A stretch of 64,000 bases of DNA from Streptomyces sp. NBC_01707 (GTDB lineage: Bacteria; Actinomycetota; Actinomycetes; Streptomycetales; Streptomycetaceae): contig NZ_CP109190.1 in the NCBI RefSeq assembly GCF_041438805.1, positions 124,001 to 188,000 on the forward strand, read 5' to 3'. How positions within the stretch are numbered: the stretch's first letter is position 1; every line of letters starts with the position of its first letter. The position numbers and the translations under genes are program-made. Shown here piece after piece: positions 1-64,000 of the stretch. Below the pieces are notes generated by a model. That model made no database searches. It was given only the letters and a program-made list of their open reading frames with translations, and had not been told where the DNA came from.

Positions 1-88
1 GCTGGGGATGATGCACCGGTGACCGTTCGACCCCCGCTCCGCATCCACATTCCAACGCCCGCCGCAGCCCCGCAGGCAGGAGAGAGCC

Positions 89-763
89 ATGCGCCGCTTC
101 GTACGTGACAACGGGCTGAGCCTGGGCTTCGGCATCGCGTTCCTCTTCGCCCTCGCAGGACAGGCGGTCGCCGGGCATGCGGAATTCAACCATCAGCTGG
201 CAACTGACGGCTTCGCGCAGATCAGCTTCGGAAATTACCTGATGTCCTCGGACTTCGCCGTCGATGTGACGGAGAACTGGCAGTCGGAATACCTGCAGTT
301 CTTCCTGTACATCGTCGCGACCGTCTGGCTGCTGCAACGCGGATCCCCTGAGTCCAAGGCACTGAGCAAGGCGGGCACCGAGTCGGATCAAGAACAGCGG
401 GCAGGTGAACATGCCAGTCACGATTCACCGCGCTGGGCCGGTATCGGCGGCGCCCGCCAAGCGCTGTTCTCGCGCTCACTGGGCCTGGTCATGGGCGGAC
501 TGTTCCTGCTGTCGTGGCTGGCGCAGTCAGTCTCCGGAGTCGCCGCGTACAACGAACAGCAACTACGCCAGCTTCGGGCCCCCATCGACTGGGGAAGCTA
601 TCTCGCCTCCGCCGACTTCTGGAGCCGCAGCCTGCAGAACTGGCAGTCCGAGCTCCTCGCAGTAGCCTCCATGGCCATCCTCTCCGTCTACCTACGCCAG
701 CGCGGCTCCCCGGAATCCAAACCCGTCGGCACCCCCCACACCTCAACCGGGGTCGAGGGATAA
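89..763 (+). CDS. DUF6766 family membrane protein
   Basis: This is a 224-residue integral membrane protein of unknown function that I recognise as the actinobacterial DUF6766 type. The protein is an internal duplication. Each half has one hydrophobic segment (residues about 11-29 and 129-149), a conserved block with NWQSE, a second hydrophobic segment and the ending RGSPESK. The two halves are joined by a charged linker (about 90-115). The start is supported by AGGAGAG a few bases upstream of ATG. It stands alone on the plus strand, convergent with the oxidoreductase genes that follow. Family membership is from memory of the pattern; the duplication is directly visible. No reaction can be assigned. 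Confidence 0.8.
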   Translation: MRRFVRDNGLSLGFGIAFLFALAGQAVAGHAEFNHQLATDGFAQISFGNYLMSSDFAVDVTENWQSEYLQFFLYIVATVWLLQRGSPESKALSKAGTESDQEQRAGEHASHDSPRWAGIGGARQALFSRSLGLVMGGLFLLSWLAQSVSGVAAYNEQQLRQLRAPIDWGSYLASADFWSRSLQNWQSELLAVASMAILSVYLRQRGSPESKPVGTPHTSTGVEG

Positions 764-872
764 CCTCGACTCTCCACGGCGTCGGGGTCCGACCGGGCGA
801 ACGCCCGCGATCCGGCTCAAGGGGTGCCGCCATCAGTAGGGCCTGCTTGTGGGACCGGGACGAGCGCCAGGC

Positions 873-1388
873 CTACAGGCTCGTCAGGATCTGGGGCGAC
901 AGGTTCTTGATCATGGTGTTGGTCCAGCGCATCTGGCGGAGCGTCTGGGGGTGGCAGGAGGATGCGAGGCTGAGCAGCCCAGTGTTCTTGGTGGCCTGCG
1001 CGGCCTGGGCGAGCATCTCCCAGTGCAGCGAGTTGTGCGTCGCGGCCAAATGGAGGTCACGCAGGTCCCGCAGGAGCAGCAGACCCGGTTCGGGGCGGCC
1101 GCCTACCGCCTCTGGCGCCTTCCGCCGGGGCGTGCCGAGTACGCCTTCGAAGCAGGTGTCGGACGGCCCGCTGAGGTGCAAGCCTTGGTCGGCCGCCGCT
1201 GCGGTGAGGAGCCGGACATGTTCACGTGACCAGGCAGCGACGTCGGTGGCGATGCGGGAGACCTCGTGTTCCGTGCGGTGGCGTTCCGACACGGCTACGA
1301 GTTCTTCAGCGAGGTCGCGTTCACCGCGGTACAGGGTGCGCAGGACGCTTTCGATGCCGTTCAACGGTTGTCTCCCGGAGGGTCCCAT
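873..1388 (-). CDS. helical protein coupled to the molybdopterin oxidoreductase (ferritin-like/DUF892-type guess)
   Basis: A 171-residue, mostly helical protein with no signal peptide. Its start overlaps the end of the upstream oxidoreductase by 28 bases, so the two are translated from one message. The first helices (residues about 12-70) and the last two (about 103-165) could form a four-helix bundle of the ferritin-like or DUF892 kind, with His and Glu scattered through them (HNSLHWEML around 118-126). I do not see a clean di-iron ExxH pair, so a metal site is not claimed. The intimate coupling suggests a partner, chaperone or maturation role for the molybdoenzyme. Unknown function is the honest alternative. 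Confidence 0.6.
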   Translation of the reverse strand: MGPSGRQPLNGIESVLRTLYRGERDLAEELVAVSERHRTEHEVSRIATDVAAWSREHVRLLTAAAADQGLHLSGPSDTCFEGVLGTPRRKAPEAVGGRPEPGLLLLRDLRDLHLAATHNSLHWEMLAQAAQATKNTGLLSLASSCHPQTLRQMRWTNTMIKNLSPQILTSL

Positions 1389-3847
1389 GTGGTGTCCGGA
1401 GCCTGTGACACTTGCGCTCGCGGTCCCCCGAGGGTGGCCGGGACGCTTGCAGGGTCCATCGGGGCGGACGCGGTGTTGGTGGGTGCAGGGGCCCGTTTCC
1501 CGTTGCCGCGTTCGATGAGGATGAGGGCGGCTGCGGCTGTCTTGAACAGTGGCTGCTTGGAGGCAGGGTCCCAGGCGGTGATCGTCGTCTCGTTCGCCGC
1601 CCGGCCCGGCGTGGTCTCGTCCGGACCGGAACCGGCGGGCGTGTCCCAGTAGCCGTAATGGAACGGCACGAACAGCAGTCCTGGCCGAAGCCCTGTGAGG
1701 CGCAGTCGGGCGCGAAGCGCGCCGCGGGGTGAACGGACCTCGACCAGGTCGCCCTCGGAAAGGTCCTGTGCGGCGGCGTCCGCTTCGCTGATCTCGACCC
1801 ACACATCCGGAGCCGCTTCGTTCAGCTGGGGTGAGCGTCCCGTCTTGGTGCGGGTGTGGAAGTGGTAGACGGTGCGGCCCGTCGTCAGCTGGAAGGGGTA
1901 CTCCTCGTTGGGGATCTCGTAGGGTGGCAGGTAGCTGACCGCCTTGATCATGGCCTTGCCGTCCGGGTTCACGTGGCGGTACTCCACCTCGCCGTCCGCG
2001 GCCCCCGTCACCAGGTCCTTGCCGTAGTTCTCGCACACATCGGGGTGTGCCCAGCTGATGCCGGCGGTGTAGAGCCGCTCGGTACCGTCCGGCGCCTGCT
2101 CGTTGACCGGCCATTGAATGCCGCTACCGTCGCGCAGCTTTGCATAGGTGAGGCCGGTGTAGTCACAAGGACGGCCGGCGCTGCATCGCTTCCACGCCTC
2201 GAACGCGGACTCCGGGTCGTTCCAGGAGACTAGCGGTCTGCCGTCCTTGTCACGGAAGTCCATCCGGGCGGCGTAGTCGAGGAAGATGTTGAGGTCCGGT
2301 TTCGCCTCTCCTGGCGGTTCGACGGCCTTGGCGGACAGATGCACGGTGCGGTCGGCGTTGGTGAGGGTGCCCGTCTTCTCGCCCCAGGTGGCGGCAGCCA
2401 GCACCACGTCGGCGAACTGTGCCGTCTCGGTCAGGAACAGATCCTGTACGACGACGAAGAGCCTTTCCTGGGCAAGGATGGAACGGACGCGGGCGAGTTC
2501 GGGCAACGAGACGGCCGGGTTGGTGCCGCTGACCCACAGCATCCGGATCGAGCCCTGCTCGGCGTAGCGGAACATCTGCATGGCGTGGGTGGGTGGCGCG
2601 TAGTGCGGGATGGAGCTTGGCTCCACGTTCCACACCTTGGCCAGGTCGGCCACATGTGCGTCGTTCTGCCAGTTGCGGAACCCGGGCAGGTCACCGTTGG
2701 CACCGCACTCCCGGGTGTTCTGGGCGGTGGGCTGCCCGTTCATCTGAAGCACGCCGGCGCCCGGCCGCCCGAGCATGCCCCGAATCAGGTGCAGGTTGTT
2801 GACCTGGACGGCGGCCGCCGTGGCCTGGTGGGACTGGTAAACGCCCTGCAGCACGGTGGACAGTAACCGGTCGGCGGTCCCGAGGAGTTCGGCTGCCTCA
2901 CCGATCAGTACCGCCGGGACATCGCAGATGCTGGCCGCCCAGGCGGGGGTGCAGTCCTTGACGCGGTCGGCGAGCTGCTCGTATCCGACCGTGTGGGCCT
3001 GGATGTACGCGTGGTCGACGCGGTCCGTTCGGATGATCTCGTGCAGCAGGGCGTTGAGCAGGGCGACATTGGTGCCGATGCGCGGGGCGAGGTGCACCGT
3101 CGCCCTGCGCGCCACCTGGGTAGGACGCGGGTCCACACAGATCAGCCGGGGCGGTTCGGTGCCCTCCAGCCGGTCCAGGATCCGCATCCACTGCACGGGC
3201 TGGGTCTCGGCGACGTTGTGGCCGAACAGGGCGATCACGTCGGCGTGGTCGATGTCATCGTAACTGCCGGGCTGCCCGTCACAACCGAAAGACTCCTTGA
3301 GCGCCTCCGCGGCGGTTGAGGTGCACAACCGGGTGTTGCCGTCAAGGTGGTTGGTGCCGATACCCGCCCGGGCCAGCACCGCCAGGGTGTAGTACTCCTC
3401 CAGGAACAGCTGCCCTGAGGTGTAGAAACCGATAGACCCGGGCCCGCGATCCTTCAGCAGCTTCTGGGAGCGGGTGACGACGCGGCCCATCGCGGTCTCC
3501 CAGTCGCTCTCCACCAGCCGCCCGCCCTCACGCACGAGCGGCCGGGTCAGCCGGTCGGGCGAGGCATTGGCCTGCCAGCCGAACAGGTCCTTGGGACCCA
3601 GCCTGCCGCGGTTGACCCGGTCGGTCGCCCGCCCCCGCACACCGACCATGCGACCATCCATGACGGCGATGTCCATGGCATCCCCGTCGGAATGGAGGAT
3701 CGAGGCGGCCTGCACCCACTCCTGCACCATGCCGGATTCCACACCGTTGGCAAGGAAGGTATCCACCCGAGCCGGCCAGCGTGCATGACGCCCATGTGGG
3801 ACACGGCTGCCCCACGGATCACGGATCCGGTCCACCGAGGACTCCAT
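1361..3847 (-). CDS. molybdopterin-dependent oxidoreductase lacking the N-terminal Fe-S cysteines
   Basis: An 828-residue member of the DMSO-reductase superfamily, closest in layout to the assimilatory nitrate reductase/formate dehydrogenase group. It should bind bis-MGD molybdenum. The probable Mo ligand is Cys175 in the segment GNTRLCTSTAAEALKESFG. The C-terminal molydopterin dinucleotide-binding domain is present (TTGRTVYHFHTRTKTGRSP and later). Oddly, the first 90 residues contain no cysteine at all. The place where the family has GRLCPKG reads GRLGPKD, so the usual [4Fe-4S] cluster cannot form. There is no Tat signal. ATG at 3847 is chosen because AGGAAA precedes it. It heads a two-gene unit with the helical protein downstream. 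The substrate cannot be told from sequence. Confidence 0.82.
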   Translation of the reverse strand: MESSVDRIRDPWGSRVPHGRHARWPARVDTFLANGVESGMVQEWVQAASILHSDGDAMDIAVMDGRMVGVRGRATDRVNRGRLGPKDLFGWQANASPDRLTRPLVREGGRLVESDWETAMGRVVTRSQKLLKDRGPGSIGFYTSGQLFLEEYYTLAVLARAGIGTNHLDGNTRLCTSTAAEALKESFGCDGQPGSYDDIDHADVIALFGHNVAETQPVQWMRILDRLEGTEPPRLICVDPRPTQVARRATVHLAPRIGTNVALLNALLHEIIRTDRVDHAYIQAHTVGYEQLADRVKDCTPAWAASICDVPAVLIGEAAELLGTADRLLSTVLQGVYQSHQATAAAVQVNNLHLIRGMLGRPGAGVLQMNGQPTAQNTRECGANGDLPGFRNWQNDAHVADLAKVWNVEPSSIPHYAPPTHAMQMFRYAEQGSIRMLWVSGTNPAVSLPELARVRSILAQERLFVVVQDLFLTETAQFADVVLAAATWGEKTGTLTNADRTVHLSAKAVEPPGEAKPDLNIFLDYAARMDFRDKDGRPLVSWNDPESAFEAWKRCSAGRPCDYTGLTYAKLRDGSGIQWPVNEQAPDGTERLYTAGISWAHPDVCENYGKDLVTGAADGEVEYRHVNPDGKAMIKAVSYLPPYEIPNEEYPFQLTTGRTVYHFHTRTKTGRSPQLNEAAPDVWVEISEADAAAQDLSEGDLVEVRSPRGALRARLRLTGLRPGLLFVPFHYGYWDTPAGSGPDETTPGRAANETTITAWDPASKQPLFKTAAAALILIERGNGKRAPAPTNTASAPMDPASVPATLGGPRAQVSQAPDTTWDPPGDNR

Positions 3848-4634
3848 CACTGTTTCCTGTCTGCAGATCTGATGACGCGTGCTCGGGTGCCGATGGGTGA
3901 AGCCTGGTGTGCAACTGGCCGCTCAGCCCTCCACGTCGGCATCATCATGGTTAGCCCGGGCTGGTTCGGGCTCCGTTGACCCGCCGCACGGGACCATACG
4001 GCGACGTATACGCGGAGGCGAAGTCTGGAGGGGTTTGACCGCTGGCTGGTTCATCTCGCCGACACCAAAGCCCGGGGATGTGACGTCACGCCCGTGCAGA
4101 CGGAGCCGAGGCCGGCCCCGTGCGACCGTGAAATGCAACAGTCGGTCGCGCAAAGGCGGCCGTCGCAACTCGCACGACGGGTTTTCCGCGAGGACGGCAC
4201 GGGCCCACCTGCGGCGCACCTAGAACCCTTCCCAGCGCCGCGACGTCGACAATCCGCGCCGCTTGCTTCGTCCAGAACCCGCTGCCCGTCCGGAGGGCAA
4301 CCCCCGTCGCAGGAGACTGATGGGGTACGCAGCCATGGAAACACAGATGCCGGCCGTGAGGACATTGGGGCGCTGACTAGCCCAGTGTCACGCTGATGGC
4401 GGCCCTGCCGAAGAAACAGATCGGTCCTGTGCAGCGCCGCTGCTCGGCAGCGGCGGAGAGGCTTGACCTCTCCTTTGCTTGAGATGAGCGTTTCCACCCC
4501 GATTCAGCGGTGAGGCGGCGTCCAGGATGCCCATGACGGATCCATGCGGTTGTGTACCTGTATAAGCCTTTAACCGCGAAGGCCGATGAAGGTCATCCTG
4601 CGTCCCGGTGGAGCGCGTGAGAGGGAGACGATCG
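3848..4634. other. long divergent intergenic region
   Basis: Nearly 790 bases separate the divergent molybdopterin oxidoreductase and FAD/Fe-S oxidoreductase genes. Open frames here have no family features and look like chance frames in GC-rich DNA. It must hold the promoters for both directions, but I could not pick out a convincing -10/-35 pair or a clear palindrome. Confidence 0.4.
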
Positions 4635-7600
4635 GTGGAGCCTGAGTCGGTGTCGAAGAACAGCGGAGCGGTCACCGAATTCGGGGGTGGCACGACGGTG
4701 GAGGCGGCTGAGCTGGAGAAGGTCTTGCGTGCCCGGGTGCGCGGTGAGGTTCGCTTCGACGCGGGCAGCCGGGGCGCTTATTCCACCGACGGTTCTAACT
4801 ACCGGCAGGTTCCGATCGGTGTGGTCGTGCCGCGTGACGTGGACGCGGGAGCCGAAGCGGTCGCGGTGTGCGCCCGGTTCGGTGTTCCCGTGCTGTCGCG
4901 GGGCGGCGGGACCAGCCTCGCGGGCCAGTGCACCAACGCGGCGGTCGTCATCGATTGGACGAAGTACTGCAACCGCCTGGTGTCGGTCGACGTGGAGCGG
5001 CGTACGTGTGTGGTGGAGCCGGGGATTGTGTTGGACGAGCTCAACCGGCAGCTGTCCGCCTACCAGCTGAAGTTCGGCCCCAAGCCCTCGACCCACAGCC
5101 ACTGCTCGCTGGGCGGCATGATTGGCAACAATTCCTGCGGTGCATCCGCGCAGGCGTACGGCAAGACCGTGGACAATGTGCGGCGCCTGGAGATCGTGAC
5201 CTACAACGGGACACGCTGCTGGGTCGGCCCTACCCCGGACGAGGAATTCGAGGAGATCGTCGGAGCCGGGGGGCGGCGGGCCGATCTGTACCAGGGGTTG
5301 CGGGACATCATCAGCCGTCACATGGGTGACGTGCGGTTGGGTTACCCCGACATTCCCAGGCGAGTTTCCGGCTACAACCTTGACTCGCTGCTGCCCGAGA
5401 AGGGCTTCGACGTAGCGCGTGCGCTCGTCGGGAGTGAGGGCACGCTGGTGACGGTGCTGAGGGCCGAGCTCGACCTGGTGCCGGTGCCGCCGTACGAGGC
5501 CATGGTTGTGCTCGGATACAGCGACATTTGCGTCGCCGCGGATGACGTGCCGCGACTGCTGGAACACGGAGACCCCGAGCTGCTGGAGGCCATCGATGGG
5601 CGGATGGCGCAGCTCATGCGGGAGGAGAACTCCCACCTCGACTCGCTGGACCTGTTCCCCGTCGGTGAGAGCTGGCTACTGGTGCAGTTCAGCGGCGACA
5701 GCCAGGAGGCCGCCGACGCCCAGGTACGCGAAGTCCTCGAGGCTCTCGGCAAGGGGGAGAATGACCCGGACGTGGCGGTCTCCGATGATCCGAAGCGTGA
5801 ACAGCAGATGCTCCGTGCGCGGGAGGCCGGGCTGGGCGTCACTGCGCGACCGCCGGACGGCAGGGAGACCTGGGAAGGGTGGGAGGACTCGGCCGTCCCC
5901 CCGGACCGGCTCGGAGACTACTTGCGCGATCTGCGCGGGCTCTTCTCCGAGTTCGGCTACGACGCCGCCTCGCTCTACGGTCACTTCGGCCAGGGCTGCG
6001 TGCACACCCGTATCCCGTTCGAACTGAAGACGGCCGACGGTGTGGCGGTGTTCCGCGCGTTCCTGTTCCGCGCCGCCGACCTGGTCACCTCCTACGGCGG
6101 GTCCTTGTCGGGGGAACACGGCGATGGGCAGGCCCGCGGCGAGCTGCTGACCCGGATGTTCGGGGAGACGCTGGTCACCGCGTTCGGTGAGGTGAAGGCG
6201 CTGTTCGACCCGGACAACCGGATGAACCCGGGGAAGATTGTCTCCCCCTATCGCACCGACGAGAACCTTCGCCTAGGCGCTCGGTGGCGTCCCCGGGGTG
6301 ACCGGACCGAGTTCGGCTATCCCGAGGACGACGGCTCCTTCGTCCGGGCAGTCATGCGTTGCGTCGGCATCGGTAACTGCCGCAGCGACGAAGGAGGAGT
6401 CATGTGCCCCTCCTACCGGGCGACGGGCGAGGAGGAACACTCCACCCGCGGCCGGTCCCGTCTGCTGTTCGAGATGCTCGGTGGCCATGCCGACTCCCCC
6501 GTGGCCGACGGATGGCGCTCCACCGAGGTCAAGGACGCCCTTGACCTGTGTCTGTCCTGCAAGGGCTGCAAGTCGGACTGCCCGGTCGGCGTGGACATGG
6601 CCACGTACAAGGCGGAGTTCCTCTCCCACCACTACGCCGGGCGGCTGCGTCCGGCGACCCACTACTCGATGGGCTGGCTCCCGCTGTGGGCCCGGCTGTC
6701 GCGCCTGGCGCCCCGCCTGGTGAATGCCGCGCTCAGCGCACCCGGGGTCGCCCGGGTGGGCAAGTTCGTGGCCGGGGTGGCCGGCGAACGCGAGGCGCCC
6801 GCCTTCGCCGAGGAATCCTTCGTCCAGTGGTGGATGGCGCGCGGCGCTCCCGAGCCCGATCCTGCCGATCCGTGGACCGTCGTGCTGTGGCCCGATACGT
6901 TCTCCACGTACTTCCATCCCGCGATCGCGAAGGCCGCGGTGCGCGTGCTGGAAGACGCGGGGTTTCAGGTCGCCGTTCCGGTGCGGGCTGTGTGCTGCGG
7001 ACTCACCTGGATCTCCACCGGGCAGCTGGCCACCGCGAAGAAGGTTCTGCGTCGCACCCTGGATGTGCTGCGGCCCTGGATTGAGGCGGGGACCCCTGTG
7101 GTCGGTCTGGAACCCTCGTGTACCGCCGTCTTCCGCAGCGACGCCCCCGAACTGATGCCGCATGACCAGGACGTCCAGCGGCTGTCCGCGCAGTTCCGGA
7201 CCTTTGCTGAATTGCTCCTCAACGACGCTCCGGACGGCTGGCGGCCGCCGCGGCTCGCCCGGGCCGCGGTCGTCCAAACCCACTGCCATCAGCACGCGGT
7301 GATGAAATACGACGCTGATCGCGAACTGCTGCGCCGTGCCGGCGTTGACGCCGATGTGCTGGATGAGGGTTGCTGCGGCCTCGCCGGAAACTTCGGCTTC
7401 GAACGCGGGCACCACAAGCTGTCTATGACGATCGCAGAGCAGGGCGTGCTGCCAGCCGTGCGGGATGCGCCCGACGGGTCGCTCGTTCTGGCGGACGGCT
7501 TCAGCTGCCGCACCCAGATCGAGCAGGGCGGTACCGGCCGGCGGGCAATGCACCTGGCCGAGGCCCTCGCCCTCGGACTCGATGGACTCCCGCCCGCCGA

Positions 7601-7733
7601 CCATCCGGAGAAGGCGCTCGACCGACCTGCGGCCGTGATCCGGGACGCCCGGCTGGTCGTGGCGGGCGCGGTCACGGTCGCTGGGGCTGCGGCCGTAGCG
7701 GGTTATGCACTGCTGCGCCGGGCCCTGCACTGA
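4635..7733 (+). CDS. FAD-linked oxidase fused to 4Fe-4S and CCG domains (D-lactate/2-hydroxyacid dehydrogenase type)
   Basis: About 1,032 residues with the Dld/GlcD-GlcF-like fused architecture, also seen in YdiJ. The FAD-binding PCMH domain contains RGGGTSLAGQC (about 85-100) and GSEGTLV. The FAD-oxidase C-terminal domain contains GEHGDGQARGE (about 492-503). Two ferredoxin-type clusters follow, with CLSCKGCKSDCPVG near 640-652. Two CCG cysteine-rich motifs come next (AVCCGLTW near 785 and EGCCGLAGNFG near 909). A C-terminal hydrophobic helix (AGAVTVAGAAAVAGYALL) suggests membrane attachment. The family oxidises 2-hydroxyacids and passes electrons to the respiratory chain; the exact substrate is unknown. 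The GTG at 4635 is preferred over a GTG at 4608 because GAGAGGGAG lies just upstream. It leads the plus-strand run of oxidoreductases. Confidence 0.85.
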   Translation: MEPESVSKNSGAVTEFGGGTTVEAAELEKVLRARVRGEVRFDAGSRGAYSTDGSNYRQVPIGVVVPRDVDAGAEAVAVCARFGVPVLSRGGGTSLAGQCTNAAVVIDWTKYCNRLVSVDVERRTCVVEPGIVLDELNRQLSAYQLKFGPKPSTHSHCSLGGMIGNNSCGASAQAYGKTVDNVRRLEIVTYNGTRCWVGPTPDEEFEEIVGAGGRRADLYQGLRDIISRHMGDVRLGYPDIPRRVSGYNLDSLLPEKGFDVARALVGSEGTLVTVLRAELDLVPVPPYEAMVVLGYSDICVAADDVPRLLEHGDPELLEAIDGRMAQLMREENSHLDSLDLFPVGESWLLVQFSGDSQEAADAQVREVLEALGKGENDPDVAVSDDPKREQQMLRAREAGLGVTARPPDGRETWEGWEDSAVPPDRLGDYLRDLRGLFSEFGYDAASLYGHFGQGCVHTRIPFELKTADGVAVFRAFLFRAADLVTSYGGSLSGEHGDGQARGELLTRMFGETLVTAFGEVKALFDPDNRMNPGKIVSPYRTDENLRLGARWRPRGDRTEFGYPEDDGSFVRAVMRCVGIGNCRSDEGGVMCPSYRATGEEEHSTRGRSRLLFEMLGGHADSPVADGWRSTEVKDALDLCLSCKGCKSDCPVGVDMATYKAEFLSHHYAGRLRPATHYSMGWLPLWARLSRLAPRLVNAALSAPGVARVGKFVAGVAGEREAPAFAEESFVQWWMARGAPEPDPADPWTVVLWPDTFSTYFHPAIAKAAVRVLEDAGFQVAVPVRAVCCGLTWISTGQLATAKKVLRRTLDVLRPWIEAGTPVVGLEPSCTAVFRSDAPELMPHDQDVQRLSAQFRTFAELLLNDAPDGWRPPRLARAAVVQTHCHQHAVMKYDADRELLRRAGVDADVLDEGCCGLAGNFGFERGHHKLSMTIAEQGVLPAVRDAPDGSLVLADGFSCRTQIEQGGTGRRAMHLAEALALGLDGLPPADHPEKALDRPAAVIRDARLVVAGAVTVAGAAAVAGYALLRRALH

Positions 7734-7793
7734 GCGAACTCGGCCAACCGCGCGGGACCCGGTCCTGCACCTGAGGAAGGGAGCACGAAGCCG

Positions 7794-9611
7794 ATGAAGG
7801 TGTCCGACTACGTACTGCAACGGCTGCGCGAGTGGGAGGTGGACCATGTCTTCGCCTACGCCGGCGACGGCATCAACGGCCTGCTCGCCGCATGGGGGCG
7901 CGCCGAGAACCAACCGGTGTTCGTCCAGGCCCGGCACGAGGAGATGGCCGCGTTCGAAGCCGTCGGCTATGCGAAGTTCTCCGGGAAAATCGGGGTCTGC
8001 GCGGCAACTTCGGGACCCGGGGCCATCCACCTGCTCAACGGGCTGTACGACGCCAAACTCGACCACGTTCCCGTGGTGGCGATTGTCGGGCAGACCAATC
8101 GCAGCGCCATGGGCGGCTCCTACCAGCAGGAAGTCGACCTGCTGAGCCTGTACAAGGACGTGGCCTCCGACTTCTGCGAAATGGTCACCGTCCCCGAACA
8201 GCTGCCCAACGTCATCGACCGGGCCATGCGCACCGCCTACGGCAGGCGGACGGTAACCGCCGTCATCATTCCCGCCGATGTGCAGGAACTCGACTACTCT
8301 CCGCCCACTCACGCCTTCAAGATGGTGCCCTCCAGCCTCGGCATGACCGTCGCCGTGCCCGTGCCGGCGGACGAGGACCTCGCCCGCGCCGCCGAGGTGC
8401 TGAACGCGGGCGAGAAGGTCGCCCTCTTGATCGGGCAGGGCGCACGCGGCGCCCGGGCCGAGGTCGAGGCTGTGGCAGACCTCCTCGGCGCCGGTGTCGC
8501 CAAGGCACTGCTCGGCAAGGACGTCCTCCCCGACAACCTGCCGTACGTCACCGGGGCGATCGGACTACTGGGCACCCGCCCCTCCTACGAGATGATGACG
8601 GACTGCGACACGCTCCTCGTCGTGGGTTCGAGTTTCCCCTATACGCAGTTCTTGCCGGAGTTCGATCAGGCCCGCGCGGTGCAGATCGACATCGATCCGC
8701 ACTACCTTGGGATGCGCTACCCGTTCGAGGTCAACCTGGCGGGCGACGCACAGGCGACGCTGGTGGCCCTGCTGCCGCGGCTGGAGCGGAAGAAGCACGG
8801 CGCCTGGCGTAAGAAGATCGAGGAGGACACCACCCGCTGGTGGGACGTCATGGAGCGGCGCGCCGCCGTGGAGGCCGACCCGATCAACCCCGAGTACGTG
8901 GTGCACAGTCTCGACGCGCTGCTGCCGGACGACGTGATCCTGGCCGCCGACTCAGGCTCCGCCGCCAACTGGTACGCCCGCCACCTGCGCATCCGCGGCA
9001 CGATGCGCGGCTCCCTGTCCGGCACCCTCGCCACAATGGGTCCCGGCGTGCCCTACGTCATCGGCGCCAAGTTCGCTCACCCCGGCCGTCCGGCCCTCGC
9101 GATCGTCGGGGACGGCGCCATGCAGATGAATGGTATGGCCGAGCTGATCACCGCCGCCAAGTACTGGCATGAATGGCAGGATCCGCGGCTGATCGTGGCC
9201 GTACTGAACAACCAGGACCTCAACCAGGTCACCTGGGAGATGCGTGCCATGTCCGGTGCCCCTCAGTTCCTGCCCTCTCAGGCCATTCCGGACGTTCCCT
9301 ATGCCGACTTCGCGCAATCCATCGGACTCGGTGGTGTCCGGGTGGAGAAGCCGGACCAGGTCGAAGCGGCATGGCGGCAGGCCCTCACGGCCGACCGGCC
9401 CTTCCTGATCGACTTCCGCACCGACCCGGCCGTGCCGCCCATCCCGCCACACGCCACTCGGGAACAGGCAGAAGCCGTGGCGTCCGCAATCGTTAAGGGG
9501 GACAGTGACCGCGGTGACGTGATCAAACAGGGGTTCAAAGCGAAGGTGCAGGAATTCCTGCCCGGACGCCGGCGCCGGGCGAAGGGCCCCGGCACGCGGG
9601 GACAGCAATGA
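7794..9611 (+). CDS. thiamine diphosphate-dependent enzyme, pyruvate oxidase/dehydrogenase (quinone) type
   Basis: A 605-residue ThDP enzyme with the three-domain POX/acetolactate synthase fold. The N-terminal PYR domain has the activating glutamate region ARHEEMAAFE (about 47-56). The middle domain follows, and the C-terminal PP domain has GDGAMQMNG...LNN, the ThDP/Mg binding motif (about 442-470). It is most like the PoxB group, which decarboxylates pyruvate to acetate and CO2 with electrons going to quinone or oxygen. Other 2-oxoacids are possible, and a C-terminal quinone-binding helix is not obvious. GAAGGGAG precedes the ATG. The stop overlaps the ATG of the next gene (ATGA), so the two are coupled. 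Confidence 0.85.
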   Translation: MKVSDYVLQRLREWEVDHVFAYAGDGINGLLAAWGRAENQPVFVQARHEEMAAFEAVGYAKFSGKIGVCAATSGPGAIHLLNGLYDAKLDHVPVVAIVGQTNRSAMGGSYQQEVDLLSLYKDVASDFCEMVTVPEQLPNVIDRAMRTAYGRRTVTAVIIPADVQELDYSPPTHAFKMVPSSLGMTVAVPVPADEDLARAAEVLNAGEKVALLIGQGARGARAEVEAVADLLGAGVAKALLGKDVLPDNLPYVTGAIGLLGTRPSYEMMTDCDTLLVVGSSFPYTQFLPEFDQARAVQIDIDPHYLGMRYPFEVNLAGDAQATLVALLPRLERKKHGAWRKKIEEDTTRWWDVMERRAAVEADPINPEYVVHSLDALLPDDVILAADSGSAANWYARHLRIRGTMRGSLSGTLATMGPGVPYVIGAKFAHPGRPALAIVGDGAMQMNGMAELITAAKYWHEWQDPRLIVAVLNNQDLNQVTWEMRAMSGAPQFLPSQAIPDVPYADFAQSIGLGGVRVEKPDQVEAAWRQALTADRPFLIDFRTDPAVPPIPPHATREQAEAVASAIVKGDSDRGDVIKQGFKAKVQEFLPGRRRRAKGPGTRGQQ

Positions 9612-10758
9612 CATTTGAGGACGCCGCACCGTCCGGATCTGCGACCGGCGCATCGAAGGAGGGGCCGGTGGTGGATGCTGTCGACGTAGCCGCGTACACC
9701 GTCCCCACCGATGCGCCGGAGGGTGACGGCACTTTGTCCTGGACCTCCACCACCCTGGTGCTCGTACGGGTTCGTTCCGGCGTGACCACGGGCCTTGGCT
9801 ACACCTACGGTGCGGCTGCCACCACGCAGGTCGTCGGCCAGCTGCTGGCCGACGTGGTCGCCGGTCGGAGCGTGTGGGACGTACCGGCGGCCAACGAGGC
9901 GATGAGCCGAGCGGTTCGCAACGTCGGCCGCCCTGGTCTCGTCGCCGGGGCGATCTCGGCCGTCGACATCGCCCTGTGGGACCTCAAAGCCCGCCTGCTC
10001 GGGCTGCCTCTGGTGCGGTTGCTGGGAGCGAGCCGCAACGAGGTCCCCGTCTACGGCAGCGGTGGTTTCACGCCGTACGACGAAGCCCAGCAAGACCGGC
10101 AGCTGCGCGGCTGGTGGAAGGGCAAGGCATCCCCAGGGTCAAGATCAAGATCGGTGAGTCCTGGGGGCAGGCCGAATACCGCGACCGGGAACGGGTTGAA
10201 CGGGCGCGCCGCAGCATCGGATCACGGACGGAGCTGTACGTCGACGCCAATGGTGGCTACACCCGGAAGCAGGCCGTCCGGGTCGCCCGGTTCCTCACCG
10301 ATCAGGACGTCACCTGGTTCGAGGAGCCCGTCTCCTCCGACGATCTGACGGGACTGGCGCAGGTCCGGGCCGCAGTATCCGCCGACGTAGCGGCCGGCGA
10401 GTACGGTTATTCGCTGCCGTATTTCCGGCATCTGCTCGACGCTAAGGCCGTGGACTGCCCACAGGCTGACGCGACCCGGTGCGGGGGCATCACCGTCTGG
10501 CTGCGTGTCGCAGCCCTCGCCGAAGCGGCGGGGCTGGAAGTCTCGGGCCATTGCGCCCCCCACGTCCACGCACACGTCGCCGCCGCCGTGCCCAACCTCC
10601 GCCACCTGGAGTGGTTCCACGACCACGTGCGCATCGAACAACTCCTGTTCGAGGGCGTACTGGACCCGGCGGGCGGAGCGATCCAACCTGGGGCCTCTGG
10701 CGCGCCGGGCCTGGGCCTCACTTTCCGGACGGAAGCCGCCGAGCGCTACCGCGTTTGA
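9608..10758 (+). pseudogene. mandelate racemase/muconate lactonizing (enolase superfamily) protein, one frameshift
   Basis: Reading from ATG at 9608, the first 170 or so residues give the capping domain and barrel start of an enolase-superfamily enzyme. The frame then breaks near 10113-10116 and continues in the next frame to 10758. The second part holds the superfamily active site: the KxK pair in RVKIKIGES, Asp in YVDANGGY, Glu in WFEEPV, a third ligand in AAGEYGYS and a histidine-rich SGHCAPHVHAH. The break lies where CTGGTGG would read GWVEG if it were CTGGGTGG, so one missing G explains everything. It is therefore either a very young pseudogene or a base-call error. It is coupled to the ThDP enzyme upstream. 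The family abstracts an alpha proton from sugar acids or related carboxylates; the substrate is unknown. Confidence 0.8.
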
Positions 10759-10796
10759 TGCCCTGCAAACCGCCGCCCTACAGGAACGGAAACCCT

Positions 10797-12578
10797 GTGA
10801 CCTCGCCGCACTCGTCGCAGCACGAGGCGCCCTCTCCGCAGGTCCTGCGAGAGTATGCACTGATCGCCGACGGGGAGCGTGGCGCCCTCGTGGGCCCGCG
10901 CGGAGACATCGTCTGGCTGTGTGCCCCTCGCTGGCACTCCGGTGCTGTCTTCTCCTCACTCATCGGCGGCCCGGGCCACTACACGATCAGCCCACGAGGC
11001 CGGTTCGTGTGGGGCGGCTTCTACGAGAACGGCACACTGATCTGGCGCAATCGCTGGATCACCGAGAACGGCATCGTGGAGTGCCGGGAAGCACTGGCCT
11101 TTCCCGGTGACCCGCGCCGGGCCGTGCTACTGCGCCGGATCACCGCCGTCGAAGGCCCCGCCGACCTGAGTGTCCGGCTGGAGCCCTATGCCGACTTCGG
11201 TTCCCACAGCTCCCAAGAATTACGGCGCGACCAGGACGGCACCTGGAACGGGCACGGCGGGGCCCTGCGGTGGCGCTGGAGCGGAGCGGCCACAGCCCGT
11301 CCCTTGAACCACACGCAGCACGCCACCGGCCTGGCCCTGGACCTGCACCTGAATCCCGGTGACTGCCACGATCTAGTCCTCGAACTGAGTGACGAACCGC
11401 TGCGTGAGAAACCGGACGCCCCACGCACGTGGAGTGCCACCAAGGCTGCCTGGCACGACGAGACCCCCGCTCTGGGTGACAATCTCGCACCAGGAGACAC
11501 CCGCCACTCCTACATCGTGCTGCGAGGACTGACCAGCTCAACCGGCGGCATGGTCGGTGCGGTTACCACGAGCTTGCCCGAACGCGCCGAGGCGGGCCGC
11601 AACTACGACTACCGGTACGTGTGGATTCGTGACCAGTGCTACGCCGGTCAGGCTGTGGCCGCCGCCGGCCCCCACCCCCTGCTGGACGACGCAGTGCAGT
11701 TCGTCGCGGCGCGCCTGCATGAGGACGGTCCGCACACGGCACCCGCGTACACCGTCACCGGTGGCCTGGTCCCCGACCAGCGCACCCTCGGGCTGAGCGG
11801 CTACCCAGGCGGCTACGACCGGGTCGGCAACTGGGTCAACCAACAGTTCCAGCTGGACGTCTTCGGCGAGGCACTGCTCCTGTTCGCCGCCGCCCACCGG
11901 CACGACCGCCTGGACGCAGACGGCTGGCGGGCCGCTGAGATCGCGGCCGATGCCATCGCCCTGCGGCGGCACGAACCCGACGCGGGAATCTGGGAACTCG
12001 ACAACCGGGCCTGGACCCACAGCCGCCTCAGTTGCGCGGCCGGGCTACGCTCGCTTGCCACAGCCGCCCCAGCCGGGCGCGCCCGGACATGGACCGAACT
12101 TGCCGACTCCCTCGTCGCCGAAACAGCGGCAACGAGTATCCACCCCAGCGGTCGGTGGCAGCGCTCTCCGGCGGACCCCGGCCTAGACGCCGCCCTGCTC
12201 CTGCCCCCCTTGCGCGGAGCCCTGCCGGCAAAGGATCCGAGAACGGTGCGGACCCTGCGCGCGTACGCCCAGGAACTGACCGACGACCACTATGCCTATC
12301 GCTTCCGCCACGACGCACGGCCCCTCGAAGAGGCCGAGGGCGCCTTCCTGCTGTGCGGATACCTGATGGCCCTGGCGGAGCACCAGCAAGGCAACCAGGA
12401 AGAAGCACTGCGCTGGTTCGAACGCAACCGGGCCGCATGCGGCCCACCGGGCCTCTACACCGAGGAATACGACGTCGCCCAACGGCAGTTGCGCGGCAAC
12501 GTCCCCCAGGCATTCGTTCACGCCCTGATGCTGGAGACCTCCACCAGGCTCGCAACCGCCCCCGAAACCGGAAGGTGA
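10797..12578 (+). CDS. glycoside hydrolase family 15 protein (glucoamylase/trehalase type)
   Basis: A 593-residue cytosolic protein with the GH15 plan. The N-terminal beta-sandwich starts LREYALIADGERGALVGPRG. The (alpha/alpha)6 barrel carries RNYDYRYVWIRDQCY, then GIWELDNRAWTHSRL with the likely acid Glu. The C-terminal part has EEAEGAFLLCGYLMAL and TEEYDVAQRQLRGNVPQAF. Such proteins hydrolyse terminal alpha-glucosidic bonds in maltodextrins or trehalose; which one cannot be told. An in-frame ATG at 10758 overlaps the enolase stop. The GTG at 10797 is preferred because AGGAACGG precedes it. It lies in the same run as the ThDP and SDR genes, so it is probably co-transcribed. Confidence 0.85.
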   Translation: MTSPHSSQHEAPSPQVLREYALIADGERGALVGPRGDIVWLCAPRWHSGAVFSSLIGGPGHYTISPRGRFVWGGFYENGTLIWRNRWITENGIVECREALAFPGDPRRAVLLRRITAVEGPADLSVRLEPYADFGSHSSQELRRDQDGTWNGHGGALRWRWSGAATARPLNHTQHATGLALDLHLNPGDCHDLVLELSDEPLREKPDAPRTWSATKAAWHDETPALGDNLAPGDTRHSYIVLRGLTSSTGGMVGAVTTSLPERAEAGRNYDYRYVWIRDQCYAGQAVAAAGPHPLLDDAVQFVAARLHEDGPHTAPAYTVTGGLVPDQRTLGLSGYPGGYDRVGNWVNQQFQLDVFGEALLLFAAAHRHDRLDADGWRAAEIAADAIALRRHEPDAGIWELDNRAWTHSRLSCAAGLRSLATAAPAGRARTWTELADSLVAETAATSIHPSGRWQRSPADPGLDAALLLPPLRGALPAKDPRTVRTLRAYAQELTDDHYAYRFRHDARPLEEAEGAFLLCGYLMALAEHQQGNQEEALRWFERNRAACGPPGLYTEEYDVAQRQLRGNVPQAFVHALMLETSTRLATAPETGR

Positions 12579-12582
12579 TCCC

Positions 12583-13593
12583 ATGCCCAAAACCGTCGTC
12601 ATCACCGGCGCCAGCGCGGGAATCGGCCGTGCCACCGCACGTGCCTACGCCGCTCGTGGAGCCAACGTCATCCTCCTTGCCCGTGGCCGGGCCGGACTGG
12701 CCACCGCCGCCGACGACGTTGAAAGGGCCGGCGGCCACGCCCTGGCCCTGCCCACCGACATGGCCGACCACCAGGAGGTCGAAGCCGCGGCTGACGCCGC
12801 AGTGCAGACGTTCGGCGGCATCGACGTATGGATCAACTCCGCCTTCACCTCGGTCTTCGCGCCTTTCACCGAGATCACGGCCGAGGAATACGCGCGCGTC
12901 ACCGAAGTCACCTACCTGGGCTTCGTCAACGGGACACGAGCCGCGCTCGCCCGCATGCTGCCGCACAACCGCGGCACGATCGTGCAGATCGGCTCCGCTC
13001 TCGGTTCACGCTCCGTGCCGCTGCAGTCCGCCTACTGCGGGGCGAAGCACGGCATCAACGGCTTCACCTCCACGGTGCGCACCGAACTCATGCACAGCGG
13101 CAGCAACGTACGCATCACCATCGCCCAGATGCCGGCCGTGAACACCCCGCAGTTCTCCTGGGTCCTCTCCCGACTGCCCGGAAGCCCCCGCCCAGTGGCA
13201 CCGATCTACCAGCCTGAAGTAGCGGCGCAAGCCGTCCTATACGCAGCCGACCACCCCGGGCGCAAGCAGTTCTACGTCGGCGCCAGCACCGCCGCCACCA
13301 TCCTGGCCAACAAGATCGCCCCGGGCCTTCTCGACCGCTATCTCGCACGCACCGGCTACGACTCTCAGCAGACCGACCAGCCCGACAACCCGCAACGCCG
13401 CCACAACCTCTGGGCGCCAGCAGACGACGAAGAAGACTACGGTGCCCACGGAGACTTTGACGACCAGTCCAGCGCCCGCGCCCCCCAACTGTGGTTGTCC
13501 CACCACCCGGCCCTCGCAGCGGCTCTCCTCGCAAGCGCCGCGCTGGGAAGCACATGGGCGGCCTCGCGATTGGCCGGTCAACGAACCCGCTGA
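12583..13593 (+). CDS. SDR family oxidoreductase with C-terminal membrane helix
   Basis: A 336-residue classical short-chain dehydrogenase. The cofactor motif TGASAGIG is at residues 8-15, catalytic Ser138, Tyr151 and Lys155 (YCGAK). The structural NNAG motif is altered to NSAF (85-88). After the Rossmann domain (to about 245) it has an acidic linker and a final hydrophobic segment (about 312-328) followed by arginines, which could anchor it to the membrane. It begins four bases after the GH15 stop, so it is the last gene of that run. It probably uses NADP or NAD to oxidise or reduce a hydroxyl or keto group; the substrate is unknown. Confidence 0.82.
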   Translation: MPKTVVITGASAGIGRATARAYAARGANVILLARGRAGLATAADDVERAGGHALALPTDMADHQEVEAAADAAVQTFGGIDVWINSAFTSVFAPFTEITAEEYARVTEVTYLGFVNGTRAALARMLPHNRGTIVQIGSALGSRSVPLQSAYCGAKHGINGFTSTVRTELMHSGSNVRITIAQMPAVNTPQFSWVLSRLPGSPRPVAPIYQPEVAAQAVLYAADHPGRKQFYVGASTAATILANKIAPGLLDRYLARTGYDSQQTDQPDNPQRRHNLWAPADDEEDYGAHGDFDDQSSARAPQLWLSHHPALAAALLASAALGSTWAASRLAGQRTR

Positions 13594-13622
13594 CCAGGCA
13601 AGTCCTCGCAGCCCAGCTTGAG

Positions 13623-13648
13623 TCCGCCCCCTCCCGAATTGGGGCGGA
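13623..13648. terminator. GC-rich hairpin after the SDR gene
   Basis: Arms TCCGCCCC and GGGGCGGA enclose a 10-base loop, about 30 bases after the SDR stop. There is no U-tract. It lies between convergent genes (SDR and the minus-strand SDR remnant), where a bidirectional terminator would be expected. Confidence 0.5.
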
Positions 13649-13730
13649 GTCGCCATCCGGCCGGCGTGAGGTTCGGTTCCCTGGGCCGGACGGCACATCC
13701 ACTCAACCAGCACATGCACATTCCCCTGAC

Positions 13731-14443
13731 TCAAACCCCATATAGGCCACCGGCGGTACACGGTACGGCCAGGTCCATGATCCCGTCGGTGGCGGTCCAG
13801 GCCGCCGCGCACTGGAGGGCTCCTGCGTCCGGCGCCTGCCCGCAACGACGCAAAGCGACGAAAGTGTCGCCCGCCCGGATCATCTCCGTGTGCGTCCAGC
13901 TCAGGTCGGCCACTCCCACGCCCACACCCCGGTGCGCCACTTCGGCCCGCAGGATCTGCGCGAACGACAGAGCCCCCGATTTCGAGGCGCAGTAAGCGCT
14001 CATGAGCGGTGCCGGCGCGAGCGCCGCGAGGGAGCACACCTGGACTTTTCCCTGGGTGCGGCAGGAAAGCGCGTGCCGTCGCCGCGCTCCCCACCACGTT
14101 GATCTCGACGACTCGCCGCCACAGGAGCGGATCGGAGTCCACGAACGGGTCGGCCGCAACGATGCCCGCATTACCGATCACCACCGAGAGAAAGCCGAAC
14201 CGGGAACCATACATGCGCGCCCGTCTCTTCCATCGCGTGGCGTCGCACGTCGACGGCCCATCAGCGGGCACTCACTTCGAGCAGCGCACCCGCCGTCCAC
14301 GCCAACACTCCCCTTCCTCCAGCCCCAGCAGCGCCACCCAGGCGCCGCGCCGCACCAGTGTCCGGGCCATTTCGGCCTCGAAACCCGGGCGGCGGTCCGG
14401 TCACGACCGTCGTACGGTCGGCCAAGGGACTCGCAACGGGCAT
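13731..14443 (-). pseudogene. decayed SDR oxidoreductase
   Basis: Pieces of a second short-chain dehydrogenase can be read on the minus strand in changing frames. ADRTTVVTG and FEAEMARTLVRRGAWVALLG come near 14340-14440 (the Rossmann start). Next are VVIGNAGIVAADPFVDSDP and INVVGSAATARAFLPH, then LAPAPLMSAYCASKSGALSF, which includes the YxxxK active site. Part of the domain between the first and second pieces is missing, and an internal stop is present. Unlike the single-base breaks elsewhere in the window, this one needs several changes of different kinds, so it is a true remnant. Confidence 0.7.
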
Positions 14444-14576
14444 GGCATCTCCACACAGCGGATCAGGCCGGTGCCCGTACCCGGGATGCCCCGGGCACGG
14501 CGGGCGGCGCTCCGGCAGCCAACCGCGCCGGGATGACCACCGCGCGGGAGTGTGTACCGGGGCCCCAGCAAGTCCG

Positions 14577-15716
14577 TTACGCGGAGTACGGGTTGACGAT
14601 GGTGTGGTGCCGCTGGGCGATGGCCACTACGTTCCGCGGGAATCGGGGTCCGGCGACGTAGTGGCGGCCCTTGGTCTGCCCGACCGCGGTCAGCAGCTCG
14701 GCCTTCGTCAGAGCCTGCAGGTCCCGGGTTGCCTGCTGGGTGTTGAGTGCTTCGGCCTTCTCGTAGCGCGAGCGTCGCACCCGCCCCACCATTGCCACCT
14801 CATGCAGAGCAGTCAGCTGCCGCTCGGTGAGGCCATAGGCGGGGGCAGCGTCCATGAGCTGCATCCAGCAGTCGTTGGACCGGTCCACGCGGCGCTGCAC
14901 CCGCTGGGCCTGCTGGTGGTAGGCGAGGAGATTGAACTTGATCCACGCCAGCGTGTCCCGCTCGGGTGAGAAGACCGGGCCGCCGACCTCGCGCAGCACT
15001 TTGTAGTTGTCCCAGGTATTGCCGGGCATGCCCAGCCATTCCTCGATCGAGGAGAACTCGGGGGCCAGGACTCCGCCGCGGGCGATCAGCAGCGTCTGCA
15101 GTGAGCGGGACATCCGGCCGTTGCCGTCCGACCAGGGATGGATCTTCACCAGGTTCAGGTGCGCCATTGCGGCGCGGACAAGGACGTGGCTGTCGAGGTC
15201 GCCCTCGTTGAGCCAGCCGACGAGCTCGCTCATGAGGCCGGGGAGCAGCTCGTGGTCCGGTCCCTCGTAGTCGGTGGCTAGTTCGTCGCCGGGGGCCGTG
15301 ATGCGGATGGATGTCTTGCGCCACTGTCCCGCGGTCCTGATCGGGTGATGGTGGCCCTGGAGCATCCAGTGGAGGCTGTTGAGGAGTTCCTTGCTGTAGC
15401 GGAAGTCGGCGACGTCGTGGAGGGACTGGATGTAGGTCATGGCCTGCTGGTAGGCCAGGGTCTCCGCCTTGTTCTCGTCGCTGGCCTCGACCTCGCGCTC
15501 ACCGTCCATGAGGTCGGCGACGTCCTTGACGTCGACCTGGTAGCCCTCGATCGTGTTCGACGCGGCGATGGCGCTGGCGGTCAGGGCCTTGCGCAGGTCG
15601 AGTGTCCATTTCATGGGAGCCTGCTGCACCGCGTGCCGCAGCTGGTCGCGCATGGCATTGACCTGATCCAGGACCTGAAGGTCGACGGGTTCCAGGCGGG
15701 GCGTCCGATACAACAT
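14577..15716 (-). CDS. Fic family protein (probable AMP-transferase) with built-in inhibitory motif
   Basis: A 379-residue Fic protein. The catalytic loop HPWSDGNGRMSR begins at His193 and matches HxFx(D/E)GNGRxxR apart from Trp for Phe. An N-terminal auto-inhibitory helix carries S53-NTI-E57-G58, the (S/T)xxxE(G/N) motif, which places it in class II, where the same chain holds back ATP binding. The C-terminal third resembles a winged helix (residues about 295-350). Fic proteins usually transfer AMP to hydroxyl groups of target proteins; the target here is unknown. No separate antitoxin gene is next to it. A strong inverted repeat sits directly before the start (15722-15744), so autoregulation is plausible. 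Confidence 0.87.
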   Translation of the reverse strand: MLYRTPRLEPVDLQVLDQVNAMRDQLRHAVQQAPMKWTLDLRKALTASAIAASNTIEGYQVDVKDVADLMDGEREVEASDENKAETLAYQQAMTYIQSLHDVADFRYSKELLNSLHWMLQGHHHPIRTAGQWRKTSIRITAPGDELATDYEGPDHELLPGLMSELVGWLNEGDLDSHVLVRAAMAHLNLVKIHPWSDGNGRMSRSLQTLLIARGGVLAPEFSSIEEWLGMPGNTWDNYKVLREVGGPVFSPERDTLAWIKFNLLAYHQQAQRVQRRVDRSNDCWMQLMDAAPAYGLTERQLTALHEVAMVGRVRRSRYEKAEALNTQQATRDLQALTKAELLTAVGQTKGRHYVAGPRFPRNVVAIAQRHHTIVNPYSA

Positions 15717-15721
15717 GAATC

Positions 15722-15744
15722 AATGATACCCAGTGACTATCATT
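15722..15744. promoter_or_regulatory. probable operator upstream of fic
   Basis: AATGATA and TATCATT form a perfect 7-base inverted repeat with a 9-base spacer, six bases upstream of the Fic start. It is AT-rich against a GC-rich background, which is the usual look of an operator overlapping a promoter. The Fic C-terminal winged-helix-like part could bind it, but that is inference. Confidence 0.5.
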
Positions 15745-15887
15745 CGCTCAATCTGGTGCCATAGGGGTTGAGGTTCGAGTGATCGCCCCGCAGACCGGCT
15801 TCCCGGCCCCGGGCCGGCTGTACCAAGCCCGGTAACCTGCGCAACGACCGCCTACGGGCGGCGCAGGACCCAGGAAAGGCCGGTGTT

Positions 15888-16460
15888 TTGAGTACCATCC
15901 CGCCCGAGGGGCAGCCCCAGGACGTTGTCGTCGAGGTGATAGAACAGGCCGTTAAATCCCAGCACCAGGGCAACCGGTACGTCGACGCCGCCGCGCGTGG
16001 CCCGCTCCATCCCTCACCCACTGCGGGCCAAGGGCGGGGCTGCGCCGCTCGGTGCGACCGCACCCCGCGAAGAGGGACCCTTCGGCATCTACCGAACAAA
16101 GATCACGGTGGACAGGCCCGTGCTGGAGCAGTGGCTACGCAACGCCTCCCCGTGGCACCCGATGCGCGTCTGGCAGGACCATGGGGACGACCCCCACCCC
16201 ACGCCCTGCGGCCCGCCCGCCTTCAGTGGAGCACCACCGCGCCCACCTGGTGGAGATGCTGCGGACGTACGGGCCGGGCAGTAAGCCCGCCTCGCACGGC
16301 CGCTACATGCTGGCCGGCCAGCCCGAGAGCCTGATCGTCTGTGAACAGGATGGAGACCGCGCCGTTCGTCCTGCGCAGCCGGTGGGACGAGGCGCTGGAG
16401 GCCAACTTGCTGGACGACCTCGAGTTCGCCTGGGGACCGCGCATCCGCCTCAGCCAGTGA
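15888..16460 (+). pseudogene. broken hypothetical gene
   Basis: A TTG start behind AGGAAAGG opens MSTIPPEGQPQDVVVEVIEQ. Coding-like segments then follow in changing frames: GPFGIYRTKITVDRPVLEQW, HHRAHLVEMLRTYGPGSK with MLAGQPESL, and finally METAPFVLRSRWDEALEANL to a stop at 16460. I do not recognise the family. The shifts are not all of one kind, so real decay is likelier than one base-call error. Confidence 0.45.
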
Positions 16461-16471
16461 GCAGCCGGGAA

Positions 16472-16516
16472 CGACAGCGGTCCCGGACAGGGTGATCCTG
16501 TCCGGGACCGCTGTCG
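16472..16516. terminator. perfect 20-bp hairpin between convergent units
   Basis: CGACAGCGGTCCCGGACAGG and its exact reverse complement are separated by the loop GTGAT. It lies between the plus-strand remnant ending at 16460 and the minus-strand gene ending at 16527, so it probably stops transcription in both directions. Confidence 0.75.
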
Positions 16517-16526
16517 TCGGATCGGA

Positions 16527-16757
16527 TCAGCCAAAGTCGAGCGGTCGCCTGTGCGAAGTTGGCTGGAGCGGGGCGGGGCGGGGCAGGGGCGGCGGCGTGC
16601 CGTCCTGGCGCGCGTCCTTCCAGCGCTCGCTCAGTTCGTCCTTCCACCCCTTGGGCGGGGGCCACTGGACTCCCCACGCGGCGAGCTGGTCACGCTTCCA
16701 GCCGCCAGCGGGCGTGCGGGCGGCTTCGATTTCTTCAGGCGACGGCAGTTCAGGCAT
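16527..16757 (-). CDS. small hypothetical protein
   Basis: A 76-residue soluble protein. It begins MPELPSPEEIEAARTPAGGW, has a proline-rich middle (WPPPKGWKDELSERWK) and ends in a disordered Pro/Arg tail. Its ATG overlaps the stop of the gene upstream (16750-17541) by eight bases, so both are made from one message. I do not recognise the family. Confidence 0.55.
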   Translation of the reverse strand: MPELPSPEEIEAARTPAGGWKRDQLAAWGVQWPPPKGWKDELSERWKDARQDGTPPPLPRPAPLQPTSHRRPLDFG

Positions 16758-17541
16758 GTGCGGTGAACGAGCGGCACGCAGTAGGTGTCCCCCAAATCCG
16801 GTTCGGAAGCGAGAGGTCGGCTGACTTCCCCAGTCGAGCCCAATCTTTGGGCAGCGAAGTACTCGCATTCGTCGGGGGTTCCGTTCCGACAGGAGCGAAG
16901 AACACCTGGCCACTGTGTTCCCACGTGGTCGACTTCAGTGCCATCCGCTCGTCAAGAACCTCCTGCCGCAGCTGCAGGACCCCGTCTTCGTGCAGGGCGC
17001 GAATGTAGTTCAGGAGCTCGATCGTTCCGACCATGGCCCAAGCGACGAGTGGCACTGCGCCCCGGAACCGCTCGAACAGCCCGAAGGCGTCGCCTTCCTG
17101 CCGTCGTTCCATGTCGTGATGCACCACGTCCCCATAGATCCAGGCCATGGCCAACTTGTGACGATCGAGACCTTGGTCCTCACCGGTGACCGTGTCACTG
17201 ATCAGCACCCAGTACCCAGATTCCTCCGGCGTGGATGGATCCACGCGCAACCGCCACTCGGCACGTGCGGCCTTCACCCACTCCGTATCCAGCGGCAATT
17301 CTCGACAGAAGTAGCCCAACGCTCCCAACGCCTTCTGATAGAAACAGGCGTCACCGTTCAGCAGAATCGGCCTGAGTCGTGCAGCGGCGGACTCAAGTAC
17401 CTCTTCGTCCGGAAATTCCTGTCGGATCCGCGTCTCGCCACTGTCAAGCTGGACAACGCTTATTTGCGTCTGGGTCAGAGCGACAAGCGCATCCCAGTCC
17501 GCCGCGAGGGAGTGCTCTTCCACTCTGCGCGCACGCAGCAC
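16750..17541 (-). CDS. hypothetical protein
   Basis: About 263 residues from a GTG start; a later in-frame GTG at VEEHSL is possible. It is soluble and mixed alpha/beta, with aromatic-rich stretches (ESGYWVLISDTVTGEDQGLD, LAMAWIYGDVVHHDMERR). No catalytic motif is clear. The HHDME segment could bind metal, but nothing supports that beyond composition. It is the first gene of a two-gene unit on the minus strand, ending in the hairpin at 16472-16516. Confidence 0.6.
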   Translation of the reverse strand: MLRARRVEEHSLAADWDALVALTQTQISVVQLDSGETRIRQEFPDEEVLESAAARLRPILLNGDACFYQKALGALGYFCRELPLDTEWVKAARAEWRLRVDPSTPEESGYWVLISDTVTGEDQGLDRHKLAMAWIYGDVVHHDMERRQEGDAFGLFERFRGAVPLVAWAMVGTIELLNYIRALHEDGVLQLRQEVLDERMALKSTTWEHSGQVFFAPVGTEPPTNASTSLPKDWARLGKSADLSLPNRIWGTPTACRSFTAHA

Positions 17542-17867
17542 AAACGCCTCAAGACAACCCTGTGCCTCGCTTCAACCGCCCCCGGCTCGCCACTTCCCAC
17601 CGTTGCTCCCCCACTCGCAACCAGCCGCCAAGTATCGGCCGGGAACAGCATGACTCGGCGCCTTTGAACCATCCACCCGATTGCTCACACGGACTTGCCC
17701 GCTCCACCAATCGTCTGTGAGCGCCTAAGGGCTGTCCCGTAAGCGGTGCACCTTCTGAGCAGCGGCCCGACCTGACCTGACCGAGTGCAGGCTGTTGACC
17801 AGAAAGCGGCGGGAGCTCAGCAGGAAAGCGCTGGCCAAGGAGTCCACGTCCCGTCTAGGTTCGGGCG
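17542..17867. other. intergenic stretch with an IS-type end
   Basis: No gene is seen. It contains GGCTGTCCCGTAA at 17730-17742, one arm of the inverted repeat that encloses the IS remnants to 19433. Confidence 0.4.
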
Positions 17868-18459
17868 ATGGCCGAAGGATCTTCTCTCACTGCTCCGACA
17901 CTCCTGTACATCGTCGGGCCGCCTGCTGTTGGCAAGGCGATCGTCGGTCACGAGATCGCCACGCGCACCGGGCTCCGCCTGTTCCACAACCACATGGCCA
18001 TCGAGCCGGTCCTCCGCTCTTCGACTTCGGCAGCCCTGCGTTCGGGCGCCTCGTCGACGGGTTCCGGCAGAGCTTGATCGAAGAAGTCGCCGCGAGCGAC
18101 CTGCCGGCCTGATCTTCACCTGCGTGTGGGCATTCGACCAGCCAGACGGTCAGCGAGCGTTGGAGCAGTACGCCCTTCCGTTCCGTGAGCGAGGCGGCCG
18201 AGCTCTGTACCTCGAGCTCAAGGCGAGGCAAGAAGCCAGGCTGCAGCGGACCACGGGCGCGTCCCGGCTCGCCGAGAAGCCATCCAAGCGCGACGTCGAT
18301 GCGTCGCGGGGTCGGCTCCTAAAATTGGACGAGAGGCACCGGCTCAACTCCACTACGGAGTTCCAGGACCGCACTGACTACCTGCGGATCGACAACACGC
18401 ACCTCTCGCCAGAAGACGTTGCGAAGCAGGTACTCGAGCAATTCAGTCTCGATGGCTAA
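17868..18459 (+). pseudogene. small P-loop kinase-like NTPase, two single-base frame breaks
   Basis: A shikimate-kinase-like P-loop protein reads through in three frames. LLYIVGPPAVGKAIVGHEIA comes first (Walker A with GKA in place of the usual GKS/T or GKM/T), then FHNHMAIEPVL and LFDFGSPAFGRLVDGF, then GLIFTCVWAFDQPDG, and lastly RLAEKPSKRD with YLRIDNTHLSPEDVA. The breaks near 18012-18015 and 18103-18107 are each repaired by one extra C or G. With both repaired the protein is full length and matches the family pattern from end to end, so recent damage or sequencing error is likelier than old decay. The phosphate acceptor is unknown. Confidence 0.72.
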
Positions 18460-18496
18460 GTGATCACGATGGGCGATGATCACGGCCGTGGCTGGT

Positions 18497-18862
18497 GTGA
18501 TCACGGCATCTGAACCGTCCTGGATAGCCCCGTTCACCGGGCCGAGCCCGCGCTGCTTCGGGAAGTTGGTGACCGCACTGCGATGCGAGGACGCGGACGA
18601 GTCTGGACGGGGCCGGCCGTGGAAACTGTCGCTGGAGGACCGGGTGCTGCTGGTCGTGGCCTACTGGCGCACCAACCTGACAATGCGCCAACTGGCGCCG
18701 TTGTTCGGGGTGTCGAAGTCGGCTGCCGACCGCGTGATCGACCACCTCGGGCCGAAGCTTGCGCTGCAGCCACGGAAACGGTTCGCGAAGGACGCGGTGC
18801 TGATCGTGGACGGCACTCTGGTTCCGACGCGCGACCACAGGGTGGCCGAGCAGTCGAAGACA
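18497..18862 (+). pseudogene. IS5-family transposase, N-terminal fragment
   Basis: The reading from GTG (VITASEPSWIAPFTG...) gives the helix-turn-helix part (LTMRQLAPLFGVSKSAADRV) and the first catalytic Asp region (VLIVDGTLVPTRDH) of a well-known Streptomyces IS5-group transposase. It stops matching after EQSKT, where the YRYSTNHQ block should follow. The rest of the element is gone, cut where the IS110 fragment begins. Confidence 0.8.
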
Positions 18863-18892
18863 TCTCATGTCGCTGGCGGGTCAAGTAGGCGC

Positions 18893-19420
18893 TCAGGCAG
18901 CAAGATCCATGGGTGGTGCGAAGGCCCGGTCGGGGTCGAACAGCGTGCGGTGCTGTAGGCAGTGGAAGAGGCAGCCGAGCAGCTTGTTGAACAGGTTCCT
19001 GAGAGCTGCGGTATGCCGTTCTCCACCAGCACGCCGTCGGTCATAGTGGACGCGTGGAGCCTGCGTGCGCAGGGCTGCGAAGGCCCACATGTGCCCGGCT
19101 GATGCCAGTCGCTGGTTCTTGACGGTCCGGGCCACAACCACGTGGCTGCGGCCGGAGGCCCGTGTGACAGGAGCCGCGCCGGCGTATGCCTTCATGGCTC
19201 TGGCGTCCGCGAAGCGTTCGCGGTCGTCTCCGATCTCGGCGAGAGCGCGTGCTCCAGAGAGCACGGAGAGCCCTGGGAAACTGGTGATGATCTCGGCATC
19301 CGGGTGCGCGAGGAATGCCTCTTCCGTCGCCACCGCCAACTGGGCCACGCTGACGCAAGCGGCGTCGACCTGCCGGATGAGTGCCACTGCCTGCTGTCCC
19401 AGAGCCTGCACGAAGATCAT
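18893..19420 (-). pseudogene. IS110-family transposase, C-terminal fragment
   Basis: This is the C-terminal transposase_20 half of an IS110 protein: ITSFPGLSVLSGARALAEIG, YAGAAPVTRASGRS and VKNQRLASAGHMWAFAAL. The N-terminal DEDD catalytic domain is missing; the frame runs out at the inverted-repeat arm near 19421. It is non-functional on its own. Confidence 0.82.
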
Positions 19421-19575
19421 TTACGGGACAGCCTTAGCGAGGCTAAGCACGTCAGACCTCCGCCTTGTCTCAGCCAAGTTCAAAGAAAGACTAAAAAATT
19501 GGCAAGAGCATGCCATAGAGTCCGGCAAGTGAGCGGGCCCGCTCAGGCATGCACGAACAAGACGAGAGGATCTTT

Positions 19576-20157
19576 GTGAGACTCCCCGAACGTCCCGCTC
19601 CACGTGCAAGATGCCGGATAACCCGCCCACTCAGCGCTCTGATCGCCTTCGGTTCATCGCTGCTGCTGGTGCTCACCACCGCCACCGCCGCCCATGCGCA
19701 CGTCGTGTACCAGTCCGACGAGGTGTGGGCCAACACCGATTCATCCAAGTGCCTGTACACCTATGCGGAGGTCTCCCACGGCGGTCGAGGAGGCTACGCC
19801 AAGTCCTACGGGCTGGCCTCCTCCGGCATCCCCCTCGCACAGTCGTGCGTCCTGGTCTGGAACCGCCCCCCGGGCCAGCTCAAGACCGGATGGCAGTATT
19901 TCTACTCCTCCGACGGCGGTTCCACGTGGGGCGTGTGCCGGAGTCTCATGGGCACCCAGAACCCCGACGGCACCTGGAGCGGCTACGCCAACACCACCGA
20001 GACCTCCAGGATGGAACTCACCTACGACTTCGGGGTCGCGCCGCCCTGCGGCGGCGGCGACTACGCCACCAAGGCCGGGTCCACCGTCTACTACGGCGGC
20101 TCCTGGTATGGGGGCAACGTTCCTGTCTGGTCCGGACAGCACTTCATCGAGCCGTAG
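19576..20157 (+). CDS. secreted protein of unknown function
   Basis: About 193 residues with a clear signal peptide: an arginine-rich start, the hydrophobic core ALIAFGSSLLLVLTTATAA and an AHA cleavage site near residue 40. The mature part is rich in Tyr, Gly and Ser, with four or more cysteines (CLYTYAEV, SCVLVWNR, GVCRSL, PPCGGGDY) that could form disulfides outside the cell. GTG at 19576 is preferred to ATG at 19549 because GAGAGG lies upstream. It is the first of three small exported or membrane genes. Confidence 0.7.
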   Translation: MRLPERPAPRARCRITRPLSALIAFGSSLLLVLTTATAAHAHVVYQSDEVWANTDSSKCLYTYAEVSHGGRGGYAKSYGLASSGIPLAQSCVLVWNRPPGQLKTGWQYFYSSDGGSTWGVCRSLMGTQNPDGTWSGYANTTETSRMELTYDFGVAPPCGGGDYATKAGSTVYYGGSWYGGNVPVWSGQHFIEP

Positions 20158-20182
20158 CCTGCAAGGACTGGAGACACCACGC

Positions 20183-20590
20183 ATGAAGAAGATCCGTGTA
20201 TCCCTCGTTGTGGGAGCCATGGCCGGGATGATGCTACTGGGCGGCGCCTTGATGGCGAACGCCTCCGCCGATGGAGGGCCCCTTCCCGCCGACAACGGGC
20301 AGGCCGAGAAGGCCGCGCCCACCCCGGAGTGGGTCAACCCCGACGGCACGGTGGACGAGTCCAAGATGCCCGAAGAGCTGCCGCTGATCGGGGCGGACGG
20401 CAAGCCGGTCAAGGACGAAAACGGCAAGACCCTCATGGTCAAGACGCGCGTTAAGATCTCGCAGCCCGATGCGCCCCAGGCGCCCGTGGCAGGTCCTCGG
20501 GCCGTGGAGAAGCGGTCCACCAGCACGGACGCAGAGGGCCGCAAAACGGAGACCGTTGAGATCAAGCCGTCAGTCCCGCCCGCGCACTGA
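20183..20590 (+). CDS. small exported protein
   Basis: 135 residues. A typical signal peptide (MKKIRVSLVVGAMAGMMLLG with ANASA cleavage) is followed by a hydrophilic, Pro/Asp/Lys-rich mature region (NPDGTVDESKMPEELPLIG). There are no cysteines and no recognised domain. It starts 25 bases after the preceding secreted protein gene, so the two are likely co-transcribed. Confidence 0.7.
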   Translation: MKKIRVSLVVGAMAGMMLLGGALMANASADGGPLPADNGQAEKAAPTPEWVNPDGTVDESKMPEELPLIGADGKPVKDENGKTLMVKTRVKISQPDAPQAPVAGPRAVEKRSTSTDAEGRKTETVEIKPSVPPAH

Positions 20591-20623
20591 CCTGACGGAC
20601 AACCCGAAGAAGAAGGGCCCCGT

Positions 20624-20887
20624 ATGAGCAGGCTCCTGGAAGCTGTGTGCGCGCTGACCGTTGGCGTCCTCGTCGCTCTCCTTGTATGGGGTTCTAGCCC
20701 TGACGCCGTACAAGTGGCATGGCGGCAAGGTGAGATGAGCGGTGTGACGGTCGTGTTCGTGGCTGCGTGTGCACTGTGGCTGACGCTGTGGCGCAAGCGC
20801 ACCGGGCGCGACCGGCTGGCATGGCCACTCAAAGTACTGCTCTGCGGTGCGGCTGCTGCGCTGATCGTGGCGGCCATGGCCGGTTGA
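20624..20887 (+). CDS. small membrane protein
   Basis: 87 residues with three predicted membrane helices (about 5-22, 40-57 and 67-85) and a short RKRTGRDR loop. It lies 33 bases after the exported protein gene, with AAGAAGAAGGG upstream of ATG. Its function is unknown; being last in a three-gene unit with two exported proteins suggests an envelope role. Confidence 0.65.
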   Translation: MSRLLEAVCALTVGVLVALLVWGSSPDAVQVAWRQGEMSGVTVVFVAACALWLTLWRKRTGRDRLAWPLKVLLCGAAAALIVAAMAG

Positions 20888-20909
20888 CCGGCGCAAGCAG
20901 GCCCGTGCC

Positions 20910-22483
20910 GTGCGTAACGTGCCGTGGTGTCGTAGGGCGAGACGATCGCCCGGGACGAGGGCGGCAACCCTGGTCCGTCGTCCTCGGCCGTGCCCGCGGG
21001 CGGTGTCGTACCGGTGGCTGGTGGGCGCGGAGGACTTCGCCGTCGTCACCGGCGGTGCGGCGCCGGTCGTGGACGGCTCTGCTCTTGGCGGATGGGGGCG
21101 TCAGGAGGGCCGGGAGGAGGCCGCGCTGTGGCAGGCGCGCATGGTGGAGATCGATACCGGTCTGGCGCCGGGCCGAAGCGGGCATGCGCGGGGATTCGGC
21201 CCCGGGACAACGCTGGCTCAGCAGTGTGCCGCGATGTCGGCGCGGCTGGCCGCCGAGGGCATCCGCTGCTCCGCCCACACCCTCGCCGACAAGCAGCGCA
21301 AGTGGAAGGCCGCCGGGGAGAAACCGGTCGTCCTGCTGCCTCGGCCGCGGGAGGGACAGCCGGGGGCTTCACCGATCCGCGGTGTCTGACGGCCATGCAG
21401 GAGGTGGTGGCCCGGCGCGCGCACGACTCGGACGTGACGATCGACGTGATCCGTGAGGAGGTCGAGGATCTCCTGCACGCGCGCTACGGCAAGGAATTCG
21501 GCGATCCGGCTGCCGTGGCGACCCTACTGCCCTCCCGGTCCACCTTCTACCTGCGGATGAAGGAATCCGGCCTGGCCGATGCCCTGGACCGGCCGACGCG
21601 GGCCCGTGCCGCCCTGGCCTCCACCCCGCCCCTGCCTCACGGCGGGCGCGAGGCCATCCTGCGGCCGGGACAGGTCACCCAGGCCGACACCACGCCGCTG
21701 CGGATCCTGGCCCACGGCGACGACGGCCGACCCACCGCCACGGAGATGACCTCGCTCATCGACGTGGCCAACCACAACATGTGCGCGCTGATGATCACGC
21801 CCAGCCGCCCCAGGGACGCCGAGAGCGGACAGGCAGGCCAGGCGACCCGGGCGATCGACCTGACCCTGATGCTGGCCCAGGCTCTCGCGCCCTGGCCGGT
21901 GATGCCCGGCTGGGATCCGCTAAGCGCGGCCGCCGCGTCCAGCCTGCCGTTTGGGGCGCTGCGTGCGGCGGACGAGCGGTTCACTGAGGCCACCGCCGCC
22001 CGTCCGGTCATCCGTCCCGAGCTGATCGTCTATGACCAGGGCAGCCCCTATGTGAGCGAGCATTTCAACGAGGTCTGCGACCGACTGCGCATCGCCCGCC
22101 GCCCGGCACGCAAGAAGACCCCGACCGACAAGCCGCTCGCCGAAAACTTCTTCACCACCCTCGCGCACCGCTTCAGCCAGTACGTGCGGCATGGCTGGCA
22201 GGGCCGCAGCCACAAAAAACGCGGCCGCGGCATCGACCGCATGCCGCTGTACACGATCGCCGAACTTCAGCAGATGGCCCAGGAATGGGTCGCGCTGGAG
22301 TACCAGCAGACCCCCGATGCGGGGCTACGCGACCCGTTCCGGCCCCACGTCGTGCTGTCTCCCAACGACATGTATGCCGTTCAGGTAGCCCGCAGCGGCT
22401 ACCGGGCCGTGCCGCTCTCCCCCGCCCAGAACCGCTTCTTCCTGCTGCCGCGGTGGGTCACCCCGGCAAGGGCGGCTTCATGA
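20910..22483 (+). CDS. Mu/Tn7-type DDE transposase (TnsB/TniA-like), N-terminal and catalytic parts, with a -1 frame break
   Basis: The first frame (20910 or, more likely, GTG 21003 to 21389) gives a DNA-binding start with a helix-turn-helix-like segment (GIRCSAHTLADKQRKWKAAG). The reading then continues one frame back from about 21362. That part holds the rve-type catalytic domain with Asp at 21686 (VTQADTTPL), Asp at 22034 (IVYDQGSPY) and Glu at 22142 (DKPLAENFF). The last two are 35 residues apart, as in DDE enzymes. The break sits in a run of five Gs; re-reading one G joins the frames, so it may be programmed slippage, one lost base, or inactivation. The gene is followed by a C-terminal piece and a TniB-like ATPase, the usual order of these transposons. 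Confidence 0.75.
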
Positions 22484-23217
22484 TCAACTATCGGACCTAT
22501 CAGCCCGTCGCACAGGACGCCGGGCACTACCGGGAGATCCTCCTGCGCGGCGGCTCGAAGCTGCCTGGCCGAGGGGACCGGTGGGAATGTCGCTTCAACC
22601 CCTACCGTCCCGAGCGGGTGTGGCTGTATGACCACACGGCCGACACCTGGGTGACCTGCGACTTCCGGCTGCGGCACCTACTACACGATCCGTGGACCGC
22701 GGACATGTGGCAGGAGCACGCCGAGCAGCACCGCGCGGCCGGCGGCAGTGAACAGGACGAAGCGGCGATCACCCTGGCCCTGGCACAGCGCGACCGGCGC
22801 CGCCGCAGCCGCAGACCGCCACCCAAGCGCACCGGAGCCGAACCACCCTTCCAGGGGCTGGAGTTGGAGACCGAACAGCCCTCCCGGGACCCCTACGCGG
22901 GCCTGGAGGAGTTCGACCTGTCGACGCTGCATCCCTACCCGGCGCTGCCCATCTCCCCCCTGGCTCCCCCGCCCGCAGCCGCCCCGCCGGCGCTGCCCGC
23001 CGGCACGAGCAACGTGGAGCGGCCCTCGGACAGCGGACAGGCTCCGCATCCGCTGGCAGCGCTCTTCCCCGACGACGGCGACGGCAGCCCGCCGGATGCC
23101 TCCGCGACCGGCACACCGGCAGCTATCTACGAGGTCGTCGAGGCGGAACTCCTCGACGACCTCGATCCGGACGGCGATGACGGTGACGAGGCCGAAGACG
23201 ACGTATGGGAGATATAG
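22480..23217 (+). CDS. Mu-transposase C-terminal domain as a separate frame
   Basis: 245 residues starting with an ATGA overlap at the end of the catalytic part. The first 75 residues (INYRTYQPVAQ, CRFNPYRPERVWLYDHTAD) correspond to the beta-barrel C-terminal domain that related Streptomyces transposases carry in the same chain. The rest is a Pro/Ala- and acid-rich tail likely to contact the ATPase. One added G near 22465 would fuse it to the catalytic part through LPRWVTPGKGGF. The overlap would also allow independent start and coupled translation. Confidence 0.68.
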   Translation: MINYRTYQPVAQDAGHYREILLRGGSKLPGRGDRWECRFNPYRPERVWLYDHTADTWVTCDFRLRHLLHDPWTADMWQEHAEQHRAAGGSEQDEAAITLALAQRDRRRRSRRPPPKRTGAEPPFQGLELETEQPSRDPYAGLEEFDLSTLHPYPALPISPLAPPPAAAPPALPAGTSNVERPSDSGQAPHPLAALFPDDGDGSPPDASATGTPAAIYEVVEAELLDDLDPDGDDGDEAEDDVWEI

Positions 23218-23341
23218 ACGACCGAGGACAGGAACCGTGACGACGCAGCCCCAGGCCGGCCCCGAGAACGGACAGGTTCTACGGTCCGGAGCCGGTATGC
23301 GGGCGTGGGTGTGGGCAGGACCGTGACGAGAGAGAAGCGTG

Positions 23342-24469
23342 ATGAAGGCATCCATCGAACTGCGTGACAAACGTGAAGCCCGTCTGCGTCAGCAGCTCAA
23401 GGACACCCCGATGCGGCCTCTGCCGCTGTTCCAGCTCACCGGCTGGACCCACTTCGTCGACGAGGAAGTGGAGCCGCCCGCACTGGCGGCGGGCAGCAGT
23501 CCCACTGAGGACAGGAAGACGGACGAACAGGCCATCGCCTACCACCGGCATCTGCGGATGGTGCCCACCGACGCGGTGACCCACATGCAGGAGATGGTCG
23601 TCGAGGCGGTCCACTCCAACAGCGGGCGCCGTGACGGGCTGATGGACCATGTCATCGACGGCCCCGCGGGCACCGGCAAGACCTGTCTGCTGCGGGCGAT
23701 TGGACGCACCGCCCAGAGGGAGGTCGAAGCCGCCATGGGCGGCAGGCGCCAGAACACGATCCCGGTGGTGCACATCACCACCCCCGCGGACCCAGAGCCG
23801 AGGGTGAACTGGCTCTGGGAGATCGGCTCCTACCTGGGTCTCAATCCCGAGCCGAAGAGCCTCGTGGAAGTCCTGGAGATGCGCAAGCACCAGGACGTGA
23901 CCCTGCCGGTCAACTACGTCCTGGAAACCGCGCAGACCCGCCTGCTGCTCATCGACGACATCGACCGCGCTTCGCCGCAGCACCTGGCGAACGTGCTGCC
24001 CTACTTCGACTACCTGCGCGACAAGCTGGGTATCTCGCTCGTCTTCTGCGGCACCGGCGCCAGCCACCGCCTGCACCAGGCCCGCATCCTGGCCCAGGAC
24101 CTGACCCGAGTCAGCGAGGAGAACAAGGTACGGCTCGAACAGGCGGGACAGCCAGCCGGACCCGTCTCACCCTCCCCCACCGCCCTGCTGCCGGTGACCT
24201 GGCTGCACCCTCTGCCCCTGGGCACCAAGAGGGAGGAACAGGAGATGTTCCGGCGCGTGCTGGCGAGCTTCGAGGCCGACCTGAGCCTGTACCGGCTGGA
24301 GGAGAACGCCCTGAGCAAACACGCCGTCGAACTGCACCGGCGCACCGGCGGCTACTTCAAAGCCCTCGCCTACGTCATCTCCACCGCCGCCGTCATCGCG
24401 ATCCGCAGCGGCAGCGAGAACATCACCATGAAAGAGATCGACGCCGCGACAGCCCAACTCGGCCCCTGA
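23342..24469 (+). CDS. TniB/TnsC-like AAA ATPase of a transposon
   Basis: 375 residues. Walker A is GPAGTGKT at 107-114 and Walker B is LLLIDDID at 201-208. Sensor-type residues sit in SLVFCGTGASHRL, and the C-terminal helical lid is TGGYFKALAYVISTAAV. In Mu, Tn7 and Tn5053 elements this ATPase binds target DNA and recruits the DDE transposase. ATG at 23342 is chosen with GAGAGAAG upstream; a GTG lies directly before it. It follows the split transposase by about 120 bases on the same strand. No TnsA-like nuclease is next to it. Confidence 0.82.
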   Translation: MKASIELRDKREARLRQQLKDTPMRPLPLFQLTGWTHFVDEEVEPPALAAGSSPTEDRKTDEQAIAYHRHLRMVPTDAVTHMQEMVVEAVHSNSGRRDGLMDHVIDGPAGTGKTCLLRAIGRTAQREVEAAMGGRRQNTIPVVHITTPADPEPRVNWLWEIGSYLGLNPEPKSLVEVLEMRKHQDVTLPVNYVLETAQTRLLLIDDIDRASPQHLANVLPYFDYLRDKLGISLVFCGTGASHRLHQARILAQDLTRVSEENKVRLEQAGQPAGPVSPSPTALLPVTWLHPLPLGTKREEQEMFRRVLASFEADLSLYRLEENALSKHAVELHRRTGGYFKALAYVISTAAVIAIRSGSENITMKEIDAATAQLGP

Positions 24470-25025
24470 AACGAACGGCAGCGGACAACTGGGCCCCGTT
24501 CACGCCTGCGGCTGCCGGACGGCGGGAGCCCGGCGTCCGTGTGGTCCGCTCGCCCAGCAGCGCGGGGTTCTGCGGAACCGGCGGATTGCCCTCGCTCAGG
24601 CGTCCGATGCCGGTGAAGGTCTCCGGGCGGCGAAGGCGGGTGTAACGATCCGGCGGGCGGGGGATTCAGTCGTGCCATTGGGCGAGCACCCAGCCGGCCA
24701 GTAGCGATCCGACATGCCGGAAAGCGCCGGAGAGGAGGCTCAGGGACATCAGACGTGGCCAGGACATACCCCGCTGGCAGGGATCGGACTGCGCGGGCGA
24801 GGTGCCGGGGCAGTTGTGGCTCGCGGGCTCTGCTGTGGTCATGGAGAAGTCCTCTCTGGGTGGATGGCAGGCACGCAGAATCCGGCCAGGAACAGGGAAA
24901 GACGGCGGACTGTCGACCGGGCGGGCTGCCAGGTGGCCTGTGCTTTCGATCGTGGCAGCGACCGTGCGGCTGACGCACGCTCAAGGCGGCTCTGTCTGGG
25001 GCGGAAACGCTGTATTTTCCAGATC
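24470..25025. other. gap inside the transposition module
   Basis: No convincing complete gene. Short coding-like segments on the minus strand (TGIGRLSEGNPPVPQNPALL and GSLLAGWVLAQWHD) hint at a decayed reading frame, but I cannot name it. Confidence 0.35.
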
Positions 25026-25895
25026 GTGCAGTACTGGGAGAGCATCACCGGACCTGGCACCATCGACGAACTGGTGGCCGACGCGCACGCGGCGGGCCAC
25101 GCAGACTTCAACGCGCGGCTGGCCCATGCGTGGATCGCCAAGGGCATCCTGGGCAGCCCGCAGAAACGCACCCTGCACCGCGGCTCCGACAAGGCCCTGC
25201 ACAGCGCCCATCAGCGCAGGCTGCTGCTCATCGTGCTCGACAAACGCCGCCGGTCGCCGGAGCTGAAGCTGAACTCCCTTGCCCAGATCCCGCTGGCCCT
25301 GTGGCTGTGGTGGGGCGAGGAGTACGTGGTCGTGCAACAGGCGCAGCGGGCGTTTTCCACCTGGCTCGGGCGCAGCCAGCGCAACAAGGACGTCGCCCGC
25401 GAGGGGGCTGTGGGACTGCTGCGACAGATCGACCACCCGCTCGCCACACCGACGGCGCGCACCCGCCTGGTACGGCTGGTCACCGACCTGGGCAACGGCC
25501 GGGCCCTGACCCCACGAGGGCGGGCCGAACTGGTGGACGCGGTGCGGGAGGTGATGGAACCCGACAGCGTGTTCGCCGCCAGCGGGATAGTGCGCGCCGT
25601 GGGTCCCGTGGGGGCCCCGATGACGTGCGAGCACGTCATCGCCCACGCCGAGATCATCAGCCTGGCCGTGCAGCACGTCCTGCGCGCGGGCGTGAGTGAG
25701 CAGCTCCTGGAAGAAGCGCGCGCCTCGGCCCGGGCCTGGACGGCCGACTATCTCGCCGAGCGCCCCGGTCTCGAGGCTGCGGCCGGGTCCCTCGCCGACG
25801 CCTTCCGCTCCCCCACCTTGGACGAACAGGTCAACACCGCCGGCAAACGGCTGCTGTACACCGTGGGCCTCCTGCTGAGGCAGCGTCAGCAGTGA
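25026..25895 (+). CDS. winged-helix protein of the transposition module
   Basis: About 289 residues from GTG (VQYWESITGPGT). The N-terminal 70 residues look like a MerR/winged-helix DNA-binding unit that ends LHRGSDKALHSAHQRRLLLI. The remainder is helical, with no enzyme motif. It sits after the TniB-like ATPase in the same direction, at the place where TniQ/TnsD-type target selectors are often found, but the zinc-finger signature of TniQ is absent. A role in target choice or regulation of transposition is an inference from position only. Confidence 0.55.
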   Translation: MQYWESITGPGTIDELVADAHAAGHADFNARLAHAWIAKGILGSPQKRTLHRGSDKALHSAHQRRLLLIVLDKRRRSPELKLNSLAQIPLALWLWWGEEYVVVQQAQRAFSTWLGRSQRNKDVAREGAVGLLRQIDHPLATPTARTRLVRLVTDLGNGRALTPRGRAELVDAVREVMEPDSVFAASGIVRAVGPVGAPMTCEHVIAHAEIISLAVQHVLRAGVSEQLLEEARASARAWTADYLAERPGLEAAAGSLADAFRSPTLDEQVNTAGKRLLYTVGLLLRQRQQ

Positions 25896-26526
25896 CGGAC
25901 GGCGCGCCTGGCCGCGGGCCGGCCAGCAAGCAGCCCGACGATGGAGCTTCGCTCGTTCAAGGCTGAGTTCATGGCCCTGAGATGAGCGATGAAAGTGGGG
26001 GCCGTCGTCGCGGGCACTCTATGCCTGGCTGTCTGCGAGAGCGAGCTGCTGATCGATCCGTCGCGTCTCGATCGCCTCCTCAGTGCCGAGGCCCACCGCA
26101 ACGGCACCGCTCCCGACACCGGCATCCACGCCCTCTCGGCCCACGCCGACGGCACCGTCCGGCTCGCCGGTGAAACACCACGCGGCTCCCGCCCGCCCCC
26201 GGTCAGCCGACGGGGCAGTCCGTATGCGGGCTTCTGTTCCGTGCCGTCCTCACGCCCGCCGGTTCGGGCGGAGGGTTGGTGTCAACGGAGGAGTCGCTGA
26301 CGCGCTCCACTCGCACATCGATCCCCGAAAACAGCACAGCCTCGACCGTCTTGCTCGCCATGCCAGGACATACTCTGCCGAAACGATCCCTTGCTCACTT
26401 CGCTGACCGGGATCGGGGCAGCCGCCGCCGACAGACCTGCCTGACCGGCTACAGCGCGCCGGCCGCCGCCGCGCGGTCGCGGATGGTCCGCAGGCTGACG
26501 CGTACTCCGTTCTCTTCTTCGATGTG
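25896..26526. other. gap between the transposition module and the defence island
   Basis: About 630 bases with no frame that shows family features. It could contain the right end of the transposon, but I could not find a matching terminal repeat by eye. Confidence 0.35.
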
Positions 26527-28665
26527 TCATTCGTTCATTCCCTGGCAGGTCTTGGTGCCGCGGGCGACGGCCCCGGCCTCGTCGGCCCGGCCGTAAGGTG
26601 TGCCTCCGGTCGCGGCGAGGATGATGCCGCCGTTCGCGTCGATGGTGGCCCAGTGCTCGGTGGCGCGGTAGGTGAGCACGATCCGGGTGCCGGCTGTCAA
26701 AACTTGGGCGTCGATCATCCTGGCCACGTCGGTGCGTCGGCCAGAAGCCGCTCTGCGCCGCGGAGGGGCCTGGCGCGGACGGGCGACCGGCTGGCCGGCG
26801 TCAGGCCCCGGAGGTGCAACGGCAGCAGAGACGGGCAACCCCAGGCGTTCGGGTTTCCAGATGTGTTCGAACAGGCGCAGATACAGCTCCTGTCGGGTCT
26901 CGATGACCGTGGTCATGGTCTCTGTCGGCCCGAAGGCCCGCATGTGCTTGTCGAGTTGGTGTGCCTTGATGAAGTCGCGCAGTTCAGGGTTGCGGTGATC
27001 GTATTCAGGGGCCAGGACGCCCAGGAGGACGTTGTTGCGGGCGTAGAGGCGGTTCTTGTCGTGGAAGGGGAGGTCATTGATGCTGGAGTTCTCGCGGCCC
27101 CTCAGCAGGCCGAGGCCACCGAGTTGGTTGCGGCGGCTGCGGAAGACGACCGGGTCTGGGATGTCACCGGCGACGCGATGGTGGTGGTTGGCCCACAGGT
27201 GTTCTATGTGGAACTGGTCGCGGTCGAGGTAGGCGAGGATGTCGAAGGGCTTTTTGCAGGCCTCGTCGGCGTAAGCGGTGGCGCGGGCGAGGAGATAGCG
27301 GATCTGATGGGCGTTGTTGCCTCTCAGGCCCAGGGTGATTGCTTCGCGCACCGGGTTCCCGTTGTGCTGGGCGAGGTCGCCCAGTGTGGAGGCGACGTCG
27401 GCGACGGTGCGGCAGCCGCGCAGGAGGGGGACGAGCTCGGTGTGGACCAGGGCGTCGGCGTCGGCGGACTGGACGGGCAGGTCCTGCAGGATCCGCAGGG
27501 CGTACCAGCGGTCGATGTAGGAGGCGACGAGGCGGCCCTTGTCCTTGGCGTCGGTGGGCCGGTCGTCGGGGGCGATGGCAGCGAGCACGGCGACGGACTG
27601 GACGCCGAGGCCGTTGCGCTCGTTGAACAGCACCGTCTCCAGGCGGTCGCCGTCCATCTTCAGGGTGCGGGTGGCGGCGAGGACGGGCCTGTACAGACGA
27701 GCCGTTTTCAGCAGATTCTGTACGAAGTTGAGGAAGTGGTCGGGGCGTCCCGGGGTCAGGCCGAGGTACTCCGCGTTGTGGCGTACCCACACGTTGAGGT
27801 TGGTGGTGATCTGGCGGCGGTCCTCATCGCAGTCCTCGCGCGCGCAGCGAGCAAGGAGGTATGCCTTGATGAAGCGGGATGCCGCCTGGGGGTCATCGCG
27901 GTCGGTGGAGAGTTCCCTCAGCATCTCCTGCCACTGGGTGTTCAGCTGATCTTCAGCGGAGCCGACGTTGGACAGCAGATGGCTCTTGAGGAGGTCGACG
28001 GTGGTGAGGCGGGCGCCGCGGTCATTCATCGTCTCGAACATGCGGTAGCCGTGGTCGGGGCCTGCCGCGCGGATGCCCACCAGGACCACGCGTGTCAGGA
28101 GCCATTCGGTGAAGGGGTGGAGCTTCTCGGCATCGAGTTCCTCGGCAAGCTGGGATTCGATCTGCTGGCCGCGTGCCCACAGGTTGCGGCGGGAGAGGGA
28201 GTCCCCCGCGCCGGCCTCGTATTTACGGCCCTCGCTGACGGCTTGCAGGACGGGGTCGTGGTCGGTGATGCCGACGCTGAAGTGCTTCCCGTCGGTCGTG
28301 ATGACACGGTTGAGTTGGTCGACCGTGTGCGTGTCACCGGCCTCCCGAGCCGACAGTCTCAGCTGCAAAAAGAGCAGGTGCAAAGTGACGAAGCGCTGCT
28401 GACCGTCGACGAGGAAGCGGCGCTTCTTCGACGGCTCGTGGTAGACGAAGGGGCCGAGGAAGTACTGCGGCGCGGTGTGGGGGCGGCGCCGGTACGCGGA
28501 GTCGCCCAACCAGTGCTTGAACGAATCGCACAAATCCCGCAGCAGGGTGCGGACTTCTTCGTCACCCCAGGTGTAGTCACGCTGGTAGTAGTCGATCTCG
28601 TACGTCACGTCACGGAACAGCTCATTCAGGCTGAATCCCTGAGACCTGATCTCGTCCGCCCCCAC
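26527..28665 (-). CDS. DUF262/DUF1524 protein (GmrSD/SspE-like modification-dependent nuclease)
   Basis: About 712 residues. The N-terminal DUF262 (ParB/Srx-like NTP-binding) domain has YYQRDYTWGDEEV and the signature DGQQR at 87-91. A long helical middle follows. The DUF1524 His-Me finger nuclease domain has HIEHLWANHHH, then RRNQLGGLGLL and ENSSINDLPFHDK. This is the layout of GmrSD and SspE proteins, which use nucleotide hydrolysis to cut foreign DNA, often sensing base or backbone modification. An extra C-terminal tail ends in a small beta domain (IVLTYRATEHWATIDANGGI). The GTG at 28665 is chosen because GAGGGG precedes it. It faces away from the 745-residue nuclease-like gene and shares its upstream region. 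Confidence 0.83.
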   Translation of the reverse strand: MGADEIRSQGFSLNELFRDVTYEIDYYQRDYTWGDEEVRTLLRDLCDSFKHWLGDSAYRRRPHTAPQYFLGPFVYHEPSKKRRFLVDGQQRFVTLHLLFLQLRLSAREAGDTHTVDQLNRVITTDGKHFSVGITDHDPVLQAVSEGRKYEAGAGDSLSRRNLWARGQQIESQLAEELDAEKLHPFTEWLLTRVVLVGIRAAGPDHGYRMFETMNDRGARLTTVDLLKSHLLSNVGSAEDQLNTQWQEMLRELSTDRDDPQAASRFIKAYLLARCAREDCDEDRRQITTNLNVWVRHNAEYLGLTPGRPDHFLNFVQNLLKTARLYRPVLAATRTLKMDGDRLETVLFNERNGLGVQSVAVLAAIAPDDRPTDAKDKGRLVASYIDRWYALRILQDLPVQSADADALVHTELVPLLRGCRTVADVASTLGDLAQHNGNPVREAITLGLRGNNAHQIRYLLARATAYADEACKKPFDILAYLDRDQFHIEHLWANHHHRVAGDIPDPVVFRSRRNQLGGLGLLRGRENSSINDLPFHDKNRLYARNNVLLGVLAPEYDHRNPELRDFIKAHQLDKHMRAFGPTETMTTVIETRQELYLRLFEHIWKPERLGLPVSAAVAPPGPDAGQPVARPRQAPPRRRAASGRRTDVARMIDAQVLTAGTRIVLTYRATEHWATIDANGGIILAATGGTPYGRADEAGAVARGTKTCQGMNE

Positions 28666-28912
28666 GCAACCACCCCTCACCTGCCAGGCATATCCCGTCA
28701 TGCTCCCAATCCGGCGCCGCGGCGTACAGACGGCGCGGGAGTCTGGTCGGCGGCGTGCAGAAACATCGGCGCAGGCGACGGTGTCGTCCCCGGCCCGCTG
28801 TTTTTCCCGACTACGGTCCCAGCCGCTGCCGCGGCGCACGTTTGCCCGCAGCCGTGCGGGCTGCGGGCAGGCCGACGTTGTGGGTGATGGCAGCCGCGAC
28901 TGAACGGGGCGG

Positions 28913-28934
28913 TGTCAGTGCCCGCCGCTAGGGT
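28913..28934 (+). promoter_or_regulatory. PafBC-type (RecA-independent) DNA-damage promoter
   Basis: TGTCAGTG, then exactly eight bases, then TAGGGT. This matches the actinobacterial RecA-NDp/PafBC consensus TTGTCRGTG-N8-TANNNT apart from the first T. Transcription starting about seven bases after the -10 would begin at the GTG at 28942, giving a leaderless message. A nearly identical copy is at 38640. Confidence 0.75.
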
Positions 28935-28941
28935 CGGTGCT

Positions 28942-31179
28942 GTGATCAGGGAGTACTACCCGCGGGCGTGGCAGCACCTGCGCGACGCGCAGCAGGCCAA
29001 GATGGCGATGGCGCCACTGTGGAGCACGCTCCTCAAGGACGGACTCGTCGAGGAGAGCGTGGTCACGCATCCGGACGGGTCGGGGGTCATCGGTGCCTGG
29101 CTGGCCTGGCCACCAGGCGGGCAGGCGGAACTGACCGAGCTGTTCCGCGGGTGTGTGCGAGAGTTGTGGGCTTGTCTGGATGCGCTGGTGACGGAGTCGG
29201 TTGAGGCGTTCAGTGCGCTGCAGCGGCTGCGCAGGCCGGAGTGTCCCCGGTTCTTTCCGGTCGCTGATTCTCTCGAGGGGTTCAGGGCGTCGCTGGCCGA
29301 GTCGTGCATGGACGGCACCCTGCGCTCGCACGTGGCGATGGTGGAGGATTGCCAGCCCTTCCAGGACAGCGACGGCGACGAGGTCATCGACAGAATCCGC
29401 CGCGGGCTGGGCTATCTGCTGGAGTGGGAGGCAGCGCTGGATTCGGGTGCGGTGATGGGCGCCTGGGCGACTCCCATCGAACCGCAGGTCCATGCCGCGG
29501 CGCCCGCGGTGGTCGAGAGCGTGGAGGCGGCGGAGCCCGGTGCGCTCGACGGACAAGAGCGTGTCCTGGCCCGCTACCGGCTGAGCTCCTACCAGAGCGG
29601 GTGCGCTGTGAACGCGCAGGCCGGCACCTGGGTCGATCTGTGTTTCACCGAGGGGTTCGCCCCGGCCGATGACGAGGACACCTTCGGTCAGCGGCTGTCG
29701 CTGGTGATCGAGGCGGTCACCCGGTTCGCCACCTCGTTCGCGTGGCTGTCCAGCCAGGTGCCGGGCAGCCGGCGCGTGCTGTCTGCCGGACGCGCCGGCG
29801 CTACGGATACCTGGATCGAGGCCACGCGCTCGTCGAGGCACTGGTCCGCCGAGGAGCTGGCCGCACTGGCCTCCTCGGACATCGGCCTGGGGCGGGTCCA
29901 GGACGCCGACACGCTCACGCTGATGGTGAGCACGCCCGGCGGTGTGTTCGAGCGGGTCGTCCCGCACGCGACACCCCTGCGCCACCACGACCGGCGGGGC
30001 ACGGCCGCGGAGACAGCCGTCAAGGATGCGGCCGCCACCTGGGGCCTGCCCGATTTTGTGATGGCCCCGAGCGTGGAGCGCAAAGGCCGCGGGGTGCGGG
30101 AGATCAGTGACGGACTGCTGGTGGTCGGCGACCGCGGTGTGGTCGTGCAGATCAAGGCCCGCGAGGGCGAACCCGCCACCGTGGAGCGGGAGACGTCCTG
30201 GGTCCTCAAACAGCTGACCGCGGCGGGCAAGCAGATCCACGGCACTGTACGCCGGCTGAAAACGCAGGGCGTGCAGATGGTCAACGGACGCGGCCACCGT
30301 CTCAGCATCGACAGCCCGGCCATCGACTGGGTAGGCGTCACCATCATCGAACACCCCGTTCCCCCGCAGGAGTTGACTGTTCCCGAACACCACGGGAACA
30401 CGCCGGTGATCGCCCTGCTGCGGCGTGACTGGGAGTTCCTGTTCCACCAGCTTCGCTCCACCCACGCCGTCGTCGGCTATCTGCACCGGGTCGGCACGTC
30501 GGCGCCCGTTCTGGGCGGCGAGCCGGAGCGTTACTACGAGCTGGCCGCCGCGGATGCCGAGGCAGCACCGGAAGAGGCGGACCCGTCCTGGACTCGGCGC
30601 GGCGGACAGCCGCACAGCGTGCCGCTGCTGCCCGCCGCCCCGGCCGGCAGTGACGACGACGAAGCTCACACCATGGTCCGCGTCATGCTCGAGGACGTAG
30701 CGACCAGCCCACTGGACCCGGACGAGTGGGATACCCGGCAACGCGTCCTGGCCTCTCTCGACAGCCTGCCGGTCGGGTGCCGCACAGATCTGGGCCGATT
30801 TCTGCTGGACGCGCTGGCCGCGGTCGCCGAGCCTGAGACAGGCACCACGGTATGGCGGATGCGCACCTTCATCGCCGGGCCTGACCTGGATCAGCTTGGC
30901 TTCGCCGTCTGTTCCGCCCTGACCGACCACACCCGCGCCGCGTTCTCCGCCTGGCTTCAGCTCCGCCATCACGAACGCGGCGAGCATGCGAACCTCGCCC
31001 AGCTCATGTCGGTCGGTGTGCTGCTCACTCCCCGCGCCGACGGCTACCGGGAATGGGACACCACCATGAGTGCCATCAGCGGCGACCCGGAAGTGACCGG
31101 TGAGGAACTACGCGCCTATCAGGATCTGTTCAATACGCCCAACGGCCCGGCAGGCACAGCATCGAGGCCATCGCCCTGA
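28942..31179 (+). CDS. large protein with PD-(D/E)xK-like nuclease core
   Basis: 745 residues, soluble. The N-terminal third is helical (starts VIREYYPRAWQHLRDAQQAK) with no known domain. Around residues 370-400 there is a restriction-endonuclease-like core: PDFVMAPS, then ISDGLLVVGDRGVVVQIKAR, in which Asp followed by Q-x-K has the spacing of the D...(D/E)xK motif of NERD/Mrr-type nucleases (Gln in place of Glu). The C-terminal third is helical. The GTG at 28942 is favoured over GTG 28912 because the latter lies inside the promoter at 28913-28934, which would give a leaderless transcript. The promoter type implies induction by DNA damage. I infer a role in defence or DNA repair. Confidence 0.68.
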   Translation: MIREYYPRAWQHLRDAQQAKMAMAPLWSTLLKDGLVEESVVTHPDGSGVIGAWLAWPPGGQAELTELFRGCVRELWACLDALVTESVEAFSALQRLRRPECPRFFPVADSLEGFRASLAESCMDGTLRSHVAMVEDCQPFQDSDGDEVIDRIRRGLGYLLEWEAALDSGAVMGAWATPIEPQVHAAAPAVVESVEAAEPGALDGQERVLARYRLSSYQSGCAVNAQAGTWVDLCFTEGFAPADDEDTFGQRLSLVIEAVTRFATSFAWLSSQVPGSRRVLSAGRAGATDTWIEATRSSRHWSAEELAALASSDIGLGRVQDADTLTLMVSTPGGVFERVVPHATPLRHHDRRGTAAETAVKDAAATWGLPDFVMAPSVERKGRGVREISDGLLVVGDRGVVVQIKAREGEPATVERETSWVLKQLTAAGKQIHGTVRRLKTQGVQMVNGRGHRLSIDSPAIDWVGVTIIEHPVPPQELTVPEHHGNTPVIALLRRDWEFLFHQLRSTHAVVGYLHRVGTSAPVLGGEPERYYELAAADAEAAPEEADPSWTRRGGQPHSVPLLPAAPAGSDDDEAHTMVRVMLEDVATSPLDPDEWDTRQRVLASLDSLPVGCRTDLGRFLLDALAAVAEPETGTTVWRMRTFIAGPDLDQLGFAVCSALTDHTRAAFSAWLQLRHHERGEHANLAQLMSVGVLLTPRADGYREWDTTMSAISGDPEVTGEELRAYQDLFNTPNGPAGTASRPSP

Positions 31180-31718
31180 CAAGGCGGCAAGACGGACAGC
31201 GGCAGGTTGCCTGCTACGGCGCCGGCTGGCGGCAAGCAGCTGGAGCAGAGCGTCAGTTGGAGGGGGGATCTGCCATGCGTCACGGCGCCCCATGGCGTCT
31301 GGCAGGGACAGTGCGTCCCGCACTGCGAGCACCGTCAGCGGCCAGGCGCCGCTGAGCGATCTTCACTATGCCGTTGACTACGCTGCGGCCACGGTCACCG
31401 TCGCTCCGGCGATCACAGGATCCATGCCGTACGTTCCCCTTCCGGATGGCTTGCTCGGTATCGCCCGCGCATCGCACCCACCACAACCGTGCTGATTTCT
31501 CCGGGCGTTGTGACATCTGGCTGGTCACAGGGCTATCGCTGCTCCGATGCCGTGCGCCGCGCACGGTGGTGCGCGGGAAGGCCCGCCGCCCCGGCCGCGG
31601 GGATGGGTAGATGCGCCGGCCAAGACAGGCATTGGCGTACCCCGCCGCGGTGCAGCTTGTGGACGCCGCGCTGCGGTCGCCTTCGGCCGTTCGGTGATCG
31701 GCCGGGCCCCCGCTGTGG
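31180..31718. other. gap between convergent genes
   Basis: About 540 bases. I see no gene with family features and no strong terminator hairpin. Confidence 0.35.
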
Positions 31719-32827
31719 TCAGCGGTGTTCGTGCAGCCGGGTGAGGAACTGCCGGACGAGGGCGTCGGCTTCGTCGGCGCTGAATCCTTCGACCAGGATG
31801 CGTTCGATGTGGGCGATTCCGCTGTTGCGGCAGAGTCTGTCGAGGCTGGCGTCCGCGGCGAAGTGTTCGTGGTGACGGGGCTCGCCGACCTCGATGACGC
31901 CCACCCGGCCGGAGGCGGTGACGAGGAAGTCCGGAGCCCAGGTGCTGCCGCCGCCGACCCGGGCCCTCGGCAGCGGGAAGATGGCGATGGTGGAATTTTG
32001 CGGCAGTTGTGCCTGTGCCCGCTTCAGCGCCTCGTAGACGAGGATTTGCTGCCGGGATTCGAAGGTGAAACCGTCCCTGCTGAGGGTGGCGGCTGCCTCC
32101 TTGGCACGGGGCCGGGGGTACTGGCTGGGGGATGTTTTGTTGATCAGCTTCTCTTGGAGGCTCTGCCGCCAGTCGTCACCGGTCGCGGGGAGGGCTGGTA
32201 TGGCGCTGACGTTGTCGACCAGCAGGTCGTGACGTGCCGCCACGTGGACGAGCAGGGGCCGGATGGCAGCGAGGACCTCCTTGGTGAAGCGGGCAACGAG
32301 GTAGAGCGGAACGATGAGTGCGACGTCTTCGCCTTCCTCGGACAGGTCGCTGGGGAGATGCTCGATGTCTTCCACGTCCGCCAGCAAGGCGGCGGCCTGG
32401 CTGTTTCCGTCCTCGTACAGCAGGAACGCTGTCTGGGCCAGGACGCGATGCAAGATGGCCGTGAGGGTCTCGTCCGGCTCCGGTGACGTGTCGGTGGCCG
32501 CAACGGCACCGGGCGCATACACCTGTGTGGGACCTTCAGGGCTGGGGAGGTCGGGGTCGACGGGGTCCTGCCTTGCACCAGCAGCTCTACCGCGGGCGGA
32601 GGATTGAGAAACTCTGCGAGTACCTCCTCGAGCACGTTGGGACATTCCGAGTTGATCAAGGTGTCGTATGCGCCCGGGCTGAACATGTTGAGCGTCAGCG
32701 TGGTGCCGTCGTAGAAGAGCACGCTCGCGTTCTGGCTCAGCAGGATCCAGGCGAACCGCATCCGCTCTTTGACGACTTGCAGAAGCTGCGGCCACAGCTC
32801 CTGCGTGTCTGCCGTCCCGTCCGCCAT
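31719..32827 (-). pseudogene. DnaX-tail domain fused to a PD-(D/E)xK nuclease, one frameshift
   Basis: From ATG at 32827 (GGGAGGG upstream) the first 90 residues resemble the C-terminal part of Streptomyces DNA polymerase III gamma/tau: ELWPQLLQVVKERMRFAWIL, LLSQNASVLFYDGTTL and NMFSPGAYDTLINS. The frame breaks near 32566 and resumes as DPVDPDLPSPEGPTQVYAPG. A helical middle follows, then a nuclease-like end with STWAPDFLVTASGRVGVIEV, where APDF and IEV have the place of the D and ExK residues, and a following H-rich stretch (GEPRHHEHF). The final Lys is replaced by Gly, as in some DUF559-like enzymes that use other residues. One added G joins the frames exactly. Joining a replication clamp-loader tail to a nuclease is unusual. 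Confidence 0.62.
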
Positions 32828-33190
32828 GGCACCCTCCCCGTGTGCTGCCCCCACCAGCAGCGTAGGAAGAGACACCGGCCGCCAGAGGCGGATCGCTGCT
32901 GCCGTTACCCGTATGCATGAACTCCGTCCGCACGGAAAGGCCTTGGACTGGCCGATCCAGAACTCGCCGTATCCGCACGACCTCGACCAGATGGCCCGTC
33001 GGACCAACTCGTCCGCCGGGTTAGAGATGCGGCAGCTCGCGCTGTACGGAGCGGCCGTCGCTCAATCGGTGTGCTGTTCTGGAGAATCCTGCGCCCGACC
33101 GGGGGCTCCACGAGAGGATGCACTGGGTCGGTGGGCAGTACGCAGTGGGTCACCGAAGGCGCATGGTTCCCGGACCGGCCGAACCCCAGC
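32828..33190. other. divergent gap
   Basis: About 360 bases between the minus-strand nuclease and the three-gene operon that starts at 33191. It must hold both promoters; no PafBC-type motif or palindrome was seen. Confidence 0.35.
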
Positions 33191-33844
33191 ATGTCTGTGG
33201 GGGTTGGATGGCGGTGGACGCTGTGGGAGTGGGATGAGCGGGGGGACATGGCGACGTGGTTTGAACGGATGGCAGCGATTCCTGGTGTGCGGTTCACCGG
33301 AAGCCCTGGTGTCGCCCGTGAAGCGCTCGCAGCGGCGCGTGTCCGTCCGAAGGTGTCGTACGGCTCGCTGACGTGGCCGTCTGCTGAGGGCCGTACGTCG
33401 GCAACGCCGGCCAGCCGGCATGTGCCGGTGGAGGCGAGCGGAACGGACCTGGTCACCCGGGTCTGGGAGGCGCTGGAGCTTCCCGGTGGGGCGATGGACT
33501 ACCACTTCGTCCTCCAAGGCGCGGTGGACCGCTTGTGGAGCGGCAGACGCTCCTACCCTGACGGGCTTGAGCTGCTTGAGGTGTTCGCGCTGCTGGACTT
33601 GGAGTTGATGGAGGCTGCCCCGCAGGCCGTCTCCTTTGACACCGGCTCTGTCCCGACCTCGTTCGTGCACGTGACGTCCGTTCCCCGGCTGGTGATGCTG
33701 CTGGAACGCGAAGGCGCCTTCACCGACGCCCTCGAAGTGGCGCGGCGGCTGGCCCGTTTCGAGCAGGGTGAGGATGCGGTGGACCGTCTCTCGGAGAAGA
33801 TCGGCGCACTGGCGGCCGAGGCGACGGCTGGCGGGGCGGCATGA
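33191..33844 (+). CDS. first gene of the helicase-TerD operon, unknown
   Basis: 217 residues if ATG 33191 is used (MSVGVGWRWTLWEWDERGDM); ATG 33248 is the alternative. It is helical and acidic towards the end (LEVARRLARFEQGEDAVDRL), with no recognised domain or catalytic motif. Its stop overlaps the ATG of the helicase gene (ATGA), so the products are probably made in fixed ratio and may form a complex. Confidence 0.65.
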   Translation: MSVGVGWRWTLWEWDERGDMATWFERMAAIPGVRFTGSPGVAREALAAARVRPKVSYGSLTWPSAEGRTSATPASRHVPVEASGTDLVTRVWEALELPGGAMDYHFVLQGAVDRLWSGRRSYPDGLELLEVFALLDLELMEAAPQAVSFDTGSVPTSFVHVTSVPRLVMLLEREGAFTDALEVARRLARFEQGEDAVDRLSEKIGALAAEATAGGAA

Positions 33845-35912
33845 GCGCCGGTCTGGAGCTGCGATCCCCTCGGCGTCCTACCTGGAAGAGGCCTTCCTAC
33901 GCTGGGTGCTCACTCCAGCCGCGCAGCGGGGCATCGTGGCGCATGTACGCAGTCAGCATCCGGTGACGGTCAACGAACGGACCTACCGACTGGACTATCT
34001 GATCGCTGGCGAGTCGCTGCATCTGGCCGTGGAGTTGGACGGGTTCACCTTCCACAGTGACCGTGCCGCCTTCACCTACGACCGGTTGCGGCAGAACGAC
34101 CTGGCGGCCACGGGGCTGACGGTGCTGCGGTTTTCCTACGACGCGGTGCGCCTGGACACCGCACGCTGCGTCGCGCAGTTGCAGGCGATGCTGCGCCAGG
34201 ATGCCGTGCTCTCGCCACTGGTCATCGCCGCGCCGCGCGTCGAGGTCCCGGAGATGGTGGGCGATCCCCTGCGGGCGGCCGATCCGCCTCGGGGTACCCG
34301 GTCATCTGCAGATGAGGCCTACTTCGCCGGTGTGCGCGCTCAGGTGACCCGAGAGCCGTTGCGTACCTGCCAGGACGAGGCCCTGGCCGCGCTGGCCAAC
34401 TACTACGCTTCCGGCGGTCGGCATGCGGCCACGGTGATGGCGGTCGGGGCCGGCAAGACCGCGCTGGGGGTGGCGGCCGCGTTGTCCTTCACCAGGCGGC
34501 GAGCGCTGGTGGTGACTCCGGGCTCGGTCATCCGCGGCACCTTCGCCAAGGCACTCGACCCCGGTGTGCCGGGCAATGTCCTGTACGGGCTGGCGGGCGG
34601 GCCCCTGCTGCCGGGTGCCCGGCCGCCGGCCACACTGGTGCTGGACGCGGATGACGAGCAGATCAGCCAGGTGAGTCGGCAGCGGTTGCTGGCTGCGGAC
34701 GTGCTGGTCACCAACTTCCATGCGCTGGGTACTGGCGACAAGGGCGGGGACCTGCTGGCCAAGCTGGAGCCGGGCGATGTCGACTTCATCGTGGTCGACG
34801 AGGCCCATATCGCGGCCAGCGCCTCCTACCAGCGGCTGTTCGCCCACTTCCGGGATGCGCGCACGCTGTTGATGTCGGCGTGCTTCCAGCGCCTGGACGG
34901 CAAGCCGATCGACGCCGATGTCGTCTACCGCTACCGGCTGGTGGATTCCATCGCGGACGGCTCGGCGAAGAACCTGCGCGTGCACCGGTTCGCCCCGGAC
35001 GCGGCGACGACGGTGTACGAGGCGGTGTGGTCCGACGGGCGACGCGAGCAGATCACCGGCCGCGATGCGCTGTTGGCCGCGTTGGGCGACGAGCGGAGGA
35101 TGGCCCGCATCACCGCGCAGTCCGATGCCTCGATCCGGCAGGTGATGATGGTGACGCGGGCCTGTCTGGATGCGCAGGCCAAGCTGCTGGCCCCGGTCAA
35201 ACCCCGGGCGCTGTTTGCGGCGATGGGTGAGGCCCACGCTCAGCAGATCGCCCGGATCGCCGAAGAGCACGGCATTCCCTGCGCCACGCTGCACCACAGC
35301 ATGTCGCCGTCGTCGATCAAAGCCACACGGCGGCGCTTCGAGTCGGACGCGGGTGATCTGCAGGGCATCGTGCAACTGCGGATGCTTGGCCAGGGCTACG
35401 ACTTCCCGCCCATCACCGTCGTCGTACCGGTGCGTCCCTATGGCAGTTTCGGCGAGTTCTACCAGTTCATCGGACGTGGCGTGCGGGTGCTGCGCCAGCC
35501 GGGTCTGGCCGCCGATCAGCAGTATCTGGATGTGGTCTGCCATGCCGAACTCGGCCTTGAGGACCATCTGGAGGCCATGTGCGCGGACAACGACATGGAT
35601 CCCGCGCTGCTGCTCGGCGTTCCCTTGATCGACACCTCCACGCTGGAGGCGGACTTCGCCGGCGGTAACGGCCTCGGGGAAAGGGACTCTGACAGTGCGC
35701 TCCCGGTCGGAGTCGACGCGTTCGTGCTGTACGAGCAGGGGCGTGTTGAGCAGCGGGTCGTGCATGACCTGGACCGGGTGGAGGCCCGGCGGGCGGAGCG
35801 GGAAATGCAGCTGATGGCCCAGCGCTACGCCGTCTACGCGCAAAACACCGCGGCTCCGATGCCGTTTGAGAAGTTCGTCGACTACATGCGGAGGCTGACC
35901 GGTGGCCAGTGA
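33841..35912 (+). CDS. DUF559-type nuclease fused to SF2 helicase
   Basis: About 690 residues. The N-terminal Vsr/DUF559-like nuclease domain (about 5-105) has RLDYLI, VELDGFTFH and the closing RLRQNDLAATGLTVLRFSYD. The two RecA-like helicase domains follow: motif I AVGAGKTALG, motif II VVDEAHIA, motif III LLMSACF, motif VI QFIGRGVRV. The ATG at 33841 overlaps the previous stop, but its frame reaches the nuclease domain only if one G is added near 33860 (giving LELAIPSASYLEEAF). Without it, translation would have to start in the other frame. The last bases overlap the next gene. It probably translocates on DNA and cuts it; nuclease-helicase fusions of this kind are common in antiphage systems. 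Confidence 0.75.
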
Positions 35913-38633
35913 CCAGCCGCGCTGGTGGCAACCCGTTATCGATGCGTCCCCCGAAGACGCGCTTGCCTTCGAGGCAGCTGCCGGCCAGCAACAAAGGTTC
36001 GTCCAGCTCGACACGCTCGCCACCCGGTTGCTGACTGCAGCGCTCCACGGCCAGCCCACGGTCTCGGTGGTCCGCAGCACCGGGCCGCAGGCCGCGGACA
36101 ACGTCGAGGTGCTGGGGCTCAGATCCCAGGAAAAGGCGTGGTGCGCTGAAACGTTCGGGGTGCCGGAGCAGCAGCGGCGCGGTGCCTGGTACCTGCCGCA
36201 GAAGCTGTCACTGAAAGCCGGGTCGGTGAACCTGCCCCAGCTGGTGCGCGAACGCCCAGCCCATGCCCTGACGCTGGCCGCGGACGACTCGGCCAGCGTG
36301 AGCCTGGTGGACGGCGCAGCCGACGCGGTGCTGCTGTGGGCAGTGCTGGTCCCGTTGTTCGAGACACTGATCGAACCGATCCGGGTTCGGGCAGCGGGGT
36401 CTGGGAAGACGACCGACGACCAGCGGCAAATGTGGTCCGGCATCGAGGAACGCTACCGGCTGCTGGGCATCGCCGGCGATGTTCTGGATGCCTTCCGCTT
36501 CGGCGGCAGATGGCACCGGCTGGACCGGCACGGCCAGCAGCACGCCCGCCTGCGCCTCCTGGACGCTTTGGCGGCCGTTGATCCGCTGCAGCTCGTCACC
36601 CGCCATCGCATCCTGCAACTGCAGGCGCTGATGGCCGGATTCGCCAAGAAATCCAAGACCGGCACCGCCCTCGCGCGCCGGGTTGTGACGCGCGCACTGC
36701 AGCCGGTTGTCTCCGGCTACTTCGCCGGCGACTGGCTGGCCACGCTGGACTACCTGCAGGCGCCGCCGCACCCGACGAGGAGGTCATCACCGCGCTGCCC
36801 GAACCGCGCCTGTATGTGGGAATGTCCGCCCAGGCGGCCGACATGGCAGCCGAGGCAGGCATCCCAGAGGACGAGATCCACGCGATGCTCGCGGCCTTCC
36901 TCGGCGGCCCGACCTCCCTCTCCCCCGTCGAAGAACGCGTGGCGGCTCTGCGCGAGTGGTGGACGGCCTTCGACCAGGCGCACGCCGTCCAAAGACCCGG
37001 CATGCGGCCGCTGTGGGGGCTCGTCGACGACAACATCATGGCCTTTTCCTGGCAGGACGAACACGGCTTCACCCAGCAGCTGTACCGGCAGGTGCTGCCC
37101 GCTTCCGTCAACGAGCAGGTGGACCGGCTGTGGCAGTCGGTGACCCTGCAGCGGCACGCCAAGAGCCTCGTCAGCAACCCCCGCCCCCACCAGCTGATGG
37201 CCGAAGCCCTCGGCCCCGCCCCGGAGTTCTGGCACGGCGTCGCGCTGACCGCCTGGTTTGTGTGCGAAGGCCCCTACTCCCGCGCTCCCCTGTCCGGTGT
37301 GGCCGACTACTACAGCCGCACCCTCACCGCGCTGACTGCCGCCGGCTGCCCGGTCCCCCCGGACTTGTTCGAGGAACTGCGCATCGCTGAGCAGCACCTG
37401 GGCCCCGCAGAGATGATCATCAAGGAGCGCACAGAGCTCCCGGTGGACACCGCCATCGGCGCCTTCACCATGACGTCGACCATCAGCGGCGGCAGCCGCC
37501 GCGAAGGCTTCGAACGGGCCCGCGACATCATCACCCGCCATCGTCGTGCCTGGACCGAGCAGTACCTCGACACCTACCTGCAGCAGCGCTGGCGCACCGC
37601 CTTGGAAGGCGTCGCCCAGGCGCACCACCGGTTCGTGGCCGCGAAGGGCCGTCCGCCCACCCTGATCCAGTTCGCCCAGTTCGCCACCGCCGCAGCCAAC
37701 CAGTGGACCGGCGGCGACCTCGGCGCTCTCTACACCGCGATCGGGGAACCCGCACCCGCCCAGCAACTGCACCCGGCCCGTCTGCTGCCGGGTGACGGCT
37801 ATGACGTCGCCCAGCGCGTCTACACCGCGCTCGGCGGCACCACGGTCGACAACGACCTGCGCATGAACCAGCCCGAAGAAGCCCGACGGCAGTGGCAACT
37901 CAGCCGCCTAGCCGTCGAAAGCCTGCGATACCTGCAGCTCCACGAAGCGCTCGGACAGCCCCCAACGGGCAAACAGTTCGGCTCTTCACGCCTGGCCTGG
38001 CCATGGCCCGGAGAGGAAACTGAGGGCTGGCCGCTTTTCCAGCACACCCTCGCCGCTCTGACCAACACCAGCCCGCCCGCAAGTGAACCTGCCGCAGGGA
38101 CGGCCGAGGCCGCCCCAAGCCTGCTGGACAACACCAAGCACGTGCTGGCCAAGGGAGCCAACGCCCCTCTGCGAACCGAATCGGTAGCGGTGCGCCTCAT
38201 CACTACCGGCGTGCCAGTCGATGTCTCTGCCGTACTCCTCACCAGCCACGGCAAAGTACGCAGCGACCACGACCTGGTCTTCTACAACCACCCGCACCAC
38301 GACGGAGTCCGCACCAGCGGCGACACGGTCACCGCAGATCTGCCGCACGTACCCGACGACGTCCACACCGTGGCCGTCATCACCAGCATCGACCTCGAAG
38401 CCCAACCCACCGCTTCCTTCGACCAGAACACCACGTGGCACGTCGAGGTCACCCAACCCGCTGGCGGCGGACTCGCCTTCACGCCTGCCCCGTTCGTCTC
38501 GGGCGAGACCGTCACCATCGCTATGGAGATCTACCGGCATGGTTCGGGCTGGAAAGTACGTGCTGTCGGCCAGGGCTACGACACCGGGCTTGCTGGCCTG
38601 GCCGCGGACTACGGCATCAACGTCGAACCCTGA
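35902..38633 (+). CDS. large protein with C-terminal TerD domain, one frame break
   Basis: About 910 residues when the frames before and after 36771 are joined by one added C (PPHPDEEVITALPEPRLYV). GTG at 35902 lies within the end of the helicase gene, so translation is coupled. The N-terminal 700 residues are mostly helical and unrecognised. The last 160 residues are a TerD domain: VDVSAVLLTSHGKVRSDHDL, VFYNHPHHDG, HGSGWKVRAVGQGYDTGLAG. TerD domains bind calcium and belong to the tellurite/phage-resistance Ter network. A TerD domain at the end of a long chain, in an operon with a nuclease-helicase, is not an arrangement I know. If the break is real the TerD part could still be made from an internal start such as 36816. 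Confidence 0.7.
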
Positions 38634-38639
38634 CGGCAA

Positions 38640-38661
38640 TGTCAGTGCCTGTCGCTAGGGT
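38640..38661 (+). promoter_or_regulatory. second PafBC-type DNA-damage promoter
   Basis: TGTCAGTG, eight bases, TAGGGT, then CTGTGATCAG as at 28940. It begins seven bases after the TerD-protein stop. The predicted start of transcription falls at GTG 38669. It may drive the small frame there and the membrane protein/STAND pair behind it. Confidence 0.7.
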
Positions 38662-38668
38662 CGATTCT

Positions 38669-38881
38669 GTGATCAGTGGCCAAGAGCCAAACCCGCCGGC
38701 CGGCAAGGGGGCATGGCGGAAGGCAGTCCGTCGCTCGTCTCCTGCACGCGGGTGCGATCGTGACCGAAAGCCACATCACGCGTCGGGTACTACGGGAACT
38801 GCTTTGATCGCAGGAACCGTCCTTCATCCCGTGCCCACTGGTTGCCGGGGTTCGGGAGCTGCAAGAGGTGGCGCACGGTAA
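38669..38881 (+). CDS. possible leaderless small protein or relic
   Basis: A 70-residue frame begins at the predicted transcription start (VISGQEPNPPAGKG...). After residue 14 its content looks non-coding. Dropping one G from the run near 38707-38711 gives GRQSVARLLHAGAIVTESH and RRVLRELL before a stop, which looks more like protein. It could be the start of a lost gene now reduced to its promoter and first codons. Low certainty. Confidence 0.3.
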   Translation: MISGQEPNPPAGKGAWRKAVRRSSPARGCDRDRKPHHASGTTGTALIAGTVLHPVPTGCRGSGAARGGAR

Positions 38882-38894
38882 GAGAGGGATGGAC

Positions 38895-39245
38895 ATGTCG
38901 CGTGGGCACAGAGTCACGGTGACGGTTGCCGCTGTGGCCGTTATCGCCTCAACTCCCGCTTTCTGGCTGCTCGATGGGCCGAATGCCGGGCAGATGGTGG
39001 GGGCTTCGGTGCAGGGCGCCACAGGGGTGTGCGCCTTGTTGTGGGCCTGGAAGCAGCCAGCCGCACGGGCACGGGACACCGTCACACGGACGGGGCGGGC
39101 TGAAGCGTACGGCGGAGGAGAGGCCCACACCGGCATTCGCCGTCGTCATGGAGGCAGCGGAGAGGGGAGTGTGGAGCAGAGCGGGGATGCGAGCGCCCGC
39201 GGGCAGGGAAGCAGGGCCGGCACCGGCATCGACTACACCGGCTAA
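38895..39245 (+). CDS. small membrane protein with SGDA-type tag, partner of the STAND gene
   Basis: 116 residues. Two hydrophobic segments (about 8-25 and 33-50) form a hairpin in the membrane. A Gly/Arg-rich cytosolic tail then includes HTGIRRRHGG and ends EQSGDASARGQGSRAGTGID. ATG 38895 is chosen because GAGAGGG lies six bases upstream. The tail motif (SGDA followed by small residues and a Gly-Ile) recurs twice in the N-terminal region of the STAND protein encoded next to it, so a physical link between the two is likely. It could be the membrane-acting effector of the pair. Confidence 0.6.
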   Translation: MSRGHRVTVTVAAVAVIASTPAFWLLDGPNAGQMVGASVQGATGVCALLWAWKQPAARARDTVTRTGRAEAYGGGEAHTGIRRRHGGSGEGSVEQSGDASARGQGSRAGTGIDYTG

Positions 39246-39282
39246 GGCTGCCATGGCGGCGGGGTGGATGGTGAGAGGGCCG

Positions 39283-41373
39283 ATGAAACGGTTCCGGGTG
39301 AGGCGCCCGACCCGTGGCGAGGACGGCACCGAGCAAACGGCGCCGCCCGTCAGCGTCAGCGAGAGCGGTGATGCCGTCGCCACGGATAGCGGCGATGCGC
39401 TGAGCGGCTACCGCGGCCCGGGCCCCCAGGCGGATGGCCGGGCCGTGCGGGTGGAACGGTCAGGCGATGCGATCGCCGCGGCCGCCCATGCGGTGGCCAT
39501 CAGCGGCAATGTAAGCCAAGTGCTGGTCTCTGCTCCCCCGCCGCGCCAGCCGTTGCATTGGCCCGTCCGGTTGGGCTCGGTACCGGTGCTTGCGTCTGCA
39601 TTCCAGGACCGGTCTGCGGTGCGCGATCGGATCGATCAGGCCAGGGCAGGCCATACCACGGTGGTGCTGGCCCAGGTCCTGTCCGGCGGCGGGGGCGTGG
39701 GCAAGACCCAACTCGCTGCCGCCTATGCCCACCAGGCTCTGGAGGACGGCATCGACTTGGTGGTGTGGGTCGACGCCAGTGACATCGAGCAGGTCATCGC
39801 ACGTTACGCGCATGCCGCACAGGTCGTGGAAGCGGCGGCGGAACACCTTCTGGGCAAGAGTGCTGAGTCCGATGCCGGACTGTTCCTTCAGTGGCTGGCG
39901 ACCACCCGACGCCCGTGGCTGCTCATCCTTGACGACCTCACCGATCCAGAGGCCATGCAGAAGTGGTGGCCGCCGTCCTCCGCTTTCGGTTGCGGCCGCG
40001 TCGTGGCGACGACCCGCCGCCACGACGCGGTGCTGTCCGGCGGCGGCCGAGCCGTGGTGGACATCGACACCTACAGCACGGAAGAGGCCGAGGCCTATCT
40101 GCACGAGCGGCTCGACTCGGCGCATGCCGCCCATCTCATGGACTCTCAGGCCGGTGAACTGGCTGCGGCACTGGGCTACCTGCCGCTGGCTCTGTCACAC
40201 GCGGCCGCCTACATGGTCAACGAAGACGTCCCCTGTACGGAGTATCTTCACCGCTTCAACGGCAGCACAGCACGCCTGGACGACCTGCTGCCACGCACGG
40301 CAGACACCGAGGGCTACGGGCGGCAGGTCGCCGCGGCTCTCCTGCTCTCATTGGATGTCGCTCAAGCGAGCGAGCCCGTCGGCCTGGCTGTTCCGGTCAT
40401 GCGTCTGGCCGCCGTTCTGGACCCGGCCGGACACCCCCGTTCCCTGTGGGCCAGCGACGCCGTCACCCACTACCTCGACACCCAACGCACCGTACCTCCC
40501 AACGGAGTTACCGCCGCCGTTGATCCCGACCAGGTGCGGGCAGCCCTGCGACTTCTGCACCGCTACGGCCTGCTCGCCGATCACGCTCAGGCTGGTTCCC
40601 GCGCGGTGCGGCTGCACGCCCTGACCGCACGAGCCGTACGCGAGTGCACTCCCGACGCCACGGTGCAGGCGGTCGTGAAAACCGCCGTCGACTCGTTGAG
40701 GGAACTGTGCGACGAGGTCCCGTGGTTCGACCGTGAGGCGACAGCCGTGCTGCGCACCAACATCGACAGCGTCGATGCACGCGCCGGGGACCTGCTGTGG
40801 AATGTCGAAGGCCATTACCTCCTGCGCTGGACTTTGCGCAGTCTGATCAGTGTCGGCCTTGCCACTGCAGTTCCCTACGGGCAGCGGCTGATCGGCATCA
40901 GCGAGCAACTGTTGGGCCGCGCTCACCCCATGACCCTCGTCGCTCGACGCGATCTCGCATGGGCCTGCCTCCTCGCGCGCCGTCACAAGGATGCCTTCAC
41001 GCTCCTGCAGGAGGACTTACCCCACCAGGACGAGCGTCTGGCCCGTGAACGACAGGAGCCCTCTACGGCTGCCCGTGGGCGCGTCCATGCCCTTGCACTG
41101 CTGGAGGACACCGTTGCTGTTCGCGCACGACTGTTGGGTCCTGGAGACCCCGCGACCCTGGAATGCCAAGTCAAACTCGCCGTCCTGTACTGGTCCCGGG
41201 GCGACAGGTCGGCGGCCACTGCCCTGCTGAACCGATCCCTCACCGGCTGCCGGACAACGTTCGGCGCCGACCATCCGTACACCGTCTCGGTCGACAACCG
41301 GCTGTCCCACTGGCAAGAGCAGCACCAGAGGCGCTGGTGGAGTTGCACACGCAGCCAGTCCAAGCCGACGTAG
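39283..41373 (+). CDS. STAND (NB-ARC-type) NTPase with SGDA tags
   Basis: 696 residues. The N-terminal 80 residues carry two tags (SESGDAVATDSGDALSG and VERSGDAIAAAAHAVAISG). The NB-ARC module follows: Walker A GGGGVGKT at 135-142, Walker B LLILDD at 213-218, RxxxTTR-type sensor in GCGRVVATTRRHD, GLPLAL-like YLPLALSHAAAY. Next comes a winged-helix segment. The C-terminal part is TPR-like (LARRHKDAFTLLQ, TALLNRSLTGCRTTFG). STAND proteins are switch ATPases that oligomerise on sensing a trigger; many bacterial ones act in phage defence. ATG 39283 (GAGAGG upstream) is preferred; ATG 39253 is possible. It follows the small tagged membrane protein by 37 bases. Confidence 0.8.
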   Translation: MKRFRVRRPTRGEDGTEQTAPPVSVSESGDAVATDSGDALSGYRGPGPQADGRAVRVERSGDAIAAAAHAVAISGNVSQVLVSAPPPRQPLHWPVRLGSVPVLASAFQDRSAVRDRIDQARAGHTTVVLAQVLSGGGGVGKTQLAAAYAHQALEDGIDLVVWVDASDIEQVIARYAHAAQVVEAAAEHLLGKSAESDAGLFLQWLATTRRPWLLILDDLTDPEAMQKWWPPSSAFGCGRVVATTRRHDAVLSGGGRAVVDIDTYSTEEAEAYLHERLDSAHAAHLMDSQAGELAAALGYLPLALSHAAAYMVNEDVPCTEYLHRFNGSTARLDDLLPRTADTEGYGRQVAAALLLSLDVAQASEPVGLAVPVMRLAAVLDPAGHPRSLWASDAVTHYLDTQRTVPPNGVTAAVDPDQVRAALRLLHRYGLLADHAQAGSRAVRLHALTARAVRECTPDATVQAVVKTAVDSLRELCDEVPWFDREATAVLRTNIDSVDARAGDLLWNVEGHYLLRWTLRSLISVGLATAVPYGQRLIGISEQLLGRAHPMTLVARRDLAWACLLARRHKDAFTLLQEDLPHQDERLARERQEPSTAARGRVHALALLEDTVAVRARLLGPGDPATLECQVKLAVLYWSRGDRSAATALLNRSLTGCRTTFGADHPYTVSVDNRLSHWQEQHQRRWWSCTRSQSKPT

Positions 41374-41742
41374 CCAGCCGAACGATCGGGGCAACTCCCG
41401 CGCGGTGGGCGCGGCTTCCCGCCTCCTCACAGCCCTTCGGCCACGGTCGTCCACAGACCTCCGCCCCGGCGTTCAGGTGGAGGCGCCAGAATCCCAGGCA
41501 CCGGCGAGCGGACCAGGTGGTCGACGTGCAGGCCATAGGGCCCGTCGATGTAACGGTCGCCGTAGGACGAGTGCCCCCGCTCAGCGCGCAGTTCGGCCCC
41601 CAAGCCTGGGCCATGACTGCTTTGGTAACCACTCAGCGCCGTAAGGGTTCTCAACGCTGTCAGGGAATCTCAGACAAACCGAGGGACCGCACCTCAAGCC
41701 CTTCCACACTCCAGGCCACAGATGCACGTTCCGTCAGACACA

Positions 41743-41979
41743 CTACTCATCAGGCGACAGCCAAAAATCAAGATCAATCTCATACGCAAGCAGGGACACG
41801 AGCCTACGGAACAGCAGACGATCGTCTTCGGCATCGACGGCGACCTGCGCCACGAAAGAGCGATCGATCCTCAGCTCGCTCATCGGCAACCGTCGTAGAT
41901 GCGCCATGGCATGTCTGACCAGCACAAACCTAGCCGCCCAGGCCACGCAGCCATATGGAAATCCTGAGCCGATCACCAT
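41743..41979 (-). pseudogene. EAL-domain remnant
   Basis: The segment HLRRLPMSELRIDRSFVAQV, followed by DAEDDRLLFRRLVSLLA, matches the middle of EAL c-di-GMP phosphodiesterases (LRRLPVDELKIDRSFV). The AEGVE block that should follow is replaced by unrelated residues before the stop. Only about 50 residues remain, so it cannot be active. Confidence 0.45.
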
Positions 41980-41982
41980 GTT

Positions 41983-42133
41983 CCGAAACGATCACTAAAT
42001 CTGCACCTCAGAGCCTGGCTGCATCTCAACTGCCCCAGGAAACCCCAGGTCAGATCCATGCCACACCACAGCAAGAGATCCCGAAACGATCACTAGATAC
42101 ACATGTCAGCACACCATTCACCTAGTGATCGTT
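41983..42133. repeat. three copies of a 12-base element AACGATCACTAR upstream of 42157
   Basis: CCGAAACGATCACTAAAT at 41983-42000 and CCGAAACGATCACTAGAT at 42081-42098 are direct copies, 98 bases apart and differing at one base. CTAGTGATCGTT at 42122-42133 is the exact inverse of the second copy's core. The last lies 24 bases before the next gene. They look like binding sites for a regulator of that operon. The rest of 41374-42156 holds only the EAL remnant. Confidence 0.5.
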
Positions 42134-42156
42134 AGCGGATTTGTCACACCGACGGC

Positions 42157-42795
42157 ATGGATTACCCACTGCTGGTCCGCATGGAGGACGGCTCGTCACG
42201 CGAGGACTCAGCGGCCATGCATCCGGCATCCCCAGCCCCGATGGTCGCGCCACGCAGTGGGGCCTGCAGCCCAGACTGCGCCGCGGCTCCTTGCACGCTC
42301 CGGCAGTTGCGTACGGCACAACGCCTGACCGAACAGGACGAACTGCGAATCACCCTCTGGGCCGAAATGACCGTGGCGGCCCATCTGCTGGGCTGGTTCA
42401 CTCCCCTGCCCGGGGAGGCCATGCGCCACGATCTCGCTCCGCACTGGACCTCGGACCGGCGCCTGGTGGAGTGCTCCATCGGTCAGGCGGTCGACCGAGC
42501 GGTACACAGCCGGGTCGGGGCCGTGGGCTCTCCAGGCGCACTGGCCGAGCACGTCGCCGCACTGATGCGGGCCCAACTCGACGGGGATGACCCCTGCCCG
42601 GTTGCGGAGCCGCAGTGGAAGGCCGGGAAGGGAGCTAGAACACGGCAGTACTACCACGGGCGTTACACGCCGTCCGTGCTGGAGAAGGCAGTCGGCTGCG
42701 GGGATCCGTCGGAGGAGTGGGCCAGGCGGTTCGCCCGCGTGCTCGCGTGCTTCGAACGCAGGCCGCGTAAGCCGGTGGCGTCCCCTCGGCCCTGA
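42157..42795 (+). CDS. hypothetical protein upstream of the calpain-like gene
   Basis: 212 residues, soluble. It has a cluster of cysteines near the start (GACSPDCAAAPCTLRQLR), a helical middle and an Arg-rich end. I do not recognise the family. It is 10 bases upstream of the calpain-like gene and shares its strand, so it belongs to the same unit. ATG 42181 is an alternative start. Confidence 0.6.
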   Translation: MDYPLLVRMEDGSSREDSAAMHPASPAPMVAPRSGACSPDCAAAPCTLRQLRTAQRLTEQDELRITLWAEMTVAAHLLGWFTPLPGEAMRHDLAPHWTSDRRLVECSIGQAVDRAVHSRVGAVGSPGALAEHVAALMRAQLDGDDPCPVAEPQWKAGKGARTRQYYHGRYTPSVLEKAVGCGDPSEEWARRFARVLACFERRPRKPVASPRP

Positions 42796-42805
42796 AGGAG
42801 AAGCT

Positions 42806-43960
42806 ATGAGCGAGCTGTATACGTCCGACGGCGGAGCTGAGACGGGCGCCAATGCCGACTCCCTGCCGGTCGATTTCGGTGATGCCCGGGCGGAGCCAGT
42901 GGAGCCCGGCGAACCGGAGGATCCGCTCGATCTGGTCGGTCTTCCCTCCGAGTTCGATGAGCCGGTCGAACCGGAGGGCGAGCGGGAGCCGCTGGAGCTG
43001 TCTGCTCGCGAGGAGGGTCCCGAAGGGGGTTTCCTCGGGCAGGTGCGCGATGCGGTGTCCTGGTGGAAGGAACCGACCGAGGAAGCAGTCGACTTACACG
43101 CCACGGTCGATCGGCCGGACTTCAATGAGGTGACGCCGGCAGGAGAATACCGCTACGGTACGCCACTCGACGGCCCCGACGGAAAGCGCATCCCCTTGTT
43201 CGACGGGCCACCCGCCCGCGAGCAGACCCATCAAGGGAGGCTGAGTGACTGTGGAATCATTTCCACCATGGGCGCAGTCGCCGGACATCGCCCTGAGGTA
43301 ATTTCCGACTGTGTCCGGGAGAACGGTGACGGCACATACGAGGTGACGCTTCACCAGACGAAGCGATCACATTACGGCGACTGGAGTCGCTTTGAGCCAA
43401 CGGGAGCAGTCACTGTCCTGACCATCACGCCCGACCTTCCGGTAGCAAGTGACTCACCCGACCAGCCGGCCTATGCAAGGTCGAGCGCCAACGATGTGGC
43501 GTGGGTACCGATTCTGGAGAAAGCGATCGCCGGAGTCGACGCGACGTGGGACGAGGGCCGTACCAAGTCGGTCGAGGGCTACGTACGCCTCGGCCGGGGT
43601 AGTTTCCCCAATCACCGTGCTGAACTGCTCACTCAGCTCACCGGCGAGCCCGCATACACGGATGACTTCCCGACCCAGTTCGACATGCAGGGGCGCAGCC
43701 CTGACCGGCAACTCATAGAAACATTAAGAGAGAAACTTACGGATGGATGCCCGGTGCTGGTCGGCACGGTGAACCTGGAGCTCAACGATAGGCGTGACCT
43801 CCCCAAGGGGCTCTACGATGGTCATGCCTATGAAGTGACCGAAGTGGATGAACAAGGATTGATACATCTGCGCAACCCGCATAATTTTGCACATCCGAAA
43901 CCACTGACGGTCGAGGACTTCAAAAAAAACATCAAGAACCGCTACACAACGATGGGGTGA
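42806..43960 (+). CDS. calpain-like cysteine protease domain protein
   Basis: 384 residues; AAGGAG lies five bases before ATG. The first 90 residues are highly acidic and probably unfolded. The rest reads as a peptidase C2 (calpain) core: Cys149 in HQGRLSDCGIIST, His340 in GLYDGHAYEVT and Asn357 in LIHLRNPHNF, the three catalytic positions in the right order. There is no signal peptide. Base composition in the last 500 bases is less GC-rich than the surroundings (runs of A near 43921), which hints at transfer. It overlaps or abuts a small DUF6406-like gene. It could be a toxin-like protease with a dedicated partner, or a regulatory protease. Confidence 0.72.
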   Translation: MSELYTSDGGAETGANADSLPVDFGDARAEPVEPGEPEDPLDLVGLPSEFDEPVEPEGEREPLELSAREEGPEGGFLGQVRDAVSWWKEPTEEAVDLHATVDRPDFNEVTPAGEYRYGTPLDGPDGKRIPLFDGPPAREQTHQGRLSDCGIISTMGAVAGHRPEVISDCVRENGDGTYEVTLHQTKRSHYGDWSRFEPTGAVTVLTITPDLPVASDSPDQPAYARSSANDVAWVPILEKAIAGVDATWDEGRTKSVEGYVRLGRGSFPNHRAELLTQLTGEPAYTDDFPTQFDMQGRSPDRQLIETLREKLTDGCPVLVGTVNLELNDRRDLPKGLYDGHAYEVTEVDEQGLIHLRNPHNFAHPKPLTVEDFKKNIKNRYTTMG

Positions 43961-43965
43961 ATGTG

Positions 43966-44217
43966 ATGGCCGATGAAGTCTTCCTTGAGCATGGAGTTCC
44001 TGGGGAACGGGATGGCGTCAGGTACGCTGTACGCCGTGTTCGCGCTCCAAAAGATCTGCCGGTTTCCGTAGCTCTCGTCGTTGTTACTGATCGGGAGCAG
44101 GATTACGACCTAGGCATCGGGGACACGTTCCCTGTGCGTGATGAGACCTGGACGCTCGACCGTGTAGAGAATCTTCCGAGGCCGGATTGGTGGGTTGTCC
44201 TCCGCAAGATCGAGTAG
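43966..44217 (+). CDS. DUF6406 family small protein
   Basis: 83 residues, all-beta in appearance (VRYAVRRVRAPKDLPVSVAL, YDLGIGDTFPVRDETWTLDR, WWVVLRKIE). I recognise the pattern as DUF6406 from Streptomyces. It starts five bases after the calpain-like stop, with GATGGGG as ribosome site. The pairing suggests an immunity or regulator role for the protease, but no direct evidence exists. Confidence 0.65.
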   Translation: MADEVFLEHGVPGERDGVRYAVRRVRAPKDLPVSVALVVVTDREQDYDLGIGDTFPVRDETWTLDRVENLPRPDWWVVLRKIE

Positions 44218-44301
44218 TGTCCCTTGGAGTTCGTAACAAGATCTTGCAGGGATGACCCGGTTGGGCGGGTGAGGGGTTCCAGCACCGGTCCGTCGCCAGT
44301 G

Positions 44302-44931
44302 ATGGCAGAGTCGTCTCGCATGATCGATAATTTCGCGAAAGAGTACCTGCACAGCGATCTACGAGAGACGCGCGAGGCGGTCCTCTGGAAGCTCGATGGG
44401 CTCGCTGAGTACGACATCCGCCGCCCCCTGACCTCGACTGGAACCAACCTTCTCGGCCTGGTCAAGCACTTGTCGATCTGGGAGTCCAGGTACTTCGGCG
44501 AGGTCTTCGACCGACCGTTCCCCGAACCTATGCCCCGGTGGGACAACACCGGAGAACGTGGCGCCGACATGTGGGCGACCGAACAGGAGACGAGGAATGA
44601 GATCACCGACCGCTACCGGCGCGTGTGGGAGCACTCAGACGCGACGATCTCCGCCCTCACCATCGACGCCCCCGGCTACGTGCCCTGGTGGCCACGCCCC
44701 AACGTGAAGCTGTTCAACATCCTGGTCCACATGCTCACCGAGACCAGCCGGCACGCCGGGCACGCCGACATCCTGCGCGAACAGCTCGACAACTCAACCG
44801 GGACAACCGCCGAATACGCGACTCAGCAGCACGACGCAGCCTTCTGGGATGCCCACCGAGAGAAGATCGAGCGAGCTGCCAAAGCAGCCGTCACCATGCC
44901 TGATCACGCTAGTTCTACCAAGAGCTCGTAA
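44302..44931 (+). CDS. DinB family protein (DUF664)
   Basis: 209 residues of the DinB/DUF664 four-helix-bundle family, which often bind a metal with three histidines and act in thiol-dependent detoxification. Visible features are LRETREAVLWKLDGLAEYD, LLGLVKHLSIWESRYFG (first His), and LVHMLTETSRHAGHADILRE with the last His pair. ATG 44320 (MIDNF) is an alternative start. It is a single gene on the plus strand; what follows is IS sequence on the other strand. Confidence 0.8.
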   Translation: MAESSRMIDNFAKEYLHSDLRETREAVLWKLDGLAEYDIRRPLTSTGTNLLGLVKHLSIWESRYFGEVFDRPFPEPMPRWDNTGERGADMWATEQETRNEITDRYRRVWEHSDATISALTIDAPGYVPWWPRPNVKLFNILVHMLTETSRHAGHADILREQLDNSTGTTAEYATQQHDAAFWDAHREKIERAAKAAVTMPDHASSTKSS

Positions 44932-44960
44932 CACGGGGCTCCGTAGAGCTCGTGACACGT

Positions 44961-45220
44961 TCACGATCCAGCCCTCTTGAGGCGCCTCCAGCAGATGAGG
45001 CTGCAGGCCAACGAGATGAAGGCGTCGTGGAGTTCAAGGCGTCGTTCCCAGCGCACGGCGAGGCGCTTGAACTGGTGGAGCAGGGCGAAGGTCTGCTCCA
45101 CCACGTAGCGGAGCTTGCCCAGGCCCTTGATGTTCGGGGCACCCTGCTCTTGGCCACCAGCGGCTCAACAAGTCCCGCCATCCCGCATAACGGGTTCGCG
45201 CCAGGTGCGTCGCCCCAGCG
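44961..45220 (-). pseudogene. IS5-family transposase, C-terminal fragment
   Basis: Minus-strand reading KGLGKLRYVVEQTFALLHQF, ERRLELHDAFISLA, CSLICWRRLKRAGS then stop. It contains the catalytic Glu region (YVVEQTFALL). The N-terminal part is missing and the sequence is scrambled before the ISAzo13 element starts at 45238. Confidence 0.75.
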
Positions 45221-45237
45221 GTCCGCCACCCTCCTAA

Positions 45238-46998
45238 GGGCGTGCAGATCTTTAACTCGTCTTTTTGACCTTGGTCTGGGTGGAGTCGGGAGCGAGGAAC
45301 GTCGCGACGTCTGCTGGTGTGCGGAGGCGGGCGGTAGAGGTGCTGATGGGGTGGCCGTGTGCTTCGAGGAGTGGGCGGACTTCCTGTTTCGCGCGGCTGA
45401 TGGTCATGGCGGTGACGCCGAAGAGTTGGCCGAGGAGGTCCATGGTCGCGAGTTTGCGCAGGTGGAGCACGGTGACCAGGACCCGGTCGGCTGGGGTGAG
45501 TTTGGCTTTGGCACCTGTCCCAGGAGCCACCAGGCGCTCGTGACCGCGACGTGTGCGGAGCACTTGCTCGCGTTGAACCTTCAGTGCTGGAGTCAGCGCA
45601 TCGATGAGCTCGCTGAGCCGTTGGCGGGTCATCCCGGTCAGTTCTGGGTCCTGCAGCGAACGCCGCGTGAGGCGAGGCGGTCTGCTCGCCAGGGCCTGGT
45701 CTGACGTGCTGTTGCTGGCCATCGCGTCTGCCGGATGTTGGGGGTGGAGGGTGTAGTTCCAGTCGCCGTGGAAGCGGTGCCGGGTGATCGGAAGGGCGGC
45801 GATCTCGTCGTCGCTGACCTGGATGCCGGTGGGATAGGAGTTGGTGTCGAGTTCGGCGTGCACGGTCAGGCCGGTCTTGGTGGTGGTCGCCGCGATGCTC
45901 TCGACGATGACTTCGTGGCTGGTCAGGGGCCTGCCCCGCCAGTTCATGGTGATGTGGGAGAACAGCCGGTGCTCGATCCGGTTCCACTTCGATGTGCCGG
46001 GAGGCAGGTGGCAGACGGTGATGGTCAGGCCGGACTCGGCGGCGAATTGGGCGAGTTCGGTTTTCCAGGTGCGGGTGCGATACCCGTTGGAGCCGCCCGC
46101 ATCGGCGGTGATGAGCAACCGGCCGGCCGTGGGATAGGCGGCCCGCCCGGCTGCATTCCACCAGCGTCGGATCGATTCGACGGCGAACGCGGCGGTGTCG
46201 TGGTCGGTGCCGACGTTGACCCAGCCGGTGTTCGCGGCGACGTCGTAGATGCCGTAGGGCACTGCTCTGCCCAGCTCGCGGTCGGGGAAGTCGTGGGTGT
46301 CGACCCGTACCGGCTCGCCTCTAGGCTCCCATTCACGGCCGTTGTTCTTGAACGGGCCGACCAATTCCTTCTTCTTCGTGTCCACACTGATCACCGGCGC
46401 CCCGCCGTCCCGGTGGGCGCGGGCTTGTTCGTTGAGGTAGTGGAACTGCGCGTCCCGGTCGGGATGCTGCTTGCCCTCCAGAGTCTTGGCGTTGCTCTGC
46501 AGGCTGAAGCCCTCCTCGCGCAGGAGGTCGCCCACCGTGTCCGCACAGATCCTGTGACCCTGCCGGGTCAGTTCCTTGGCGAGCTTGCGGGTCGATTTGG
46601 TGGTCCAGCGCAGCGGCGACATGGGATCTCCGCGGACGTCGGGCTCGACCAGCGCGAGAAGCGCCTCCCGTACGGCCGGGCTCCGGTCGGCGACGCGTTT
46701 GCGGCCAGCGCCGGGTCGGCGGATCCGTCCCAACGGGGCCTCTCCAGAGGCGAGTTCGCGTATTCCGGCAGACACCCTGGCTTCACGGACGCCGGCGGCG
46801 CGGGCGACCGCTCTGATCCCGCCGTGGCCGAGGGACTGGGCCTCCGCTCCTATCAGCAGACGACGCTGCCGTTCGTCAAGGTGCGGCAGTATCGCCTCGA
46901 ACTTGGCTGCCAGCATGGCCCGTTGCTCTTCCGACCCGCTCATGCCGGATCAACGAACCACCGAGCAGAAAGCCACGAGTTAAAGATCTGCACGCCCT
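45238..46998 (-). mobile_element. ISAzo13-family insertion sequence, complete
   Basis: 1,761 bases bounded by perfect 23-base inverted repeats (GGGCGTGCAGATCTTTAACT... and its exact complement at 46976-46998). TAA stands on both outer sides and is the probable 3-base target duplication. One intact transposase gene fills the element. The unbroken ends and frame suggest recent insertion. Confidence 0.85.
45252..46943 (-). CDS. ISAzo13-family transposase
   Basis: 563 residues, full length. The N-terminal helix-turn-helix is GGIRAVARAAGVREARVSAG. The DDE core has VISVDTKKKELVGPFKN, LLITADAGGSNGYRTRTWK and KWNRIEHRLFSHI. An added C-terminal extension (from about 440) contains another helix-turn-helix-like part (LGQLFGVTAMTISRAKQEV). 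It is encoded by the element at 45238-46998 and should mobilise it. Confidence 0.88.
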   Translation of the reverse strand: MSGSEEQRAMLAAKFEAILPHLDERQRRLLIGAEAQSLGHGGIRAVARAAGVREARVSAGIRELASGEAPLGRIRRPGAGRKRVADRSPAVREALLALVEPDVRGDPMSPLRWTTKSTRKLAKELTRQGHRICADTVGDLLREEGFSLQSNAKTLEGKQHPDRDAQFHYLNEQARAHRDGGAPVISVDTKKKELVGPFKNNGREWEPRGEPVRVDTHDFPDRELGRAVPYGIYDVAANTGWVNVGTDHDTAAFAVESIRRWWNAAGRAAYPTAGRLLITADAGGSNGYRTRTWKTELAQFAAESGLTITVCHLPPGTSKWNRIEHRLFSHITMNWRGRPLTSHEVIVESIAATTTKTGLTVHAELDTNSYPTGIQVSDDEIAALPITRHRFHGDWNYTLHPQHPADAMASNSTSDQALASRPPRLTRRSLQDPELTGMTRQRLSELIDALTPALKVQREQVLRTRRGHERLVAPGTGAKAKLTPADRVLVTVLHLRKLATMDLLGQLFGVTAMTISRAKQEVRPLLEAHGHPISTSTARLRTPADVATFLAPDSTQTKVKKTS

Positions 46999-47096
46999 AA
47001 GGTCGCCTAACACAATGAGCTATCGGAATGGCTGTCTGTCAGAGAGACGTGGCGGTGGGGTGTGTGACGGCTTGCGGCCGACCCGACGTGCGACGG

Positions 47097-48413
47097 TTAC
47101 TGCGCAGGAGAACTACACGCATGCTGTTCGGTGCCGTTCTCTGATCCCGTTGAGTAGTTCGGGACGGGGGCCGGGGAGGTGGGCGGGTGCCAGGTGAGAA
47201 TCCAGCCGGCGGTCAGCGCCGCCGCGCCGCCTGCCAGGGCGATTGCGCTGCCTGTTCCGATGCCTGCGGCCACCGAGCCGAAGCAGGCCGGTCCGACGCC
47301 CTGCAGCGTCATGTTGCCGGAGCCGAGCAGACCGAAGGCCTGGCCCTGGCCATCTGGCGGCAGAGCGTCCAGGAACGGCCGTTGCAGGCCGAGACTGTAG
47401 GCGAATCCGAAGCCGCAGAGCAGCAGCAGACAGGACGAGACGCCCACTCCGGGCTCGGCGGCGAAGCCGACCAGCGGCAATCCCATCAGCGCAATCAGCG
47501 GGACTACCAGTCGCTCCCGGGTGGGTGGTAGTAGGAGTCGGCCCACCAGCAAGTCGCCGACAAGCATGCCGACCGGCAGACAACCCATCAGCAGCGCGTA
47601 CCAGCCGGGGGCGAAGTGGCGTCCTCCCGCGTAGGCGACGATCAGGCCTTCCGCGCCCGCTACGAACGCGGACGGTAGCCACTGGGCCAGCATCAGTCGT
47701 CTCACCGTGCGTCCGTGCAGCAGCAGGCCGGCACCGTGCAGGCTTGCCCGGACGGCCCCGCCATTGCCCCGAGCGCTGCCGGGTGTGCCGCCGAACTCTC
47801 CCGGCTGCAGCCGGGGTAGCCGGATGAGGATAGCGAGCGCGCAGCCGAGGTAGAGGAGGGCGCTTACCGCGAGTGCCCGGTGTGGGCCGAGTACCGCGAC
47901 GGCCGCACCTCCCAGTGCTAGACCGAACAATTGCGCGCCGGAGGAGGCGATGTTGTTCAGTGAACGGCCCAGTACATAGGCGTCGCCCTGCAGCGACTGC
48001 GCGACCAGCCGACTCGACGCGCCGCCGAACACCGGTGTGGCGAGGGCGACCAGCGCCACGACACCGAGGCTTGCCGCGATCGGCATCCGCACCAGGGCGA
48101 GCAGCAGGGCGGCGGCGCACTCCAAGGCGTAGCCGCCGGTGATGAGCGCGCGGGGCGGCAGTCGGTCGGCCAGTGAGCCCAGCAGCAGCGAGCCGAACAG
48201 CTGCGGGAGGAAGCCGATGCCGAAGGCCAGTGCGCTCAGCAGCGCGGAGCCGGTGGCTGCGAAGACCAGAACCGAGAACGTGGTGATCCGCAGCGAGTCC
48301 GCAGTGATCGCGACGGTGCGGGTTGAAAAGAGCAGCCGGAATCGTGGCTCGGCCAGCACCTCCCGGTAGGTGGCACGGTGGTTGGCCTGCGCGGGTTCGG
48401 CGGTTGGGGTCAT
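47097..48413 (-). CDS. MFS transporter
   Basis: 438 residues with 10-12 membrane helices, of the drug-efflux (MFS_3/enterobactin exporter-like) group. Typical loops are present: LGSLADRLPPRALITGG after helix 2-3 and FGLLGSGNMTLQGVGPA near helix 10-11. It probably exports a small toxic compound by proton antiport. It is transcribed away from the ArsR-type regulator at 48502; the palindrome at 48453-48472 lies between them, so it is most likely the regulated gene. Confidence 0.82.
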   Translation of the reverse strand: MTPTAEPAQANHRATYREVLAEPRFRLLFSTRTVAITADSLRITTFSVLVFAATGSALLSALAFGIGFLPQLFGSLLLGSLADRLPPRALITGGYALECAAALLLALVRMPIAASLGVVALVALATPVFGGASSRLVAQSLQGDAYVLGRSLNNIASSGAQLFGLALGGAAVAVLGPHRALAVSALLYLGCALAILIRLPRLQPGEFGGTPGSARGNGGAVRASLHGAGLLLHGRTVRRLMLAQWLPSAFVAGAEGLIVAYAGGRHFAPGWYALLMGCLPVGMLVGDLLVGRLLLPPTRERLVVPLIALMGLPLVGFAAEPGVGVSSCLLLLCGFGFAYSLGLQRPFLDALPPDGQGQAFGLLGSGNMTLQGVGPACFGSVAAGIGTGSAIALAGGAAALTAGWILTWHPPTSPAPVPNYSTGSENGTEQHACSSPAQ

Positions 48414-48452
48414 GACGCCCAGCCTCGCCGTGCGCCTACGCCACTCACCAAT

Positions 48453-48472
48453 GATTCGTCGCTGGACGAATC
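48453..48472. promoter_or_regulatory. palindromic operator between MFS and ArsR genes
   Basis: GATTCGTC-GCTG-GACGAATC is a perfect 8-base inverted repeat with a 4-base centre, 40 bases from the MFS start and 29 from the regulator start. It is the natural site for the ArsR-type protein to control both genes. Confidence 0.7.
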
Positions 48473-48501
48473 GGAACAACGTCCCGCGGTAGCATGGCAG
48501 G

Positions 48502-49479
48502 GTGCTGCGCTTCGAAGTCTCCGTCGAGGACCTTCTGCGCAGCCGCTTCGCACTGTCGCCCGCGCTGGACCTCTGCCTACTGCTGCGCTCGCTCACCGGC
48601 CAAGACCGGCCGCTGCCGCGAGCATGGGCCACCCGGCTCATGCCGGCCGTTGAACGGCTTCGCCGCGAGACCGAACTGGACGCCGCCCTCGCCCTGCAAA
48701 GCCCGCAAGGCGGACCGAACTTCGTCGCCCCGCCCCCGCGCGGCCTCAACCAGACCTGGGCAGACGACCTGGCCATGATCCGGGCAACACCGCTGGAAGC
48801 GGCCCGCCACGAATTCGCCACCACCGCGACCGGCCCGTTGGCCCGCGATCCCCGCGTACGCGCAGTGCTGGACTCGACGGACGCCGTCTCCAGGATCGCC
48901 GAGGCGATGGACCAGGCGTGGCACGAGCTGCTCGCCACGGACTGGCCGCAACTGCGCGCGATCTGTGAGCGCGATGTCGTGCACCGGGTGGGGGTGATCG
49001 GCGAACACGGATGGGCCACGACCATCGAGAGCCTGCACCCGGGCATCGCCTGGCGCGCCGGCGGTATCGAGCTCGGCTTCTTCCGAGGCGGAACAGTCCG
49101 CCTCGCCGGCGACGGTCTCCTGCTGATCCCTTCGGTCCTCGTCGGGAATATCGCCGCCCACCTGGAAGACCCCTGGCCCAGGACCTTGATCTATCCTGCC
49201 CGCGGCACCGCCGCCCTGTGGGGCGAACAGGAGACCGTCCCCCAACCGGACGCGCTGACCGCTCTGGTCGGCCGGGCCCGAGCCCGGCTGCTGTTGACGC
49301 TGGACGCCCCGGCCAGCACCAGCCACCTCGCCCGAAGCCTCGCCATGGCACCCGGCGCGGTAGGAGACCACCTCGCCATCCTGCGACGCGCGGGGCTGCT
49401 CGTCCGCGCCCGGTCCGGACGGGCGGTGCTCTACCGGCGCACCCCACTCGGTGAGGCACTGGTCGCCGGTTCGGACTGA
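48502..49479 (+). CDS. ArsR/SmtB-type transcriptional regulator with DUF5937 domain
   Basis: 325 residues. The N-terminal DUF5937-like region is VSVEDLLRSRFALSPALDLC, and a C-terminal winged helix reads ASTSHLARSLAMAPGAVGDH followed by ILRRAGLLVRARSGRAVLYRRT. There are no metal-binding cysteines, so it is likely to sense a small molecule rather than a metal. The GTG start is taken because the homologous region begins there. It is paired head to head with the MFS gene and probably represses it and itself through the palindrome at 48453. Confidence 0.8.
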   Translation: MLRFEVSVEDLLRSRFALSPALDLCLLLRSLTGQDRPLPRAWATRLMPAVERLRRETELDAALALQSPQGGPNFVAPPPRGLNQTWADDLAMIRATPLEAARHEFATTATGPLARDPRVRAVLDSTDAVSRIAEAMDQAWHELLATDWPQLRAICERDVVHRVGVIGEHGWATTIESLHPGIAWRAGGIELGFFRGGTVRLAGDGLLLIPSVLVGNIAAHLEDPWPRTLIYPARGTAALWGEQETVPQPDALTALVGRARARLLLTLDAPASTSHLARSLAMAPGAVGDHLAILRRAGLLVRARSGRAVLYRRTPLGEALVAGSD

Positions 49480-49488
49480 GGGCGCAGA

Positions 49489-50007
49489 TCAGCACTGTTT
49501 TTTGAGGCGCCGCCAGCAGATGATTGCGTAGCCGAGGGTGAGAAAGGCCTGGTGGATGTCAGCGCAGAATTCCCACCGGATACGCAGCCGACGAAACCAG
49601 CGCAGAAGTGCGAAAGCCGCTTCGACGACCCAGCGGTTCTTGCCCAGGCCGCTTCCGTGCTCGGTGCCGCGCCGGGCAATGAGCGGGCGGATGCCCAGCT
49701 CACGGACCTGACGGCGGTAAATGTTGTGGTCGTAACCGCGGTCGGCGTAGAAGACGTCAGGGCGCTGACGGGGACGTCCGCGCTTGCCGCGGATGGGCGG
49801 TACGGCGTGGATCAGGGGCAGGAGTTGGGTGACGTCGTTGCGGTTGCCACCGGTCACGGCGGCGGCCAGGGGTATGCCGTGGGCGTCGACAATGATGTGG
49901 TGCTTGCTTCCCGTCTTGCCCCGGTCCACTGGCGAGGGCCCAGTGGCGTCTCCGCCCTTCAGGGCCCGCAGGTGGGAGCCGTCGACGGAGGCGCGGGACA
50001 GGTCCAA
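49489..50007 (-). pseudogene. IS5-family transposase lacking its N terminus
   Basis: 172 residues give the DDE core: DRGKTGSKHHIIVDAHGIPL, FYADRGYDHNIYRRQVRELG, GKNRWVVEAAFALLRWFRRL and the closing IICWRRLKKQC. The N-terminal DNA-binding part should precede it, but the homology stops near 50012 at an abrupt junction. It resembles the fragment at 44961-45220. Confidence 0.75.
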
Positions 50008-50461
50008 GGAGCTCCCGGTCTACTACGTCTTCAACAACCTCGACGTGCTCACACCCCATAACGTACTGGTGACCGGCCGCACAGGCCCCTACGCACGCGC
50101 TGGCTCCGGCTCCCCTACCACCTCGTCGCTCTATCCCGCTCCCTCGCCTTCGACAGCGCCTTCGGGACCCCGCGCCCCTGCAGCGAACTACCGACCGCCG
50201 CCTGACAACCAAGCCTGCATGGCAGAGACTCGTCTACTCCTTCGAATCCAAGACGCGGGGGCGCGGCAGCACCTTCGATTGGCGCAGATCCTGGCCTGTA
50301 GTGCGTTCAGAACTTCTCAGATCAGCCCGTGGAAAGCATGCGTTTCGTCTTGGTCCCTGCCCCTGGGTATGCGGGACTCGGCGCGGTGCCTGGTGGTGCC
50401 TGCGACGGCCCTGTCCTGGCATTCCTTTCGGGTTGAGCGGCAGGCAGGATCGTGTGGGCGT
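50008..50461. other. gap after the IS5 fragment
   Basis: About 450 bases with no supported gene. The stretch at 50020-50080 reads ELPVYYVFNNLDVLTPHNVL on the plus strand, possibly a few codons of a lost gene. Confidence 0.3.
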
Positions 50462-53293
50462 CTAGAGGGTGGCGGGATCGCCGGAGGCTAGGGCGGAGGC
50501 AAGGTCGGTGGTGGCGGTCGCCTCCTCGATCCGTTCAGATTCGGCTACTTCGTGGTAGGCGACGAACCGGGTGCCGTCAGGCTGGAGACGGCTGAAGTAG
50601 TAGCAGCTGCTGTTCGATCCGAACGTTGTCGGGCGCAGCTTGATCAGTGGAGCTAGTCGGAGCGCGCTTCCGCTGTCGCGGGAGACGAGGTAGAGGCCGT
50701 CCTCCTCCAGGGGCAGGCTGGTCTGGATCCGCTCCTGTTTGAGCGTTGTGTTCGGTCCCATCGCCAGGTCTACGTCATGGTGGTGCACCCCGTTCCTGAA
50801 CCGGGCGCCGCCGGCGCGCACCAGGGGGAAGTCCAGCCAGCCGGAACCGATCAGGTTCCGCAGGGTGTGTATGTGGCCGGTCAGGATATCGAGCTGCTCC
50901 TTCAGGGAGTCGTCGCCTGTCGTCCCGGAGTGGCCGCTCCAGGTGTTGCGTCGTTGGATCACTTCTCCGAACAGGTTCGTGACGTCGGTGCTGAGGAGGG
51001 TGTCCAGGAAGTCTGGTGGGGCGTCGGCGAAGGCTGCTCGTGCTCGTGCCTGCTCGTCGGTGTCGGTTCCGGTCAGTGCAGTGCGGTATCTCTTGGTGAG
51101 GCGCTGCAGGATGATGTGCCAGATGCCGAGGGTGGCGCGCTCGGGGGTGATTCCCACGTCGTGGAACTGTGCGGCGAGGGCAGGGAGTTCCTGTTCGAGG
51201 CGTGAGCGGTCCTGGAGAAGGGCGGAAAGAACGACGGTGGCGTGGAACTGGATGGTGGCGTCCCAGAAGTGGAACATCTGGGCGTGGCGGGCGTGGAGGT
51301 TGTTGTCGCCTTTGGATTCGTACGCCCATAGGGCGCTGGCTATGGGGAAGGGCAGGCTGGCTGTCCATTGGGCGAGGTCTGCTGACGGGATGAGGCGGTT
51401 GGCCTCTCGGTAGATGTCGGAGCGCTTCTTAGGGTCGTTCCAGAGCTCTCGGTGCGAATCGATCAAGTGACGGCGGGCTGCTACCAGTGCGCGTTCTGTG
51501 CGGGCCATGTCCCGCTGGACGGACAGGTCCGGCAGGGCGATCAGGAGGTCGTCAGCCATGCGCCATGCCTGGGAGAGGTTGACGGTTCGGGGGCTGACGT
51601 AGCTGTCGCTGCCGGAGCCGGTGGCCGCTGAACGCAGGCGCCGGCCCAGGGGGGAATTGAGCCAGCCCGCAAGGTATTCGGCGTCCGTGTGTGTGTCCCT
51701 GGTCCGGAGCACGAGGATGCGGTTATCGGGTGCGGCTTCGCCTGGGTCCCCGGTCACTGCATCCAGATGGGGTTCGATGGGGAGGATGAGAGCTTGCTCC
51801 CCCGTGACGGATGACAGCATGGCGGGGCGGTCGGCGGATTTAGCCGAGGGGATGTAGGAGATGTGCTCGGTCAGCTCCGTCAGGCGGGCGGTCTTCCAGC
51901 CGAGCTGGGTGAGGTCTCTCAGTGCACGCGGAGTTCGGTCGGTTCTGAAGACGCGGTCCACGTCGAACCTCGTGACCTGTGAGTTCGGTATTTCCCTCAC
52001 GTCCGGTCTCGTCGTGGCATACCGGGTGTCGCGCCACGCTTCGGTGGCGGTGGTTGTCGGCAGGAGCATGGTCAGGGACGGTACGTCGCGTGGCTCGGGC
52101 TTGCCGGTGGCTGCGGTGGTGTGGTGGGTGACGGTGACCTGGCGGAAGGAGAGATCCTTTGCTGAGGCTGTTCTGCTGTAGGCCGTCGGCTTCTGATGCT
52201 TCAGGCTCCGAGCCAGCTCGTCGAGGGCTGCCCCGCTGATCGTGCGGTGCTCACGTCGGCGGGTGTCCCCGTCTCCGTAGAAGCCGCGGAGGTCGATGAA
52301 CTGCACCTTGTTCCGGCGCGACTTGGGCTTGTTGTTGGAGAAGATCAGGGCGAACAGCCGGAAGCTGGTGCTCGTGCTGAGCCCTTGGGGCAGGGCGACT
52401 ACGGCGTCCAGGAGGTCTTGGTCGAGCAGCCAGGTGCGGATCGTGGTACCGCCGGTGTCGTGCAGCGGCCCGGTGGCGGTGAACATAATGCCTCGGCCGC
52501 CACCCTCTGCCGGATCTCGAAGCTTGCTGAGCAGGATCTGGGCAAACAGCAGGGAGGCGTTCTGGGGCTGTGGAAGGCCGGCGGGGAAGCGTCCATCCGA
52601 GCGGGCGGCCTCTGCTGCACACCCCGCGAAGCTGTCGTTCCACGACAGGTTGTAGGGGATCTCTGCCACCGTGTAGTCGAATCGACGGTTGGGGAAGGCG
52701 TCGTGTTCGAGGGAGTTCGACCGGCTGAATTCGGCGTCGGCGCCGAGGAGTAAGGCGTGGGCCCGGGCGCGTTGGACCGTGGCCGCGTTGACGTCCTGGC
52801 CCGCGATGGTGGCAGGTGTTCCTGTCTGCTCAGCCAGCGCGTGTGCCGTATCCAGCGCCAGGGTGGCGGAGCCGCACGCCGGATCGTAGAGCTGCGTCGC
52901 CTCGGTGCTGGATTCGCGCTCGTATGCCGTCAGGGCGGTTCTGGCGATCTTCACCAGAGAGGTGGACGTTGTGAACTCTCCACGGTGGTCCGAGGCGGAG
53001 TAAGGCCGCAGCAGCATCCGGGCGTAGTGACGTATCTGGTTCGGGGTGTAGCCGTGCAGCGCCTGCTGCTCGCCTTGCAGTGTGGAGTCCAGCGTAGGGA
53101 TTCTGCGCTGTGCCTGTCGTGCAGCATTCTGCAGGTGGTCGAGCTCCGGCGCAGGCAGGCCCGTGGTCCGGGTTCTCCAGTCCACCGCGTTCCACAGCAG
53201 CATGTCAGCCATCTCGCTGACATCCATACGCCCCCGCAGGGAGTCAAGGAGACGCCACAGGCGCTGTTCGACCGGCCGCTGCTCTTCGGTCAT
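50462..53293 (-). CDS. N6-adenine methylase-like protein with HsdS-like C-terminal part
   Basis: 943 residues. The first part follows HsdM: a helical N-terminal domain, then motif I DPACGSA at 137-143 and an SAM-binding AGQDVNAATVQRARAHALLL. Where catalytic motif IV should read NPPY/F there is EIPY (211-214), followed by NLSWNDS. Later residues (YLAGWLNSPLGRRL, SQAWRMADDLLIALP, LSVQRDMARTERALVAARRH) look like a target-recognition half of HsdS. There is no restriction subunit next to it. Without the normal motif IV it may recognise DNA without methylating it; alternatively EIPY may be a tolerated variant. A small ribbon-helix-helix-like gene lies just upstream. Confidence 0.72.
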   Translation of the reverse strand: MTEEQRPVEQRLWRLLDSLRGRMDVSEMADMLLWNAVDWRTRTTGLPAPELDHLQNAARQAQRRIPTLDSTLQGEQQALHGYTPNQIRHYARMLLRPYSASDHRGEFTTSTSLVKIARTALTAYERESSTEATQLYDPACGSATLALDTAHALAEQTGTPATIAGQDVNAATVQRARAHALLLGADAEFSRSNSLEHDAFPNRRFDYTVAEIPYNLSWNDSFAGCAAEAARSDGRFPAGLPQPQNASLLFAQILLSKLRDPAEGGGRGIMFTATGPLHDTGGTTIRTWLLDQDLLDAVVALPQGLSTSTSFRLFALIFSNNKPKSRRNKVQFIDLRGFYGDGDTRRREHRTISGAALDELARSLKHQKPTAYSRTASAKDLSFRQVTVTHHTTAATGKPEPRDVPSLTMLLPTTTATEAWRDTRYATTRPDVREIPNSQVTRFDVDRVFRTDRTPRALRDLTQLGWKTARLTELTEHISYIPSAKSADRPAMLSSVTGEQALILPIEPHLDAVTGDPGEAAPDNRILVLRTRDTHTDAEYLAGWLNSPLGRRLRSAATGSGSDSYVSPRTVNLSQAWRMADDLLIALPDLSVQRDMARTERALVAARRHLIDSHRELWNDPKKRSDIYREANRLIPSADLAQWTASLPFPIASALWAYESKGDNNLHARHAQMFHFWDATIQFHATVVLSALLQDRSRLEQELPALAAQFHDVGITPERATLGIWHIILQRLTKRYRTALTGTDTDEQARARAAFADAPPDFLDTLLSTDVTNLFGEVIQRRNTWSGHSGTTGDDSLKEQLDILTGHIHTLRNLIGSGWLDFPLVRAGGARFRNGVHHHDVDLAMGPNTTLKQERIQTSLPLEEDGLYLVSRDSGSALRLAPLIKLRPTTFGSNSSCYYFSRLQPDGTRFVAYHEVAESERIEEATATTDLASALASGDPATL

Positions 53294-53509
53294 GTGGGGC
53301 CCTCCCGGGGTTGTAGGCGCGCGGAACCGGTGGGGCCGGCCCGTTGGCGGTGCTCGGCGGCACTCGCGAGAGGGATCAACTTAGCGAAAAGGGCGTGGTG
53401 TTGCGTCGGCTGGGCGCGTGTGAGTGGGGCTGCGTCCAGCAGTCTGGCCTCAGATCCGGAAGGAGCAACAGCTGACGCGGGCGGGACGGCACAGGAACGA
53501 GAGACGACG

Positions 53510-53707
53510 TCAGGACAGGTCGTCGGTGGGGCGGCCGCGCCGTAGGAGGTCTCGTAGGCTGATGCCGCGCCGCTCAGCGAGCCTGGTGAAGGCGTCCTGT
53601 TCGCGCTGCCAGGTCAGCGCCCGCTCGGTCATCGCCTGCCGAACGTACTCGCCCAGGCTGGCGGCGTGGGCCGTGATCGCGGCCTGCTCAGTCGGAGTGA
53701 ACTGCAT
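53510..53707 (-). CDS. small ribbon-helix-helix-like protein
   Basis: 65 residues. The start MQFTPTEQAAITAHAASLGE followed by YVRQAM has the strand-helix-helix rhythm of ribbon-helix-helix DNA-binding proteins (antitoxins or MobC-like). The C-terminal half is basic (LAERRGISLRDLLRRGR). It is 216 bases upstream of the methylase-like gene on the same strand and might regulate it. Confidence 0.55.
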   Translation of the reverse strand: MQFTPTEQAAITAHAASLGEYVRQAMTERALTWQREQDAFTRLAERRGISLRDLLRRGRPTDDLS

Positions 53708-53942
53708 CCGGTACCTCCCGAAAGACGGCCCGCTCCAGCGGCAGACCAGGCTTTGCCATCCTCGCGCAGCCGCCCTGACCGCCGCTGCGCGTCATCGTGT
53801 GTGGTCGTCAGCTACGGGGCAGACGCATTGTCGGCCGTGTTGGTAGCTTTCGATACTGTCCCTGCCGTGGCTGTCCCTTGCGTGCTCTGCGACGGGGCTG
53901 TGGTTCGACGGCACGTCTGGGTCCGCCTGAGGGGAATCTTCG

Positions 53943-55037
53943 ATGCATGCCGGATCTGGTAACAGGGGCAGCGACCGGGACTGGTCCTTCCGATACGCGG
54001 ATCCGTACGGGGGGTTCAACCCGTACGGATGGAACAATGCCGATCAGGAACGGTTCGCCGCGGTGTGGACCAGGGACGGTGATGATCTTGTCGATGCCCT
54101 GATCGAGGCGTACGGGGCGATGTGGCCCTGGGTATGTCCGCAGCGCCTTCTCACGCGCCTGCCGGCGCTCGCGGAGAGCCTGCATGATCTTGCTCTCCGG
54201 AAGCTGATCGGGCAGGGGCACACCTACCGGGACCGGTCGGACGCCGTGTACGAACATGCCGCCATGTACGGTCCCTTCCATGCTGCGCGTGCCCGGCGGT
54301 CCTGGCCGGATGCGCTCCCGCAGACCTGTCCCCTGTGCGCAGCCGTTTTCACTGCCGGGCAGCTCAATCCGTGGATCATCCGCCAGTTCGGACCTGCGCG
54401 CTGGTGCAAGCAGTGCTGCATGCAGGCCCGCAATGGCCACGGGGGTGCTGTGACGCCGCGCGCAGCCCGCCAGGCGCTGACCGCTCTCTCGACGAGCATG
54501 GGCGCCGCGCCCCCACAGGACTTCTGCCAGCGTCCCGTTCCTCTCGACCTTCCAACCGAACAGCGAGACGCCATCGTTGGAGCCATGGCCGCATGCCCGC
54601 CCGCCCCGACCCTCCGCAGCCTGCTGGGTGCCGGCAGCTGGATCGAGGTCCTGCGCACGACGGACATCGTCCCCGACGCCTGGCGCCCAGCCCGAGGAAC
54701 CTACTGCATCGCCGCGGACGGCCATCCATGCCGCTCCCTGGCCGAGCGCACCATCGACGACTGGCTCAGCCGCCACGGCGTCGAGCACCAGATCGAACCG
54801 GTCTGGCCGCCTCACCCAGAGCTCAACGGGCACGGCCGCCGCCGCGCCGACTGGCGGCTGCCCGACGGCACCTACGTCGAATACGCAGGCCTGACCAGCG
54901 ACGACTACCTCGCAAAGATCCAGGCGAAGCAGCAACTCGCCCAGCACGCCGGTATCAAGCTCATCGTCCTCACCCCCCTAGACCTGGTCAATCTGGCCGA
55001 GGTACTGGGAGTGTGGACCAGCAAGATCCGCACCTAA
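53943..55037 (+). CDS. zinc-ribbon protein with Vsr-like nuclease end
   Basis: 364 residues. An aromatic-rich N-terminal region precedes a zinc ribbon with Cys129-x2-Cys132 and Cys155-x2-Cys158. The last 110 residues resemble the DUF559/Vsr nuclease fold: SLAERTIDDWLSRHGVEHQI, RRADWRLPDGTYVEYAGL, YLAKIQAKQQLAQHAGIKLI. Asp in RADW and Glu in VEYAG have the place of the metal ligands. Homing or defence nuclease functions are both possible. It is a single gene on the plus strand, convergent with the endonuclease VII-like gene. Confidence 0.6.
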   Translation: MHAGSGNRGSDRDWSFRYADPYGGFNPYGWNNADQERFAAVWTRDGDDLVDALIEAYGAMWPWVCPQRLLTRLPALAESLHDLALRKLIGQGHTYRDRSDAVYEHAAMYGPFHAARARRSWPDALPQTCPLCAAVFTAGQLNPWIIRQFGPARWCKQCCMQARNGHGGAVTPRAARQALTALSTSMGAAPPQDFCQRPVPLDLPTEQRDAIVGAMAACPPAPTLRSLLGAGSWIEVLRTTDIVPDAWRPARGTYCIAADGHPCRSLAERTIDDWLSRHGVEHQIEPVWPPHPELNGHGRRRADWRLPDGTYVEYAGLTSDDYLAKIQAKQQLAQHAGIKLIVLTPLDLVNLAEVLGVWTSKIRT

Positions 55038-55301
55038 TCGTGCGGGCTGGCCCGCTCTTGGCTCACCCCTTCCGCCGTTCGGGAGAAGTCCATTTCACTG
55101 CCGTGAGCCAAAGGCCCCGCACCAGCGGGACGCGGCGTCGCGTCACCGGGACGCTGATGGCTGCTGCGCCAGTCAGCGTGGAGCTGTGCACGAGTTCGCC
55201 GAACCCGGCCCGGGGTCGTGTGGCCCTGGTGATCTCCGCGAACCAGCCGGCTCACCCCCGCAGCGAGCCCCGCCGGTATGCGATGGGGGGCTCCGTGTTG
55301 C

Positions 55302-56246
55302 TCAGGCTGCTTGCCGCCGTAGGTAGGCGATCGCCTTTTGGAGAACGTCGAGGTTGTCATCGAAGTGGCCGATGCCGAGGTTGCAGGAACGACACAGCAA
55401 CCCGCGGATCCTGCCGGTCCGATGACAGTGGTCGACGTTGATCTGGCTGCCGGTCTCAGCGAAGGGCCGGTCGCAGACCCCGCACCGGTCGTCCTGCGCC
55501 TTCAGCATCGCCAGGTAGCCCTCGACGGTGAGGCCGTACTCCTTCTTCAGGTTCTGTCTGAAGGCGACCGTGGCGCGGCACCGCTTGCAAACGCGGTTGC
55601 CGTCGCGGTTGATCCAGACGTTATTGCCGTCGAGTAGGTGGCCCTTGTAGCAGTGGGTCTTCTCCCGGTTGTGCGACCTGCGTTCGCGGGAGGCCGGGTC
55701 GATGCCCTGGGAACGCAGCTTTGACTCCCAGGAGCACTGCCGACAAGACCAGGCCCCGGTGACCGGGTTGGTATAGAGATTCTCTTCGTCCAGCGGATGC
55801 CCGTTGGCGCACAGGTCGGGCACGACCCGCTCCTTTTTGGGTGCACCGAACGCCTGCTCGCCGAGGTCGCGCCACAGGCGGGAGTGTGTGTGATTGACGC
55901 ACAACCGCTTGTTCGGGCAGTTACGAGTGAGCGTCTGGCCCTTCTTCAGGGCACCTCCGTGGTACTCGTACATCCATCGCTGTACGTAAACGAGCGGGTT
56001 CTCGCCGCGCTGGTACCGGTCGCCGTCGTAGTACCGAGGACGTCCGTCCTTGTCGGTGTCTCCGGTCCAGATCATGCAGCCGGCGTTGGCGAGCTTCACG
56101 TTGGCCATAACGACGGCGATGCTGATCGGCGGCTTCTGTCCTACGAGCTCGGTTGTTCCGTTGCGCTTGAATCGCCGGTAGCAGGGCTGGCACATGCCCC
56201 TACGAGAGGCGAGCTTGCCGCAGCCCGTACTGCACGTTTTCGACAT
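55302..56246 (-). CDS. endonuclease VII domain (HNH) protein
   Basis: 314 residues. The N-terminal zinc knuckle is CSTGCGKLASRRGMCQPC. The middle repeats NCPNKRLCVNHTHSRLWRDL and CANGHPLDEENLY/CYKGHLLDGNNVWINRDG resemble phage HNH accessory modules. The C-terminal recombination endonuclease VII domain is YGLTVEGYLAMLKAQDDRCG with CDRPF, then VDHCHRTGRIRGLLCRSCN and a closing helix. T4 endonuclease VII resolves branched DNA; many actinophage and Streptomyces copies act as free-standing homing-type nucleases. ATG 56246 is chosen as the start of the zinc knuckle. It is probably of phage origin. Confidence 0.82.
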   Translation of the reverse strand: MSKTCSTGCGKLASRRGMCQPCYRRFKRNGTTELVGQKPPISIAVVMANVKLANAGCMIWTGDTDKDGRPRYYDGDRYQRGENPLVYVQRWMYEYHGGALKKGQTLTRNCPNKRLCVNHTHSRLWRDLGEQAFGAPKKERVVPDLCANGHPLDEENLYTNPVTGAWSCRQCSWESKLRSQGIDPASRERRSHNREKTHCYKGHLLDGNNVWINRDGNRVCKRCRATVAFRQNLKKEYGLTVEGYLAMLKAQDDRCGVCDRPFAETGSQINVDHCHRTGRIRGLLCRSCNLGIGHFDDNLDVLQKAIAYLRRQAA

Positions 56247-56674
56247 GTGGGCCAGTGAAACAGCCTCGGCCCAGTGCGTGACGGGGAATCCATAAATCTC
56301 GTACCGTATTGAGGCCCCAGATGTAGGATCTGGTGCCCAGTCCAGTGGCCGCACTGGCGGGGCACCATCCAAAGCGCTGAAGGCGAAACACACACCGCCA
56401 ACCTCGCCCTTGAATGCCTGGACGGGTCGGCAAACAAGCACAGCGTCGCCCGTGCCTCCATAACGGTCCGCCGCGCGGCACAACTCATCTTCGTCAGAGC
56501 CACCCGCCTCACACCCTCCTGCTTGCCCCGGCCACCTCGCGCGAACGGGCGGAGCCTCACACCGCCATTCTCGGCCAAAGTGCCATAAGTGGGTTTTCCG
56601 ACTGGTCGCTGTGTCCAGGCTTCAGGCCAGGACCGGTGATTGAACGGCCGGTTGACGGCTAGGGGGATGGCTTG
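56247..56674. other. gap before the Pycsar-like operon
   Basis: About 430 bases without a supported gene. It should carry the promoter of the operon at 56675; no PafBC-type element or palindrome is visible. Confidence 0.35.
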
Positions 56675-57169
56675 ATGGCGGTTGAGCCGACGGAGACCGC
56701 GTGGCGTATTCAGGCGGCTGTTGCGGATTGGACGGCCAAGGCTGATTCGAAGGCGTCGTTCGCTCTGACAATGCAGTCCACGGCCTTGGCGGTTCTGGGG
56801 CTGCTGGCGACATCCAAGCGAGCGTCTGGTGATCTCGACTCCGCTGCCCCGCGTCTTCTGTTGTGGATCGGCGTGCTGCTGATGGTGGGCGGAGTCAGCT
56901 GCGCGGCTTGGGCTATCTCGCCCAACCTCCGCAAGGAACGACGAGGGCCGGAAAACGATGACGACTTCCTGTACTTCGGGCACGTCCGGCACCTGGACCC
57001 GGAGGTGCTGGAGGCCGCGCTGCGGAACAAGGACCCGTTGCCGTCGTTGTCCCGGCAGGTTGTGGTGATGAGCGAGATCGCCTGGAATAAGCACCGCCGG
57101 GTGCAGTGGTCGCTGATGTTGGCGGTCGCGGGATGTGCCGCCTTCGGCCTGGCGACCGTCGTCGGATGA
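56675..57169 (+). CDS. Pycsar-effector-like membrane protein (DUF5706/PycTM type)
   Basis: 164 residues; AGGGGG lies eight bases before ATG. The family signature W-x3-AD-x-KAS appears as ADWTAKADSKASFALTMQS at about 18-36, at the head of the first membrane helix. A second helix (about 67-87), a soluble part (YFGHVRHLDPEVLEAAL, SRQVVVMSEIAWNKHRRVQW) and a last helix follow. In Pycsar, such proteins are triggered by cCMP or cUMP from a class III cyclase and damage the inner membrane to stop phage. A cyclase gene lies two genes downstream, which supports the assignment. It is the first gene of a compact run ending near 61830. Confidence 0.78.
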   Translation: MAVEPTETAWRIQAAVADWTAKADSKASFALTMQSTALAVLGLLATSKRASGDLDSAAPRLLLWIGVLLMVGGVSCAAWAISPNLRKERRGPENDDDFLYFGHVRHLDPEVLEAALRNKDPLPSLSRQVVVMSEIAWNKHRRVQWSLMLAVAGCAAFGLATVVG

Positions 57170-57189
57170 CACACCAGGAGAGCACCGTG

Positions 57190-57894
57190 ATGAACTTCCG
57201 CTCCCTGGTATCCACCGACGTCTGGCGCGACCTGATCGACCGCGGTCGTCAGCGGACCTACCCATCCAAGTCTGTGCTCCTCGCGCAAGGCGAGTCACCC
57301 GACTGCGTGATCGCATTGGTCGAAGGCCTGGTAAAGGTCGTGCAGAGCAACGAGTGCGGCGACGAACTAACTTTAATGCTGCGCGGACCTGGCGAAGTCC
57401 TCAGGGAAATGGGTGCCTTACTTGGTCGTCCTCGCTCAGCCACTGTCACGGCGGCGCGCCGCTGTACCGGCGTGGTGCTGCCCGCTCATGCCTTCCGCGG
57501 CTACGTTGAGCGGCATCGTCTGGAGACGGTCATCTACCAGCTGACCGTGGAACGGCTGAACAGCCACGAGCGCCTTCGGGCAGACCTCGTACACCTGCCC
57601 CCTACCGGACGCGTGGCCCGAGTAGTGAGTCGTCTTGCGGACGAAGTCGGTCACCCCCAGGGAGTGACCGGCCTGCTCGTGGAGCTGGGGATGCCCCGCG
57701 CCGAGCTGGCCACCATGGCGGCCATGCGCCGTTCATCCGCACTTGCAGCCCTGGGCCAACTCCAGTCGGCCGGCATTCTCACGCTCGGCCGTCGGCGTCT
57801 AATCATCACGGATGTGGCCCGCCTCAAGGCAGTCGCCCGAGGGGAGGAGCTCCCCGGCGCCAAAGGCCGCGACGACGCCACACCTGCGATGTGA
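57190..57894 (+). CDS. Crp/Fnr-like cyclic-nucleotide-binding regulator
   Basis: 234 residues; AGGAGA precedes ATG at the usual distance. The N-terminal cNMP-binding beta-roll has LLAQGESPDCVIALVEGLVK and the phosphate-binding cassette region EVLREMGALLGRPRSATVTA, in which Glu and Arg needed for the cyclic phosphate are kept. The C-terminal part is a winged helix with LVELGMPRAELATMAAM and GILTLGRRRLIITDVARL. It begins 20 bases after the membrane effector and 111 bases before the cyclase. It could read out the cyclase product and control transcription of the operon. Confidence 0.8.
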   Translation: MNFRSLVSTDVWRDLIDRGRQRTYPSKSVLLAQGESPDCVIALVEGLVKVVQSNECGDELTLMLRGPGEVLREMGALLGRPRSATVTAARRCTGVVLPAHAFRGYVERHRLETVIYQLTVERLNSHERLRADLVHLPPTGRVARVVSRLADEVGHPQGVTGLLVELGMPRAELATMAAMRRSSALAALGQLQSAGILTLGRRRLIITDVARLKAVARGEELPGAKGRDDATPAM

Positions 57895-58005
57895 CTCACC
57901 ACACGCCCGTACCGTCCAACGCTGGACCATTCCGTTCTTGCCTCTCGACGAGCGTTTCCTTCGCCGTCATTCGCGGCGAAACACACGCGACGAGAGGAGC
58001 AGCAC

Positions 58006-58791
58006 TTGTTGCCGTCATGGGAGCCGTTGTGGCCCTACCGGGCAGTCCTGGCCGTGGACGCCCGGAATTTCAGTGCGCTGGACAGCAAGGGCATGCAGCA
58101 GGTGAACGCCGATATCCCGCCATTGCTGGCGCAGGCACTCAGCGAGAGCAACGTGAGCGCTCACTGGGAGCGGCGTATGTTCGGCCAGCACACCGGCGAC
58201 GGCTATGTCGCCGGCATGGATCCGGAAGTCCTGCCTGCCCTGGTGGGTTGCTTCCCCGAAGCCCTCCGGGCAGCTCTCGCTCGCCGACGGGCCGAGACCC
58301 CGGCAGGCCCGCCCCTGCAGCTGCGGGTCAGCATTCACGTTGGCCCGCTGCCGAACAGCGGACTGGGCGTGCCGATGGTGCACATCCACCGCCTCCTGGA
58401 CGACGACGCGCTGCGAGCCGTGCTCAACCGTGCGAACCCGGAGATCACCAACACCGTGGTGATCATCTCGCAGCGCGTGTACGAGGACGTAGTCGAAAGC
58501 GGATGCGTCAACGGCGATGTCCTGCCAAGCCAGTTCACCAGCCACCTGGCGAGGGCGAAGAAGTTCCAGCAGCCGGCCTGGATCCACATCCCCGGGTTCG
58601 ACTGGAGGCTCGCGGACCCGGACATCTTCGAACCGGTCAACGCCACTGATGCGGTCACTGAGCAGCCGAAGGCCCCGGCGTCCATGGCAGCTCAGGCGGC
58701 TGCACCGGTCCCGGGCACGGTGAACTTCAGTCACCACGGAGAGCACGGCGTCCAGACGTACAACCTCTTCGGCACGGGGCGGGGGCAGTGA
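58006..58791 (+). CDS. class III nucleotidyl cyclase homologue with C-terminal tag
   Basis: 261 residues from TTG, with AGGAG seven bases upstream. The cyclase fold is visible. First-strand metal Asp18 is in AVLAVDARNFSALD, second metal Asp65 in QHTGDGYVAG, and then LQLRVSIHVGPL, with a domain end near 195. The residues that choose the base cannot be judged by eye; in Pycsar the products are cCMP or cUMP. The last 25 residues, after a Pro/Ala linker, carry GTVNFSHHGEHGVQTYNLFG, almost the same as a segment at the start of the next protein. Its stop overlaps that gene's ATG (58791). Position next to a PycTM-like effector and a cNMP receptor supports a signalling role. Confidence 0.75.
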   Translation: MLPSWEPLWPYRAVLAVDARNFSALDSKGMQQVNADIPPLLAQALSESNVSAHWERRMFGQHTGDGYVAGMDPEVLPALVGCFPEALRAALARRRAETPAGPPLQLRVSIHVGPLPNSGLGVPMVHIHRLLDDDALRAVLNRANPEITNTVVIISQRVYEDVVESGCVNGDVLPSQFTSHLARAKKFQQPAWIHIPGFDWRLADPDIFEPVNATDAVTEQPKAPASMAAQAAAPVPGTVNFSHHGEHGVQTYNLFGTGRGQ

Positions 58792-60845
58792 TGATCGACC
58801 ACGAGCAGGGGAACCAAGACCGCATCAAGCCCACTTCACCGTCGGCAGAGTTCGTCGCGCCGCACGAGCACGCAGGTTCCCCTCCACCGCCAGAGGGCGG
58901 CGAGCCGAACGGCCAGACGCATCCCAGCTCAGTGAGTTTCACTCACGCCGGCAAACACGGCATCCAGGCCTACAACCTGCACCTGAACGGCGACCAGGCG
59001 ATCCCCGTCCCCATCACCGAGAGCGATGCCGACTACAGGGCGAGCCAGGACGGCCGGTTCGTCCCGCCGCGCAACACAGATCAGTGGCAGGCCGCTTCCA
59101 AAGAGCTGAACGAGTACGGAATCGTCGTGCTCTGCGCAGCCCAGGGCACCGGCCGACGCACGGCTGCCATGCGCCTTCTGCGTACGGCGACCACCCCTCC
59201 GCCGGCCATCTTCGGCCTCGACCCGGAATGGTCCAAGCCCTCGATCCGCCCGCTGCCGAAAGAGGCGGGGACGGGATACCTCCTCGATCTCTCCGACCTC
59301 GCGGAGCAACCCGGCGAGCGGCTAGGCACCGACCTGGTCGGCCATGGGGCGGAACTACGCAAGAACAACTCCTTCCTCGTCATCCTGGCCACACCCGCCG
59401 ACTGGTACGGCCACTGGGCCGAACCCACGCTGCCTTTCACCACCCGGTTGGAGTCTCCCGACGCGCGGGCCCTCGTCACAGCGGAATTCCGGACGCACCA
59501 CCACGGCGATCGTGTGTTCTGGCTGGAAAGGAAAGAGTTCGCTGACATCTGGAAAGCCAACCCGTCCGCGCGCGCCGCGTGGCGTCTGGCCGACCGTCTG
59601 CTCCACGCTCCCGGCCCGGAGCAGATCCAGGCGATCGTCGACGAGTTCGGCGACTGGCACACGGAAGTCGAGAAACTCCTCAGCAAGGATCGGGCGAGAG
59701 GGAGCGACGCACAGCTGCTTTCCACCCGGGTCACGGTCTGGGCCGGCGCCCTGCTGCACGGGGGACAGCGCAGGTCCATCGTTAAGGCAGCCGAAGACCT
59801 CCTGACCCGACTCGGCCACGAACGCAGCCCCGCCAACGTTCTGACCGACGCCACCACATCGAGCCGGCTGAAGGCCGCGGAGATCACTCGTGAGGGGGAT
59901 CGCGCATTCCACGACACGTTGAAGAAAGGCCTGCCTGCCGCCATCCTGCGTCACTTGTGGGACGAATTCCCCACCCAGCACGAACTCCTGCGCAGGTGGG
60001 CCATCGGCATCGCTGCAGACCGGACCGTCCCGGAAGAAGACGCCCGCCTGGTCACCACTGCACTGTGGATGCTGGCGGTGCACCGCCATGACCGAGCCAT
60101 CCTCGACGGGCTGGCGAGCGACCTCAATGGCCCCCGGAGGGCCCTGGCCGTGGAGGCCCTTACCAATGCAGCCGGAGATGCCGAGTTCGGCCGCTACGTC
60201 AGGGACCGCCTGCGCCAGTGGATGGATGCCCAAAACCCTTCGGACAACAAAGTTGACCTCGTCATCGCAATGTGTGCAGGCACCTGGGGAATGCAACAGC
60301 CGGCCCTCGCACTGACACGGCTGGGTAAAGCCGCAGGGCACAAGGCATTCGGCTCCGCAACCGTCGTAACTGCCTTCAGGCAACTCGCGTTGCACCGACC
60401 GGACGAGGTGCGCAAAGCCGTCGACCAATGGCTCAGCGACGCCGAAGCCCGGCCCGACGACGACACCCTGCGCCGCCAAACTCTCGGATCCTTCCTCGCC
60501 CTCGTCTCCAGCGATGAGGGAACAGACCTCATCCTGAACGACACACTCGCCCCCGAGGCCCGGCTGCGCATCATCCACGCATGGCAGAAGCTGCTGTCCA
60601 CCGACGACGCCGTGGACGCGGTCGTCACGCAACTGTCGCAATGGCATGAGCGATTCCAAGAGGCCGTCGATCGCCGGGAAGTCGTGGTGGACGTCCTCGC
60701 CGACATCTTCACCCCGCCCAGCCTCCGCCCCGGTCTCGACCGGCTCATGGTGACGAAAGAGTCGGCCATTCTTCCCTTCTGGCGCGAGGTCCTGGTGCTG
60801 GCCGCCAACCGCTACCAGTCGTCCAAGGAGGCATCGACCCCTTGA
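58791..60845 (+). CDS. STAND-like P-loop NTPase with N-terminal tag
   Basis: 684 residues. An unfolded, Pro/His-rich start leads to the tag SSVSFTHAGKHGIQAYNLHL at about 47-66, shared with the cyclase end. The NTPase begins near 85; its P-loop is CAAQGTGRRTAA (Arg in place of Lys), a variant seen in other actinobacterial STAND-type proteins. A helical C-terminal half of HEAT-like repeats follows (RRALAVEALTNAAGDAEFGR, RRQTLGSFLALVSSDEGT). With the coupled cyclase it forms the core of the locus. It may be a sensor that recruits the cyclase through the tag, or an effector driven by it. ATP hydrolysis is uncertain because of the altered P-loop. Confidence 0.65.
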   Translation: MIDHEQGNQDRIKPTSPSAEFVAPHEHAGSPPPPEGGEPNGQTHPSSVSFTHAGKHGIQAYNLHLNGDQAIPVPITESDADYRASQDGRFVPPRNTDQWQAASKELNEYGIVVLCAAQGTGRRTAAMRLLRTATTPPPAIFGLDPEWSKPSIRPLPKEAGTGYLLDLSDLAEQPGERLGTDLVGHGAELRKNNSFLVILATPADWYGHWAEPTLPFTTRLESPDARALVTAEFRTHHHGDRVFWLERKEFADIWKANPSARAAWRLADRLLHAPGPEQIQAIVDEFGDWHTEVEKLLSKDRARGSDAQLLSTRVTVWAGALLHGGQRRSIVKAAEDLLTRLGHERSPANVLTDATTSSRLKAAEITREGDRAFHDTLKKGLPAAILRHLWDEFPTQHELLRRWAIGIAADRTVPEEDARLVTTALWMLAVHRHDRAILDGLASDLNGPRRALAVEALTNAAGDAEFGRYVRDRLRQWMDAQNPSDNKVDLVIAMCAGTWGMQQPALALTRLGKAAGHKAFGSATVVTAFRQLALHRPDEVRKAVDQWLSDAEARPDDDTLRRQTLGSFLALVSSDEGTDLILNDTLAPEARLRIIHAWQKLLSTDDAVDAVVTQLSQWHERFQEAVDRREVVVDVLADIFTPPSLRPGLDRLMVTKESAILPFWREVLVLAANRYQSSKEASTP

Positions 60846-61639
60846 CGACCGATGGACCTGGCCCGTGGTGGAGCCGCCGGCGCAGTCGGATCCGGGCCCA
60901 GTGGCCCACGCGTCTGCCCGGTATCCGCTTCTGCGCCCGCGGCACACTCACCTACGGCGCACATGCCCCCCTCAAGACCGGCGGCACCGCCGCCACCCGA
61001 GCCGCAGCACGACTCGCCCTGGATCAACTCGGCCGTGGCATCACCGAGCGCCACATGCCCGAACAGCTCGCCACAGCTCAGGAACGCCTCACACTCGCCG
61101 CGGCGCACTGGCACACCCCCGAAGACACTCCTGGCCTCTGGCTCAAGGCGCACGTCACCCTGATACTCACCGAGCAAGACGTGGACCGGTCCCAGAGGTA
61201 CCAAGACGCCTTACGCGAGGTGACGCTACAGCTCGCGCAGGATCACGAACGCCGAGAACGGTTCAGACAAGCGGTCTTGGACACGCCGGACGCTACGCGC
61301 ATCTGGTGGCTCGACCGTCACCTGGACGATCTGGACTCCCTCGACTGGGCCGTCTTCAAGGAGAAGATCCTCCCACTGGTCGGCGCAGCCGACGACATAC
61401 AGTCCAAGGCCGAGCGCATCGCCCAAACTCTCCTGTACGTCTGGGAGAAATTGGGCGACAACCCAGGCCAGCATGCACGCTTCATCACCACAATGCGTAC
61501 CGTCCTTGGGCAAATGGGATGGAGCGACGCGGTTGCCTTTCCGGGGCCGGTCGAGCCATCAGCCGCTCATTCGCCGGAAAGCGTCCGCGTTGACGGGAGA
61601 GAGCCACGTCCAGTCGGTGAGGCGGGCGACGCCCGATGA
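60842..61639 (+). CDS. hypothetical protein of the Pycsar-like operon
   Basis: 265 residues from a TTG that overlaps the NTPase stop (TTGA). The protein is helical and soluble, with LVLTEQDVDRSQRYQDALRE-like coiled segments (around 105-150) and RIWWLDRHLDDLDSLDWAVF near 155-175. The last 35 residues look unstructured. I do not recognise a domain. The overlap on both sides shows it belongs to the same translation unit as the NTPase and the next small gene. Confidence 0.62.
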   Translation: MTTDGPGPWWSRRRSRIRAQWPTRLPGIRFCARGTLTYGAHAPLKTGGTAATRAAARLALDQLGRGITERHMPEQLATAQERLTLAAAHWHTPEDTPGLWLKAHVTLILTEQDVDRSQRYQDALREVTLQLAQDHERRERFRQAVLDTPDATRIWWLDRHLDDLDSLDWAVFKEKILPLVGAADDIQSKAERIAQTLLYVWEKLGDNPGQHARFITTMRTVLGQMGWSDAVAFPGPVEPSAAHSPESVRVDGREPRPVGEAGDAR

Positions 61640-61830
61640 AGCTATCCACCTTGCGCTGGCTGCTCGACCCGGCAACCAGCCTACTGGCCTTGCGGCTTCA
61701 TGCCCGAGAACGCGGGCGTATCTCCTACGACGCGGCTTGGCGGCTGGCCCGAGTGACACGCCATCCCGACGAAATGGTGTACCGACACCACGGGCATCTC
61801 GTCGAAAACTCCCGCGACGAACACCGCTGA
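61636..61830 (+). CDS. small basic protein at the end of the operon
   Basis: 64 residues, Arg- and His-rich (RLHARERGRISYDAAWRLAR). ATG overlaps the upstream stop by four bases. Too short to assign; it could bind nucleic acid. It closes the run that begins at 56675. Confidence 0.5.
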   Translation: MKLSTLRWLLDPATSLLALRLHARERGRISYDAAWRLARVTRHPDEMVYRHHGHLVENSRDEHR

Positions 61831-62192
61831 CCAAAGGAGATGGAAGCGGCACACAAGGGAGCATCTACTCGCGCCTTATGCAGAAGGCTCGAGCCGGACG
61901 TGACCGCCTCAGGGCACTGGGTCGCGTCCGGCTGCAGCCGCCTCGGCGTGCTGGCTTCCGGCGGTCTCCTGCGGTCGAGGTAGACGAAGCACGTGACGCC
62001 AGCCCAGAGCAAGGATCGGCAGGAGAGAGCCATGCGGCACCTTCCAGAACGTGATCCTGACCGCCGGACGGTAGCACCCGCTCGTTCCACACCTCGATGT
62101 GGTTCCTGGTCACGTGGTGCTCGAGAGACATGGAGCCATCAGATCACCACCAGTTCCTGGCGGACATGGCGATCCGTAAGAAACCGGCTAGC
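61831..62192. other. gap after the Pycsar-like operon
   Basis: About 360 bases between convergent genes; no gene or clear hairpin was recognised. Confidence 0.3.
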
Positions 62193-62705
62193 TCACTTGC
62201 GCTCGAGCGCGGACCGCACGGCCTCGGTATCCGTGCCCTCGGTGTCGACGAGGTTGACCGCCTGATCGACGAGCCACGCACCCTGTTCCCCAGGAACAAG
62301 CCGCAGCGCGGTGTGAGAGGTCCTGCCGAGTGCCGCAGTACCGGTCTCCAAGGTCACCCGCAGCCCGAATCCCGCCGGGTGCGGACCGAAGGCCGAGACC
62401 TCGACCGCCTCACCAGTGCTCACCCGCGCGTCCGAGTAGTCGCCGAGCCGGGGCGTACCAGTGATTTCGACGCACTCGGCGATAGTGTCCGCCCCCCAAC
62501 TCTGCCGCAGGCGTTCGGTCCGGGCTTCGCAAGCGGCCTCCCAGTCCTGATCCACCGAAGCCTGCTGGAAGGCCCGCGCGGCCTCGATGGCGGCCGCCGC
62601 GCGCTCCTTACTCCCACCACCGCCGCCGGTACCGTCGCAACCGGCCAGCAGCAGGGTCACCGCCATCACGAGCACCCCAGCGGTAGGTCCCACCCGAGCA
62701 GCCAC
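62193..62705 (-). CDS. secreted lipoprotein
   Basis: 170 residues from GTG. The signal peptide VLVMAVTLLLAGC ends in a lipobox (LAGC), so the Cys should be lipidated and hold the protein on the outer face of the membrane. The mature part starts with a Gly run, then a compact domain (FQQASVDQDWEAACEARTER, VEITGTPRLGDYSDARVSTG) resembling small NTF2-like lipoproteins of Streptomyces. There is no known partner beside it. Confidence 0.72.
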   Translation of the reverse strand: MAARVGPTAGVLVMAVTLLLAGCDGTGGGGGSKERAAAAIEAARAFQQASVDQDWEAACEARTERLRQSWGADTIAECVEITGTPRLGDYSDARVSTGEAVEVSAFGPHPAGFGLRVTLETGTAALGRTSHTALRLVPGEQGAWLVDQAVNLVDTEGTDTEAVRSALERK

Positions 62706-63262
62706 GCCTTGTCCCCCTCATCTCTCATCGGCTCTCCCCAGCGCCGTTCGGAGGATTACAACACAGGGCCGGAGTCGAGTGATCTGGACGAAGCGGCCTA
62801 GTGACCAGCATCCGCTCTGGCTGAGCAAGGCCCACCTCTTTCACATCTCGGGTTCGCGAACATCCAGGTCAGAAGCTGCTCCCCCATCCATCCAGGTTCT
62901 GCGGATCTCCCGTGCGAGGGCCGAAGCCCTCGCTCCTCGGCTCGCTGCCCGGTCGTCGCGGCGTGGGTGGCAGTGAGGCTGTAGGCGGTCTAGAGCTTGC
63001 CTGCTGGACCGAATTCGACGGCGTCTTCTGGGAGCTCAACAGATGGCATATGAGGTAGATCACTCGTTGCGCCGGGAACCGTTTCCCGATCCCTCTTTTC
63101 ACAGTGAGTTCACAGGAGATACGTTCCTGCTTCACTGATCGTTCGTCGGGTCTGACTGTTGGGTGCCGTGCTGGGAAAGTGCGGCAGGTCCTGCTGCCCC
63201 GTGGCCGATGGTTTCTTCATTGGACTGCCCTCCCGTTACGTTATGTCGTGGGGGCTTGGGGT
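62706..63262. other. gap before the RHS-type gene
   Basis: About 560 bases. I see no supported gene. GGGAG at 63263-63267 is the ribosome site of the gene that follows. Confidence 0.3.
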
Positions 63263-63273
63263 GGGAGTTTCGG

Positions 63274-64000
63274 GTGGCTGCTCGGCGCGGGCGTGCGCGT
63301 TTTGTGTCGCTAAGTGTGGCTGGTGGTCTGCTGGCGGGGTTGTTGTCGGTGATGCCGGTGGCACCTCAGACGGCTGCGGCAGCGGATGATCCGACGCCGG
63401 TGGTGTCGTCGCAACCCTTGGGGTCGGTACCTGTTCAGCAGGCCGAGGAGGTCGGCACGCCGCTGCCCGCTCCCGACTGGCCTAGTGCGGCGGAAGCCAC
63501 GGTTGACTTGTCGCAGGCGGCGCCGGGTGATCCGGGCACGGTGGCGCCCGCGCCGTCTCCATCCGAGAGCGCGGGTGGTGAGGGCTCCACACAGGTCGGG
63601 GAAGTGGTGGAAGTTGCCCCGGTACCGGCCGAGGAAGGGACGGCGCCACAGCTGTACGCCTCCCGCCTGGCGGATGAGGGCACCACATCGCCGAGCCCGA
63701 GCCCGAGTTCCTCAGAGGGTGCGGATCCCAGCGCGAGCCCGGACGACTCGGCGTCGCCTTCTGCCTCTGCACCTTCCGGCACCGCCGATCCGGTCATAGA
63801 GAGCGTGTCGCCGGATCAGGTGGATGTGCGGGTTCTGGACCGCAAGGAGGTGGCCCCGGCAGGCGGCATAGGTCTGGGGCTTCAGGTCCTGCGCGCCGAT
63901 GGGGTGGATGCGGCTGGTCAGGTGCAGGTCGACATCGACTACTCGGGCTTCAAGTACGCCTATGGCGGTGACTTCGCCGACCGGCTGCGGCTGGTGAAGC
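63274..64000 (+). CDS. RHS/polymorphic-toxin-type secreted protein, N-terminal part (runs off the window)
   Basis: 242 codons are visible, with no stop before the window ends. GTG at 63274 has GGGAG six bases upstream. The signal peptide is SVAGGLLAGLLSVMPVAPQT with AAA cleavage. A long Pro/Ser/Glu-rich region then ends in PSPSPSSSEGADPSASPDDS. The first folded part reads VDVRVLDRKEVAPAGGIGLG and VDIDYSGFKYAYGGDFADRL, which I know from the start of large RHS-repeat proteins of Streptomyces. These are exported and usually end in a variable toxin domain, outside this window. Confidence 0.7.
   Translation, partial: MAARRGRARFVSLSVAGGLLAGLLSVMPVAPQTAAAADDPTPVVSSQPLGSVPVQQAEEVGTPLPAPDWPSAAEATVDLSQAAPGDPGTVAPAPSPSESAGGEGSTQVGEVVEVAPVPAEEGTAPQLYASRLADEGTTSPSPSPSSSEGADPSASPDDSASPSASAPSGTADPVIESVSPDQVDVRVLDRKEVAPAGGIGLGLQVLRADGVDAAGQVQVDIDYSGFKYAYGGDFADRLRLVK

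Follow-up and report, generated by a model that had tools for sequence, protein, structure and literature searches.

A Pycsar system, as described in PMC11224242, consists of PycC together with either PycTM or PycTIR. BASS motifs occur in NLR/BELL pairs and less often in CHAT and TIR proteins, according to PMC7889193. In the papers of Kaur et al. (PMC7159879, PMC8195603), adaptor domains bring cNMP cyclases to other NTPase systems, and iSTAND systems are reported to be almost absent from actinobacteria.

The operon compared with these systems here lies at 56675-61830 of a 64,000-nucleotide stretch of Streptomyces sp. NBC_01707 (contig NZ_CP109190.1, positions 124,001 to 188,000), which as a whole is referred to as the window. 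An earlier note on this DNA had read the operon as Pycsar-like. The PycTM protein and the class III cyclase of that reading were both recovered, and among the changes to it is the place of the cyclase, which proved to be one of three interchangeable effector kinds.

Composition and surroundings of the operon

All six proposed open reading frames are present on the same strand:

56675..57169, + strand: gene 1, PycTM-type membrane effector, 164 aa (PF18967, E 9e-21; PADLOC PycTM, E 5e-37)
57166..57894, + strand: gene 2, Crp/Fnr-type cNMP-binding transcription factor, 242 aa (PF00027, E 2e-17; PF13545, HTH_Crp_2, E 2e-11)
58006..58791, + strand: gene 3, class III nucleotide cyclase, 261 aa (family profile against 3mr7; metal-binding Asp kept)
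58791..60845 (alternative GTG start at 58788), + strand: gene 4, NLR-like P-loop protein with degenerate Walker A motif and helical-repeat C-terminus, 684 aa
59145..59162, + strand: degenerate P-loop of gene 4, GTGRRT (canonical P-loop GK[ST])
60842..61639, + strand: gene 5, SPFH/Band-7-like protein, 265 aa (AlphaFold2 model and Foldseek)
61636..61830, + strand: gene 6, 64 aa, without a family

The PycTM and Crp genes, genes 4 and 5, and genes 5 and 6 each overlap by 4 bases and the cyclase and gene 4 by 1 or 4 bases, while a gap of 111 bases separates the Crp gene from the cyclase. The profile comparison proposed for gene 1 returned the expected PF18967 match, and the reading of gene 2 as a Crp/Fnr cNMP-binding protein held, with both of its Pfam matches above the curated cut-offs.

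The cyclase gave no match in Pfam (E<=1), so that the proposed PF00211 comparison failed, and none in PADLOC, PycC models included; among the cyclase domains of 13 relatives, the only Pfam match at E<=0.1 was an unrelated one, and PADLOC again found nothing. The class III assignment itself was nevertheless borne out by a 13-sequence family profile, which matches the solved class III cyclase 3mr7 (E 1.1e-6, profile against PDB). The metal-binding Asp18 and Asp65 are each kept in 75 of 76 cyclase relatives, as is Arg129, and the Lys in 74; the position of the transition-state Asn is Val125 in the window cyclase and Asn in 34 of the 76. Cyclase relatives are present in 177 of 394 host-family genomes. 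Since the Pfam and PADLOC models tried miss so widespread a family, counts of Pycsar-type signalling in actinobacteria may be too low.

Gene 4, taken in the earlier note for a large ATPase, is a P-loop protein but, lacking the Walker A Lys, is probably not an active ATPase: among 91 relatives the residue following the invariant Gly is Lys in 5 and Arg in 64. Its AlphaFold2 model (pLDDT 80.6) has a P-loop fold and helical repeats, with residues 1-66 disordered. The highest Foldseek matches of the model are NLRP7 and NLRP3, with AVAST5 at rank 7 (best E 1.6e-3, none <=0.001), and alignment of the model with VIA-align returned AAA+ domains in general, Orc1/Cdc6 and other AAA+ proteins ranking above AVAST5. 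An nSTAND3 match was found in 6 of 20 gene 4 relatives (best E 1e-5), and PADLOC gave no match to gene 4. The modelled fold resembles NLR/Avs proteins weakly.

The two small genes at the end had been left as unknowns, which remains true of gene 6, for which Pfam, PADLOC and NCBIfam gave no match and which was found again after gene 5 in some relatives. Gene 5 had no PADLOC match either; its AlphaFold2 model (pLDDT 72.3 overall, mostly above 90 in residues 11-130) appears SPFH/Band-7-like, all 10 Foldseek matches at E<=0.001 being to SPFH-family proteins (prohibitin, HflK/C, stomatin and erlin; best E 3.4e-5).

The proposed defence-gene surroundings were likewise found in the window, where a NB-ARC/TPR protein adds to the following genes:

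26530-28665: GmrSD
33963-35909: restriction-type helicase
50465-53293: N6 DNA methylase
55305-56195: endonuclease VII

The window also encodes, at 36822-38633 on the + strand, a 603-aa protein with a C-terminal TerD domain (PF02342).

Tag pairing and effector exchange

Conservation of the gene order, set as a test in the earlier note, was found: the order Crp (or Crp and PycTM), cyclase, P-loop gene and gene 5 recurs in many actinobacterial genomes. Gene 4 relatives are present in 53 of 394 host-family genomes and, by profile, in 53 of 394 host-class genomes. A single distant alignment had no conserved stretch, and a closer alignment was used for the profile scan of genome contigs, which yielded 17 loci from Streptomyces (13), Actinomadura, Kitasatospora and Saccharopolyspora among others. 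In all, 130 P-loop loci were gathered (designated by L numbers below); 123 have a same-strand partner within 300 bases (80 cyclases, 28 TIR proteins and 15 others), and the 7 with no such partner were left out. Some gathered loci overlap (e.g. L031/L130 and L033/L132), and redundancy was cut at 90% identity or lower before counting, leaving a non-redundant set of 114 loci with 71 cyclase, 28 TIR and 15 other partners. Genes were called with a custom codon-usage caller, and some starts are wrong (PycTM is shortened in one call set). In L129, a copy of the operon, the P-loop gene is split into two detected fragments.

The end of the cyclase and the start of gene 4 carry matching tags of about 20 residues:

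58711..58779, + strand: effector-side tag at the cyclase C-terminus, PGTVNFSHHGEHGVQTYNLFGTG, matched best by the tag of the P-loop protein in its own locus
58923..58991, + strand: receptor-side tag near the N-terminus of gene 4, PSSVSFTHAGKHGIQAYNLHLNG, inside the modelled-disordered residues 1-66

A tag fused to the end of the cyclase and carried also by the supposed ATPase had been mentioned in the earlier note; the tag is real, and it is better described as a locus-specific link between the NLR-like protein and its effector than as an incidental fusion. Its core, HG[VI]QxYN, occurs only twice in the 9.9-Mb genome, at the cyclase end and at 58956-58976, and the reversed core pattern has zero matches there. 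Across the 114 non-redundant loci of the gene 4 family, the tags agree within each locus and vary from one locus to another, as in the pairs RASGHAQVVQVGGD/EASGHARVTQVGGD of L038 and GNLNRGTVHGGQQVSN/GNINAGSVSGGQHVRN of L101. Permutation by shuffling partners gave z 34.5 for the 114 loci (27.8 when shuffled within partner type) and z 16.4 for 25 loci under 30% identical (9.6 within partner type). In the 25-locus set the own partner ranked first for 17 of 20 cyclases, 2 of 2 TIR proteins and 1 of 3 others; with near relatives kept the figures are 26 of 71, 7 of 28 and 1 of 15, first ranks being fewer because close relatives have common tags. For the window tag, the own partner ranks first of 33 and, in a second set, first of 64.

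Pairing is not uniformly strong. In five of 33 pairs (L049, L087, L089, L091 and L093), which also have weak ranks, the tag score did not exceed that of shuffled versions at p<0.1, and L049, L091 and L093 are at chance level in this 33-pair set. The own partner ranked 24 or worse of 64 in L049, L181, L184, L212 and L227. A recent tandem copy as the source of tag identity was considered and rejected on nucleotide identities of 59-85% with synonymous differences where the tag was aligned; the argument from synonymous differences is weak because of high-GC codon bias, and the linker instead of the tag was aligned in L121, L126 and L127. Gene 4 and its effector appear to recognise each other through the tag, as a link private to the locus.

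Several of the tags and tag-like sequences stand apart. In a clade of cyclase loci with no gene 5 detected beside the P-loop gene (L084, L085, L091, L093, L094 and L095), most tags look helical (NIxxLAxxIExL). L107 (4713-5153, - strand), L109 (4369-4878, - strand) and L110 (9353-9853, + strand) each have one more small gene behind gene 5, with a tag-like C-terminal end of a different type (HNTVSGGTQHGPIVQ type). The NB-ARC/TPR protein of the window (39283-41373, + strand) has tag-like N-terminal repeats (SGDAVATDSGDALSGY), for which no matching partner end was found among the predicted proteins of the window.

The effectors with matching tags at their C-termini fall into three kinds, namely cyclases, TIR proteins and small BELL-like proteins. 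Pfam confirmed one of the TIR partners (PF13676, E 2e-7). Most of the 15 other partners, about 145-190 aa long with a C-terminal tag, resemble BELL proteins; four were tried in Pfam and gave no match. Overlap between the P-loop gene and its partner gene is seen in 50 of 71 cyclase loci, 28 of 28 TIR loci and 11 of 15 other loci.

A tree of 91 P-loop domains, a quick tree with several long branches, needs 9 changes of partner type against a shuffled mean of 32.1. One of its clades (SH-aLRT 100) unites L037 and L040, with BELL-like partners, and L038 and L039, with cyclases, all bearing a single common tag type. Between the two pairs the P-loop proteins are 46-47% identical, the effector bodies have no significant similarity (best E 0.067), and Crp genes are present at L038 and L039 and absent at L037 and L040. 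In addition, the cyclase of L189 bears the tag of the TIR clade that holds its P-loop protein (support 83-93). These comparisons indicate that effectors have been swapped with the tag kept.

Loci L104-L113, L116 and others combine TIR, P-loop and SPFH-like genes and have, immediately upstream, a further gene of about 410-520 aa, which in L108, the one tested, encodes an HTH protein (PF13560). TIR loci of this type appear to form a tag-coupled system of their own, one lacking cNMP receptors.

Predicted cyclic nucleotide receptors and operator

In the non-redundant set, Crp is present in 61 of 71 cyclase loci and PycTM in 20, both in 17 and neither in 7, and neither gene was found in any of the 43 loci with other partners (28 TIR and 15 other). 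As PycTM is absent from 51 of the 71 cyclase loci, Crp alone would be the usual receptor.

A two-part element lies between the Crp gene and the cyclase:

57890..57904, + strand: element part 1, GTGA-N6-ACAC, Crp-site-like, overlapping the Crp stop codon in the window
57911..57930, no strand assigned: element part 2, 20-base palindrome ACCGTCCA-N4-TGGACCAT, predicted operator of gene 2

Close relatives have, after the Crp gene and upstream of the cyclase, GTGA-N6-.CAC followed by ACCGTCCA-N4-TGGACGGT, and in L125 PycTM and Crp are inverted, yet the element stays with the cyclase. Part 1 could be aligned in 16 relatives, and its strict pattern is found in only 6 of 43 loci, where 0.21 would be expected, and in none of 18 TIR loci. 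The pattern G[CT][CT]CA-N4-TG[AG][AG]C of part 2 occurs in 18 of 43 cyclase loci less than 60% identical, against 0.09 expected in shuffles, an optimistic expectation because the pattern was chosen after viewing the sequences; the TIR loci, with 0 of 18, are the fairer control. The palindrome is missing in the other 25 cyclase loci, a pattern-free palindrome search was poorly separated from shuffles in many loci, and no inverted repeat was found upstream of PycTM.

Among 48 aligned Crp proteins, 23 have the palindrome, and its half-site covaries with the recognition helix: GTCCA goes with RSS in 7 of 8 (L206 has RST), GCCCA with RN in 10 of 11 and GTTCA with RTS in 4 of 4. L184, the exception, has the helix RTS, and a further palindrome of GTTC type lies closer to its Crp gene. 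The window genome holds one exact copy of the operator and four one-mismatch copies, and the loose operator pattern is not enriched in the window (5 matches, shuffle mean 4.04). A broad Crp regulon was rejected on the single exact operator, the four one-mismatch copies being close to chance by estimate. Because there is one exact genomic site and the site covaries with the helix, the most likely target of gene 2, acting through this predicted operator, is its own cyclase unit. The transcriptional branch proposed in the earlier note is therefore retained in a narrower form: the visible Crp target is the operon's own promoter, so that feedback, which the covariation suggests, is better supported than a broad branch.

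Proposed mechanism and relation to known systems

The reading that we favour, and consider probable though well short of secure, is that the NLR-like protein recruits the cyclase via an amyloid-type tag and that the resulting cNMP acts on PycTM and Crp. Gene 4, with its degenerate STAND-like P-loop, helical repeats and short N-terminal tag, would be the sensor and scaffold, and would oligomerise when activated, presumably by phage. Its tags, which match those at the cyclase C-terminus, would nucleate the assembly of the latter, most likely in the form of an amyloid-type beta-arch as in BASS motifs. Clustering of the cyclase, which would act as a dimer, may then switch on cNMP synthesis. By analogy with Pycsar, cNMP bound to PycTM would lead to membrane damage; bound to the Crp/Fnr protein it would direct this protein to the palindrome at 57911-57930, the site and its covariation being found in the sequences, and Crp would set positive or negative feedback on the unit of the cyclase and genes 4, 5 and 6. 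Placing the assembly at the membrane is probably the role of gene 5, the SPFH-like protein. In sister loci, which lack Crp and PycTM, the same core would work with tag-matched TIR or BELL-like effectors. A fuller version is tentative, and we would doubt it about as readily as hold it: an amyloid-type NLR signalosome of multicellular bacteria in which locus-private templated assembly acts through a class III cyclase and a diffusible cNMP on PycTM and on Crp-operator feedback, with cyclase, TIR and BELL-like proteins as interchangeable tag-addressed modules.

One other explanation, along the lines of the earlier note, is that the operon is a Pycsar system with added regulation. The cyclase itself would sense infection, gene 4 would have a regulatory role, and the tag would be an ordinary beta-strand docking motif that forms a 1:1 complex and no templated assembly. 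The presence of PycTM with a class III cyclase would fit this, as would tags that are short, lie in disordered ends and in some loci are weak or helical-looking. We nevertheless regard it as unlikely, since TIR and BELL-like effectors use an equal tag architecture on the same core without a messenger, PycTM is absent from most cyclase loci (51/71) and PADLOC's PycC models are unmatched. Alternatively, both tags could dock at one site of a third protein, most likely gene 5 with its SPFH-like fold, which would bring the cyclase and the NLR-like protein together, and match for that reason. SPFH is a scaffold fold, and gene 5 is present in 45 of 71 cyclase, 27 of 28 TIR and 12 of 15 other loci, but tags still match where gene 5 is undetected (L094, L101 and L114, in which distant copies may be missed), and this explanation seems quite improbable.

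Streptomyces development is under cAMP/Crp control, and the operon might accordingly be a developmental or metabolic cNMP circuit in which PycTM would be a regulated channel and Crp no more than an ordinary autoregulator. The single operator in the genome and the autoregulatory layout agree with such a circuit. Its patchy distribution (P-loop protein in 53 of 394 host-family genomes), the swapped death-type effectors and the restriction, methylase and NB-ARC genes nearby make this very improbable.

If recruitment of the cyclase by the NLR-like protein is correct, it would join templated NLR assemblies and second-messenger signalling, which are usually treated apart. The naturally matched tag pairs and natural effector swaps would offer a ready set for the specificity of a motif of about 20 residues, and the half-site of the Crp operator would be readable from the recognition helix.

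No paper was recognised as describing this system in the literature searched, which leaves most subscription journals outside; one preprint (PMC13142454) matches both 'pycsar' and 'amyloid'. Like Pycsar, the operon combines PycTM (PF18967) with a class III cyclase that keeps both metal-binding Asp. It differs in that its cyclase is unseen by Pfam and by PADLOC's PycC, in the added NLR-like and SPFH proteins and Crp regulator, and in the usual receptor of the family, which is Crp and not PycTM. Gene 2 shares with Crp/Fnr regulators the cNMP-binding and HTH domains and a palindromic operator, but it is local to the operon and its half-sites GTCCA, GCCCA and GTTCA track the recognition helix.

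As in the EAD-linked conflict systems of Kaur et al. (PMC7159879, PMC8195603), adaptor copies are found on core and effector and are more alike within a locus, and cyclases are recruited; these papers also include inactive STAND proteins and mention CRP-like factors and Band-7 domains. The operon differs from the systems described there in having no MoxR-vWA pair among the genes annotated here and an adaptor that is a motif of about 20 residues, whereas theirs is a small domain.

With BASS signalosomes, as presented in PMC7889193, PMC8086366, PMC12261475 and PMC9815663, the operon shares short motifs that match between the N-terminal end of an NLR-like protein and the C-terminal end of the effector beside it, as well as gene overlap, an occurrence in actinobacteria and, in the P-loop family of the operon, BELL-like and TIR partners. 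The likeness of the tags to BASS motifs is one of position and gene layout. The word cyclase is absent from the searched main texts of these four papers, and relative to the signalosomes described there the operon differs in having a nucleotide cyclase as effector, with separate cNMP receptors, and a degenerate P-loop in its NLR-like protein. By analogy, the operon may be said to work like a BASS signalosome with a Pycsar output.
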